64,000 nucleotides of DNA from Lichina pygmaea (Eukaryota; Ascomycota; Lichinomycetes; Lichinales; Lichinaceae), in the NCBI GenBank assembly GCA_963422465.1, contig OY730169.1, positions 1,054,001-1,118,000 on the forward strand, given 5' to 3'. Below the pieces are notes generated by a model. That model made no database searches and was not told where the DNA came from. It was given only the letters and a program-made list of their open reading frames with translations. Position 1 is the stretch's first letter; the number at the start of each line of letters is the position of its first letter. This document shows positions 1 through 64,000 of this stretch, piece by piece. The translations under genes were made by a program, and so were the position numbers.

Positions 1-424
1 GACATCGCTCCCCTCCTAGAACAAGATCCTCGATGCATCAGCTGCTGGAGACTCTGCCAGAAGGGGGGTGTGCAATAGGAACTCCTCTCGTCTACTCCAG
101 AGGTGCCCTGTCGGGTGTCTAGACTTCACATCCACCAGTTGCAAGGCTGGCTTCGGGCTGTAGCGTACACGGTAGACATCTGTCGGGTGGTTTTCATAAC
201 CAGTTTGGTCGAAGTCCTCTGTTCTGCTGATGTCGCTTCACAGGGGTGTCCAGAGTGCCTGCACGACACCTCCGGTGGCTTGTCACTCCACGGGCACCAG
301 CAGCTCAACCAGTGACTCAATTAGCTCTCGGTGCAGCGACTACAAGCAGCTTGGGAGACTGCCTGCCATCGCTGCCCCGAGGTTCCCAGCCTGCACCGCG
401 TGGAGGTTTGAGTCTTCGCAGGCC
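1..424 (+). repeat. Unclassified dispersed repeat X, copy 1 (truncated by the window edge)
   Basis: This stretch is clearly similar, mostly with C/T and G/A differences, to the reverse complement of 36,586 to about 37,010. Its right end joins the gag region of a Gypsy element at about 424/425. The second copy carries a (TATTG)4 tail at the matching end; this copy has none. I recognise no coding domain. The element could be a SINE- or LINE-like retroposon or the end of a longer element. Confidence 0.6.
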
Positions 425-3400
425 GATCCATATAGCTATGCACCCATGGAACTGGATGCAGTCCACCACAAGGGAAGGTTCACGAAGGGAAGGAATAACA
501 AAAAAGGGAAAGCACTGAAGTGCTATGCCTGTGGCAAGCTAGGCCACATGGCAAAAGACTGTTATTCAAAGAACAAGGTGCACTGACAGCAACTTAATAT
601 ACTCGACGGAGACTGGAATGTCATCAAGCCAGAGGACCCACCAGGAGAGGCTCAGCTATCCCTCAAACAATGGGACAACTACGATCAGATATTAGAAGCA
701 GCCCACCAACTGGCAACATCAGGAGGCAAGGACCTACCAGAACAGACAGGTCAGGACAAGGGATAGGAGCTCTTAACCACCTCTGATAGGGACTGAGACA
801 AACCCACGTCTATCAAAGAAGAAATACCACAAGGAAGCTATGCTTACAGCATGGACCCACAAAACCTATAGCACAGTGAACTACAGTGGAGGTTTTGCAC
901 GAAGCACTACTGCACCTACCACGAACAACTACAAAGGTACGGAGGACATTCACCCTACCGCGCCACCTACCACAAACATTGAGTCAATTGCAAGAAGGAT
1001 GTGTGTGAAACCTATCTCTGGGACAAACACCAACACACCGCATTCCCTGGGCACACACATGATTGGCACAAACACCTTATGTTTCTACAGCAAGGCAACA
1101 ACCACAACTGCTATGTCAACAATTGGCAGTACTGCCTCAAGCCTGGATGTGACAAGCATCAGCAAGACAAATTCATGAACAGATTCCTCAGAACTGATGG
1201 GAATAGCTGGACCTATTGCCCAGTCAGTGGAAAGACACTTCAATCAGGAAAAGACTGAACTCTCTTGTCAAGGGGTGACATCAGGAGTTCAACAACATGA
1301 CCCCTAGCAACACAAAGCACCTGCGATTACCTGTGTCACTACACGCCAACACGCTGATACAGACATACACACTTGCTGACTCTGGAGCCAGTGGAAACTA
1401 CATCTCAAGACAACTTTACAATACCCTTGGCACTGGAAAGAGACGCAAGCGATAGCTCTATCAGCTCACAATAGCAAATGGACAGACAGAGCTAGTCTGC
1501 CATAAGACACAGCCAATGGAAATAGTTACTGGACACTATGCTGAAAGGATCCACCTTGATATTGTCAAGTTGGCCACTCAGGATATCTATTTGGGGATGC
1601 CTTGGCTAAAGAAGTACAACCCAGTTATTAACTGGAGGACAGAAGTACTCACATTTAGGAACTACACTAACAACACAGCTTGGACCTGTTACCAGCCGCA
1701 GAAGGTGTGGACAGATAAGGGAAGAAGTCCTCAGTGGAACCTCACCAACAGAAAGAATGACTCTTAAGAGAAGAGGTCTGCCTTGACAGGCACACCCCAG
1801 AACCAGGTGGCCAAACAGTCAGAGATGAAGAGAGAGGAAGTTGTCAACTCTCTGGAGATCCCTGAAGAGTACTGACCTGGGTATAATAACTTCTTTCAGG
1901 AAGAGACAACAACAGCAGTGTTGCCTAAGCACCAACCTTGGGATCATGAGATCAAGTTGCAACCAGGGACAGAGCCAGGATTTGGACCAATTTACCAGTT
2001 ATCAGAGAAAGAGCTCTAAGTACTTTGCAAGTACCTGGAGAAAAACCTGAAAAAAGGTTTCATTCAAGAATCTTAATTGCCAGCAGGATACCCGATACTA
2101 TTTGCACCAAAGAAAGACAGAAGTCTTCAACTTTGTGTGGATTACAGGAAACTCAACAACATTACCATCAAAAACTGATATCTGTTGCCAAATGCGAACA
2201 AATTGCAAGACAGGATCAGCCAAGCCACAATCTTTACCAAGCTGGACTTGAAAGGAGTATACAACCTGATACGCATGAAGGAAGGAGAAGAATAGAAAAC
2301 AGCCTTCAGAACCTGATACAGACACTACAAGTATCTGGTTATGCCATTCAGACTCACGAACACACCAGCAATATGTCAAGCATTAATCAACAATATTATC
2401 AGAGCACACCTGGACCAAACAGCTATCACCTACTTGAACAACATTCTTGTCTACTCGAACACACAATAGGAACATACCAAACATGTGAAGGATGTTCTAC
2501 AATGCCTACAAAAGGTAGGGCTCAAGCTCAACCTGAAGAAATACAAGTTCAACAAACCAGAAGTTGAATTCCTCAGATACATCATAGGAATCAAAGAGAT
2601 CAAGATCAACCCTGAGAAAATCAAAGTGATTCAGCAATAGCCAACACTGACATCAGTTAAGGAAGTACAAGCCTTCCTAGGATTTGCCAACTTCAACTGA
2701 CAGTTCATCAAGAACTACTCACAGATGGCAACACCACTGACAGAACTCACAAAGAAGGATATGGAGTACTGGTGGACGGAGAGATAACAAAAAGTATTCC
2801 AGCAGCTCAAGGACACTTGCACCAAGAAACCAGTTCTCCTCAACTTCAAGACAGGCCAACTGACATGAATCAAGACAGACACTTCAGATCAGGCAGTAGG
2901 AGCATGTCTATACCAACAGGCAGACAGCAAGTGGCACCCAGTTGCCTACTACTCACGAAAAATAACACAAGCAGAGTGAAACTATGTTATCCACAACAAA
3001 GAGCTACTGGTAGTTGTCAACACACTCAAACACTGGAGAGTGTACACAGAAAGCAGTTCTGAACTCACTGTTCTCACAGACCACAAGAATCTGACAACAT
3101 TCATGACAACCAAGAAGCTGAACAGACAGCAAGTCAGATAGGCTGAACTCCTAGGGTAACACAAGTTCAAGATCTTGTACACCCCCAGACAAGACAACAG
3201 GAGAGCAGACACACTAAGCTGACAAAAAGACCACATAGAAGATGATGAACACCAAGGAATAATCTTACAGCAGGACCAGCAAGGGAACCTGGTGCCTTGA
3301 CCACAGATCAACAAGCTCACGGCAAAAGACACTGAAGAATTAATAAGGAACTACCACAACAACCTAGCACATAGTCACCCAGGAATCACCAAGACCACAG

Positions 3401-4729
3401 ATCTTATCCAACAGGTAGGGAATAATGTCATCAACCTCTGACAACATGTCACAAGCTACATCAGCAAATATCTACTGTGCCAGAAAAACAAACATGGAAG
3501 ACACAAGCTATATAGAGAAGGACACCTGAACACAATACTGAGAGGCCTGTGGGAAGATGTGTTAATGGACTTCATCACAAAATTACCCAAGTCCAAAGAC
3601 CCAGTCACAGGAATCACCTATGACTTGATTATGGTGATAGTGGACAGATTCACAAAATATCTAATAGTAGTACTATTCAAGGAGACCCACACAGCAGAAC
3701 ATTTGGGACACCTCTTACTGGACAGATTGGTCAGAGACCACAGAGTTCTAATCATGATCATTACAGACAGAGACAAACTCTTCATGTCCAACTACTGGAA
3801 GACAATCAGTGCAGCCATGGGAATAAAACCCAAAATGTCTACAGTCTATCACCCACAAACTGACAGCCAGACAGAGCAAGTAAACCAAGTCCTGGAGACT
3901 TACTTACAGTATTACATCAATCAGACCCACAGTAATTGGGTACAGTTATTACCAGTGGCACAGCTGGCAATCAACCAGCACAGATCAGACTCAACAAAGG
4001 AATCGCTATTCTTTGCCAATTTTGGATAACATGTGAATATCAGAATGCCAAGCAGAGCTTCACCAAACACAGAGAAAGTACTCCAACATGACAAGCTCCT
4101 ACAACAAACATACACGATAATAAGGTATTACCTTCAAGAAACCTCAGAAAAGATGTAACACTAAATAGACAAAAAATTGAAAATAGCACCTCAGCTAAAG
4201 AAAGAGGATAAAGTCTACCTCCTCACAAAAAATTGGAAAGTCAAGAAACCAAGAACAAAGAAACTGGACTATGTCAAAGTCAGACTATTTTCAATCAAAG
4301 AAAGAACTGGACCAGTCAACATCAGACTGCGACTACCAAGAGACACTTGGGTACACCCAAACTTTCACATCTCAATGATCAAATTAGCCAACCAGAGCAC
4401 ACCCTTGCAAGAAACATTTCATTACCAACCAGAGGAAGAACAGGAATTCAAGGTCAAACAGATCTTGAAAAGAAAAAGTCAGTGATACCTTGTCAAGTGG
4501 AAAAACTACCCAGACTTGGAAAATACCTGGGAACCACTCAGGAACCTTGCGAACTGCCAGCACCTCCTGCAGCAGTTCTGGCAGGAGCAGGACTGAACAG
4601 CTTGGCCTGCAGTGCAGACACGTCAATGACTGTCACCGACAAGTCTTCACCATCCACCTCTATTTCAGCAACAAGGCACTGGAGCTTCTTCTTTGCTTGA
4701 CTCTCAGCACCTTCGAGAACCTTTCGCTT

Positions 4730-4939
4730 TCAGGACACACAAGTCTGCAGCTTGGCAAGCTGCTTAACAAGAGTATCCTGCTTGGCCTTATCAACAGCCA
4801 AATCCTCACAAAGGTTATCTTGGGTCATGTTCAGTGACTCCCAAGAAAGTGACACACAGAACTTCCCATGATGAGTGCACTCAGCGCACTTCAACTTATT
4901 GTTGTTGTCAGACATTCGGAAGCAGGGCTTGTGGTTCAA
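4730..4939 (-). pseudogene. Opposite-strand Cys-motif/coiled-coil ORF in Gypsy G1 copy a
   Basis: A 69-codon open frame on the strand opposite to pol, between the chromodomain and the 3' LTR. It contains KCAEC followed by a third cysteine (pattern C-x2-C-x3-G-x2-C) and then a heptad-like, charged stretch. The same frame occurs at the same place in G1 copies b and d, and a similar pattern sits in family D. Function unknown. It may be a small zinc-binding accessory protein of the element, or a chance frame kept by shared ancestry. Confidence 0.45.
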
Positions 4940-5092
4940 AACACAGAAGTCACACGGAGCAAGTGATACAAAGTTATGATCACAGATCTGGGCTGCCAGT
5001 TGTTTTCAGTAAGCAGAGGCATGTGATTTTGCAGACATACTCAAGAATTCATCAGGATGATGAATGAAGGAGAGAAGAGTAGTGTTACGACC

Positions 5093-5732
5093 CCTGGGAT
5101 AGGAGCCACTTATTTATAGGCAATCAGGCCATAGGCCAGGCAAGAGGACACTATGGAAGTCAAGTGACTAACCAACAAGGGGTCACGTGACTGTCAAGAC
5201 ACACGGGCAGCTTGACACAGCATGCATGAAGCATCAAGACAATCTCACCAGTCTTGATGCAGGATGCAGGAAGTATCAAGACAGCCTCACCAGTCTTGAC
5301 ACAGTATGCATGAAGCATCAAGACAATCTCACCTGTCTCAACACAGGATGTATAACATGGTGGGACTGTCAAGACAATCTCACCTGTCTTGACGCAGAGT
5401 GCATAACATAGTGGGACTGTCAAGATAATCTCACCTATCTTGATGTCAAGACTGTCAAGACAATCTTGATTGTCTTGACTGGCCAGCACTATATAGTCTG
5501 GTGATAGTTCCCTTATAGAACAATTATCTTCAACTTATGTTGTGATCCAGACAACTAGATCTACTTCAATACAATCCTTTTGTACGAAGCCACTGATCAG
5601 GTGTCATCACCACCACATTCCACCAAACCCCTTCACACTCCTTGACACTCCTCTCCTGCGAGAACCAACCTGCCTTCCACCTCTCACCCTAATCCTATAC
5701 TCGGATAGGACAGTATGGTACAGACCACAACA
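5093..5732 (+). repeat. 3' LTR of Gypsy G1 copy a
   Basis: A 640-bp LTR starting TGTTACGACC and ending in ACAACA, with TG...CA ends. A purine-rich tract (AAGGAGAGAAGAGTAG) lies directly upstream, as expected for a polypurine tract. The middle (about 5,200-5,490) is built of tandem modules, each with a TCAAGAC...GTCTTGA hairpin. Confidence 0.88.
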
Positions 5733-5913
5733 AATAGAGGTTTTACTGCCAGAGTAAAGCTGTGGCTACTGGCTATATTGAGTGGTGGGAGAAGGGGGGG
5801 GAGAAGAGAGAGGGACAGTACAGTCAAGAATCACACTCACTAAAGATTGCTTTGAGGAATCCTGCCATGACTCTAGTGCTTAGCTGTTTCTCTATCCACA
5901 GTGTATACAGGAA
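5733..5913. other. Short spacer between Gypsy LTR and LINE tail
   Basis: About 180 bp with a G-run and a purine-rich patch near 5,790-5,815. I see no gene and no match to other parts of the window. Confidence 0.4.
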
Positions 5914-6042
5914 AGTATATTTTTATTTTATTTTAATTTTATTCTTACTCTGATTTGGCTGGTGAGCCATGCAGAACTTCTAGATACATACTTATTTTCT
6001 CAGAAAACTTTTAAAGGAATAAAAACTGAGACTTGGGTAAGA
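5914..6042 (-). mobile_element. LINE 3' end fragment, left part (split by the Gypsy tandem)
   Basis: Reads as the 3' end of a LINE on the minus strand. It has an A-rich tail at the left (TATTTTATTTTA on the plus strand), then TTCTTACTCTGATTTGGCT and further sequence closely matching LINE 2 at 48,605-48,730. It ends at TAAGA, which is repeated at 13,753-13,757, so the Gypsy tandem at 6,043-13,752 was inserted into this LINE. Confidence 0.75.
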
Positions 6043-6687
6043 TGTTGCAGTCTGTACTATGCTGTCCTAACTGAGTATAGGATTAAGGGCAAGATGTGGA
6101 AAGCAGGTTGGTTCTTGCAGGAGAGGAGTGTCAAGGAGTGCGAAGGGGTTTGGTGGAATGTGGTGGTGGTGACACCTGATTGATGGCTTCATACAAAAGG
6201 ATTGTATTGAAGTAGATCTAGTTGTCTGGATCACAACATAAGTTGAAGACAATTGTTCCATAAGGGAACTATCACCAGACTATATAGTGCTGGCCTGTCA
6301 AGACAATCAAGATTGTCTTGACAGTCTCAACATTAAGACAGAGAGATTGTCTTGACACACCATGCACACTGTGTTGAGACAGGTGAGATTGTCTTGACAG
6401 TCCCACCATGTTATGCACTCTGCGTCAAGACTGGTGAGATTGTCTTGACATATTATGCATGCTGTGTCAAGATGGGTGAGATTGTCTTGATACTTCCTAC
6501 ACCCTGCATCAAGACTGGTAAGATTGTCTTGATACTTCATGCATGCTGCGTCAAGCCACCCATGTTTGTCTTGACAGTCATGTGATCTTTTGTCAGTTTG
6601 GTCACTTGACTTTCCATAGTGTCCTCTTGCCTGGCCTGTGGCCTGTCTGCTTATAAATAAGTGGCTTCTATCCCAGGGATTGTAACA
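6043..6687 (-). repeat. LTR of Gypsy G1 copy d (left LTR of the tandem)
   Basis: A 645-bp G1 LTR in minus orientation (plus strand TGTTGCAGTC...TGTAACA) with the same hairpin modules as the other G1 LTRs. It is the outer left LTR of a three-LTR tandem. The 5-bp target duplication TAAGA lies just to its left. Confidence 0.88.
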
Positions 6688-7206
6688 CTATCCTCCTCTC
6701 CTTCATTCATCATCCTGATGAATTCTTGAGTATGTCTGTGAAATCACATGCCTCTGCTTACTGAAGACAACTGGTAGCCCAGATCTGTGATCATAACTTT
6801 GTGTCACTTGCTCTGTGTGACTTCTGTGTTTTGAACCACAAGTCTTGTTTCTGAATGTCTGACAACAATAATAAGTTGAAGTGCGCTGAATGCACTTATT
6901 GTGGGAAGTCCTGTGTGTCACTTTCTTGGGAGTCACTGAACATGACCCAAGATAATCTTCGCGAGGATGTGGCCGCTGAAGAGGTGACGTGTGATGCACT
7001 CTTTGAACAGCTTGCTGCAGTGCAAGTTTGTCTGTCTTGGAAGTGAAAGGTTCTTGAAGATGCTGAGGGTTGAGTGAAGAAGAAGCTCCAGTGCCTTGTT
7101 GCTGAAATAGAGGTGGATGGTGAAGACTTGTCAGCAACAGTCATTGATGTGTCCGCACTGCAGGCTGAGCTGTTCAGTCCTGCTTCCGCTGGAACTGCTG
7201 CAGAAG
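6688..7206 (-). mobile_element. Gypsy G1 copy d: internal 3' end remnant (fossil)
   Basis: About 520 bp matching the last internal part of copy b (7,766 to about 8,280): the purine-rich tract beside the LTR and the region with the opposite-strand reading frame. It is cut at 7,206, directly against the next G1 LTR. Gag and pol of this copy are absent, so only an LTR plus the 3' end of the body remains. Confidence 0.8.
6855..7046 (+). pseudogene. Opposite-strand Cys-motif ORF in Gypsy G1 copy d
   Basis: 63 codons beginning MSDNNNKLKCAEC, homologous to the frames at 7,810-8,118 and 4,730-4,939, on the strand opposite to the element's pol. It keeps the C-x2-C-x3-G-x2-C pattern. Function unknown. 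Confidence 0.45.
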
Positions 7207-7765
7207 TGTTGCAGTCTGTACTGTACCGTCCTATCCAAGTATAGGATTAGGGTGAGAGGTGGAAGGTGGGTTGGTTCTCACAGGAGAGGAGTGTCAAGGA
7301 GTGCGAAGGGGTTTGGTGGAACATGGTGGTGGTGACACCTGATCAATGGCTTCGTACAAAAGGATTGTATTGAAGTAGATCTAGTTGTCTGGATCACAAC
7401 ATAAGTTGAAGATGATTGTTCCATAAGAGAACTATCGCCAGACTATATAGTGCTGGCCTGTCAAGATGATCAAGATTGTCTTGACAGTCTTGATGTCAAG
7501 ACAGGTGAGATTATCTTGACAGTCCCACTATGTTATGCACTCTGCGTCAAGACTGGTGAGATTATCTTGATGCTTCATGCATCCTGCGTCAAGACTGGTG
7601 AGATTGTCTCAACACTTCATGCATTCTGCGTCGAGACTTCTGTGTGTGTCTCGACAGTCACGTGACCCCTTGTTGGTTGGTCACTTGAGTTCTATGGTGT
7701 CCTCTTGCCTGGCCCACAGCCTGATTACCTACAAATGAGTGGCTCCCATCCTCTGGGTCGTAACA
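7207..7765 (-). repeat. LTR shared by Gypsy G1 copies b and d
   Basis: A 559-bp G1 LTR (plus strand TGTTGCAGTC...CGTAACA). It is the 3' LTR of copy b and abuts the truncated body of copy d. It is about 85 bp shorter than the other G1 LTRs because it has fewer hairpin modules. Confidence 0.87.
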
Positions 7766-7809
7766 CTACCCTCCTCTCCTTCATTCATTGTCCTGATGAA
7801 TTCTTGAGT

Positions 7810-8118
7810 ATGTCTGCAAAATCACGTGCCTCTGCTTACCGAAACCAACTGGCAGCCCAGATCTGTGATCATAACTTTGTGTCGCTTGCTCTGTATGACT
7901 TCTGTGTTTTGAACCACAAGCTCTGCTTCCAAATGTCTGACAACAACGATAAGTTGAAGTGCGCTGAATGCACTCATCATGGGAAGTCCTGTGTGTCACT
8001 TTCTTGGGAGTCGCTGAACATGACTCAAGATAACCTTTGTGAGGATTTGGCTATTGATGAGGCCAAGCGGGATACTCTTGTTGAGCAGCTTGCCAAGCTG
8101 CAGGCTTGTGTGTCCTGA
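7810..8118 (+). CDS. Opposite-strand small ORF of Gypsy G1 (Cys/His motif plus coiled coil)
   Basis: An open frame of about 102 codons from the ATG at 7,810, on the strand opposite to the Gypsy pol genes, between the chromodomain end and the 3' LTR. It contains CVLNHKLC, then eleven residues, then CAEC-x3-G-x2-C, and a charged heptad-like segment to the end. The same frame is kept in copies a and d. Family D has a frame with the same C-x3-H-x2-C and C-x2-C-x3-G-x2-C pattern at the same place (38,100-38,651). A zinc-binding plus coiled-coil fold is an inference; I know no function. It could be an accessory element gene transcribed from the 3' LTR side, or a captured gene fragment. Confidence 0.45.
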   Translation: MSAKSRASAYRNQLAAQICDHNFVSLALYDFCVLNHKLCFQMSDNNDKLKCAECTHHGKSCVSLSWESLNMTQDNLCEDLAIDEAKRDTLVEQLAKLQACVS

Positions 8119-11100
8119 AAGCGAAAGGTTCTTGAAGGTGCCAAGAGTCAAGCAAAGAAGAAGCTCCAGTGCCTTGTTGCTGAAATGGAGGTGGATGGTG
8201 AAGACTTGTCGGCGACAGTCATTGATGTGTCTGCGCTGCAGGCTGAACTGTTCAGTCCTGCTTCTGCCAGAACTGCTGCAAGAGGAGCTGGCAGTTTGTG
8301 AGGTTCCTGAGTGGTTCCCAGGTATTTTCCAAGTCTGGGTAGTTTTTCCACTTGACAAGGTATCACTGACCTTTTCTCTTCAGGATCTGTTCAGTCTTGA
8401 ATTCCTGTTCTTGCTCTGGTTAGTAATGAAATGTTTCCTGCAAGGGTGTGCTCTGGTCAGCTAACTTGATCATTGAGATGTGAAAGTTTGGGTGTACCCA
8501 AGCATCTCTCAGTAGTCGCAGTCTGATGTTGACTGGTCCAGTTCTTTCTTTGACTGAAAATAGTCTGATCTTGATATAGTCCAGTTTCTTTATTCTTGGT
8601 TTTTTAACTTTCCAATTTTTTGTGAGGAGGTAGACTTTATTCCCCCTCTTCAGCTGAGATACTATTTTTGATTTTTTGTCTATTTGGTGTTATATCTTTT
8701 CTGAGATTTCTTGAAGGTAGTGCCTTATTATTGTGTGCGTTTGTTGTAGGAGCTTGTTATGTTGGAGTGCTTTCTCCATGTTTAGTGAAGCTCTGCTTGG
8801 TATTCTGATGTTTGTGTCACCCAAAGTTGGTAAAGAATGGTGATTTCTTTGTTGAGTCTGATCTGTGCTAGTTAATTGCCAGCTGTGCCACTGGTAATAG
8901 CTGTACCTAATTGCTGTGGGTCTGGTTGATGTAATGCTGTAAATAAGTCTCCAGGACTTGGTTTACTCACTCTGTCTGGCTGTCAGTTTGTGGGTGATAG
9001 GCTGTAGACATTTTGGGTTTTATTCCTATGGCTGCACTGATTGTTTTCCAGTAGTTGGATGTGAAGAGCTTGTCTCTGTCAGTAATAACTGTGATTAGAA
9101 CTCTGTAGTCCCTGACCAATCTGTCCAGTAGGAGGTATCCCAACTGCTCTGCTGTGTGGGTTTCCTTGAATAGTACCACTATTAGGTATTTTGTGAATCT
9201 GTCCACAATCACCATAATTGAGTTGTAGGTGATTCCGGTGACTGGGTCTTTGGACTTGGGTAGCTTTGTGATGAAGTCTATTGACACATCTTCCCAAGGG
9301 CCTCTTGGTATTATGTTCAGGTGTCCTTCTCTGTATGGCTTATGTCTTCCATGTTTGTTTTTCTGGCATAGTAGATACTTGCTGATGTAGCTTGTGACAT
9401 GTTGTCAGAGATTAATAATATTGTTCCCTGCCTATTGGATAAGGTCTGTGGTTTTGGTGATTCCTGGGTGACCATGTGCTGGATTATTATAGTAGTTCCT
9501 TATTAGTTCTTCAGTGTCTTCTGCTGTAAGCTTGTTGATCTGTGGTTGAGGCACCAGGTTTCCTTGCTAGTCCTGCTGTAAGATCATTCCTTGGTGTTCA
9601 TCATATTCCATGTGGTCTTTTTGTCAGCTTAGTGTGTCTGCTCTCCTATTGTCTTGTCTGGGGGTGTACAAGATCTTGAACTTGTGTTGCCCTAGGAGTT
9701 CAGCCCATCTGACTTGTTGTCTGTTCAGCTTCTTGGTTATCATGAACATTGTCAGATTCTTGTGGTCTGTGAGAATGGTGAGTTCAGAACTGCTTTCCGT
9801 GTACACTCTCCAGTGTTCAAGTACGTTGACAACTGCCAGTAGCTCTTTGTCATGGATATCATAGTTTTGTTCTGCTTGTGACATTTTGTGTGAGTAGTAG
9901 GCAACTGGGTGCCACTTGCTGTCCACTTGTTGGCATAGACATACTCCCACCACTTGGTCTGAAGCATCTGTTTTGATTCATGTTGGCTGGCCTGTCTTGA
10001 AGTTGAGGAGAACTGGTTTCTTGGCGCAAGTGTCCTTAAGCTGTTGGAATACTTTTTGTTATCTCTCTGTCCACCAGTACTCCATATCCTTCTTCGTGAG
10101 TTCTGTCAGTAGTGTTACTATCTGTGAGTAGTTCTTGATGAACTGTCAGTTGAAGTTAGTAAATTCTAGGAAAGCTTGTACTTCCTTGACTGATGTCAGT
10201 GTTGGCCATTGCTGAATCACTTTGACTTTCTCAGAGTTAATCTTGATCTCTTTGATTCCTATGATGTATCCGAGGAATTCAACTTCCAGTTTGTTGAACT
10301 TGTATTTCTTTAGGTTGAGCTTAAGCTCTACCTCTTGTAGGCATCGTAGAACATCCTTCACATGTTTGGTATGTTCCTGTTGTGTTTTCAAGTAGACAAG
10401 AATGTTGTCCAGGTAGGTGATAGCTGTTTAGTCCAGGTGTGCTCTGATGATGTTGTTGATCAATACTTGACATGTTGCTGGTGTGTTTGTGAGTCTGAAT
10501 AGTATAACCAGATACTTGTAGTGTCCGTATCAGGTTCTGAAGGCTGTCTTCCATTCTTCTCCCTTTTTCATGTGTATCAGGTTGTATACTCCTTTCAAGT
10601 CCAGCTTGGTGAAGATTGTAGCTTGGCTGATCCTGTCTCGCAATTTGTTCACATTTGGTAACAGATATCAGTTTTTGATAGTAATGTTGTTGAGTTTCCT
10701 GTAATCCACACAAAGTTGAAGACTTCTGTCTTTCTTTAGTGCAAATAGTATCAGGTATCCTGCTGGTGATTGAGATTCTTGAATAAAACTCTTTTTCAGG
10801 TTTTCCTCCAGGTACTTGCGAAGTACTTAGAGCTCTTTCTCTGATAACTGGTAAATTGGTCCAAATTCTGGCTCTGTCCCTGGTTGCAACTTGATCTCAT
10901 GATCCCAAGGTTAGTGCTTAGACAACACTGCTGTTGTTGTCTCTTCCTGAAAGAGGTTATCATACTCAGGTCAGTACTCTTCAGGGATCTCCAGAGGGTT
11001 AACAACTTCCTCTCTCTTCATCTCTGACTGTTTGGCCACCTGGTTCTAGAGTGTGCCTGTCAAGGCAGACTTCTTCTCTTGAGAGTTATCCTTTCTATCA

Positions 11101-13105
11101 GTGAGGTTCCACTGAGGACTTCTTCTCTTATCTGTCCACACTTTCTGTGGCTGGTAACAGGTCCGAGCTATGTTGTTAGTGCAGTTCCTAAATGTGAGTA
11201 CTCCTATCCTCCAGTTAACAACTGGGTTGTGCTTTTTTAGCCAAGGTATCCCCAAATAGATATCCTGAGTGGCCAACTCAACAATATCAAGGTGGATCTG
11301 TTCAGTATAGTGTCCGGTAACTATTTCCATTGGCTGCATCTCATAGCAGACTAGCTCTGTCTGTCCATTTGCTATCGTGAGCTGGTAGGGCTACTGCTTG
11401 TGTTTCTTTCCAGTGCTGAGGGTGTTGTAGAGTTGTCTTGAAATGTAGTTTCCGCTGGCTCCAGAGTCAACAAGTGTGTATGTCTGTACTGGCGTGTTGG
11501 CGTGTAGTGACACAGGTAATCGCAGTTGCTTTGTGTTGCTAGGGGTCATGTGGTTGAGCTCCCGATGTCACCCCTTAACAAGAAAGTTCAGTCTTTTCCT
11601 GATTGAAGTGTTTTTCCACTGACTGGGCAATAGGTCCAGCTATTCCCATCAGTCCTGAGGAATCTGTTCATGAATTTGTCTTGCTGATGCTTGTCACATC
11701 CGGGTTTGAGGTAGTACTGCCAATTGTTAACGTAGCAGTTGTTGTTATTGCCTTGCTGTAGGAACATGAGGTGTTTGTGCTAATCATGTGTGTGCCCGGG
11801 GAATGTGGTGTGTTTGTGTTTGTCCCAAAGGTGGATCTCACACACATCCTTCTTGCAATTGACTCAATGCTTGTGGCAGGTGGCGTGGTAGGGTGAATGT
11901 CCTCTGTACCTTTGCAGTTGTTTGTGGTAGGTGCAGTAATGTTTCGTGCAGAACCTCCACTACAGTTCACCATGCTGTAAGTTTCATGGGTCTATGCTGT
12001 AAGCATAGCTTCCTTGTGGTATTTCTTCTTTGATAGATGTGGGTTTGTCTCAGTCCCTATCAGAGGTGGTTAAGGGCTCCTGTCCCTTGTCCTGACCTGT
12101 CTGTTCTGGTAGGTCCTTGCCTCCTGATGTTGCCAGTTGGTGAGCTGCTTCGAGTGTTTGATCGTAATCATCCTATTATTTGAGGGATAGCTGGGCCTCT
12201 CCTGGTGGATCCTCTGGCTTGATGATGTTCCAGTCTCTGTCAAGTGTATTAAGTTACTGTCAGTGCACCTTGTTCTTTGAACAACAGTCTTTCGCCATGT
12301 GGCCTAGCTTGCCACAGGCATAGCACTTCAGTACTTTCCTTTTTTTGTTGTTCCTTCCCTTCGTGAACCTTCCCCTGTGGTAGACTGCATCCAGTTCCAT
12401 GAGTGCATAGCTATATGGATCATATGGCAGTGCCTTGTTAGGCGGCTTGTAGTGGTTGCTCACATGCCATGCGGAGTGGCTGTATCCTCCATCGTAGTGC
12501 TTCTCTATCGCTCACTTGAATAACTTGTTGTCAATGTTGATTGCTTGTGCGATAAGCTCATCCAGTGTGTTGACTGCTTGTCTGTCAAAGGTGATCTTGT
12601 TCTTCATGTTTTCCTTGAGTCTATGTCAGTACATGACTATCAGGGCATCATCATCCCAGTCAGTCAGTACTGAGTATTGTTTGAACTGTGTGGTGTACTC
12701 TGTGGCTGAGCGTTGTTGCTTGATGTGCTGGATTATTCGTATAGCCACTTTGTCTTTGTTAGATAGTCCAAGGATTCTTTTGATCTTATCCTTGAATCAT
12801 GTCTATTTCGTCATCTATTCTGATGTGCTGTCGTGATCTCCATTTCCTGAGAGGTGTTTGTTAACGTAAGGCTTAATCTATCAGTGGGTATTGCCTCTCA
12901 TGTAAGTGGTTGCAAAGAGTGGCCACTTTTCTTTAGGCAGTCTTGTTTCTGGTTGGAATTGAAAGTAGACTTGAAGTTGTATGAGCCAGTCGTCGACCTT
13001 GTTCCTTTCGCCGTAGAACAGGTCTGGCTTGGCAACGCTAATCTTTCTATCTGGGAAGTTGGGGTTGGTTACTCCTGAGGTACTCATCCTTGAGGGTCTT
13101 CAAAG

Positions 13106-13752
13106 TGTTGCAGTCCGTACCGTGCTGTCCTAACCGAGTATAGGATTAAGGGTAAGATGCGGAAGGCGGGTTGGTTCTCACAGGAGAGGAGTGTCAAGGA
13201 GTGCGAAGGGGTTTAGTGGAACGTGGTGGTGGTGACACCTGATTGATAACTTCATACAAAAGGATTGTATTGAAGTAGATCTAGTTGTCTGGATCACAAC
13301 ATGAGTTGAAGACGATCGTTCTATAAAGGAACTATCACCGGACTATATAGTGCTGGCCTGTCGAGACGATCAAGATTGTTTTGACAGTCTCGACGTCGAG
13401 ACAGGTGAGATTGTCTTGACGTGCCATGCACGCTGTGTCAAGACGGGTGAGATTGTCTCGACAGTCCCACCATATTATGCACCCTGCGTCAAGACCGGTG
13501 AGATTGTCTCGACATGTCATGCACGCTGTGTCGAGATAGGTGAGATTGTCTCGATGTTTCCTGCACCCTGCATCGAGACTGGTGAGATTGTCTCGATGCT
13601 TCATGTATGCTTCGTCGAGCCACCCGTGTTTGTCTCGACAGTCACGTGACTCTTTGTCGGTTTGGTCACTTGACTTTTCCATGGTGTCCTCTTGCCTGGC
13701 CCGTGGCCTGTCTGCTTATAAATGAGTGGCTCCCATCCCAGGGATCGTAACA
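13106..13752 (-). repeat. 5' LTR of Gypsy G1 copy b
   Basis: A 647-bp LTR (plus strand TGTTGCAGTC...CGTAACA). It is richer in CG dinucleotides (many TCGAGAC words) than the other G1 LTRs, so it seems least changed by C-to-T decay. The right-hand copy of the TAAGA target duplication follows at 13,753. Confidence 0.9.
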
Positions 13753-13900
13753 TAAGACTAGGGGAATATCTAAAAGAATATGTAGTGTCTGAAGAAAATA
13801 GAAATCACAGAGATGGTAGGCTTTCTGACAAGAGTTTGTGTGCTAAGTAGGAAGGTATATACAACAAGTCAAGAAAGACTGACTGCTATGAGAATTGGGC
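13753..13900 (-). mobile_element. LINE 3' end fragment, right part
   Basis: Begins with TAAGA, the duplicated target. Its first 50 or so bases (AAGACTAGGGGAATATC and on) resemble LINE 2 at about 48,725-48,775, directly continuing the fragment that stops at 6,042. The right limit is uncertain because similarity fades by about 13,900. Confidence 0.5.
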
Positions 13901-14208
13901 TGTGATGCTACTTCTGTACTCTGTACGTACGGTGAGTACAGTGACAAGTCAAGGCAGCAAGCAAGTGTGAGTGATTCTATCAGAGAGCTGAATGAATTCT
14001 TGGGGACAGATCTTGAATAGGCTGAGGAATGGTATTTGTAATTAGTCGCCGTGATCGTACTGTACGCCCAAAGGACGACGGTCGAGACATATACTCTTCA
14101 CTGATGCTCTGATGGCTGGATTCGTAGGATGATATGTACAGTACGTACGGAGTAGTCCACTGGAAGGAAATAATGACAGCTTCCTTCTATTCCCCTCCCC
14201 TCTCCTCG
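13901..14208. other. Transition from repeat DNA to host genes
   Basis: No gene seen. It contains GTAC-rich palindromic words (GTACGTACGG near 13,922 and GTACAGTACGTACGG near 14,138) and probably the 3' UTR of the VPS28 gene. Confidence 0.4.
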
Positions 14209-15116
14209 TCACCTCAACGTCGACTTGAATCCGTAGTACGCCTGCTCCATGTCAAAAGCCAACTCGCGCGCCTGGGCCTCGCTGATCTCCTCGTTCGCCT
14301 TCATCTGGTTGAGCACGATGAGCCACTGCACGATCTTGCCTCGGCCCTCAAAGTCGCCGTCGGTGACCTTGTTGACGGACGTGATCACGTCCGAGAGCAG
14401 CGGGTGCAGGCTGTCCTTGGCGTACATGTTGATCTTGAGCGCGTCCAGGAAGGTGATGAAGTTCTCCGTCGCGTCCGATATGGCGCTGCCGGCCGCCTGC
14501 ACGCCCGACGCGCCATGGCTCGCTTGCGATGGCTGCTCTACCGTCGCCGGCAGGCCGATCCGCAGTCGCTCCGTTCCCCGCGGACATTCCATCTGACCCG
14601 GCTTAGAATCAGTCTGCTGTGTGCCACATCGATGTGGTATGCGAGCTCTTTTCGCACTGAGGGACAAGTCTAGGTAGGGGCCGTGATCCGAAAACGCACA
14701 TCCCATCGGCGCTTGAAGCTCTCAAGATCCTTAAACTCCCTGGACACCGTCTCGTCGCTGAGGATGGTCCTGTATTGCTTGAGCAGCCGATTGCACGCCT
14801 CGGTGTACTCGGCCTCGGTGATCGAGTCCTTGATGTAGGCCTTCTCGATGCCGTCTAGCGTCACGATGACGCTGTAGATCTCTGCCAGCGAGTCCCACAG
14901 ATCTCTCTCCGCATTGGTCGTCGTGAGCTTGACCTCCTAGTGCCAGCCCACCTTCAGCCGCCGGCTCAAGCGTCGTGTACCGCCCCATAAAGTATCACGG
15001 CGGTCGCAGCTGGGACATACTTCATCGAGACTGATGTTCGCTGGCACGACGGGGTTTGGGACATAGCTGTACGGCGTGGGTGCGTACGGGAGTTCTTTCC
15101 TCGCTGCTCTGTACAT
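14209..15116 (-). CDS. VPS28: VPS28, ESCRT-I subunit
   Basis: A 238-residue protein from three exons: 15,116-15,021, 14,936-14,700 and 14,592-14,209 (introns of 84 and 107 bp, GTATGT...TAG and GTGCGT...CAG). VPS28 is a core subunit of ESCRT-I, which sorts ubiquitinated membrane cargo into multivesicular bodies on endosomes. The N-terminal core domain is recognisable by SLDEEVKL, NAERDLWDSLAEIYSVI and KAYIKDSITEAEYTE; after a linker, the C-terminal four-helix domain ends with EGRGKIVQWL and FDMEQAYYGF. The length fits the family (yeast about 242). The start MYRAARKELPYAPTPYSYVP is the first ATG in frame with the conserved part. It is divergent from NOC2, with 181 bp between the two start codons. 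Identification is firm. Confidence 0.93.
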
Positions 15117-15297
15117 GTTGTCATGACTGAGAGTCTTCGCGCCAGCATGGTCCGAACTCTGCTGGTGGTATCATCACTTGTGATCATCGATAGGGATTTG
15201 CCGCCGCGCGACGAAAAGTATCGAGTTCTCAGGGCATCATTAGATTTCGCCCACTGAAGTGTGCGGCAGACTCATACAGTGATCCTCGACTACGGAA
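15117..15297. promoter_or_regulatory. Shared divergent promoter, VPS28/NOC2
   Basis: Only 181 bp separate the two divergent start codons, so both promoters and 5' UTRs must lie or overlap here. I see no clear TATA box. This is inferred from gene order only. Confidence 0.5.
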
Positions 15298-17844
15298 ATG
15301 GGCAAGGCAAGGAAGTCGACGAGGAAGTTCGAGAAGAATCGCCTGAAAGATGTCCTGGATCACCGCAAGGACGTAGCCAAGATCAAGCAACGACAGCAGG
15401 TCAAGGAGAAGAAAAAGGCCAGAAGAGTCAAGGACCAAGCCAACGAGGGAGAGGGCGACGCGGGACCCGCCAAGCGCGATGTCGCCGCCAACGGGACCCA
15501 CCTACATGGTGCTGTTGATGTTGATGAATTCTTCCAAGATGCGATCGAGATACCGGAAATGCCCCGCAAGAAAAAGTTCAAGAAGCAGAACGGCGACTCC
15601 GGTACGGTAAAGCCGGCTCGGAAGAGGAAGAGGGGTGGAGACGACGATGAGCAGCCGCCAACGGATACCGAATCCAGTGCGTCAGAGGATGGCGGCGTGC
15701 CGCTGAGCGCTGCTGGATCCGAATCAGGCTCTGGAGAAGACGATATCGAGGCCCACAAAAAAGAACTCGAGGCATTGGCTGAAAAGGACCCAGAGTTCTA
15801 CAAGTTTCTGAAAGACAATGATGCAGAGCTGCTCGACGGCAGGGCTGGACAGCGCATTGTCAACGCCGATGATATAAGTGCATCTGAAGAGGAATCGCCT
15901 GTCAGATCGAAGAAGCAGAAGAAATTAAAGGAAACTGTGCGGGATGATGCACCCGAAGAAGATCTATCCGACGAGGACGACGACGATGTAGCTATTGTCG
16001 TGTCAAGACCGATACTCAAGAAGTGGAAGAATGCGATGGCCGAGCTGCATTCGCTGCGGGCGATGCGCGAGGTCATGACAGCTTTCAGAGCCGCTGCCCA
16101 TATCAATGACGCCGATGAGAAGTCCTACAAGTACACGATACCAGATGCTGACGGTGAGCCTTCACAATTTGGTTTTGTAGGACCTGTTGTATGCTCACCA
16201 GATGCACAGTCTACCATGAGCTTCTCGTGCTCGCGCTCCAGAAAGTCCCCGAAGTATTGAAGCATCACCTCCCGGTCAAAGAGACGGCATCCGGAAAGAT
16301 GTATGCACCCACAACCCTTGTATTGAAGGACCCCGCTTCTGACCTGACATAGTCGCCTGCATACCGAATCCAAAAGATTCGGGACTCTGGCTCCGGCATT
16401 GAAGTCTCATGCCGCTGCGTTGCATCATCTTCTGACGACGCTCTCAGACGCGGCCACACTGAAGCTCACTCTAACCTCGACCGAGCCGCTGCTACCGTAC
16501 TTTCTGTCCTTCAAAAAACTGCTCCGTGGCCTGGTGAGAACGATTGTGGCAATATGGTCCGATCCAGCCAGTACCGAAGCTACTCGCATCACCGCCTTCC
16601 TCGTTCTCCGGCGTTTGGTCGTCATCGGCGACGCGGGTCTACGCGAAACATGCTTGAAGACCGCGTACCAGGGGCTTGTCAAGGGCAGCAGGAACACAAC
16701 GGTACACACCTTACAGGGTGTCAATCTCATGAAGAACTCCGCTGCGGAGCTGTGGGCTCTAGACACCAACGTCGGCTACACCACCGGTTTCACCTTCATC
16801 CGGCAGCTAGCCATTCACCTGAGGGGTTGCATTACCAATCCCACAAAGGTATGGGCCGCCCACACTTGTTCGGCCCGGTTAGCTGCTCACAGGCGTTGCT
16901 AGGATTCCTACAAGACGGTCTACAACTGGCAATTTGTTCATTCGCTTGACTTCTGGTCTCGGGTCCTCACCTTGGACTGCGCTGCGTCGAAGAAAGCCGA
17001 GAGAGGAAAGGAATCTGCGCTCGAGCCGCTGATCTATCCGACCGTCCAAGTCACCCTGGGTGTCATGCGGCTCATCCCAACGTCCCAGTACTTCCCGCTC
17101 CGCTTCCACCTGACACGCTCTTTGCTTCGTTTAGCCGGGAGTACGGGAACCTATATTCCTCTCGCGCCGGTGTTGCTGGAAGTGCTTGCGTCGGCCGAGA
17201 TGCGCAAGGCACCGAAGCCCAGCACCCTAAAGAGTCTAGATTTCGCGTCTGTGATTCGAGCTCCAACCTCGTATCTGAAGACGCGCGTCTACCAGGATGG
17301 AGCCGGCGAACAAGTCGTCGAGCTATTGTCCGAGTTCTTTGTGCATTGGACCAAGAGCATCGCTTTCGTCGAGCTGGCGTTGCCCGTGACCGTCATGCTC
17401 AAGCGCTGGCTCAAGGACGTGTCACACAGGGGCCAAGGCAACAAGAACACAAAGCTCAACTCAGCCGTCGTGCTGCTCGTGCAGAAGCTCGAGGCGAACG
17501 GTCGCTGGATCCAAGAACACCGAGCCAAGGTAGACTTTGCACCTGACGATCGAGCCGGCGTCGAGGCTTTTCTCAAAGACGTCGACTGGACCGCCAGCCC
17601 GCTTGGCATTTTCGTCTTCGGCCAGCGGAAGCAGAGAGAACAGCAGGCCAAGCTCGTCGAGCGCGCACGACGGGAGGAGGAGAGAAGGCGGAAGAAGGAC
17701 AAGGAGGCCGACGAGTTGATGAAGGACATTGGAGAGGATGTTCTGCAGGACGAGCAAGAAGATGACGAAGATGAGATGGACGTAGATGAAGTAGCAGGGG
17801 AGGAGGACCACGGCGTCCCTGAAGACGATGAGGACGACGAGTAG
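15298..17844 (+). CDS. NOC2: NOC2, nucleolar complex protein 2
   Basis: A 794-residue protein from four exons: 15,298-16,153, 16,210-16,300, 16,353-16,848 and 16,903-17,844 (introns of 56, 52 and 54 bp). Noc2 joins Noc1 or Noc3 in nucleolar and nucleoplasmic complexes that carry pre-60S ribosomal particles through maturation and export. The N-terminus is lysine/arginine-rich (MGKARKSTRKFEKNRLK), followed by acidic stretches. The conserved Noc2 region runs from about residue 280 to 640 and shows LALQKVPEVLKHHLPVKE, LKSHAAALHHLL, LVKGSRNTTVHTLQGVNLMK, YNWQFVHSLDFWSRVL and PTVQVTLGVMRLIPTSQYFP. The C-terminus is a charged, coiled-coil-like and then acidic tail. Length fits the family. The splice joins restore the conserved sequence exactly. 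Confidence 0.94.
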
Positions 17845-18962
17845 TTCACGAGTTGATCTGTAGGACTCCAACCTCTGATTCAGCTACGCCTCATCACCAA
17901 AAACACTTGACCTCCCGCACTGAGACGGACTGTTATGTACTGTATATGACCTCGCATAGGAGGCGTTGCTGTAGCAAAGTTCCTAATCAGAACTCACATC
18001 ATTCATTATAAAGTGTTCCACTCTGCACAAGAAACAGGAGAATATTATCATAGTTACAGTAGAAGAGAGATCTTGGGACGTGGGTCTCAACTCACTGCTA
18101 GACAACAAGAGTCGTCTGCATGGGTCAGTTCATCAGTCAACCTGGTTGCGAAAAGAATATGCAAGGAAGATTGTGCAAGAGTAACTCATGGAATCTGACG
18201 TGTGGTATCTTGCCGGTACAGGCTTGCTTGATGACTGTCGATAGTGTTGTCTGGATCTGTCACATGTTTTGTCAAACATGAATCTATTAGGTGGCTTCCA
18301 TAACTGGCTTTCTTAAAGATGCTGTTCTTGTCTTTGGTCTTTTCAGTCGGTGATTATCATGAGATCCTCTTTTGCCCCCCCCCCCCCCCCCCCCCGGTCC
18401 CTCTCCCCACCACCACCACTTGCCTGGTGGTCATGGGCTGTTTTGTTGGTCTCTTGGTTTTGATGGCTTATGAATTGAGGAAAAGACAAGATGAGAGATA
18501 CCAGGGATGAAGAGAAGAGAAGGGAATGAAAGAAAAGAAATGAAAAGAGGAAGACAGAAGAAGGAAAGATGATAGAGAGAGAGAGAAAAAGAGAGGATAT
18601 TAAGAATACTGTTCAGCCTTGAGGATGCTTTTTTTTTTCTTTCGTTGATGTCGTCTTCATCGATTGAAGGATAGTAAAGCCACAGGGACCGGTACGAGAG
18701 TGCTAAGAAATATATAGGGACCCTCTCTTTCCATCGAAGAAGTAGAAGAGAAAACCATCTCGTCCCCGTGAGATGTCCCTCCACGTCCGAAGAGCTCCCC
18801 TCCCCCCTCCCCCCTCCCCCCCCTTTTCTGAAACAAAAAGGAGCTTCTCGTTCAAGAGGGATCGAGTCTTCTTTGGACGAAAAAAAAGAAAAGAAGTATG
18901 GCTGGACAGGATTCGAAAAAGAAGGAAAACCGTGGAACGACAAGGACGACAAAAGATGGAGT
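17845..18962. other. Convergent intergenic region with low-complexity tracts
   Basis: Lies between the 3' ends of NOC2 (+) and TFIIA (-). No gene seen. It contains a poly-C run of about 20 (18,376-18,396), a purine-rich GA tract (about 18,475-18,600), a T-run (18,631-18,640) and C-rich patches near 18,800-18,830. It probably holds both 3' UTRs. Confidence 0.5.
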
Positions 18963-20288
18963 TCACCATTCGAACTCCCCAGTTCCCTTCTGAAAGACGT
19001 ACTCCCTGCCACCGACGGTCAGGACACCGTCCTTGAGTATGCACTTCCATTTGTTCTTGGTGCGCTGCACCTTGTCGTACATGCAAAGCATGATCGGCGT
19101 GTTCGTGTCCTCGTCGTCATCATTATTGTTGAGCCCGTCGTCCGGGTCGTCGAGGTCGGAGTTGATGGCATCTTCGTCTTCTTCGGCCATGTCAGTCGCT
19201 TCCCGCTGGATACGCGTGTCCGCATCGTTACCGCCGTCAAGTTGTGATATACTGCCGGCGGAAGTTGCGGCGCGCGACGATGAGGGTAACGGCGCGGCGG
19301 ACGGGATCGGTGTAGCTGACAGGGCGCGTTGCGGCTCGTCGTTGGCCGCGTCTGGTCGACGCCTCTGACGTGGGGCCTTCGGTCGATGTTGGCGGAGCGG
19401 AAGGAGCAGTCCACCGGCCTCCATCGTCTGGCCTGCCTCTTCGACCTGTCGTCTGATCATGCCGTCCGCCCTCCGACGCTCTCGCCCGTCGACATCACCG
19501 GGAACGTGGCTCCTCGCGAGCACAGCGACCCAATCGTCATTCGCGTCTGACACCGAATCACCAGCGCCATCAGCCTGCGCTGCGCTGACGGTGTTGCGCG
19601 GAGGAGGGGACTTTTGCGCCGCGAGATCAACTGGGCCAGTGTTCGGTTCCTGCTTGACCACGGTCGACTGCATGGCGTTGATGGACTTATTGGCGAGGCT
19701 ACCGTACTTGGTCTGGAGAAGGGCCGCGGCTCGCTGGGCGGCCTGCGTATTGCCGTTCGCCGCACGGTTGGCTGCGGCTTGGTTCTGCGCCGTGGCTGCA
19801 GGTATATCTGACACCGGTGATTTTGGCTCGGTGTCGGGCTCGGCTTTGATTTTCACTCCATCTATGGTGGAAGACTCGGTGGGCGACGGCAAAGGCGCAT
19901 TCGCCTGCGCCTGAGGTCGCATGTGTGCACCATTCGAAGCAGCGTTGGCTGTATTGGCCGCCTGGCTCGCTGCTGCGGTTTGGGACGGCCCCGCTTTTGA
20001 GTCCCATGGGAAGTCGGCTACCATGAAGGATGACAGCTTCTTCTGCCATATATCCCTGAGATCCTCCAGCGTCGTCCGTGGTACCCCGCTTTCCTCAAAG
20101 TCGACCTGAGAGTTTTCAATGATATCGTTGATGATACGATCGTAGATAGGTCCCTATACGTAGCCATCATACATCAGCAGTGTGCGCTTCACGCTTTGCG
20201 CCGTCGGTGGATTCGATTGACGGAGAGAAAGCCTTGCTCAGAGACGAATCAACGGCACGATATCACTCACCACGGCCTGATTCGACAT
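18963..20288 (-). CDS. TOA1: TFIIA large subunit (alpha/beta), TOA1
   Basis: A 402-residue protein from two exons: a tiny first exon 20,288-20,271 (MSNQAV) and 20,153-18,963, with a 117-bp intron (GTGAGT...TAG). TFIIA stabilises TBP on the TATA box in RNA polymerase II initiation. The N-terminal helical domain is shown by PIYDRIINDIIENSQVDFEE and LEDLRDIWQKKL. A long Ala/Gln/Pro-rich linker follows, then an acidic block (EEDEDAINSDLDDPDD), then the C-terminal beta-barrel with CMYDKVQRTKNKWKCILKDG and YVFQKGTGEFEW at the stop. This two-ended layout with a variable middle is typical of the family. The minimal first exon is supported by the family's MSN start. Codirectional with CDC20 and convergent with NOC2. 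Confidence 0.93.
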
Positions 20289-21148
20289 TATGACTTTTGG
20301 CGTTGATTTTGCGTGTCACCGAATCTTCAGGGTGATATCGGCCTGAGGGTGCTTCGGATGAGCTGATGAGAACAGCCCCAGTTCAGTACCGGATGATGTG
20401 GTGGTGAACAGTTTTGGTGATGGGGCGTCGTCCTGATTGAACCCCGCAAATCGGTAGGACAAGAGCGGTATACGACCGGCAAAATCAGGCCACCCCGGCC
20501 TCAATGCGATCGATGATACCACAGTGGAACGAGAGGAAAGTGAAGTCGCAGAATCTCGAGCCTTGATCTTGATCTCACCTCTCAGTCACCGTCGACATGA
20601 GAATTTCAAATGTCGTGTGATGAGATGTAAGAAGGATCGAGTGAGAGGACAAGGCGGAGCGAACATAGAGACAAGCTGACTAAGCACTTATTAAGCTGTG
20701 AACTCATTGTCCGAGTCTACAGTTATTTCTGGCTCAGGACACTGGTTTACCTGCGAGTTGCCAATGTAGCCTAAGCGTGTAGAATATGAGGCCGCAGAGG
20801 CCTCGCACGCAACGTGCTTGGAAGAGATGAGAATCGAGGCTCCGCAAGCCCTTTCTTCTCGTTGTTGAGTTATTGAGTACTGTACATGCGTAAGTTTGTA
20901 CTCCGTACATCGTCATGGCCACCTGCAGTCACCTAATACCAAGTCTTACTGGAAGGAAAATTGATGCCGAACGTGGGCGGAGAAGTAGAATATCAAGTTG
21001 GTTGATCGAAGCCAGACGCCAACGCTCAATGTCAGCCGCTCGAAGGATCCGCCATGCAAACACAAGAGGCTAAAGAGTCACGCCGCCATGCAGGGATGAG
21101 AGAGAGGCCATCAATCATGGACAGACATTCAGCGACCTAATAAGAAAG
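20289..21148. other. Intergenic region between TFIIA and CDC20
   Basis: About 860 bp, with the TFIIA promoter and 5' UTR at its left end and the CDC20 3' UTR at its right end. No gene seen. Short open frames here have no recognisable domain. Confidence 0.5.
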
Positions 21149-23097
21149 TCATCGAATGGTCATGTGCTTGACCAACTGCTCGCCCTTGACGCTGGCGCTC
21201 CCTTCTCTGCCCTGCGAGCCCGACCCGGCCTTCTTCTCGAAGATCTTCCAGAACTTGAGGCTCTCGTCGGCCGCTAGAAAAGGCGGGAGTAGTCAGCATC
21301 ATGTAACCGACGCGTAGTGATGGACCGATTCCCCAAACGGAATTCAGACTCACCTGCTGTGGCTAGGATCTGACCGTCTGGGCTGAGAGAGCTGTGCAGT
21401 ACCCGCGTCTCGTGGGCCGGGATCTCAATGTTCTTGACCAAGGACGGGTAGCTCCAGATGCTGAGCGAGTTGTCCGGAAAGCCGCTCGAGCTGACGATCT
21501 CGCGGTAGTGCGTGCTCCACCGAAGGCTGGTCACCTGCGAGCCCGTGTCGATGCTGTTGGTGCGCGCGCCCGTGGTCGTGTTCCAGAAGTGGATGTGACG
21601 GTCGTAGGAGCCTCCACCGGTAGCGAGGAGGTTGAGCTGCCAGGGACACCAGCTGAGAGCCTTGACGGCGGCGCGATGGTTGGTCTTGCTGAACTTGGGC
21701 GCCGCCAACGAACGGGCATCCCAGATCGAGACGAGGTTGTCATTCCCGCCCGTCGCTAGCTGGGCGCCGTCCGAGCGCCACTCGAGCCCGCAAACCTCGG
21801 ACGTATGCGAGACCAGCTCGGCCACCTTGTGCTGGGCGACCCGAACGTCGTGGTTGAAGACCAGGCCGCTGCGAGCTCCGGTCGACAGGAGGTGCTTGTT
21901 CCAGCCCATCACGCCGACGCGGCTCTCGTGGCCGTGCATGCTCCGCAGCTTGGTGCGTTCCTCCACGTCCCAGATCTGAACCTCGCCGGTACCGAGGCCG
22001 ACGCCGACGTAGGCTCCGTCGCCGCTCCACCTGACGCTCGACACGTACGTGTCGGGGGACGTCTCGAGCAGGCTGTTCACGGTCCCCGTCTCGGCCGACC
22101 AGACATAGACGTTTCGCTCGAGCCCGATGGCGACCTGGTTCCCGGAACTCCAGTCGAGCAGATTGAGGTAGTAGTCGTCGACCAAGCCGGGCGCGTCCAG
22201 GACCCGTTCGGGGGCAGTCAAGACTCGTCGCCGGAACTGAGCCGACGCGTTTGCGGGCTTCAGTGGCCGGTTGTACTGCGAGCGGAGGTCGATGGGCTTG
22301 GACGACTCGGGCGGGGCCGGCTTGAACGCCAAGATGCGTGTGTTGAGCGACACTCCACACGCCGAAGCCAGCGAGGACTGATAGGCCAGCGCATCGGGCG
22401 AGGGCCGAGCATACGAGCCGCCGACGTTCTTGTTGTCGTCATCGTCGTCGAGGCCGAGCCTCTCCAGAGCGGCAGCGGCATCGTCTTCGGCCGCACGTCC
22501 ACCGACTTCGAAGGCGCTTGCAGCGTTGGCCAGAATCGACGACCCGTCGTTGCCCGTGGTCCGTGGCCGTTGCAAGTCCGAGTCGAGCTTTGCCCTTCCG
22601 GGGGTGGCAAGGGCTTCGCTGGCGGTTCGGTTCGGGATGTAACGGTCGGCCGCATTGTGTGCTAGCCGGAGCGTGGTCTTGGCCGTCTTTGTTCGGATGA
22701 CGCCTTCCCTTCGCGACCGTTCCTTTGAGGGCGTCTGGCCGACCGTCGAGCCGGTACCGGTCAAGGTCCACTCAGAGACACCGAGCTCCAGGCGCCGGGG
22801 CGAGTTGGCCGAGCGGACGATGTTGGACTTCGGCGAACTACGGTGGGTCTGTCGCGAGGCCGACTTGGAGAAGTAGGACGACAGATTGGTGGCACAGCCG
22901 ACTTGAGTGCCGGCCCGGCTTGCGACCTGAGATTGCTTTGGCGGGGTGAAAGGCGACGTCTGCCGAGAGACATTGGAGGCGAGGCTAGTTGTCCGCGTCC
23001 GCGGCGAAGGAGTCAGCGGCATGCGGCCGCCGGCGGTCCGGCTCGAGAAGATGCCATGGTGGCTCTTGAGCGGAGTCGACACCGTGGCGGTTGCCAT
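21149..23097 (-). CDS. CDC20: CDC20-type WD40 activator of the anaphase-promoting complex
   Basis: A 622-residue protein from two exons: 23,097-21,354 and 21,273-21,149, with an 80-bp intron (GTGAGT...TAG) close to the 3' end. Cdc20 brings substrates such as securin and mitotic cyclins to the APC/C and is the target of the spindle checkpoint. The disordered N-terminus carries the C-box DRYIP at about residues 151-155. It is followed by RILAFKPAPPE and seven WD40 repeats, with VLDAPGLVDDYYLNLLDWSS, HDVRVAQHKVAEL and GGNDNLVSIWDARS. The protein ends in Ile-Arg (KHMTIR), the IR tail that docks on APC/C. DYYLNLLDWS and HDVRV favour Cdc20 over Cdh1. The start is the first ATG in frame (MATATVSTPL). 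Confidence 0.9.
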
Positions 23098-23991
23098 TGT
23101 TTCGACCGATGGATGCGGAGAGGGAGCTGATGGTCCGAATTCGCCGAACAGGAGTCTACTCTGTAACAACGATGCTGTGTAAAGGTTAGTTTGAAAGTCG
23201 ATTAACCGACGGTGCTTGTCGCGTTCGTGGTCTTCGTGGTGCTCCCGGAGTCGAAATGAGGTCTCAAGAGTCTCAACCTAATGGATCCTGAGGTGTCTGG
23301 TTAGTAGATTTCGCTTTCGCTGTCTGATTTCGTTCTCGGAGACCGTCGATTGACCGCAACCCAGTCGCAGAGGATAGCAATGTCGCAATCGGTGGGTCGA
23401 TCAGCGTGATGTACTCGATGAGATCAAGCAATGACGAGATCTAATGGATTGGAATAGCTATCTTGCAAGCGGATTGAAGAAGTGAAGATGGGAGTCGAGC
23501 TGTGGGAGAAGAGGATTGTGGGAGATGCGCAGGAAAGGTGAGGAGGGAAGAGGAGGAAGAGGAAGAGGAGAGCAGTCGAGGACGCTTTTATGGGCGGGCG
23601 TAAATAGAGCTGCATCAACAACGACGAGCGTTGTCGAGGCAACGACGCGGGCCGGCGTATGCCAGATTTGGTAATCACGCTCTAGCCGAATCGGGATAGA
23701 GCCCCCCTAATGTACCCGCGTACATACGTACCCTCGTACCTCGTACCCTCGTACCTTTTGCCAGAGCTTGGTAGTCGCAGTACATACGTACTGTACAGTA
23801 CGTTCGGAATGTTTAGGAATCGTTCCTTCGATACGGCATCTACGAGTACTTCACCGGCCCGTGCCTGAGTGGAGAGCCACGATGATCCCGACAGCGGCGA
23901 GAACTGCCTGTCAGTAGGCAGGTACAGTACAGTCCAGTTCATCACTATTGACAGGCCGGCGGCACGGCTTGAGCCGTCATTATCCGCCGCC
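23098..23991. promoter_or_regulatory. Divergent intergenic region CDC20 / kelch-BTB gene
   Basis: Contains the promoters of two divergent genes. It includes a purine-rich tract near 23,520-23,580 and a cluster of GTAC words at about 23,711-23,800 (GTACATACGTACC and TACGTACTGTACAGTACG), forming short palindromes. No gene seen. Confidence 0.5.
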
Positions 23992-26407
23992 ATGCAAGGA
24001 TCCGTTGCCGTGGGCGGAATGGGCATCGTCGGCGCCCACGTCTCCGCCGCCAATCCACACGGACTCGTCGAGCACTTCCTGACTTCGGCCGCTCTCGGTG
24101 CTGCGTCAACCACGACGACGGCTCCGATGACAGTCACTCCGTCCCGACGCCGCGCCATCAGCGGCGATGGCACCAGTCCGAAGGTGTCGCGGACGACGGG
24201 ACAACGGCCGTCGTGTCTGGTCAACGCCTCGGTCACGTACTGCGGCGACAATCAGATCTACGCGTTTGGCGGCTTCGACAGCTACACCGACGAAGGTGAG
24301 CATCACCTTTTGCGCGATGGAGGCTCGACGAACCGTCTGTCGCATGAGGCTAATGCTGGCTCAGTCTACAACCACGTCCTGAAGCTGGATCTGACGACCT
24401 TGCGTTGGACCCTGGTCGACAACTATGGCGACATTCCAGGTGTTCGGATGGGTATGTGGTTCAATGGCTTCTGAGTGACGTTGGACTGGCTGGCTGATGC
24501 TCGTCACGCTCCAAGGCCATACTGCCACTCTCTATCAAGGTGAAAAGCTGATCATCTTTGGCGGCGAGAATGAGCATCGGACGTATCTGTCCGACATCGT
24601 CATCTTCGATCTCAAGACCGCCTACTGGACCCAGCCTGCCGTGAGCGGCCCGATCCCCCGAGGGCGTGCTCGTCATGCGGCGGCGCTGTACAAGGACAAG
24701 CTCTTCATCGTCGGCGGCATGACGGGCGCCGATTCGGTGGCGGACGACATCTGCTACCTTGACCTGACGACGCTGACCTGGTCGCGTGCTTGGACCTTTG
24801 TGAGGCGATTCGACCAGGCCGCGTGGGTCTGGGGCGACAAGCTGTGGGTCTTTGGCGGGCTGGGCCAAGACATGAGCCGCGACGGCGAGGTCTGGTGGCT
24901 GGACCTCAAGGCCGACCCTGCCTTCGGCGTCGACACCGCACCGGCCAGACCCGTGGCTCGGGTCGACGCCGGCCGCATCTTCAGCCCTCGATCGGCTGCG
25001 CCGGTTCATCCGAGCTACGGCGCAGGCGGAGGTCTTGGGATGGCGGGGCTGGGTTACGGTGTCAACCAGGGCGCCGGAGTGCACGCGAACGCCTCTCTGG
25101 CGATGCGACCGTCCCAGACGCCGATCGCGCCGGGCATCTCGTCCCTGAACTTCCTCTCGAGTCCCGAGTATCCGCCGCAGGCGTCGGGTACGCACTTCTA
25201 CGTCTACTCGTCCAACGCGCTGCTGGACTTTGTGACGCCGGCCAACACCATCCGGCCGACCGACTGCGGCCTGGCCGCCCTGGATCTGCCTTCGCTCCGC
25301 TGGCAGAGGCTGGCCGAAGGTGCCGAGGTCTTCAACCCCGGCTATCGCTGGCACTACTGTGCCTCCAACGCCGAAGGCACCAAGGCCTGGCTTCTCGGCT
25401 GCGCCACCGACCGGCAGAGCGGGCACGACGGCGGCTTCGAGGAGTACCTGTGCGACGTCTTGGCCATCGACCTCCGGCGCTTCGGCCTCCTCGGCAACTC
25501 GACCGTGTCCGAGCTGGGCGTCCGGTCTAGCGGATCGACGACGATGCGCAGCCACGTGGATTCGTCCCTGTGCGGGCTCGGCGTGGATATGGCCCGCATG
25601 TTCGACCGCAGCCCGGACCTCGGAAGCGGGGCCGATTTCGTAGTCACGGCCGACCCGGACGAGGACCGCCGTTCCTCCGACGACGTCGACACGCCATCGT
25701 CCCCGTCTCCCGTGCCAGGTACGTCGGTGCCGGCGGCCCAGCCGCCACGGCCGGCATCGCCCCCGATCCACGTCCACCTGTTGATCCTGAAGGCTCGGTG
25801 GGAGCACTTCCGGCGTCTCTACGCGTCCGGCATGATCGAATCGCGCACCAATAGCATGCACATCCCGGAGCCGTACTCGGTCGTGCGGGCCTTTCTCTTC
25901 TACCTCTACACCGACAGCATCGGGCGACATCCGAGCTACGGCAACGAGCTCGACTCGAGCGAGGTGGCCGGCCTGCTCGTGATGGCCAACATGTACGACC
26001 TGCCGGGCCTTCGACTGCTCTGCGTGCACCGGCTCGGGCGCGAGCTTGAGGTCGAGCACGCCGCCGTCGTGTGGGAGCGGGCCGGCATGGCCAACGAGGA
26101 ATGGCTGCGACGGCGGGCGGCCAGCTTCTGTCTCAAGCACTGGGGCCGCGTCGTGCGGACCGACGCGTTCCGGAAGCTGAGCCGCGAATCGCTGGGCGAG
26201 CTCTGCGAGGAGGTCGACACGGAAGGACGCGTCATCAACGGCGGCGAGCTCGAAGCCGTTGGCGGTCTAGGTGGCGGGCGGCTCGGGCTCGGCGCCTGGG
26301 GCCGTGCGAGCCCGAGCGTACGGGCCAGCAGCTCGGGGGCCGGGCGAACCGGCGACAGCCTCGACGAGGTTGACGGCGACGACGACGGCGAGATGGAGAT
26401 GGGCTGA
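23992..26407 (+). CDS. Kelch-repeat protein with C-terminal BTB domain (Ral2/Mds3-like)
   Basis: A 760-residue protein from three exons: 23,992-24,295, 24,365-24,451 and 24,516-26,407 (introns of 69 and 64 bp). Kelch motifs fill about residues 75-330 (IYAFGGFDSYTDEVYNHVL, LIIFGGENEHRTYLSDIVIF, LFIVGG, LWVFGGLGQD). A BTB/POZ-like segment near residues 555-620 shows HVHLLILKARWEHFRRLY and PEPYSVVRAFLFYLYTDSI. This kelch-then-BTB design is known from S. pombe Ral2 (Ras1 signalling) and yeast Mds3/Pmd1 (pH and sporulation control). I cannot tell which is the closer relative, so no symbol is given. The start is the ATG with the better context (CCGCCATGC); an upstream in-frame ATG at 23,869 would add 41 residues. 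The C-terminus is Gly- and Asp-rich. Confidence 0.85.
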
Positions 26408-27694
26408 GCAAGGCTGATTCCGTGAGGGGAGACGTATCCTGTCCCTCCACGAGATGAGAATGGCCTGTCTCTGCCAAAGTCTGCCTCCGGTCCTATCCTC
26501 GTCCTGGCCGATCCGCCAATCCATCGAGGAGGACAGAGAATAGGGGGATGGGAGCCTACAACACACAGCATCGACCGTCTCTGAAACGAGAGAGGTAGAG
26601 AGAGGCGGAAGGCGAAGGGGCAGGTGCATCCAACGAACAAACCATACCAAGTGAGCCGACTACCGTACGAGCGACTGACGTACCTTTCCATTGGTGTGGG
26701 TAGACGACGAACTGGCGAACCGGTGAGGCCCGGCGTGAAATGACTCGGGCAAAGATGGTATATTATTGCATGGCATGGCAATGGTGTTTTTCTTTCATTG
26801 TTATACCTCTTGATTACGCTGTACTCACACTGTAAGTGGCATCATACCTCGTTACTTGCTTGTTTTTACCACGTCTATTCTCCATTATAATTTCTCGCAC
26901 TGTAAGAACTTGCAACACTGCAACCCTGTTAGCCCTGATACCACAGGGTATATAGTGAGTGTGTCTCCTCAATGACCAAGCATACTGCAGCAGACTAAAG
27001 TGATCAAGGAACGGGGTAGGAGGGATGTATCCACCGAAGAGCATTCATCTCGTTGAATCTGGCGTTTCCTCTCGCTATCTGTTCGCCGAAAGAGCAGGAA
27101 GAGCGGGATCAACCGTCCGCATTGATGATTGCTTTCGACCTACCAAAAAAAGCGCGACAATAGAGACAGTTGCTCTACTCAGGCGTAGCCCAGATCTATC
27201 GAATAATCGACAGATCTAGAACCCTTCATCAGTCGGACCGAACAAACAAAGTGCCTTCCCGGAACTCCCGGGCTGCCCGGTCCCTGGGCTCCAGGTCTCT
27301 CCTGTCCGGATTGCTGTATCTAGAGTCTGGATCGGTCGACACCAACGTACGAGGAAAAGACTACTGCCACTGCTTCGACTTTTAACTCTCGGCTTTTGGG
27401 CATACCGGAGAAGAACTCGGTGTGTTGAAAAGGTTGACAGGTTGACCTCATCGATACCTTCTCAGGTGGTCTGTCACCGTTGGAGCTATCTGCAGCACTA
27501 TCGATTGCCTCGCTGGTAAGGTGAACTAGCTCCCTGCTTGGGTGACATGAATCCCAAAACAAATATCGTCTGCTTGTTCTCTGTCAATCGACTGTCTTGT
27601 TGGGTATCTTTTAGGGTTGTAGCACGGTTTGATAATCTGACTGTTTCCATCAGACCGGTTCTATCTTCATCGTGATAAAGACGCTACCGGTAAG
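26408..27694. other. Intergenic region after the kelch/BTB gene
   Basis: Probably begins with the 3' UTR. The rest is lower in GC and holds no gene I can support; open frames are short and show no domain. Confidence 0.5.
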
Positions 27695-28216
27695 TTGATC
27701 TGTTCAGATCGTACGCTCTTGGGCCTTCGGCCTCGCACTATATATCGAATCCTGGGCGTTGTTATTCGTCGTATCCTTCGAGTCACCGGCCTGCCCCTGT
27801 GGCTGGCAGTGGGAGACTGCCAAGCACGTACTGTAATCCTAGACTGCCCACGCTTCTCTCAGGAGCGCCGGCAACTACGGCAGACAATCCCTTCTACTGA
27901 CTTCCAGCGACTGACCTTGGACCCTCGGGTGGCCGCCGCCCTCACGACGTGCTTCCTCCGCCTTGACCTCCTTCCCCAATTCTTCTGGGCTAGGGAGCAA
28001 TTCCCTCCTGCTTGACTACTCCCCAGTCACCTACCAAGTTTGTACTCTCGACCGGATGGCACCCGCCTAGTGGCCGCAGGGGAGGGTTTTCATCCTAGGG
28101 TCATGTGACCATCACATGACCTTGAGGTTTTCCTTACCACCTCTCTACAGACCTCCCAGCATAATCTAGCTTAGCTGGCTTTAGAATGGTGTAGGAATTC
28201 ACACATACATACATAT
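27695..28216 (+). pseudogene. 5'-truncated LINE relic (C-terminus of the RT protein)
   Basis: A 106-codon open frame (27,695-28,015) contains ARTVILDCPRFSQERRQLR, then LDPRVAAALTTCFLRLDLLP. This is the pattern at the C-terminal end of fungal LINE ORF2 proteins, just after the reverse transcriptase region. About 200 bp of 3' UTR-like sequence follows and ends in CACACATACATACATA, a possible simple tail. The upstream part of the element is missing. It is GC-richer than, and distinct from, LINEs 1-4, so it is a separate family that reached the host island. The left edge is uncertain. Confidence 0.55.
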
Positions 28217-31200
28217 CGGTCATATCTTATGCCGTCGAGGCTCAATGGCGAAGCTATCACGATTCAAAGAGGATAAGTTCTCCTATGCGAGGCCAATTTA
28301 CTTGTAGACATGACCCATCCGGTCGTCCCGTTCGACGGGTTTCTTTCTCAACTCGGGACAGGCTGCATATCCTGTGAATGACTGGAGATGGTTGTGACAG
28401 ATTGCAGATTGGACGGGCGATGTTGATGAATCGAAGAGGTCCTTGAGAGCTGTATTGTGTCCAGCTTCAGCCCTCGACCGTGAGGAAACAACTTCGAATC
28501 TGGGGTACTCTGTCAACGTCGAGCATTGGTTCTTACTTCATTAGGTGAACGATCAACTCCAGGTAGTATCATCCGATGCCTTCCCCCATCTGGCACGACT
28601 CAACATTCCATGGGTACGTATCGTACCCATCTTTCCTCCCCAGGGTAAAGTGCTACCGTACGTGCTGGCAGCATGCACCTGGCCCCGCACATCAGGCATC
28701 AAGAAGGACCTCGCCGCCGGAAGGAAGATAGACGAGCCGGAAAAAACGAAATAAAGATTGCTTTTGCGGTATCGCACCGGAGACAGAATCTCCGTCCCGA
28801 ATACGACAAAGCAACAAAGGAACAAGCGAGCCCTGGGGTGGATAACTACGTTTGACGGTAAGCTCCTGAGTACGTACGCACAATCCCAGGCCCTACCTCA
28901 TCTGTTCTGTCCAAGATAGCCTCTCGTTGCAGAGAGAGAATGGTGTTTTCAGCGATGGTACAGCGTTCTGCACGTCATGTCTTGGACTCGGATGAGGATG
29001 AGGAGCCCTGACCGGAGCTCCCTCGCTCACCTTCTGTCCCAGCATGGTACGCACGTACAGTACAACTAATGTACAGCGAGAATGGAGATGATTCAACCGT
29101 CAGCTGGGTGTCGCCCGTGCCTTGTTTTCCTCCAAAGGGCGCAGCAGCACGATAACATTGTGGCTGTGGAGGGAAGGGGGGAAAGGGAGGGGGGGGGCGT
29201 ACACCCTGGCGTGCCGCAAACAAGACTCCTTGTCCTTGTACGTACAACGCAGGGCTGCTTGTACGGGGTTGTCGACATAAGTCACGTAACTGGAACAATC
29301 CGTACTTTTCAGTAGTTCAAATCACAGATCACATTGGACTGGCGACGTTGTGAAATCTTCGTTGAAATCGTGACGGTCAAGAGGGGCTGTCTGCAGACGG
29401 TCTAGTATTGTAGGCTAGCTTTGAGGTGCCTGTAGACCTTATAATTCAATAGCTTGGTGTTGAGATATATTGTACTCTTGAACATGACATTGAAAGTAAG
29501 TAGCTAACGCTAAGTACTACTTCTGTCGAGAACCTCATTCATCATGCAGTGCAGCTGCGGTGCCCCGTATTGTACGGAAGACTTCAGTGCCCTGACCGTG
29601 GAGACGTCAAGAGCCGACTGGGACTTCCTTCCAAGGCATGTTTCAGCTTCAGCACCTCGTACTCTTGCCTGTGCTACCCTCGTACGTTACGTACCGACGA
29701 ACATACAATCTGATATCTGCACCATGCCTGCAGTTTCTGGTGGGCTCCATTGGCTTGTCACGTTCGGTGGCGGAAACGCCACTTCCAAGTGCATAGACAA
29801 AGGCTTAGCCTTCCTTCCTTCGTCCTACTCGTATGTCAATCCCTTCTCTCCTTCCCCCCACTCTCTGTCATGATTCTGGCCTCCGCCGAAAGCGGAGCTT
29901 CACGTTGGGTCGAAGTCAAGGCTCGTCGGCAGAAGCAAAGAAGATCGACAGTATCGATTACGAGAGTCCAAGCTAAGGAGACTTGGCTTTAACTCAGGTA
30001 GACGTGATCATGTGGGACGCGGGGCCATGGACGACCAGGCCCCGGACTGGCAACACCAGTTCTTCGTTCCGCTTCACCAGCCCAGAAAAAGCAACGGGCC
30101 GCTACCCAGCTCGTCGGGTTTGCAGCGAGCCGCCTGGCGCCTCAGGCATCCTAGGCTTCTTGCTGGGTTCGAACCTTCTTACTTCGACCGGCCAGCCTGC
30201 ATGCTTGCTTCTGCAGCCGGATGATGCGGAGCTGAGCAAGCCGAGCAAGAACGGCGCAGACGAGGGCGCAAGCTCCCCCCGGATTCATGAACCAGCAGAA
30301 CACGTTGCACGCCCTTCGGCTTCTTGCATTCGGATGCGCCGGCACCGAAGCAGCAACAGCCCCACCCTTGCAGTCTGACTCTGGGAAGGCTACCGGATCC
30401 CCATGTGGAACATGTCGGTGTCGTCCCACCTCCGACGAAACTGGGCCGACGGACCTGTCTTCCAGCCGCACGGAACCGTGGCCGCGGATTGAGAGGGGTG
30501 GGGACCCGCCCATCGTCCGTCAGGCTGGTCCCAGCATGGCGGGCACATCGCGCCCCACTGGACGACGGCGGCCCGTACGGGGCGAGGGGATACGTGCTCG
30601 GTACCGGTACGAGAACCTTGGAATGCTTACGACGGTCTGGTTCGACTACTTGTACGGCACGGTTCCTGCACGCCCCTCAACGGCACGTGCGCACCTTGTA
30701 CGAGAGCGCGGAATGGTGGGGACCGGGGCCTGGGATCGTTTCCCTGTTCACCGTCACCGCCTCGAGACGGCTTTCGAGGCGTCGGCCCGATTGGGTTTGT
30801 TGGCGAGAGCCAAAATATCTGGAGCCGTTGCGGCGTTACGAGCCATCGACGCCGATTGGGCCCTTGCCACAGGGTCGAGCAGCCAAGGGACCAGGAGGGG
30901 ACCTTTTGGGAACCCAGTGGGTATCGGTGGCGGGCAAGGAGGATCCATAGTCCCGGACCACGAGATGGAGACGTATCGCCGCACGAGAAATCGTGGTCTG
31001 CGAGACGATGGTGGTGGAGATACTACGACAACAACAACAGCAGCAACAACAACAACAACAACAACAAAAGCACTCATTTGGAGAAACGAGGGTCGTTCCT
31101 GCCATGCTTCCGATTGTGACAGCGCTGGGGTGGTCGCAAGCACGCCTGAAAGGCTCTGCTCCGTACGGCTCGATGAGTTGTCCTGCTGCACCTATGCGCA

Positions 31201-34125
31201 CCCCCGTTCAAGGTCGCCGGTGCCCGAGCAGGAGCGTCGTCACCTCACACCGAGTCGGGAGATACGGGACGATACCGACGTACGATGCGGCGTCGTGGAG
31301 CGCGATATCATATACGGTACCGCCGTGGGCGTGAAGCAATAGCTTAGGGACACCCATTTTTAGACCCCTGGCAACCTCGGCAGAGACGGCGGCATGCTGG
31401 AGCCGAAGTTCACGCTCCGACACGACATCCTGCACGGACGACGCAGGTGAGATTTCCATGCGACAGGGCCCATCGGGCAGCGCCACCGCAACTTGGGACG
31501 GACAGTACCTTCGTACGTAGCGTCCTTACGCTCTCGTCTCGCCGGCCACTACGTACAGTACCTACAGGCGCGACGGCGGCGGCATCGGCCTCGAACCGAG
31601 ACGATCACACCGTGGCCTGCAAAGAGGCGACGACAAGGCGAGGGTTCCGCGGCTCGTGCGGCGGTGCTCGATCAACTTCCGCAACGTGCACTCCCTTCCT
31701 AAGTTAGGGGACGGGTCAATGGATGGTGGGCTGCGTCCGAGCAGAGACGACAGCCCCATCAGCCGGCAACACATGGCTTCTCGACGCGGTCCCGCGTCGT
31801 TTCGCTCTCTGGATCATGTTTCCCTCAAACCGCGCTGCTCCTCCCCCTCGGCAGTTCCTGGTCCCCCTCTCCCGTGCTCCCCTCACGAGGGATCTTCGTC
31901 TCAGCGATTCCGACCGACGAAGGGAATCAAGTGTCGCGAAGGCCTCCTCTCCCTTCTCTTTCCTTTCTTGCTTCTGCCAGCCTCCGCGACATGCAAGGCC
32001 GGCTTGCCTTTTCCCACGTGCCGTCGCAACCAAGGCGCCGACAACCATCACGGAACATATTCCTCTCCGCCCTCACTCTCTCGATTGGGGAGGAAAGGGC
32101 AGACGAGTCGGCATGGCATAAGCCCAATGGCGCCTCGTACGCACGTTCCATACGCATAGTACATATGTATGTATTTTTCAGTGATGCGACGGTGGCGACG
32201 AATGGCTATCGTTAGCATCTACGGCGTCCATGTGTCTATGGGCTACCGTACGAGGGCTCACTGCACGTGACGGATCCCAGACCAGCAGCTGTTCCGGGCT
32301 ACAGTACTCCGTACACAAGTACTCGTACGCTGTTCGGGTTCAACCTTGCTACGTCATGTGTCACGGTGGCCCAATAATGATGATTGCATCGAGGGACAGA
32401 TACGCGCGAGGTGGGTCTCATGACTAACGAGCGTTGCTGAAACCAGCCGTGCGAGCCTAGGGGAACCACTGTCCCAGAGATAGGGACTGTCTGTGGCTGT
32501 GGCCACAGATGCGGTAGTTTCCGAACTTCGGCCCCCCCCCCTCACCTCTTGCTTCGACCCCCGTCGATATCGAGCCAACCTACCCGCACACCCCTCCGGG
32601 TATGCCGCTCCATCTCGAGCTTCCTCGCACCTCTGCTGCTTACGTTATCCTCACTCTCTAATCTCTGGGAACAGACAAAGTCTCCAAGAGCGTACTGTAC
32701 GATACCTGGATACGTACCGAGCGTGCGCTGATCGGTACCGGTACAGTACTTCGGACGTATTACTGCTCTAGTGGCCCCAAAGCACGCCTGACACGCTGAC
32801 GTCCGCAACGTCGTACTCGCAGACCGGCCCCGATGCAGCTCGATATAATTCCCTGTCGATACATGAACGTACAGGACGGAAGTACGGATATACGTAACGC
32901 CAACCCTTAAGCCTCTTTGGCTTTTGGCTCTTCCCCAGCGGCCAAGCCAAGGACCAGGGATTCGGGGGTACGTGGACCGGTCCGGGCGCACGCCTCGTCC
33001 ACATCTACAGTCGCTATGCTCGATGCGGATACGGCCCTCCCAGGACATGGGGCTTTCGTGTGTGGTCCGAATCCAACTGGCCGGGTCGGCATCACCACCA
33101 CCGCACCTCAACGCTCTCCCGCGCTCGAAAGGCAGGATGAGATAATCCTTGAGAGAGGGAGAGCCAGGAGGGGCGATCGAAATAAAGAAATAAAAGAACG
33201 AAGGTGCGTACGTACTGGGGGAAGAAGGAAAGAAGCAGGAGATGGACAAGAAAAGAGCATAAGGCGCGCGCGAGAGACCGACAGACAGCCGGACAAGTGG
33301 GTGAAGGAGAAGATACAGGAAGAAGAAGAAGAAGAAGAAGAAGAAGAAGAAGAAGAAGAAGAAGAAGGAGAAGAGCGAGACGAAGAAGACGACGAGCAGA
33401 GTGTGGGCGGGACGAAAAGGGACGAGCCGAAGCGTCTTCGTCATAGGTAGACGGTCGGGCTGGGCCAATCCTCGTTCCTCCTCCGTCTCGCCAATTGTCG
33501 TCACACATCTTCTTCTTCTTCTTCTCGTCCGCCTTTCGCCCTGGCCGGGGCCTCGAGCTCCGTCGCGCTCTGCTCGTCCGGTGAGATCGAGGGGTTGAGA
33601 GATCGAGAGAGAGCAGGCAGAGAGATTGTATTCGTCATCAGGAGTGCCGGAGCCAGCTCAGATCGGCTAAGCCCGCTCGTCGTCGGCGTCTACTGTCGAT
33701 GATTGCGCACCATCCTGACTGGAGCTGCGAAAGAGCTAGCGCCGCCCTTCGCCTACGACTGACCGACATTGGTCTCCGGCCGAGTAACGCTCTTGCGCTC
33801 GTCACAAGCATCTCTGGCCTGGCGCGCGCGCCCTTCGACGAGCTGGCCCCAGCAGGGTCGAGTCCCGCGTTGACGCCGACGGAGAGGGTGGCGGCAGTCG
33901 AAGTCTGAAGCTGGTCGCTCTTCCACCGCCCGCCGGGGACTGCGACAGGGGTTCCGGCCATTCCCCAGCAAGGCGTCCGTGTCCGTGCTCTGGCGCTGTC
34001 TCGTTACGGGTCCCCAGGAGATAGCGCGTCTCGGTTTCTGGCGATCGACTCGTGTGCCTGACGGGGGCTATCGTGAGTGTGACTTTGTGGGAGTGGAAGG
34101 CCAGGGCGCATCGTCTGGCTCAGGA
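28217..34125. other. Long region without a supported gene, upstream of laeA
   Basis: About 5.9 kb, mostly GC-rich. The longest open frame (30,287-31,342, 351 codons) shows no domain, overlaps long frames on the other strand and contains a (CAA)n tract, so I do not call it. Other contents: a G-rich run near 29,188-29,200, a (CAA)n tract near 31,025-31,070, CT-rich stretches near 31,945-31,980, a C-run near 32,531-32,540, (GAA)n at about 33,319-33,366 and TTC repeats at about 33,507-33,526. It probably holds a long laeA promoter and 5' UTR. A non-coding RNA or a poorly conserved gene cannot be excluded. Confidence 0.5.
33319..33366 (+). repeat. (GAA)n microsatellite
   Basis: About fifteen GAA units in a purine-only strand, about 760-800 bp upstream of the laeA start. 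A shorter TTC tract (33,507-33,526) lies downstream, so the two could pair as an inverted repeat. Confidence 0.9.
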
Positions 34126-35457
34126 ATGGTGGTGGTCATGGCGACGAATGGGTAAGTGGCAGGAACGTGGTCCCTGCCCGTCCCACGTCTCACGCGCACA
34201 TGCGCTGGATCCCCAACGATCGAAGACGGAGCCGTTCAAGTACCGCGTCGACTGACGATGCCGACGACGACGACCGCGTCTCAGCTTTCCCGGCCCGTTG
34301 ACGCCGAACATCCCTCCTGTCAGCGAGAACGGGCGGCTCTTCCACGGTTATATGAAGGGCATGTACATGTACCCGTGCGACGAGCAGGAGAAGGATCGTC
34401 TCGACATCTTCCACCACTTCTTCCTGGTCGCTCGCAAGGAGGTCCTGCACCGCGCCTCTATCCTCCCTAACTCCATGCCGACGAGGATCCTCGACCTCGG
34501 CACCGGCACAGGTACGATTCTCACGTGAGAGAGCGAGAGAGAGTTGGGCCGCGGTCCAGGGGTTGCTGCTGGCCGGGGTTCCGGCCGCGGCCGCGAGAGA
34601 GGATCGACGAGGCTGACGGCGCGTGATCTCAGGCATCTGGGCCATCGACATGGCCGACAAGTACCCGGAAGCGTCGGTTTTCGGCATCGACCTCGCCAAC
34701 ATCCAACCCGAACGGATTCCGTCCAACCTACGCTTCCGCATCCCGCAGGACTTTGAGAGCCCCTGGACGCTGGGCGAGGGCAGCTTCGACCTCATCCACC
34801 TGCGGACCGGCTGCGGCAGCGTCTCAAGCTGGCCCGAGATCTACCAGCGCATTCACGACCACCTGAAGCCTGTCTACGGCAGCTTCGAGCAGGTCGAGCT
34901 GGACATGGCGCCGCGCTGCGACGACGGCACCCTGCAGTCCGACTCGATCCTGCTGCGCTGGTGGGGTTACCTCGACGAGGCCACGGCGCGCGTCAACAAA
35001 CCGCTCGCCTACAACCGCTGGACCGGACACATGCTGCAGGGGGCCGGCTTCGTCGACATCCAGGAACACGTCATCAAGATCCCGCTCAGCTCGTGGCCGG
35101 CCGACCCGCACCTCAAGGACGTCGGCCGATGGTACAACCTCGGCATGACCGAGGGGCTCGAGGCCTTTTCGCTGGCACCCTTTACGCGCGTCAACCACTG
35201 GCCCCTCGACGACGTGCGCCGCCTCGTGCGCGATGTCAAGAACGTCATGTGCGACAAGAAGGTGCACACGTACAACAACCTGTCAGTTACTTTCCCCCCA
35301 CCTTAGTCCTAGCACCGAGCCACTCTGAACCTTTTCTTTCTCCTTTCTTTCGCTTCCCTTGTTCCCTCCTCTCCTTCCCTCTCCTGAAATCGCTGTTCCT
35401 TGCGCCGTCCTGACCTCGACCCATAGGCACATATGGACCGCTAGACGCCCCGGGTGA
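34126..35457 (+). CDS. laeA: LaeA-type SAM-dependent methyltransferase
   Basis: A 310-residue protein from four exons: 34,126-34,151, 34,285-34,511, 34,633-35,281 and 35,427-35,457 (introns of 133, 121 and 145 bp). LaeA works with velvet proteins in the nucleus as a global regulator of secondary metabolism and development in filamentous fungi. The conserved region starts at [20 protein letters not shown] and [14 protein letters not shown] motif I is [20 protein letters not shown] (about residues 77-95), followed by [44 protein letters not shown] and [20 protein letters not shown]. The last exon restores the family's ending [10 protein letters not shown]. The first exon is the least certain: it is chosen because its donor (GTAAGT) and phase fit the CTGAC branch site and acceptor at 34,284. 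The stretch [11 protein letters not shown] looks unusual where I expect a Gly-Trp-Ile/Phe-Glu pattern. LaeA-like paralogues exist, so orthology is likely but unproven. Confidence 0.82.
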
Positions 35458-36565
35458 TTGGCAATCTGTCGGTCCGATAGACCTGAATTTTTATATTGCG
35501 GCGGGTTCTTCCTGTTGTTCCCGCCCTCCCTTCTTGTTCTGGCCTCACGGATATACCGACGGGCATGGGAAATCTAGAGCTCCCAATCGACCCGTCATTG
35601 CTCTGTCTTACCGTGGCTTGGAGCAGCAACGGCGGTTTCGACGAGCCGATTCCCACAATCTTGCGTCACCCTCTCGAAATGCCGAGGGCGCCGCTGCTCA
35701 GTGAGTCGGGAGACACGAGCTACTCCTAAGAGTCCAGCTCAGCGGCCCGTGCTGCCGACATGGAGCCTCGAGGCCAGCGCGCTAATGCTTGCCCTCGCCT
35801 CGACCGGAGCGAGCCGTTGGTGAGGGTCGAACGCCAACAGCGCAGCGGCGTCTGAACGGAGCATCGACAGGCAGTTGCTACAGCGTTTCGGTGTTACCTT
35901 GTCTGTCGGTGCATGGAGCACGGACAGTGGGGGAAGCCTTGTGGTGACAACTCCTCTATCTTTTTTCCTTTGGTTTTTCTTCTGCATTCCTAGCCATCGA
36001 TGCCGCCTGAGTTTTGTTTAGCAAGTCATCTTTTCCACAACTCACAAAAGAGCATCTGGGAGTTCCTATCATCATCATCACTATCACTATCACCAACACC
36101 AACACCATCACCACCAATATTGTCATCATTGTTATCACATACAAAGCTTTGTGTTTTTGTATAGCACTTGTTCACACTGTTGATACCTTCACTTACCAAC
36201 CACCCAAGCTTGATAAGAGACAGAGTTGCATCAATTTCAAGCACTTTCCAGACTGTCAGGAAGTGTGGAAAGAGAGAAGGAAGAGAGATGTCAGGAATGG
36301 ACAAAAGACATAGCATGGATGTTTCTGAGAGTTAGTGTTCTTTCTCTCTGGTCTTCTTTCTTTGCTGTGGCACTTCATGCTACACAGAAAATTTCTCCAC
36401 ACTAATTTCTTCTTGATTTTCAGACTATTTAACCTTTTCTTTTTCCTCTATCTGACTTCTGTTATTATACTTCTTGTTTAAGATAGACATATGTACTGCA
36501 GTCAGAAGAAGATCATGAAAGTGAATTATAGAAGAATAAGAGAGATTATAAACTATCTATCATAG
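35458..36565. other. Region between laeA and the repeat cluster
   Basis: No supported gene. GC content falls towards the right. It contains an imperfect (ATC/ACC)n stretch near 36,065-36,130 and AT-rich sequence after 36,300. The laeA 3' UTR and terminator should lie in the first few hundred bases. Confidence 0.45.
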
Positions 36566-36585
36566 TATTGTATTGTATTGTATTG
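36566..36585 (-). repeat. (TATTG)4 tail of repeat X copy 2
   Basis: Four perfect TATTG units at the end of repeat X. On the strand of X this is a (CAATA)n 3' tail, like the short-unit tails of some non-LTR retroposons. Confidence 0.8.
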
Positions 36586-37595
36586 GCCTGCGACGACTCA
36601 AACCTCCATGTGGTGCAGGCTGGGAACCTCGGGGCAGCGATGGCAGGCAGTCTCCCAAGCTGCTTGTAGTCACTGCACCAAGAGCTAATTGAGTCACCAG
36701 TCAAGCTGCTGGTGCCTGTGGAGCGACAGGCCACCAGAGGTGTCACGCAGGCGCCCTGGACACCTCTGTGAAGCAACATCAGCAGAACAGAGGACTTTGA
36801 CCAAACTGGTTATGAAAACCACCTGACAGATGTCTACTGTGTACACTACAGCCTGAAGCCAGCCTTGCAACTAGTGGATGTGAAGTCTAGACACCTGACA
36901 GGGCACCTCTGGAGTAGACAAGAGAAGTTTTCATTGCACACCCCCTTCTAGCAGACTCTCCAGGTAGCTAATGTATTGAGGATCTTCTAGAGGGGGGAGT
37001 GATGTCTGTACCATAGTGTTGTTAATCAAACAGGGACTACATGTTAAAGAAGGTGAGCAGGTGGCACAAAGGATTTCCACCACTCTAGTACCTAAGAGCT
37101 GTGTGATAGTCAAAGTGCTGGCTTGATGGTTTTGCCTAAGATCTTGCCACAGATTCTCTTCAGGCCACCTACAGACTGGGGCCAGGGCACTGGAGGTTCT
37201 CCAGTGGGCCACCACATACAACCAGAGCCCCACAGGTGACAGCAGGCAGATAGAGACTTCTCCCTACTTGGTTAGTGGACTGGAAAGATAGTCCTGCAGG
37301 TGCTGGCATAGCCTGCAGAGTCTGTAGAGTCTGCGAGGCATGGTCAGTCTCTGTACAAGAGATCTACAGAAGTAATATAAAACAGCAAGAGCTGTGGAGT
37401 GTGGTATATAATAGCAGTGACAGCAGTAGGGTCTGGGCCTACTACAAGACTGTCTATATAACCTGAGAAGACAGAAGTGCATGCTGGTCTGTACAGAGTG
37501 CAGGCTCAGGCTGCAAATAACAGACTCAAGAAGCAAACTGCAGTTGGAGTATGGACTTCAGGCTGGCAACCCAGTGCTCCAAAGCAGGACCTAGG
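36586..37595 (-). repeat. Unclassified dispersed repeat X, copy 2
   Basis: About 1 kb. The part up to about 37,010 matches 1-424 in reverse complement. On its right it abuts the LTR of Gypsy D exactly, so the far end may be cut. Open frames on the minus strand (37,233-36,931 and 37,536-37,264) show no domain I recognise. The pentamer tail at its left end suggests a non-LTR retroposon, but no reverse transcriptase or tRNA-like head is seen. Confidence 0.5.
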
Positions 37596-38019
37596 TGTTA
37601 AAGGCCGGGCCGAGTTCACACAGAAATCGGTACGGTCTGTTGCTTCACAGGGCGGATTCTGGACAGGGACTTGATAGAGAAATAGACAGATAGGGAACTC
37701 TCTCTGTACTATTGTCTCAGTATGATGTGTGTATGTGTGTTCAGCCTGGAGAGCTAATCCCTCTGGGCCCTTTGGGTGGTCTTTATACAGATGCCCTAGG
37801 GGGGGGGTCTTCTCCGAGGGGTATCATCCTTTTGTGTGGACAAGCTCCTCGCTTAGCTCCTGCTCGTCCACCGGACAAGCTCCTCGCTTAGCTCCTGCTC
37901 GTCCACCGGACGAGCTCCTTGCTTAGCTCTTGCTCATCCACCAGATCAGTCGGATGTTGTTCTGTATGACTAACACTCCTCCCTTGCTTACCTAGGCTGT
38001 TCCGGCCTAGGCCTTAACA
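37596..38019 (-). repeat. 3' LTR of Gypsy family D
   Basis: A 424-bp LTR (plus strand TGTTAAAGGCC...CCTTAACA). It contains three 35-bp tandem units at 37,839-37,943; its partner at 60,608-61,066 has four. A polypurine tract (minus strand GGAGGGAGGGGATAG) lies at 38,020-38,034. Confidence 0.88.
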
Positions 38020-38099
38020 CTATCCCCTCCCTCCAAGGGTTCTGTCCCCAGATCCTTTTCTCCCTACTCCTCTTTTGTCATGAACCAAGATTAGACAAC

Positions 38100-38651
38100 T
38101 TGAACTTGTCATCGCAGTTCTCTCTCTTGTCGCATTGGCAAAATAGGTAAGGAATCAAAAATCGCATGCGGTGCTTGTTGTTGCGACCACGCTAAGTGCG
38201 TTGTGAGTTCTGTATCATCTTTTTGTCATCAGTGCATTGAGAAGGGTTGTCGCTGCGACCTTCATCTCTCGGAATCAGAATGGAAGAAGATGGAACTTGG
38301 GCGCGAGCAGCTCAAGGCTCAGCTGCGAGAGACTGATGACCAATTGTCAAAGTTGCTTCCCTGGTAGATCTGCCTCCGCCGGCAGCTGGGTCATCTCTCA
38401 CAGAAGGAGGCTGATGCCATCTGTCATGAGCTGTCAGCCATCAAGGATCAAGAGTCTCTTGATGCTCAGGAACAAGAGGCTCTCTGTGTTATCTGTGAAC
38501 AGGAGGCCAGTCAGGCTGCTGCTCCGCCATCCTTTGAGGATGTCTTCTCTTCAGAGACTTTGGCTTCTCTCAAGCTGTTGTCCCTGTCAGACCTGGTCAC
38601 TGCAGGTTTGCTTGGTAGTAATCCACCAGCTTCTGGTTTGTCGCAGAGCTG
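38100..38651 (+). pseudogene. Opposite-strand Cys/His-motif and coiled-coil ORF region in Gypsy D
   Basis: On the strand opposite to pol, between the 3' LTR and the chromodomain and overlapping its end, a reading frame shows CCCDHAKC, eight residues, then CHQC-x3-G-x2-C, followed by a Glu/Lys/Gln-rich heptad-like stretch and an acidic, Leu-rich end. The Cys/His spacing (C-x3-H-x2-C, then C-x2-C-x3-G-x2-C) equals that of the opposite-strand ORF in family G1 (7,810-8,118), although the nucleotide sequences differ strongly. This copy is broken. Function unknown. Confidence 0.45.
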
Positions 38652-39613
38652 AAGTTCTCAGTTGGTTCCCACGAATTCTCCTCTTTGTCAAATCCTAACC
38701 ACTTCACCAGGTACTTGGTTTTCTGTCTGTTTCTTTGACTATCCAGGATTCTTTCAACATCGTACTCTTCTTTGTCGTCCTCGAAGTTCTATTCTGTCTT
38801 GATCTCTGCGTCACTGGGTGGTGGTTCAAGCAGTGAGACATGGAATACTCAGTGTATCCTTGCTTTTCGTGGTAGTCTCAGTTGATAGTTGACCTTCCCA
38901 GTGTGCTTCTTGATTTCAAATAGTCTGATTTGTACGTGGTCCAGCTTTTTGCTCGGTCACTTTGAGCGCAGGTTTTTTGTTGATAGGTAGACCTTATCCC
39001 CCCTTTCCAGGGTTGGTCCCTTCAACCTTTTGTTGTGTAATCAGCGGGTGGTGGTGTTCTGGGCACAGTTGATTGGTGTTTTCATCATCTTGTGCATAGC
39101 AGTGAGTTTATCAACATCAACAACATTGCCTTCTGCTGTTGCCTGCCATCAGGGGTTTCTTCCGTAGTTTGCAAAGAACAGTGTTGTCCCTGTCACACTG
39201 TGTTGCTGGTTGTTGTACGCAAACTGGGCTATTGGTAGCAGTTCCACCCAGTTATCCTGCTGGTGGTTGACATAGTGTTGTAGATACTGCTCCATCGTCT
39301 GGTTTGTCCACTCAGTTTGTCTGTCGATTTGTGGGTGGTAGGCTGTTGACATCCTTGTATCAATGCCAAGTTGCCTTGTCCACATGTTCCAGAATTTCGA
39401 GGTGAAGAGTTTGTCTTAATCTGAGATGATTGTAGGGAAGTCAGGAACTCCAGCTCTGAAAAGAAAACTTGCCAGACCAATTCTTCCAGTCCTGATTTGC
39501 AGTAGCAGCCTTGCCTCAGCTTTCTGTAACTTTTTGTAGAGCTTCAGATTGTTTTTGTGTGGCTTTTGACAGAAAGTCTGCCAGCCTGGATAGCTTCTTC
39601 TTTTCTTCTCTTC

Positions 39614-42445
39614 CTATTGGTCTTCCCACTCTTTAGTAAAGAGCTTTTGTAGTTCTTTCTTTGAACTAGCCTGGTTAGTAGTTATTTGACTTAACCAAGT
39701 GAATTTCCACTTAGGAGAGATAGTTGAGGATTCCTTTAAAGGTTTCTTCAAGAGAGAGGTATAGCTGGAAATAGTGGAAAAGATACTGTCAAGAAAGTAT
39801 TTGAGAGGGGAGTTTTGAATAGAAGAAAGAAAACAGGCAGTGTGAAATTTAAAGTAGAGATCTAGAGGTAGAAGAAAAAGCTCACTCTCTAATAGAAAAG
39901 AAGGAGTGGCTTTGAAAGCACCCCCAATAAGTCTTAGGCATCTGTTTTGAAATAAAACAAGAGAAGAGATATTGGAGGATTTTCTTAGAGGGTTAAACCA
40001 GATCCCCACTGCATAGCTCAGTAGAGATCTCAGTATAGCAGTGTACACCAGACGTGATGTGTGAACTGGAAAGTCCCAAGTAGAATAGGAAGTTCTAGAA
40101 AGAGAAGAGAGTGCTTTCTGTGCTTTTTGAAGAATAATCCTCTGGTGTTTGTGCCAGTGGAGCTTTGTATCTAGGTACACCCCAAGTACTCGTACTTCTT
40201 CTTTTGGTTTGAGAATCACATTCCCCAGTCTGAGCTTGAGCTGAAGATTGTCTGATCTTCTTCTGGAAAAATGAAGTATTTCATATTTCTCAGGTGAGAA
40301 GACTATTCCATGTCTTGCAGCCCAGGATAGACATTTGTGGTGTATGTTCTTTAACTTCAGAAGGTTACTTTTCAAGGAGTGACCAAAAGCAAGCAGATTT
40401 GTATCATCTGCAAACCCCAGGGCAGATACACCAGAAGAGGGAGTATGCACAGTCTTATGCAATTCAGAAATGTAGAATAGAAAAAGAATAGGGGATAATG
40501 GAGAACCTTGAGGAACTCCACAATGAATAGGAATAGAATAAGACTCAGAATCATCAAAGACAAGAGTGGTAGAGTGCTTATCACAGAAGGAGTAGATCCA
40601 GGAAGCTAGCCAGGCAGGTATTCCTTTTCTTTTCAGAATTTGCTGTAGTATCTTGGGGAGAACTCTGTCATAGGCTCCTGAGATATCCAGTGAGAGTAGG
40701 GATGCAACCATGCCTTCCTTCCAGACTTTTTCCACTTGGGAGGTTAGAAGGAAAAGTGCTGCTTCTGTGGATCTTCCTTTCCTAAAGCCCATCTGGATAT
40801 CTGGCAATAGTCCAGCTTCTTCTGCTATCTTGCTTAGTCTGGCTGCAGCAATAGCTTCCATCAGCTTGCCTGTTGTGTTTAGCAGAGCTATAGGGCGCCA
40901 GGCTTTAGCTTGATTGTAGGTTCCCTTGCCAGGTTTCCTCAAGCAGACTGTTTTTGCACTCTTAAATCTTTCAGGGAAGTACTCCAGTTTCCAGCATGTT
41001 GAAGTCAGAATAGCTAGAGCTTGGCAGAACCTAGGCCCCAGAGCTCTCAGAAATCCATTTGGCAGCTTATCTCTCCCTCCTGCTGTGAAAGGTTTCTTCT
41101 TGGCCAGAATTTGCTCCACTTCTTCACATGTTACCTCCTGGGAGAGCTGTATCTCAGAGATAGTCTGGGAGCTTTCTGAGCCTGGTTCTGGAACTAGAGC
41201 TTTTGGAAAGAACTGTTGTGAGAAGGCTTTAGTCTTTTCCTCAAAGGTTTTAGCTATTCCTTCTTGTGTTTCCAGGTCAGGAACCAGAGGAAGATCAGGA
41301 GTCTTGTTGGCTTTGGACTTTCCCCACTTTGCAAGCTTCCAGAACTTTGAAGAGCTGGCCAGCTCATGGATTTGGTGTCTGAAAGTGTTCTGTTTTCCAT
41401 CTCTGACTGCCTTTTTCTTGAGCTTAGTTGCTTGCTCAAGTTCCTCTTGACTTGCTTGCCTTTTTTGCACTTTTCTTCTTACTCTTCTTTCCTCTTTAAC
41501 CTTGTTTTGGATCTCTTGATTCCACCAGGGAACTGAGTGGCCAGATTGCTTCTGGAGCTGTGTGGATTTGCTTGCTATTTCTTGGAGAAAGTTGTCAAGA
41601 TACTCCAAGTACTCATCCACTTCATATTTGTCTTGGAAGTGGAAGGGCAGGTGTAGCTTCTCACACTCTACTCTTGCAAGGTTTGAGTCCAGTGTTCTCC
41701 AGTTTCTTTCTGGTTTCCAGATTTTCCTTGGAGGATCCAGGTCCAGGCAGGTTAGTACAGGTCTGTGGTCAGACCCATGAAAGAACTGAAGAGCCACTTT
41801 AGAGAAAATCAGAGAGTTAGAAAGAGAAGAAGAAATAAAAGACAGATCAATAGAAGAACATGGTTTTTCAGAAAGAGATCTTGCTCTGGTAGGGGTGAAA
41901 GGTGCAATAGCTAAATCCAGATTTAAATCTTTCATTAGGTCTTGAAACTTGTTTGCAGTCTCAGAGTACAGTCTTCTTTTCTTTGACCAGTCTGGGTGGT
42001 GAAGATTTGAGTCTGTGAGAAGAATATATTGTCCTTGTTCTTGTAAAGCATTTTGGAGTAAACAGAGAAGAGCTTCTGATGCCTCTGTGTAGTTTTCTTG
42101 ACTTGATGGGGTGAAGTAGAGATTATGTACTCAAAGAGAAGTAGGAGAGTTTTCCAAGTAGATTTCAAGAGAAACAAAGTCTTTATTCCAGAAGGTAGGA
42201 TGAAGAGAAGAGAGTTTCAGATTTTTATTAATAAGAAAAAGTGTTCTGCCAATCTCTGAACAGTAGAGAGGAAGAAAGGAAGAGAAAACAGTTGAAGTGC
42301 TTATTTCTAGGTGAGGGTTTTTCCAGGGCTCTTGAAGTACAATAATATCCACCTCTTGGAGAGCTGAGGTTGCTAGCAGTAGCTCTTGGACTGATTGGCT
42401 TTTTTGCACATTATACTGGAGAAGTGTCAGCTTTGTGTCTTTCAT
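39614..42445 (-). pseudogene. LINE 1 ORF2: endonuclease / reverse transcriptase
   Basis: The start is MKDTKLTLLQYNVQKSQ at 42,445, overlapping the ORF1 stop as ATGA. The apurinic-type endonuclease domain shows LQEPWKNPH, TDSNLHHPDW and SDHRPV. The reverse transcriptase shows MGFRKGRSTEAALFLL, SLDISGAYDRVLP, GVPQGSPLSP and FADDTN. Against LINE 3 there is a TGG-to-TGA change at 42,131-42,133 and a stop at 39,614-39,616 within a Trp-Lys stretch; both are G-to-A type changes. Further on, the C-terminal Cys/His motif is lost with the 3' end. Apart from these stops the frame stays open, so decay is recent. Confidence 0.88.
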
Positions 42446-43837
42446 GCAGACATCTCAGCATCAAAGATCTTGAAGGAGTTAGCTGGTAGCTTTCCTCCAG
42501 AGTTGGCTGATCTTGAACAAAGAATTTGCACTTCTGGGAGTGCACCTCTGAGTCGCTCTGAGCTTCTGCTTGGCTCAGCTGTTTTACGTTTTTTCCCTCC
42601 TGCTAGAGACTGAGAGAGAGGGAAAGACATAACTGGGGGGGGGGGGTTGTAGAGCTGGAACAGAGGTAGCTGTTGGGATCTCATATTTTCCTGGGCGTGT
42701 GTTCCATGCTTCTCTTGCCTTCTTGGCTGCTTCCTGGCGTACTGGACAGACACTGGCCCAGGCTGGGTGAGCTCCTCTGCAGTTGCAGCATTTTGGCTTG
42801 AGAAGCTGTTCAGGAACTTGGCAGGCTCTCCTTTCATGCTGGCCTCCACAGGCACCACACACAGCTTTGTTCTTGCAGAAGCATGCTTGGTGCCTATAGC
42901 CAAAGCACTTGAAACATTGTGCAATAACTGTGTCTGCCAGGAAAGGTTCTGCTTCATGCATCCTGTGCCCCAGCACTAGCCCACTCTCAATCAAAAGATT
43001 AGCTTGTTCAGGGGTAGCCAGATCCAGGTGGAGAGAGGTAACTGGCTTCTTTTGAGCTATAGCCTTCTTAGACCAGTAGGCTCTCAGGATGGTGATTTGT
43101 TTGCTCAGAGATAGGTTGCTGTTCTGGATTATCTGGCAGGTTTTCTCCAGGTCTTCAGGTTGGATATCTTCTGTTCTGACTCCATGGATCAGAACTGGGA
43201 ATCTCTTGGGCTGGATGGTTGCTTCCTTTGTGAAGATAGCTGATACCCAGGCAGGGTTTTTCTCTAGGAAGACTTTAGTCTCTTGGCTTTCTGTGTTAAT
43301 AAGGATATTCCCTGAAGGAAGTTTCCTTACTGCTCTGACCTGCTTGTTGTAGGGGCTGGGTAGTCTGTCTTGAAGAGCCTGGAAAAGCTGGATGTGAGTT
43401 CTATTAGCCATGTCAGGTGGCTGGATACCAGGATGTACAAGAACTTCTTTGAGAATTCTTGCAGGTAGAGGGATTTGTGCTGGAATAGATTTTTGGACAG
43501 CCTGGGCATATGATGGCTTGGCTTCTTGTTTGTCCAGCCGCTTGTTGATATTCTCCAGCTCCTGGAAGATTCTGTTGGTGAGGCTAGTGGAGCTAGACTG
43601 GGCTTCTGTAGAGAAGGAGTTCTTTTTGATATTTTCCCAGCTTTTCAGAATAGATTCTGGGACTGGTTGGGTTTTGATCCAGGAGTCTACTAGTTTGTAG
43701 TCATTCTGGGGAGCTGGTTGGAGGGTAGGAGAGCTGGACTGGGTGCTAGGCAGACTGGAAGCTGGTTGGGAGAGTATAGCTGGTGTAGCTCTGGTGTTAC
43801 TTTCTCAAGAGGTGGGTTTTTTCTTCTTGGGAGCTAT
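42442..43837 (-). pseudogene. LINE 1 ORF1: zinc-knuckle nucleic-acid-binding protein
   Basis: The gag-like ORF1 protein that coats LINE RNA. Three Cys/His knuckles are seen at about 42,920-42,760: CFKCFGYRHQACFC, CGACGGQHERRAC and CCNCRGAHPAWASVC. The start codon position (43,837) reads ATA where LINE 4 has ATG, a G-to-A change, and an early stop follows within the first dozen or so codons. The frame changes at a G-run (plus strand about 42,636-42,648), so slippage there separates the knuckle part from the C-terminal part that overlaps ORF2. Confidence 0.8.
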
Positions 43838-44331
43838 GTTAGAGATTGTTTGGCACTGGTTGGGTGTTTTCTGTCTGCAGAGTACTGCCAGAAAGAAGAG
43901 TCACCTGGTTTCCCAGCAGTAATAATCTAGTCCTGGGACCAATCCCCAAGACTAGACTTTCCTGGGCAGCTTTTTCCAACTAAGCTCTGGGCAAAGCTAG
44001 AAGTATTAACCTAGACTAGAGACCAGACCCCCTATCTAGACTTTCCTTGAGCCAAAGACTCTGCTAGCTCCAGAGTCAGTCAGACTCTAACTATTCCTCT
44101 TATCCTGAGACTCTCTCTCTGGTTGTGGGTAGATTGCTGGTTGTTGAAGAAGAAGATCGTGGATTCAAGATCACAACTTTTGACAAACAGGCGTGGTTCT
44201 CAAAGGTGATGGGTTTTTACCTTAAGGTTTGAGTGGTTTCAGAGAGGAACTCGGCTGTTTTCCAGAATATATGACAAATTGTGGTGTTTGTCAAAAATGA
44301 TGGTCCTTGAAGGACGTGGTTCTGGGAAGAG

Positions 44332-46608
44332 TTTTGTGAGTTCCTTCAGTAACTTGACTCAAGTCACTGTCAGTTAGTCTGAGCTAGCCACAGAAATGCA
44401 AGTCTTGTCCAGCTTGTAGGTAGTGCAGAAGTGCCAATCCACAAGCTTTGGTGGATCTGGTGTTGTGATACTGTTGTTGACAGTCTTACTGGTGATGTAC
44501 TCAAATATAACATAAGAGTTTTGGTGGTAGCACCATGTTTGCTGAGCCTAGTGGATATCAGAGTTCTCAGAAATCAGCTATAGCTATCCCAGAACAAAGT
44601 CATACTGTGAATCTGATAGTGACAAACAACATACTTCAAGTGTGTTGTTGTCTGTGGCTGTCAGTGAGACAGTATTCAATATTGTGGTTGCTGTTTTTGA
44701 TTTGATTTGATTCTTACACTGATTCGGCTGTTAAGCCATACAGAACTTCTTGAAGGATTTTTGTTTCTGGTAGACTTGACTCGGAGACCTCACACATTTA
44801 CTGTACACCTTGTGGTTTGTAGTGTACATACTGTGGGAAAACCCCAAACCCTGTAGGGGAAATAGGAAAACCACAGTAATAAGGGTTTTGTGGATCTTGA
44901 CAGATATTGGATAAGCTATTTCTTGGGGGTTTTCATACATCTTGCGAGGAGTACATTTTAGACAAGTTCTATGAATCTCAGGAGTTTTTTGTGGCAGAAT
45001 GTGGGGTGGGTCAGATTTGAACTGACGACTAGTTTAGTCAGGTTCTCCAGGCCTGACACCACTAGTTCTGGGTTATGGGTGCCATGTAGTGGGAAACTCT
45101 CACCAGCTTCCCGCTACACCATGCCGCCCCTTGTGGTTGCTGTAAGCAGCTATCTTATGGCTATCCAGTGTCCAGGCTCCAGTGTATCTATGCAGGACAA
45201 GACTCAGTTCCTTGACTGTGTACTACAACACAAAGTTGTTCTTGGTACCTGAGTTCACCAGCACTGTCCAATGTTTTATACTGGGTATTCCACAGATGTT
45301 GAGGTAAATTGTTATCAACCTCACAGCTGCAGTTCAGTTATGTCCAGTGATAAGCACAGAAAGGTTGGTTGCTGGTGTCAGCTTGTAGTTCTTCTGGATT
45401 ATGCAGTCTGCAGTCTGATAGTTTGCTGATCTGCATTCAAAGTACAGGTTTTCTTGCTTTCTGTGTTCTTGCTCTTAAGGTAGTAATAGCTTGCACACTC
45501 TGTGAACTCTGGGACTGCAGTCTTGTCTGTTCAGTCAGTTGTCCAGCTATAACTCTCTGTCAGTTAGGCACAAGTACATGTTGGTAGACTTTTGATTTCT
45601 GTTGTATAGGTGCAAACTCCTGGAGTATAGCTTTCATGCCAATCCTTCTGCCCACAGCTTTGACTCACTATTGTACTGACAATACCCAGGGGTTGGCAGA
45701 GACCTGTAGCTTTCTAAGAATAGTCTTGGGTCAGTCCAACAGTTACTTCTTTTCTAGTTGTTGGCATACAACTCCAGGTGCAGTGCTTAGCTTGTCACTT
45801 TCTCAAGAGTCTGCAGTATATCATAATGTCAAGTTATCTTGCGTTGGAAGTCTGGCAGTAGTTTGATCAGGAGTTCCTTAGTGTGTTCCACATCTGACTT
45901 CAGCTCTAGGTCTTTGCTAAGCCTGTCCAGATAGTTGACAAAGTCTTGCACTGACTGCCTGGATTGCTGATAGGTAGTGTTGTACTTTCACAGTACTGTG
46001 AGCTGTCTGTTTGTCAGATGCTCAAATTGATTCTTGAGAAGACTTTTGTACTGGTCTCAAGTTATTGTCTCTATTTTGCTTTTCTTCTAACAGATCTGCA
46101 TCACACTCTTAATAGCTTCATCAAGGTACTGCATTGCTTTGAGAACTATCTTCTTATTGTCTATAATCTCTGAGATCTCAAAACCCAGCTTACATTGATG
46201 CAGGTATTTCTGCAGTTCTTGCACACTTCTCCCAGAGTACTTTGTGATACCCCTAAGTTTGAAATCCCCTCTGTACATCTAGGTAGTTGACATCCCTGCC
46301 CAGAACAGTCCTATAACTACATCACTGTGGGCCAGCTTATTTACAGCCAGTCCTATGTATCTGCTGTCTCCCAGCCCCATGGCTTCAGTTATGACCTGGT
46401 GACTAAGCACCTGTAGTTCAACTCACCTTGCTATAAGGTTTGACTGCTTGTCAAGCACCTTCTTCCTCCACTTGAGCTTCTTGAGTTTCTCTGTCAGCAA
46501 CAAGAGAGTTCTATCACTATACCTGAGGGTACTGTGTTCATCTGTGACAATCTTCTCCAACACACACTTCTGTCCCATATCTCCACTGTTGTGTGGTGGT
46601 GATACTAC
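44332..46608 (-). mobile_element. Gypsy family E, 5' half: gag and protease (fossil)
   Basis: Minus-strand remnant downstream of the LTR at 46,609-46,882. A gag-like segment is seen at 46,278-46,087 and a retropepsin-like stretch near 45,280-45,230. SINE 1 is inserted at 44,705-45,130; LINE 1 starts at the left edge. Together with the LTR and the pol half on the other side it forms a head-to-tail arrangement sharing one LTR. Broken many times. Confidence 0.6.
44705..45130 (-). mobile_element. SINE copy 1 (tRNA-derived head, LINE-like tail)
   Basis: 426 bp on the minus strand, flanked by perfect 13-bp target duplications TTGTGGTTGCTGT (44,692-44,704 and 45,131-45,143). The head begins GGGGCGGCATGGTGTAGCGG, containing an A-box-like TGGTGTAGCGG. 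The B-box-like GTTCAAATC sits in a perfect T-arm (GTCAG, seven-base loop, CTGAC) followed by CCACCCC, which can pair with the 5' end as an acceptor stem with one mismatch. The 3' end GTGTAAGAATCAAATC plus repeats matches the tail of LINEs 2 and 3. A SINE of this kind would be transcribed by RNA polymerase III and copied by the LINE machinery. Confidence 0.8.
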
Positions 46609-46882
46609 TGTGACAAGGCAATAGCAGAGCAGAACTCAAGCCTAACTGATTCAGTAACCTTGACCTGACTTGGCTTGAGACTTGAGACTTGGATTGATGT
46701 ACAAGACAAAAGACAAGAAAGGAAAAAAAGAAAAAAAGAAGAGAAGAAGCTGGGAGAGCAGGAGAAGTTCTTATAGGCAGGGGATCAGGCAACAGCGGAG
46801 CAAGCAGGCAATAGTGCAGATGGGACTTCCCAGCAAGGTGTGTGACTTGTGCCAGATATGCAACTGGGCCAGAACTGTGACA
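46609..46882 (-). repeat. LTR of Gypsy family E (shared by two part-elements)
   Basis: A 274-bp LTR (plus strand TGTGACAAGG...ACTGTGACA). On its right is a polypurine-like tract (minus strand GTGAAGGAGGGGGGTAA) and chromodomain sequence; on its left is the gag leader of another element in the same direction. One LTR therefore serves as 3' LTR of one element and 5' LTR of the next. Confidence 0.7.
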
Positions 46883-48604
46883 TTACCCCCCTCCTTCACA
46901 TGATGAACTCCTGTGAGCCTCAGGCCACTTGTGGGCGTAGTTCTGTGGCTGTGGTTTCCTTGGGTATTTCTTATAGAAGTTGTAGATGGTGTCTTTGGTG
47001 TTGTCAAGATGCTCAATAGGCTCTTCAGTGGCATCTTCAATTGGCCATCCAGACTATTTGACCAGGTACTTGAACTTCTGTCAAGACATTGCTGGCTTGG
47101 AGTCAAGGATTTCTTCAACCTGGAACTCTTTATCTGTGTCTTGACTAATGACAGGGCCAGGGTGTTCATTTGATTGGCCAGGGATAGGATTAGCAGGTGT
47201 CAGACGTAGAAGGGAAACATGAAAGACAGGGTGGATCTTGAGAGTGTGTGGAAGTTCCAGATAGCAGGCACAGCTTCTGATTGTCTTCAACACCTTGAAT
47301 AGTCCAATCCACTTGTCATCAAGCTTTTTGCATGGGTGGTGTGTCCTGATGTTCTTGGTATTCAGCCAAACAAGATCTCCAGTTTGATAGGACAGTGACA
47401 GGACTTGATGCAAATTGGTGGTGTGAGCTTGAGCTTCCTGGGATAGTCGGAGTTCAGCTTGCAACTGTTCCAGAATATGTGTCATTTCTCCAGAGATTTC
47501 CATAGCATCTTGGTTGCAGGCTTCACTCGTGGGTGGGGTGGCATAGTGTAGTGGGAAGCTGGTGAGAGTTTCCCACTACATGGCACCCATGACCCAGAAC
47601 TAGTGGTGTCAGGCCTGGAGAACCTGACTAAACTAGTTGTCAGTTTGAATCTGACCCACCCCACATTCTGCCACAAAAAACCCCTGAGATTCATAGAACT
47701 TGTCTAAGATGTACTCCTCGCAAGATGTATGAAAACCCCCAAGAAATAGCTCACCCAATATCTATTAAGATCCACAAAACCCTTATTACTGTGGTTTTCC
47801 TATTTCCCCTACAGAGTTTGGGGTTTTCCAACAGTACATACACTACAAACCACAGAATGTACAGTAAATGTGTGAGGTCCCCAAGTCAAGTCTACCAGAG
47901 ACAAAAATCCTTCAAGAAGTTCTGCATAGCTTAACAGCCAAATCAGTGTAAGAATCAAATCAAATCAAATCAAAATCACTTGTGGGTGTGATGCTGAGCT
48001 GTGGATGGAACTCTTTGTTGGCAAAGAACAGTGACATACCAGAGGAATCAGACTGGGAGTTGTTCTGCGTGAACTCTGCCAGAGGAAGCTATTGGACCCA
48101 GTCATCTTGGAGATAGTTGACATAGGATCTCAGAAAGTGTTCAAGCTCCTGATTCTCTTATTCTGTCTGACTATCTGTCTCTGGGTGGTGTTCTGAGGAT
48201 AGTTGTAGCATGATGTCAAGATAGGCACAGAGTGCTTTCCAGAATAAGCTGACAAACTGACCTTCTTTGTCTGAGACAATGCTCCTGGGTAAGCCATGGG
48301 TACAGACAACAAACTGGATGAACATCCGGACAAGATGTGAGGTTGTCATCTCAGCATATAGCACAAAGTGGTGTTCTTTGGTGAGACAGTCAGTAATAAC
48401 CCAGATGTGCTTGGCACCAGGGAAGCAGGTATCTCTTGACTTGGGCAAGTTAGTAATGAAATCCATAGCCAGATCCTGCCAACATTACTGAGGCATGGGA
48501 AGAGACAGCAGCTCTCCTTGGTGATCACAGGCAGGCTTTGCTCAAGAGCAGACATGACAATTCCTGATGTACTGCTGTATGATGTTCACCATCTTTGGCT
48601 AATA
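46883..48604 (-). mobile_element. Gypsy family E, 3' half: integrase and chromodomain (fossil)
   Basis: Integrase at 48,466-48,158 (core motif region DFITNLPKSRD and HPETDSQTE), its C-terminal part at 47,503-47,081 and a chromodomain at about 47,120-46,950. SINE 2 is inserted at 47,536-47,975. The 5' side is cut by the tail of LINE 2 at about 48,605. Several breaks. Confidence 0.78.
47536..47975 (+). mobile_element. SINE copy 2
   Basis: 440 bp on the plus strand, in opposite orientation to copy 1. The flanking 13-bp duplications are TCACTCGTGGGTG (47,523-47,535) and TCACTTGTGGGTG (47,976-47,988), with one C/T difference. The 5' GGGGTGG (counting the last base of the duplication) can pair perfectly with CCACCCC after the T-arm. 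The B box reads GTTTGAATC. Two internal hairpins are visible: TAGTGGGAA/TTTCCCACTA and GTCAGG/CCTGAC within AACTAGT/ACTAGTT. The tail is four CAAAT-like units. Confidence 0.82.
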
Positions 48605-48815
48605 GTTTTTTATTTTATTTTATTTTATTCTTACACTGATTTAGCTGTAGAGCCATGCAGAACTTCTAGGTACATGTTTGTTTCTCCAGAAAACCTTTGG
48701 AGGAATAAAAACTGGAGCTTGGGAAAGACTAGGGAAAATCTTGTGGAATATGCAGTAGCTAAGGAAATTTGTACATGTAGCTATTTGTTAAAACAAACAG
48801 TTGACTTGGTAGAGC

Positions 48816-51800
48816 TTAGAAAGAGAGTTGGTGGGCTAGGTTGAACTGGTCAAGACTTTTCAAAGACATAAACCAGAAAAGAAGTTTAGGAAGTAGCTTG
48901 GAGGAGAATAAGATAGATAGGAAATCTTGTAGAGGGAATTGGACTTGTTGTCTCTGGTTTGAAAATTTGTTACAGAAAAAAGTGATGTGTTGGGCTGTTT
49001 CTTCTCCAAAACCACAGGTGCATAGAGGGGAGTTAAAGTCTGGAACATTTGCTCTGAAAAGAAAACTGGCCAGTCCTATTCTTGCTGACAGAATTTGAAG
49101 AAATAGACTAGACTCAGCTTTTCTCAAGTCTTTAAAGATATTGAGGTTTTTCTTCTGTGGCCTTCTGGTGAACATGTCCCAAATAGCAGAACAATTTCCT
49201 CTGCTTACCTGCCATCTGGCTTCCCATTCTTTGTGGAAAACTTCCTGTAGACTTTTCTTTGAGAAGTCTTGGTTAGTAGTTAGTTGTTCCAGCCAGACTG
49301 TTCTCCAGTTTAGAGAAATAGTTGTCAGAGACTTTGGTGTAGTTCTGAGAAAAGAAACATAGAGAGAAATTTGACTGTGTAGTTTGTGGAGAAGTGTAGA
49401 AGGAGAGTTGGGTAGTGTGTTTGAATAGAAAGATGAAAGAAAACATGCTGTTCTCAGCTTGAAGTATAAGTCTAGAGGGGGTAGAAATAGTTCTGATTCA
49501 AGTAGGAAAATAGGAGTGGCTTTAAAGACACCTCCTATAGTTCTTAAACCTTTATTTTGGAAAGTAGATAATGAAATAATATTAGAGAGTTTCTTTTGAG
49601 GATTGAACCAGACTCCTACTGCATAACTAAGAAGAGATCTTAGTATAGCAGTGTAGACATGACGTGCTGTTAGGACTGGTAGTCCCCAAGTAGAGTAGGT
49701 TGTTCTGGATAAAGCTGAGAAATATTTGGAAGCTTTCTGTAACATGATTTTTTGGTGTTTTTTCCAGACAAGTTTTGAGTCAAAGTAAAGTCCCAAGATG
49801 CGCACTTCTTCTTTTGGTTGAAGTACCACTTCTCCAAGTCTTAGACTGAGTTGAAGATTGTCTCTTCTTCTTCTAGAAAAATGGAGAAGTTCATACTTTT
49901 CAGGTGCAAACTTCATACCATGTTTTCTTGCCCAGTCCTGACATTTGGAATGTGTAGACTTCAACTTGAGAAGGTTGCTTTTCAAGGAAGAGGAGAATGC
50001 AAGAAGATTAGTGTCATCTGCAAAACCAAGTGCTGAAACTCCTTTCTCAGGGGTGTGTACAGTATTGTGCAGTTCTGAGATATAGAAAAGAAATAGAATA
50101 GGAGAGAAAGGTGATCCTTGAGGGACTCCACAGTATATAGGGAACTGGGGGGATTCTGAGTCATCAAACACCAGAGAGGTAGTACATGAAGTAGTGAAGG
50201 AAAAGATCCAGGATACAAACCACTTAGGAATCTTTCTCTTAATCAGGATCTTTCTGAGAACTTCTGGCAAGACTCTGTCATAGGCTCCAGAGATGTCTAG
50301 AGAGAGAAGACTAGCAACCATTTCTTCTTTCCAGATCTTTTCTACCTGGGAGGTCAGAAGGAAAAGTGCTGATTCTGTTGATCTTCCTTTTCTGAATCCC
50401 ATCTGGATTTCTGGCAAGAGATTTTCTTTCTCAGCTAGTTCACTTAGTCTTGCAGCTGCAATAGCTTCCATTAGCTTCCTAATTGTATTCAGGAGAGCTA
50501 TAGGGCGCCATGCTTTTGCTTGACAGTAGGATCCCTTGCCAGGTTTCCTTAGGCAGATTGTCTTGGCTGACTTGTACCTGTCTGGAAAGTATTCCAGTCT
50601 CCAGCAAGCCTCCAAAACCTTAGCAATTTTTTTGTTGAAAGAGTCTCCCAGTGCTCTTAGAAATCTATTTGGTAGAGTATCTTGGCCTGGTGCTGAGAGA
50701 GGTTTTTTCTTCTTTAGAACCTCTTGTACTTCTTCCTTGGAGACTTCTTGGGATAGTTGCTATTCCTGGGTTTCTTCTGGCAGGTCCTGTTCCTCTGGCT
50801 CTGGCTGTAGGGGAAGAGGGAAGAATTGAGTCCTGAAAGCTTCTGTTTTCTCTTCAAAAGACTTTGCCAGCTGTCCTTGTTGTCCTATAAGTTCTGGGAC
50901 TATTGGTAGGTCAGGAACTTTGCCAGCTTTTTCTTTTTCCTATTTGGCAATTCTCCAGTAGTCCTGAGTTTCTGCTAGCTGGTGGAGATGTGTTCTGAAT
51001 GTCTTTCTTTTAGCCTGTCTGATCACTCTTTTTCTTTTTAGTTATCTCCTCTAGTCTGGTGGTTTCCTCTTGGCCTTGGAGTACTTTTCTTCTTACTTTT
51101 CTTTCCTCCTGGATTATTTCTTTAATTTCCTGGTTCCACCATAGTACTGCATACCTGGACTCTTTGCAAGGTTGGGTTGTCTTGTTTGCAATTTCTTGGA
51201 GAGTTTTGTCCAGTCTTTCCAGGTAATCATCCACTTCTTTCTTGCTGGTTAGAGATGGAATAGGTGGTAGATTATCAGCTTCTTGTCTTGCTTGACTAGC
51301 ATCCAGAGTTCTCCAGTTCTTTTTGTCTGTTCTGGTTTTTCTTGGAGTCTCCAGACTGAGAATTGTGTGCACTGGTCTGTGGTCTGACCCTGTGTGGAAT
51401 CTCATGTTAATTTGTGAGTAAATAAGAGAATTAAGTAAAGAACTTGAAATAAAAGAAAGATCAATTGCTGATGAAGGTGGTTCTAGAAGAGTTCTTGCTC
51501 TTGTTGGTGTGTAGAGAGCTATTGCCAGCTCTAGTCCCTATTTGTCTGTTAGGTTCTTGAAGGATAAGGCCAGTTCTGAGTATAGCTGGCTTGACTTTGA
51601 CCAACTTGGGTGGTGGAGATTTGAGTCTGTCAGGAGAATATGTTCACCCTCTTTTTGGATAGCTTGTTCCAGTAGGTCTAGAAGAGTCTGAGCTGACTCT
51701 CTATAGTTCCTTTAGCTTGTTGGTGTGAAATAGAGGTTGTGGATCCAGAATGACTTTGTTTGAACTCTTATCTCCAAGGAGACTAGATCTTTACTCCAGA

Positions 51801-52053
51801 AAATTAGGCTTATAGATGACCGCAAAATTCTTCTGTTAACAAGAACAAGTGTTCTCCCTAGCTTCTGGCTTTGTAAAGGGTAGAAGGCTGAGAATGTTGT
51901 AGAGATGCTTGATTCTTGGTGGGGGTTTTTCCAGGGTTCTTGCAGAGTGATGATGTCCACTTTCTGTAGTCTAGGGTTTGCCAGTAGAAGTTCTTGGCAT
52001 GTCTGGCTTTTCTGGACATTGTACTGGAGAAGGTTAAGTGTGGAGTAACTCAT
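48816..52053 (-). pseudogene. LINE 2 ORF2: endonuclease / reverse transcriptase
   Basis: Starts MSYSTLNLLQYNVQKSQ at 52,053, where the ORF1 stop and ORF2 start overlap as TAATG. The endonuclease (LQEPWKNPH, SDHRPVHTI) and reverse transcriptase (MGFRKGRSTESALFLL, GVPQGSPFSPILFLF, FADDTN) are clear. The C-terminus keeps the motif CTCGFGEETAQHITFFC (C-x-C-x7-H-x4-C type). The frame is interrupted by stops after 51,712 and 51,010, and the part from about 50,615 is in another frame, so there is at least one indel as well. Not functional. Confidence 0.85.
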
Positions 52054-53456
52054 TAATCTTCTTGGCTAGAGTCTTCCAAGATCTCAGTAGCTTTTTTTCT
52101 GAGTATGTTGATTTGGAACTCTGAGTTCTGTGCAAGTGGGAAAGTGGGGAGCTGAGTGTTCAGTCTTGAGCTTGAGCATGCTCTTAGTACTTCCTCTTGT
52201 TTTCTTTTCTTAGCTTCTTGTCTGTCTTGTAGACTTGGCTCTTTTTCTTGTGTTGAGGGAGTCTGAGGTAGAGCTAGTCTGGGAGCTGTTGTGTACCTCC
52301 CTGGTCTTGCTAGCCATACCTCTCTTGCTTTCTGGATTGCTTCCTGTTTTTTCTGGCAGGACTTTGACCAGGCTGGGTGGTTTCCCTTGCAGTTTGCACA
52401 TTTTGGTGTTAGAGTTTCTGGAGAAGTCTGGCAGTCTCTTCTGGCATGCTTTCCTCCACAGGCTGTGCACTGGGCTTGGGCTTGGCAAGTGTGTGCTTGG
52501 TGTCCAAACCTAGCACATTTGTAGCACTGGGTGACTGATGTTGCTAGCAGGGCTGGTTCTACTTCATGTAGAGTGTATCCTAGAACTACTCCTTTCTCAA
52601 TTAGAAGGTTTGCTTGCTCTGGGGTAGCTAGATCCAGATGTAGAGATGTGACTGGCTTCTGGAGGAGTTTGGCTTTTCTGGACCAGTAGGTTCTTAGGAT
52701 GTTGACCTTACTTTCCATCCCAGGGTTTTGGGAGAAGATTGCCTTTTTTGTTTCCTCCAGGTTTTCTGGCTTGAAGTCTTTTGTCTGCACCCCATGGACT
52801 AGCACTGGAAAGATTCTGGGTGATATCTTGGCCTCTGCTGTAAAGACAGCTGGGATCCAGTCCTTGTTTTCCTCTAGCTGAGTCTTGGCTTGAGGAGTTT
52901 CCAGAGAGATTATAATATCTCCTGAGGGTAGTTTTCTGGCTGCTCTTATTTCTTTTTGGCAGGAGAGTGGTGTTTTCTTCTTGAGAGCTTCCATAAGCTG
53001 GGCTGGTGTTCTGTTTGCTAGCTGGCCAGTCTGAGTTCCAGGTCTGATAGTGATTTCACTGTGGATTCTGGTTGGAACAGGGATTTCCTGTCCTACTGTT
53101 TTCTGGGCTGCCTGGGCATATGTTGGCTTGGTGTTTTGTTTTTGGACTTGTTTCTCAATGCTGTCCAGTCTCTCAAGTATCTTCTGGAGACTCTGGGAGT
53201 TGGGTGAGTGAGTGGAGACATCTTTGTCCAGAGCTTCTGCCACTTTGGACAGAATACTATCCCATGCTTTTTTGATGTGTTGGGGAGCTTTTGTGTGGAT
53301 AAGCTATTCTTCCACTAGCTGGGGAGGTGTCAGCCCTTTCTCTTCTTCTGTTTCTTGAGTCTGGGATTGGTTTGTTGGGGAGTTAGCCACTGGGGGTTGC
53401 TGGGAGCTTGGAGAAGACTGGTTTTCTTTCTCTTTCTCTGGTTTTTTCTTTGACAT
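52053..53456 (-). pseudogene. LINE 2 ORF1: zinc-knuckle protein
   Basis: About 467 codons from the ATG at 53,456 (MSKKKPEKEKENQSSP) to the TAA at 52,055-52,053, with a single in-frame TAG at 53,306-53,304. Three knuckles are intact: CYKCARFGHQAHTC, CTACGGKHARRDC and CANCKGNHPAWSKSC. The N-terminus is Lys/Glu- and then Ser/Pro/Gln-rich. By family role it binds the LINE RNA. Confidence 0.85.
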
Positions 53457-54137
53457 TATGTGATTTTAGGTGTCTTCCAGCAGTTCTTTTTGGCTGGGAT
53501 TGGTGAGGCTCTTTTGGAGGCTGCTTCCAGTTGTTCGCAAAGGGTCACCTGGTTCCTAGCAGTAGTTGCACAATCCTGGGACCACTCCCCAAGACTGTAC
53601 TTTCCTGGGCAGTCTTTTCCAACTAGACTCTAGGGAAATCTGGTTGTATTAACTCAAGCTAGGGACCACACCCCCTGCCTGAGCTTTCCTAGAGTTTTTC
53701 AACTCTACCAGCACTAGAGGCAAGCTCTAAACTATTCCTCTTATCCTGGGAGCCCTGATCTTCTTGTTGGTGGATGTTTCTCACTTTTGGGAGAGGTTTC
53801 GTGTTTTATCTCTGATAGACTGGGAGTGCTGGCTTAATCCTGAGTTTTAGTCTCAGAGCTGATTGTTCCAAGGTAGGTAGGGCTTTGCCCAGTCCTTCAG
53901 AATACCTCTGGTCCCTCTCACTCTTGTTGTGGCTGGGTGGTTGGTAGTTGAAGCAAGAAGACATGAGTTCTGGAATCACAACTTTTGACCAATAGGCCTG
54001 ATTCAGAAAAGTGATGGGTTTTCACTCTTGGGAAGAGGGTGGTTTCAGCAAGCTTCACGACTGGTTTCCAGGACTTATGACCAAATCCGCTGATTGTCAA
54101 AAGTGATGGTCCTTTCACAATGTGGTACTGGGAAGAG

Positions 54138-54622
54138 TTTTTGGTAGTGACTGATAGAGAGAAAACTTCTAGATATTAGAGTGTGAATAGTGGAGTTTGA
54201 AAGCCAGATTAAACTAGTTCAGTCTTTTCAAAGACATGAACTAGTATAGAAACTTCTGTAGAAGCTAAGCTCTGAGTAAACTAAACTAGAAGTATTAATC
54301 TAGACTAGGGACCAGACTCTCTATCTAGACTTTCCTTAAGCCAAAGACTGCTAGCTCTAGAGTCTGTCAGACTCTAACTATTCCTCTTATCCTGAGACTC
54401 TCTCTCTCTGGTTGTGGATAGATTGCTAGTTGTTGAAGAAAAAGATTGTAGATCACAGGATCACAACTTTTGACAAACAGGTGTGATTCTCAAAGGTGAT
54501 GGGTTTTCACCTTCAGGTTTGGGTGGGTTGAGACAGGATGTCAGCTGTTTTCCAGAACATATAGCAAATTGCAGTCTTTACCAAAAGTGATAGTTATTGA
54601 ACAGTGTAGTTCTGGGGAAAGT
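54138..54622 (-). mobile_element. Chimeric LINE fragment (5' UTR joined to ORF2 end)
   Basis: The right part (about 54,280-54,622) matches the 5' UTR of LINE 1 (about 43,985-44,331). The left part (about 54,170-54,270) resembles the end of ORF2 in LINE 2 (about 48,810-48,880). Almost the whole coding region is absent. It abuts the 5' end of LINE 2. It may be an internally deleted LINE or a recombination product. Confidence 0.5.
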
Positions 54623-54878
54623 TGTTTTCTACACTCAGTGTAAGATCCTGTCACAACAACTACTTACAATAGCCTGCATCTGGCAGCCCCACATCTGTCA
54701 ATCACATGATGTGGCTCTACTCACATAACCAACAGAGGAATACAGCTCTGACCTGCATAGCCAACACAAGCTAGCCACAACCAGCTATGACTAGCCAGCT
54801 ACTTGAGACAGCTGTGCAGTGGCTTGGAGATTAGTTGAGGTCACTTAGCTAGATGCTCTGTTCTCAGCTCTATAGTAT
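54623..54878. other. Unassigned sequence between LINE fragment and LINE 3
   Basis: About 255 bp with many GCTAGCC/AGCTGG words. It matches nothing else I could see in the window. It is not the continuation of Gypsy D that would be expected next to LINE 3. Confidence 0.35.
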
Positions 54879-57800
54879 ATTTTTATTTTTTATTTTATTT
54901 TTATTTGATTCTTACACTGGTAGTAGCTTTACAGCCATGCAGATCTTCTGTAGTAGCCCTGGGTTTGAAATAATAGTGGTGAAGTCTTGGGGATTAAAAG
55001 AGACTTGTTGTCTTTGTCTTGAATAAAAAGAGCATGAAGAGGTGATATATTTTGCAGTTTCTTCTGCTTGGCCACACACACATAGTGGGGTAGGGAAGTC
55101 AGAAACTCCAGCTCTGAAAAGAAAACTTGCCAGACCAATTCTTCCAGTCCTGATGTGCAGTAGCAGACTTGCCTCAGCTTTCTGTAACTCTTTGTAGAGC
55201 TTCAGATTGTTTTTGTGTGGCTTTTGACAGAAAGTCTGCCAGCCTGGATAGCTTCTTCTTTTCTTCTCTTTCCATTGGTCTTCCCACTCTTTAGTAAAGA
55301 GCTTTTGTAGTTCTTTCTTTGAACTAGCCTGGTTAGTAGTTATTTGACTTAACCAAGTGAATTTCCACTTAGGAGAGATAGTTGGGGATTCCTTTAAAGG
55401 TTTCTTCAAGAGAGAGGCATAGCTGGAAATAGTGGAAAAGATACTGTCAAGAAAGTATTTGAGAGGGGAGTTTTGAATAGAAGAAAGAAAACAGGCAGTG
55501 CGAAATTTAAAGTATAGGTCTAGAGGTAGAAGAAAAAGCTCACTCTCTAATAGAAAAGAAGGAGTGGCTTTGAAGGCACCCCCAATAAGTCTTAGGCATC
55601 TGTTTTGAAATGAAACAAGAGAAGAGATATTGGAGGATTTTCTTAGAGGGTTAAACCAGATCCCCACTGCATAGCTCAGTAGAGATCTCAGTATAGCAGT
55701 GTACACCAGACGTGATGTGTGAACTGGAAAGTCCCAAGTAGAATAGGAAGTTCTAGAAAGAGAAGAGAGTGCTTTCTGTGCTTTTTGAAGAATAATCCTC
55801 TGGTGTTTGTGCCAGTGGAGCTTTGTATCTAGGTACACCCCAAGTACTCGTACTTCTTCTTTTGGTTTGAGAATCACATTCCCCAGTCTGAGCTTGAGCT
55901 GAAGATTGTCTGATCTTCTTCTGGAAAAATGAAGTATTTTATATTTCTCAGGTGAGAAGACTATTCCATGTCTTGCAGCCCAGGATAGACATTTGTGGTG
56001 TGTGTTCTTTAACTTCAGAAGGTTACTTTTCAAGGAGTGACCTAAAGCAAGCAGATTTGTATCATCTGCAAACCCCAGGGCAGATACACCAGAAGAGGGA
56101 GTATGCACAGTCTCATGCAATTCAGAAATGTAGAATAGAAAAAGAATAGGGGATAATGGAGAACCTTGAGAAACTCCACAATGAATAGGAATAGAATAAG
56201 ACTCAGAATCATCAAAGACAAGAGTGGTAGAGCGCTTATCACAGAAGAAGTAGATCCAGGAAGCTAGCCAGGCAGGTATTCCTTTTCTTTTCAGAATTTG
56301 CTGTAGTATCTTGGGGAGAACTCTGTCATAGGCTCCTGAGATATCCAGTGAGAGTAGAGATGCAACCATGCCTTCCTTCCAGACTTTTTCCACTTGGGAG
56401 GTTAGAAGGAAAAGTGCTGCTTCTGTGGATCTTCCTTTCCTAAAGCCCATCTGGATATCTGGCAATAGTCCAGCTTCTTCTGCTATCTTGCTTAGTCTGG
56501 CTGCAGCAATAGCTTCCATCAGCTTGCCTGTTGTGTTTAGCAGAGCTATAGGGCGCCAGGCTTTAGCTTGATTGTAGGTTCCCTTGCCAGGTTTCCTCAA
56601 GCAGACTGTTTTTGCACTCTTAAATCTTTCAGGGAAGTACTCCAGTTTCCAGCATGTTGAAGTCAGAATAGCTAGAGCTTGGCAGAACCTAGGCCCCAGA
56701 GCTCTCAGAAATCCATTTGGCAGCTTATCTCTCCCTCCTGCTGTGAAAGGTTTCTTCTTGGCCAGAATTTGCTCCACTTCTTCACATGTTACCTCCTGGG
56801 AGAGCTGTATCTCAGAGATAGTCTGGGAGCTTTCTGAGCCTGGTTCTGGAACTAGAGCTTTTGGAAAGAACTGTTGTGAGAAGGCTTTAGTCTTTTCCTC
56901 AAAGGTTTTAGCTATTCCTTCTTGTGTTTCCAGGTCAGGAACCAGAGGAAGATCAGGAGTCTTGTTGGCTTTGGACTTTCCCCACTTTGCAAGCTTCCAG
57001 AACTTTGAAGAGCTGGCCAGCTCATGGATTTGGTGTCTGAAAGTGTTCTGTTTTCCATCTCTGACTGCCTTTTTCTTGAGCTTAGTTGCTTGCTCAAGTT
57101 CCTCTTGACTTGCTTGCCTTTTTTGCACTTTTCTTCTTACTCTTCTTTCCTCTTTAACCTTGTTTTGGATCTCTTGATTCCACCAGGGAACTGAGTGGCC
57201 AGATTGCTTCTGGAGCTGTGTGGATTTGCTTGCTATTTCTTGGAGAAAGTTGTCAAGATACTCCAAGTACTCATCCACTTCATATTTGTCTTGGAAGTGG
57301 AAGGGCAGGTGTAGCTTCTCACACTCTACTCTTGCAAGGTTTGAGTCCAGTGTTCTCCAGTTTCTTTCTGGTTTCCAGATTTTCCTTGGAGGATCCAGGT
57401 CCAGGCAGGTTAGTACAGGTCTGTGGTCAGACCCATGAAAGAACTGAAGAGCCACTTTAGAGAAAATCAGAGAGTTAGAAAGAGAAGAAGAAATAAAAGA
57501 CAGATCAATAGAAGAACATGGTTTTTCAGAAAGAGATCTTGCTCTGGTAGGGGTGAAAGGTGCAATAGCTAAATCCAGATTTAAATCTTTCATTAGGTCT
57601 TGAAACTTGTTTGCAGTCTCAGAGTACAGTCTTCTTTTCTTTGACCAGTCTGGGTGGTGAAGATTTGAGTCTGTGAGAAGAATATGTTGTCCTTGTTCTT
57701 GTAAAGCATTTTGGAGTAAACAGAGAAGAGCTTCTGATGCCTCTGTGTAGTTTTCTTGACTTGATGGGGTGAAGTAGAGATTATGTACCCAAAGAGAAGT

Positions 57801-58067
57801 AGAAGAGTTTTCCAAGTAGATTTCAAGAGAAACAAAGTCTTTATTCCAGAAGGTAGGATGAAGAGAAGAGAGTTTCAGATTTTTATTAATAAGAAAAAGT
57901 GTTCTGCCAATCTCTGAACAGTAGAGAGGAAGAAAGGAAGAGAAAACAGTTGAAGTGCTTGTTTCTAGGTGAGGGTTTTTCCAGAGCTCTTGAAGTGCAA
58001 TAATGTCCACCTCTTGGAGAGCTGAGGTTGCTAGCAGTAGCTCTTGGACTGATTGGCTTTTTTGCAC
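54879..58067 (-). mobile_element. LINE 3 (Tad-like), 5' truncated inside ORF2
   Basis: About 3.2 kb on the minus strand, nearly identical to LINE 1 over the shared part. It starts a dozen codons into ORF2, joined to the reverse transcriptase region of Gypsy D at 58,067/58,068. The 3' end is present with an A/T-rich tail (54,879-54,910). 5' truncation is normal for LINE insertion. Confidence 0.88.
54912..58067 (-). pseudogene. LINE 3 ORF2, long open frame (endonuclease / RT), lacking its start
   Basis: An uninterrupted frame of 1,051 codons, missing only about twelve N-terminal residues compared with LINE 1. Endonuclease motifs: LQELWKNP (25-32), TDSNLHHPDW (132-141), SDHRPV (213-218). Reverse transcriptase: MGFRKGRSTEAALFLL, SLDISGAYDRVLP, FADDTN. 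Two signature residues differ from the sister copies: the RT motif reads GVSQGSPLSP (Pro to Ser) and the C-terminal motif reads CVCGQAEETAKYITSSC, with Tyr where LINE 2 has His. Both are C-to-T type changes. The stop TAA lies inside GTGTAAGAATC, the tail motif shared with the SINEs. No RNase H domain is seen. Confidence 0.88.
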
Positions 58068-60607
58068 ATTTCTGATATCAATAGCAGTGGGTAACAGTTT
58101 TTCACTGTGATCGCATTTAGCCGCTGATAATCAACACACAGTCGAAGTTTGCCATCTTTCTTTGGCACAAACAATATTGGGTATCCAGCCAGTGATGTTG
58201 AAGGTCTTATGAACTCTTTCACTAGGTTCTTGTCCAGGTAGTCTCTCAGGGCCTCAAGCTCTTTTGCTGACAGAGTGTAGATAGGGCTGTGTGTGGGTTT
58301 TTTTTTCTGTCTTCCAGTGGAATCTTGTGGTCCCACTCTTGATGTTCTGGTAGCGTCACAATCACTGTTTCTTCAAACATCTCCTGGTATTCTTTATACT
58401 CACTTGGCAACTGTGGTGCCTGAGTCTTGCCCACAGTGTCTTGCGTGGTGCAAAGTTGTTGTGTTCGGGGTTTCATCCAGGCCACACAGACCTCTCTGCA
58501 CTGGTGGTGTTTCTTCCACTGTGTCAGTGAGATTTCTTTGATTGTCACTCCTGGTTCTGACTTGACCAGTGTCTTATCCGGAAAGACTAGTTGCCTTCTT
58601 TTCCAGTCAATCCTTGGGTTTTGTTTTTCCAACCACAGAAGTCCCAATATAACTTTGTGTGGTATCTGGACCAAGTCAAATTTCTCTGTTCTGATTGTTG
58701 TGCCATGGACACTCAGTCTCAGACTCTTGGTCTCCTTCATCACTTGTCCTTCGTCTTTGGAGAGTGGTGTTCTGTCCACTACTGTCAACTGGTAAGAGTC
58801 TTTCTTGCCTTGGACTGGAACCTTGTTTCTTCTGGCAAAGCTTTCTGACATAAAGTTGCCAGTCACACCAGAGTTGATCATGGCCTTAGCCAACCACCCA
58901 TTGACTCTGATCTTGATGTGAAAGTGCAGGCTGCAGGCTGTCACATCAAGGCTTGGCTTGACTCCTTCCTCCCGGGGTGTTGTCTTGCCTGCTCTTCCGA
59001 CCCCAGTTTTGAAGAGTGCTGCTAGTTTTTTAAGCTGCCTAGGCCCTGGGCCTGATGCTTTACTGTGTGTTGTTTGTATCATGTGGTGAGGCATTGTTCC
59101 CACAGGTCTTGGTTGCAATCATCTTGTTCAGAGTTGACTCTTTGGATGTGCATATTCCATCGTGCTTCCACCTCAGACCCTGGGAACCACATCTTCTTTC
59201 TTTTCTCTAGAAGGTGTTCCTTGCAGTGGTTGTCTTCGCACACCTTCCAATAAGGTTGTCTGCAGGCTGCTGTTGTAGCCTGGTGTAGGTCCACTTGTGT
59301 GGTGATGTCTCTGACCTGTGTGACGCTGAGGGTATTGTCAACCTATTGTGACACTTGCGTCTCCCCTATTTCTGATAGGGTTGTGTCCTGTTGTTGAAGG
59401 ACAGGTTTGTCAGGGACTGGTGGTGGCTGGGCTTTCTTGTTGTCAACCTGTTCCTCCATGTAGCCAGTTGTGTCAAACTCAGAGATCAGGTTGTCCTCCC
59501 AGTGGATTCTGTTGACCTTCCTTCAGACCTTGTCAAGGCAGTCCAAGGTTTCTTAGAGCATGGTCTCAAGTTTTTCAGTGTATTGTCAGAGGTTGTCCTC
59601 TTCTCTGAGGAGTGCTGCCTCAGGGTGATTGTGGGGCAGTGTGCCTTGGGGAGCCCTCTGGGGCTCCTCCATCTCTCTGCCTTTCCAGGCGCTTGTGGCA
59701 TTCAACTGCTTCCCTTTGCCCTTGTTGTTCTTCTTCTTGCTCCTGCAGTTCACTGCAAGGTGGCCCACTTTCTGACAGTTGTAACACTTCCATGTCTCCT
59801 TCTTTTGTGGTTCTGTTGCATCAATTTCCATGGGTACCAAGCTGTAGTTGTCTTTGGCAGGTGTTGGTTTTTTCTTCACCCATGGTTTTGTCTGCTTGCC
59901 TCACTTCTCAAGCTCTCTCTCAAACTGTCAGTCATTGATACAAGCTGCAGTCTTGATTATTTTGTAGAGCTTGGTTGGTCAGTCTCCTCACGTGATATTA
60001 TCCTTGACTTGTTCCTTGAAGCCTTGGTAGAACAGCGCTGTTAGTGCACTGTCTCCTCACTGAGTCCTCACTGCTAGTTGTTGGAACTTCACTGTGAACT
60101 CCGATGCTGATCCTGTTTGCCGCTGTGCTTGGAGCTTTCGTTCTGTGTCCTTTTCCTTGTCAAGAATCCCAAACATCTTCCTCATGGCTGTCTTAAAGGT
60201 CTTCAAGCTTCCTATGACCTGTCAGGTATTGTCTTCTTGCTTCTTGGGGTCTGCCTGATTGTCTAGGTAATCTCTTAAGTAGATGTTGAACCAAGCGAAG
60301 GCTGGTTCTTCCAGGTAGGAGGCTGTGAATAGCACCTTCTCCTGGTCTGTCAGGAACTGGGCTGTGTTGAACCTATAGTAAAGCTCCAGTTGTGAGAAGA
60401 ACAACTCCAGTCCTCCCCTGGATCTATCATACCTCTTCGGGGCACCTACCTTCAAGGGCTTCAGGGGTAGGTTAACAATAGGTGCCGCCTGGACAGCCTG
60501 GGCCTGAGCTGCCTGAGCAGCTTGGGCTTGAGCTGCCTGGGAAGGGGTAGGGCTTTGTGGATCCACTATCGTATCAAGTCAGTGTCCTGTATGTTAGAGG
60601 CTGAAAC
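58068..60607 (-). mobile_element. Gypsy D, 5' internal part: gag, protease, start of RT (fossil)
   Basis: Gag at 60,566-60,222 begins with a Gln/Ala-rich stretch and continues with a Gypsy-type capsid-like segment (RYDRSRGGLELFFSQLELYY). A CCHC knuckle (CYNCQKVGHLAVNC) lies in 59,879-59,586. A retropepsin-like region lies in 59,118-58,246, followed by the first RT motifs (VPKKDGKLRLCVDYQRLNAI) in 58,336-58,070. The 5' LTR follows on the right. The element is broken. Confidence 0.85.
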
Positions 60608-61066
60608 TGTTAAAGGCTGGGCTGGGTTCACACAGAAGCCAGTACAGTCTGTTGCTTTGCAGGGTGGATTCTAGACAGGGACTTGGTAGAGGAATAGACA
60701 GATAAGAAGCTTTCTCTGTACTATTGTCTCAGTACGATGTGTGCATGTGTGTTCAGCCTGGAGAGCTAATCCCTCTGGGCCCTTTGGGGAGTTTTTATAC
60801 AGATGCCCTGAGGGGGGGGGTCTCCTCAAGGGGTATCATCCTTTTGCGTGGACGAGCTCCTCACTTAGGGACTGCTTGTCCACCAGACAAGCTCCTCGCT
60901 TAGGGACTGCTCATCCACCAGACAAGCTCCTTGCTTAGCTCCTGCTTGTCCACCAGACAAGCTCCTCGCTTAGCTCTTGCTTGTCCACCGGATCAGTCAG
61001 ATGTTGTTCTGTATGACTAACACTCCTTCCTCGCTTACCTGGGCTGTTCCGGCCTAGGCCTTAACA
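60608..61066 (-). repeat. 5' LTR of Gypsy family D
   Basis: A 459-bp LTR (plus strand TGTTAAAGGCTGG...GGCCTTAACA), 35 bp longer than its partner at 37,596-38,019. It has four 35-bp tandem units (60,851-60,990) against three. Its right end abuts a truncated G1 LTR. Confidence 0.88.
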
Positions 61067-63087
61067 ACTATATAGTCTGGTGATAGTTCTCTTATAGAAC
61101 AATTGTCTTCAACTTATGTTGTGATCCAGACAACTAGATCTACTTTAATACAATCCTTTTATACAAAGCTATTGATCAGGTGTCACCACCACCATGTTCC
61201 ACCAAACCCCTTCACACTCCTTGATACTCCTCTCCTGCGAGAACCAACCCACCTTCCACATCTCACCCTTAATCCTATACTTGGTTAGGACAGCACAGTA
61301 CAGACTGCAACACTTTGAAGACCCTCAAGGATGAGTACCTCAGGAGCAACCAACCCCAACTTCCCAGATAGAAAGATTAGTGTTGCCAAGCCAGACCTGT
61401 TCTACAGCGAAAGGAACAAGGTTGACAACTGGCTCATGCAACTTCAAGTCTACTTTCAATTCCAACCAGAGACAAGGCTGCCTAAAGAAAAGTGGCCACT
61501 CTTTGCAACCACTTACATGAGAGGTAATGCCCACTGATGGATTAAGCCTTATGTCAACAAACACCTCTCAGGAAACAGAGATCACGACAGTATATCAGAA
61601 TAGATGACAAAATAGACATGATTCAAGGACAAGATCAAAAGGATTCTTGGACTATCTAACAAAGACAAAGTAGCTATACAAATGATCCAGCACATCAAGC
61701 AACAACACTCAGCCGCAGAGTATACCACACAGTTCAAACAATACTCAGTACTGACTGACTGGGATGACAACACCCTGATGGTTATGTACTGATGTGGACT
61801 CAAGGAAAACATGAAGGACAAGATCAGCTTTGATGGATAAGCAGTCAACACACTGGACAAGCTCATCACACAAGCAATCAACATCAACAACAAGTTATTC
61901 AAGCAAGTGATGGAGAAGTGCCACGACAGAGGATACAGCCACCCTGCATGGCATGTGAGCAACCACTACAAGCTGCCTAACAAGGTATCACCACATGATC
62001 CATATAGCTATGCACCCATGGAACTGGATGCAGTCCACCACAGAGGAAGGTTCATGAAGAGAAGGAACAACAGAAAGAGGAAAGCACTGAAGTGCTATAC
62101 CTGTGGTAAGCTAGGCCACATAGTGAAAGACTGTTGTTCAAAGAACAAGGTGCACTGACAGCAACTTAATACACTTGATAGAGACTGGAACATCATCAAG
62201 CCAGAGGACTCACCAGGAGAGGCCCAGCTATCCCTCGAACAATAGGATGATTACAATCAAACACTTGAAGCAGTCTACCAACTGGCAACATCAGGAGGTA
62301 AGGATCTACCAGAACAGACAGGTCAGGACAAGGAACAGGAGCCCTTAACCACCTCTGATAGGGACTGAGACAAACCCATGTCTATCAAAGAAGAAATACC
62401 ACAAGGAAGCTATGCTTACAGCATGGACCCACAAAACTTACAGCACAGTGAACTACAGTGGAGGTTCTGCACAAAACACTACTACACCTACCATGAACAA
62501 CTACAAAGGTACGGAGGACATTCACCCTACCACACCACCTGCCACCAGCATTGGGTCAATTGCAAGAAGGATGTGTGTGAGATCCAGCTTTGGGACAAAC
62601 GCAAACACACCACATTCCCCGGGCACACACATGATTGGCACGAACACCTTATGTTCCTACAGTAAGGCAACAACAACAACTGCTACATCAACAATTGGCA
62701 GTACTGCCTCAAACCCAGATGTGACAAGCATCAGCAAGACAAATTCATGAACAGATTCCTCAGGACTGATGGGAATGGCTGGACCTATTGCCCAGTCAGT
62801 GGAAAAACACTTCAATCAGGAAAAGACTGAACTCCCTTGTCAAGGGGTGACATCAGGAGCTCAACCACATGACTCCTAGCAACACAAAGCACCTGTGATT
62901 GCCTGTGTCACTACACGCCAACACGCCAGTACAGACATACACACTTGTTGATTCTGGAGCCAGCGGAAACTACATTTCAAGACAACTCTACAACACTCTT
63001 GGCACTGGAAAGAAACACAAGCAGTAGCCCTACCAGCTCACAATAGCAAATAGACAGACAGAGCTAGTCTGCCATAAGACACAGCCA
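61067..63087 (+). mobile_element. Ty3/Gypsy family G1, copy c (fossil, cut by LINE 4)
   Basis: Plus strand. It holds the right part of the 5' LTR (61,067-61,312), truncated where it meets Gypsy D; gag from the ATG at 61,331 (MSTSGATNPNFPDRKISVAK); a CCHC knuckle region in 61,907-62,158 (CYTCGKLGHIVKDC); and a retropepsin-like region about 62,930-63,087. There LINE 4 is inserted; the uninterrupted counterpart is at about 1,515 in copy a. Broken several times. Confidence 0.87.
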
Positions 63088-64000
63088 CTCTTCCCAGAAC
63101 CACGTTCTTCAAGGACCATCATTTTTGACAAACACCACAATTTGTCATATGTTCTGGAAAACAGCCGAGTTCCTCTCTGAAACCACCCAAACCTTAAGGT
63201 GAAAACCCATCACCTTTGAGAATCACACCTGTTTGTCAAAGGTTGTGATCTTGAATCCACGATCTTCTTCTTCAACAACCAGCAATCTACCCACAACCAG
63301 AGAGAGAGTCTCAGGATAAGAGGAATGGTTAGAGTCTGACTGACTCTGGAGCTAGCAGAGTCTTTGGCTCAAGGAAAGTCTAGATAGGGGGTCTGGTCCC
63401 TAGTCTAGGTTAATACTTCTAGCTTTGCCCAGAGCTTAGTTGGAAAAAGCTGCCCAGGAAAGTCTAGTCTTGGGGATTGGTCCCAGGACTAGATTATTAC
63501 TGCTGGGAAACCAGGTGACTCTTCTTTCTGGCAGTACTCTGCAGACAGGAAACACCCAACCAGTGCCAAACAATCTCTAACATGGCTCCCAAGAAGAAAA
63601 AACCCACCTTTTCAGAAAGTAACACCAGAGCTACACCAGCTATACTCTCCCAACCAGCTCCCAGTCTGGCTAGCACCCAGTCCAGCTCTCCTACCCCCCA
63701 ACCAGCTCCCCAGAGTGACTACAAACTAGTAGACTCCTGGATCAAAACTCAACCAGTCCCAGAATCCATTCTGAAAAGCTGGGAAAATATCAAAAAGAAC
63801 TCCTTCCCTACAGAAGCCCAGTCTAGCTCCACTGGCCTCACCAACAGAATCTTCCAGGAGCTGGAGAATATCAACAAGCGGCTGGACAAACAAGAAGCCA
63901 AGCCATCATATACCCAGGCTGTCCAAAAATCTATTCCAGCACAAATCCCTCTACCTGCAAGAATTCTCAAAGAAGTTCTTGTACATCCTGGTATCCAGCC
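63088..64000 (+). mobile_element. LINE 4 (Tad-like), 5' end, continues past the window
   Basis: Starts CTCTTCCCAG, as LINE 1 does, with a 494-bp 5' UTR of the same length as in LINE 1. It is inserted into the protease region of Gypsy G1 copy c. It looks less decayed than LINE 1: the ORF1 start and early codons are intact. Confidence 0.87.
63582..64000 (+). CDS. LINE 4 ORF1, N-terminal part (runs off the window)
   Basis: 139 open codons from the ATG at 63,582: MAPKKKKPTFSESNTRATPA, with a basic, nuclear-signal-like start, then Ser/Pro/Gln-rich sequence, and a possible short coiled coil near residues 89-103 (RIFQELENINKRLDKQ). The zinc knuckles seen in LINE 1 ORF1 would lie beyond the window. 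LINE 1 has ATA at the start codon and a stop soon after; this copy has neither. Confidence 0.8.
   Translation, partial: MAPKKKKPTFSESNTRATPAILSQPAPSLASTQSSSPTPQPAPQSDYKLVDSWIKTQPVPESILKSWENIKKNSFPTEAQSSSTGLTNRIFQELENINKRLDKQEAKPSYTQAVQKSIPAQIPLPARILKEVLVHPGIQ

Follow-up and report, generated by a model that had tools for sequence, protein, structure and literature searches.

The Gypsy retrotransposon family D of Lichina pygmaea and its relative D3 carry, on the strand opposite to gag-pol and next to the 3' LTR, an antisense gene that is real and under selection, because the frame is homologous in D3, the dN/dS ratio between the two families is about 0.19, and the cysteines of the protein are kept. 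For the antisense ORF at the corresponding place in another Gypsy family, G1, the evidence for a gene is weaker. Taking all analyses together, we estimate a probability of about one half that a real antisense gene encodes a DNA-binding regulator that depends on zinc, works as a dimer and acts on the LTRs of its own element.

The window, which is the whole stretch of 64,000 nucleotides that was analysed, contains copies of G1 in its left part and the second Gypsy family, D, with LTRs at 37.6-38.0 and 60.6-61.1 kb; further copies were searched for in the genome of 32.47 Mb on eight contigs. Both families have a Chromo domain at the pol end (Pfam, 1.2e-15 and 1.6e-13) and an LTR pair, and are therefore chromoviruses. 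In the G1 element designated G1b, the 3' LTR (7207..7765, - strand, with TG...CA ends) and the 5' LTR (13106..13752, -) enclose a pol gene whose chromodomain-bearing end lies at 8253..8698 (-). The corresponding features of D are the 3' LTR at 37596..38019 (-), the 5' LTR at 60608..61066 (-) and the pol end with chromodomain at 38489..39157 (-), with the stop located between 38489 and 38669 depending on the copy. The order is the same in both families: 3' LTR, a short spacer rich in pyrimidines, which on the other strand is presumably the polypurine tract, then the antisense ORF, whose ATG lies 44 bases from the LTR in G1b and 60 bases in D, and finally the pol end. Pol ended at 8252 in 54 of the 68 G1 copies sampled, and at 38489 in 15 of the 30 D copies, with ends from 38570 to 38669 in the rest; the antisense frame of G1 stopped at 8310 in 61 copies and at 8301 in the other 7, and that of D stopped at 38652 in all 30. 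From these positions, the tail-to-tail overlap of pol with the antisense ORF amounts to about 60 bases in G1 and at most about 160 bases in D; apart from this short overlap, the ORF lies between the pol end and the 3' LTR.

Other elements and host genes were also observed in the window. Between the two D LTRs are LINE-type reverse transcriptase ORFs at 39614-43411, 48816-53243 and 54912-58336 (-), the second and third of which were tested with Pfam RVT_1, while the likeness of the first to the third was judged from repeats. An inverted pair of 435 bases (44696-45130 and 47535-47969), 94% complementary, is separated by 2.4 kb. Host genes encoding a CDC20/Fizzy WD40 protein (21274-23169, -) and a Kelch-BTB protein (24497-26407, +) are located between the retroelement blocks.

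In G1b, the antisense ORF occupies 7810..8301 (+), with pol on the - strand; the part at 7810-8118 runs from ATG to an in-frame TGA (8116-8118) and encodes 102 amino acids, the same frame continues to a stop at 8299-8301, and the first of six characteristic cysteines is replaced by Tyr. The middle part of the ORF in a second G1 element, G1a, lies at 4730..5005 (-), where the frame is open from 5005 down to a stop at 4730; stops cut it on both sides and all six cysteines are kept. A decayed copy was read from the sequence of a G1 fragment at 6855..7046 (+). The D ORF is located at 38080..38652 (+), and in the window copy it contains in-frame TAGs, one of them at 38365-38367. The four stretches listed in the earlier note (7,810-8,118 +; 6,855-7,046 +; 4,730-4,939 -; 38,100-38,651 +) were all recovered, each inside one of these frames.

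Natural copies elsewhere in the genome have frames of about 165 codons in G1 and about 190 codons in D. At least 150 copies were scored in each family. For G1, 68 natural copies were analysed, namely the 8 that matched best and 60 chosen by hand across the 150 matches listed; for D, the best 30 of the 150 matches listed were taken. Among the matches listed, most copies of each family have the ORF, and the protein is conserved, as judged for D from the D-D3 comparison and with weaker evidence for G1. The D frame began with the ATG at 38080 in all 30 copies. The whole frame was free of stops in 12/68 G1 and 12/30 D copies; 56 G1 and 18 D copies had at least one stop, and in 16 of those 18 the stops were found within the first 20 codons only, so that 28/30 D copies were open from codon 21 onward.

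Given these stops, the G1 ORF might be a dispensable passenger, such as a captured host piece or an old gene, while the D/D3 gene is still working. The 56 interrupted copies and a within-G1 in-frame omega of only 0.73 are consistent with such a passenger. However, all six cysteines are kept in 63 of the 68 copies, 12 copies are fully open, and 137 of the 143 in-frame stops are TGA and cluster at five codons, the pattern expected if C-to-T decay followed insertion. Furthermore, pol is also broken in the same copies (0/69 rows open over 1 kb), and we regard a passenger as very unlikely.

The natural copies encode six regularly spaced cysteines, C-x2-C-x6-C-x8-C-x2-C-x6-C in D, with x11 instead of x8 in G1. 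The motif proposed earlier, C-x3-H-x2-C followed by C-x2-C-x3-G-x2-C, fits both families but leaves out the first cysteine, and its His is not fixed, being Arg in the D3 copy. All six cysteines were kept in 63/68 G1 and 26/30 D copies and were invariant between D and D3 in a four-sequence alignment, whereas most other cysteines varied more (kept in 13 to 25 of 30 copies in D, and in 47 and 55 of 68 in G1); one further cysteine is fixed within G1 and one within D, the latter not shared by D3. Residue shuffles of one protein each reproduced the pattern 3 (D), 8 (D3) and 0 (G1) times per 100,000, and a six-frame scan of 361 kb (the window and 98 loci) found 76 occurrences, all of them D or G1 ORFs by a signature filter, with one (L010) assigned to D by eye. 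The rarity in both analyses indicates that the cysteine spacing is beyond chance. The cysteine block is followed by a Trp, by a charged helical, coiled-coil-like stretch and by a Ser/Pro-containing tail.

The cysteine clusters of fungal Zn2Cys6 (Gal4-type) factors are spaced C-x2-C-x6-C-x5,12-C-x2-C-x6,8-C, a spacing that the G1, D and D3 proteins all follow. The PROSITE pattern PS00463 fits D and D3 but not G1. An alignment of the G1 and D proteins with hhalign lined up the six cysteines with a P of 0.072, or 0.013 with D3 added, values that do not establish a common origin. Of the claim that the ORF is conserved in two families, the shared layout and cysteine spacing therefore hold, but it does not follow that the G1 and D proteins descend from one ancestor.

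The D3 family was revealed by a search with the tail of locus L065, which holds part of a D relative that has decayed. Positions 1-600 of this locus (C2 near 4083500) belong to a third D-like family, also decayed, whose antisense ORF is interrupted here by an inserted G1 element, and about a dozen decayed copies similar to it were seen among the matches listed. In the one D3 copy read (L100), the homologous antisense frame is intact over 176 codons, and in 54 of the 61 matches listed at 84% identity or more, the D3 frame was free of stops over the 124 codons searched. Over 30 pairs, identity between the D and D3 proteins was 59-65%.

Selection on the D/D3 protein was assessed by Nei-Gojobori counts. 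Ahead of the pol overlap, dN/dS between the 30 D copies and D3 averaged 0.19 (range 0.145-0.231; largest bootstrap upper limit 0.41), 30 values that are not independent since a single D3 sequence enters all of them. Synonymous differences are near saturation (pS about 0.6), which makes the exact figure soft and leaves the direction firm. Over the whole ORF the mean was 0.26 (0.22-0.31), and the other frames gave 0.94, 1.65, 0.95, 0.36 and 1.5; the value of 0.36 belongs to a reverse frame that has its third positions in common with the ORF and contains stops. A ratio near 1 across copies had been named in the earlier note among the grounds for abandoning the gene, and the D-D3 comparison, made between families, gives no such grounds. 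The D-D3 ratio and the invariant cysteines also bear on the idea that the antisense RNA alone matters, through double-stranded RNA or small RNAs, with the coding frame incidental. The overlap with pol would indeed give sense-antisense RNA, as raised in the available text of plant reviews (PMC7264820), but selection has acted on the protein, and we consider an RNA-only function extremely improbable.

Selection on G1 was judged within the family. The in-frame omega, relative to a context-matched placement of the differences, was 0.73 in G1 and 0.65 in D, in each case the lowest of the six frames, with a reverse frame of D at 0.69; these within-family values are weak evidence, because the differences are mostly transitions, of the type left by C-to-T decay after insertion. 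Transversions seen in at least two copies fell on codon position 3 in 2/2 columns in G1 and 5/7 in D, and the LTR controls were flat. In the pol controls, D showed the expected third-position excess and G1 was flat (17, 18, 19), which makes the transversion test unreliable for G1. Two D subfamilies (L009-L038, 37800-39440) share the LTR and antisense ORF with few fixed differences, and their pol differs strongly from about 38700. Such a mosaic would be expected after an exchange of either pol or the LTR-ORF end, and the subfamilies are useless for a selection test because their LTR and ORF are alike while pol differs.

Comparisons with known domains gave weak matches. None of the G1, D and D3 proteins reached the cut-off of Pfam Zn_clus (PF00172), which matched 3/6 D proteins weakly (best E 0.011; 8.5 bits, where the member shown scores 21) and was absent from the Pfam matches of G1 and D3. 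The D proteins matched unrelated families equally well or slightly better (DNA_pol3_finger, 0.0082). A search of the genome with the PF00172 profile found 27 places, host zinc-cluster genes, none of them in the window. Scans of viral contigs for the pattern gave 116 and 28 matches, none confirmed as relatives. In profile comparisons with the PDB, the LEU3 zinc cluster was matched at E 1.1-1.4 and RING finger 141 at E 0.9 (0.9 versus 1.1 with the D/D3 profile). For the D piece, the model predicted from a single sequence had a mean pLDDT of 70, showed strands and one helix, and placed a confident helix after the cysteine block, with blocks of 91-92; over the cysteine block itself its confidence was low to middling, and no helix followed the first C-x2-C. 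Foldseek found no match for the D model. The G1 model was poor (mean pLDDT 43).

Some of these results would also suit a RING- or PHD-like fold with a role in chromatin or ubiquitin pathways, for example against silencing. Besides RING finger 141 and the strands with one helix in the D model, a zf-PHD-like match (E 0.0034) was found in 3/6 G1 proteins. Yet the proteins have six cysteines in two C-x2-C-x6-C halves rather than eight ligands, and the His is lost in D3, which makes such a fold quite improbable in our judgment. The predicted product, as far as its cysteine spacing and following helix tell, resembles a shortened Gal4-type DNA-binding protein. Among the roles suggested in the earlier note, regulation is favoured on the same grounds, while RNA binding and defence against silencing gained no specific support.

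The LTRs contain features that may regulate such a gene. In G1, a TATAAAT motif facing the antisense ORF is located inside the LTR about 80 bases ahead of the ATG (7730..7736, +; 65/68 copies, with TACAAAT in the window copy), and TATATAG (7444..7450, -; 65/68 copies) lies on the gag-pol side of a 42-bp tandem array, which in the 3' LTR of G1b occupies 7535..7656 between the two TATA motifs. The 3' LTR of D has a 35-bp tandem array (37838..37942) in the same relative place, with three units in one LTR and four in the other, and the window copy has TATAAAG on the gag-pol side; no TATA motif was seen on the ORF side of the D LTR. Arrays were observed at 5211-5443, 6335-6574, 7535-7656 and 13477-13638 in G1 LTRs and at 37838-37942 and 60851-60989 in D LTRs, with 42- and 35-bp unit numbers that differ between LTRs, even within one element. 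The earlier proposal that the ORF is a gene for an accessory protein, read from the side of the 3' LTR, is supported by its occurrence in at least 150 copies of each of two families, by the D-D3 ratio and by the G1 TATA motif.

Inverted repeats that could serve as operators in the array units were mostly no better than chance: among seven units, one was rare (32 of 2,000 shuffles) and the others were matched by 228 to 1,672 of 2,000. CGG-type sites are the targets of Zn2Cys6 proteins, and CGG/CCG counts were below expectation in G1 LTRs (7.0 versus 9.4) and slightly above it in D LTRs (7.9 versus 5.8; 27/30 copies). The tandem arrays are candidates for regulatory regions and no more.

With no evident DNA target in the array repeats or CGG counts, a zinc-binding coiled-coil protein acting on RNA or Gag particles instead of DNA, as a chaperone, an export factor or a self-restriction factor of which p22 of Ty1 is the model, has to be weighed. 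The small size, the cysteine-rich block and the helix are compatible with such a protein. On the other hand, the cysteines have the spacing of a DNA-binding cluster and not that of a zinc knuckle, C-x2-C-x4-H-x4-C; the Pfam zinc knuckle had no match in G1 or D proteins; and antisense expression would part the protein from the genomic RNA in time. We consider an RNA- or Gag-acting protein unlikely.

For the DNA-binding regulator that we prefer, the following mechanism is proposed. The accessory gene starts 44 (G1) or 60 (D) bases from the edge of the 3' LTR and ends in the tail of pol. Its mRNA would most likely arise from a promoter in the 3' LTR that works in the antisense direction; in G1, a TATA motif faces the ORF. 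The product of 165-190 amino acids, with its Zn2Cys6-like block, charged coiled-coil-like helix and Ser/Pro-containing tail, would bind a metal, probably zinc, and dimerise; Gal4, Ppr1 and several other proteins have a zinc cluster joined to a coiled-coil domain for dimerisation (PMC5412356). The protein would most likely be nuclear, act in dimeric form on the U3 region common to both LTRs, with the 35-42 bp tandem arrays as possible targets, and set the balance of its own expression against that of gag-pol, as HBZ and APH-2 do in HTLV. More tentatively, and with clearly lower probability than the regulator as such, a Gal4-like dimeric factor might bind the U3 arrays and switch the element between gag-pol and antisense expression, as a convergent counterpart of HBZ that selection has kept in several families. 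Where solo LTRs lie close to host promoters, such a factor might affect these promoters too.

An antisense gene in this place is of a known kind, and the zinc-cluster layout is possibly the new part. The source paper for brtn, one such gene, is reportedly Zhao et al. 2011, Virology 417:248. The brtn gene belongs to Boty-like Gypsy elements of Botrytis cinerea (PMC8365987, PMC7264820, PMC4227169, PMC5987419); like the G1 and D ORFs, it is an extra gene of a fungal chromodomain Gypsy element, antisense to gag-pol and drawn between pol and the 3' LTR. The likeness is one of position and description, and the portions of these sources available give no function for it. A transcript with similarity to both BRTN and pol has also been recorded from Monilinia (PMC5987419). 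In plants, the aORF-3R genes (gene23 of maize Grande, rice RIRE2, TRP28 of Retand) are likewise antisense ORFs between pol and the 3' LTR that are kept in most copies, and a regulatory role has already been proposed for them (PMC7264820, PMC11963269). DNA binding was predicted for the Retand protein in a 2025 paper (PMC11963269). Retand also often has tandem arrays in the aORF region, whereas those of G1 and D sit in the LTR; moreover, Retand is not a chromovirus, and TRP28 has another domain. In the available text of a 2020 review, LTR-element antisense genes are described without clear similarity to other proteins (PMC7264820), and the parts of PMC3248453 and PMC10799480 available do not mention antisense genes. 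In the titles and abstract openings surveyed, no antisense gene of an LTR retrotransposon was described as encoding a zinc-cluster protein.

HBZ of HTLV-1 and APH-2 of HTLV-2 are likewise antisense genes transcribed from the 3' LTR, and HBZ has a dimerising domain of DNA-binding type and acts on 5' LTR transcription via U3 elements (PMC3736048). HBZ differs in being a bZIP protein, spliced and unrelated, and the likeness is a working analogy only. Fungal Zn2Cys6 factors share with the G1 and D proteins the cysteine spacing and a cluster followed by a helical, coiled-coil-like stretch, but the G1 and D proteins are below the Pfam cut-off and much shorter, and their LTRs have no consistent CGG sites. 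Fungal hypothetical proteins presumably exist with a block very similar to that of G1 and D, and the G1 and D proteins, with BRTN, may form one widespread family.

In conclusion, the antisense genes of LTR elements in plants and Botrytis have been noted without a known function, and a selected gene with a zinc-cluster-like layout would give them a concrete and testable role, that of a retrotransposon under its own transcription factor. For genome annotation, such antisense ORFs may be miscounted as host genes. Because the product of the preserved gene appears to resemble a DNA-binding protein of Gal4 type in shortened form, self-regulation of these elements is conceivable.
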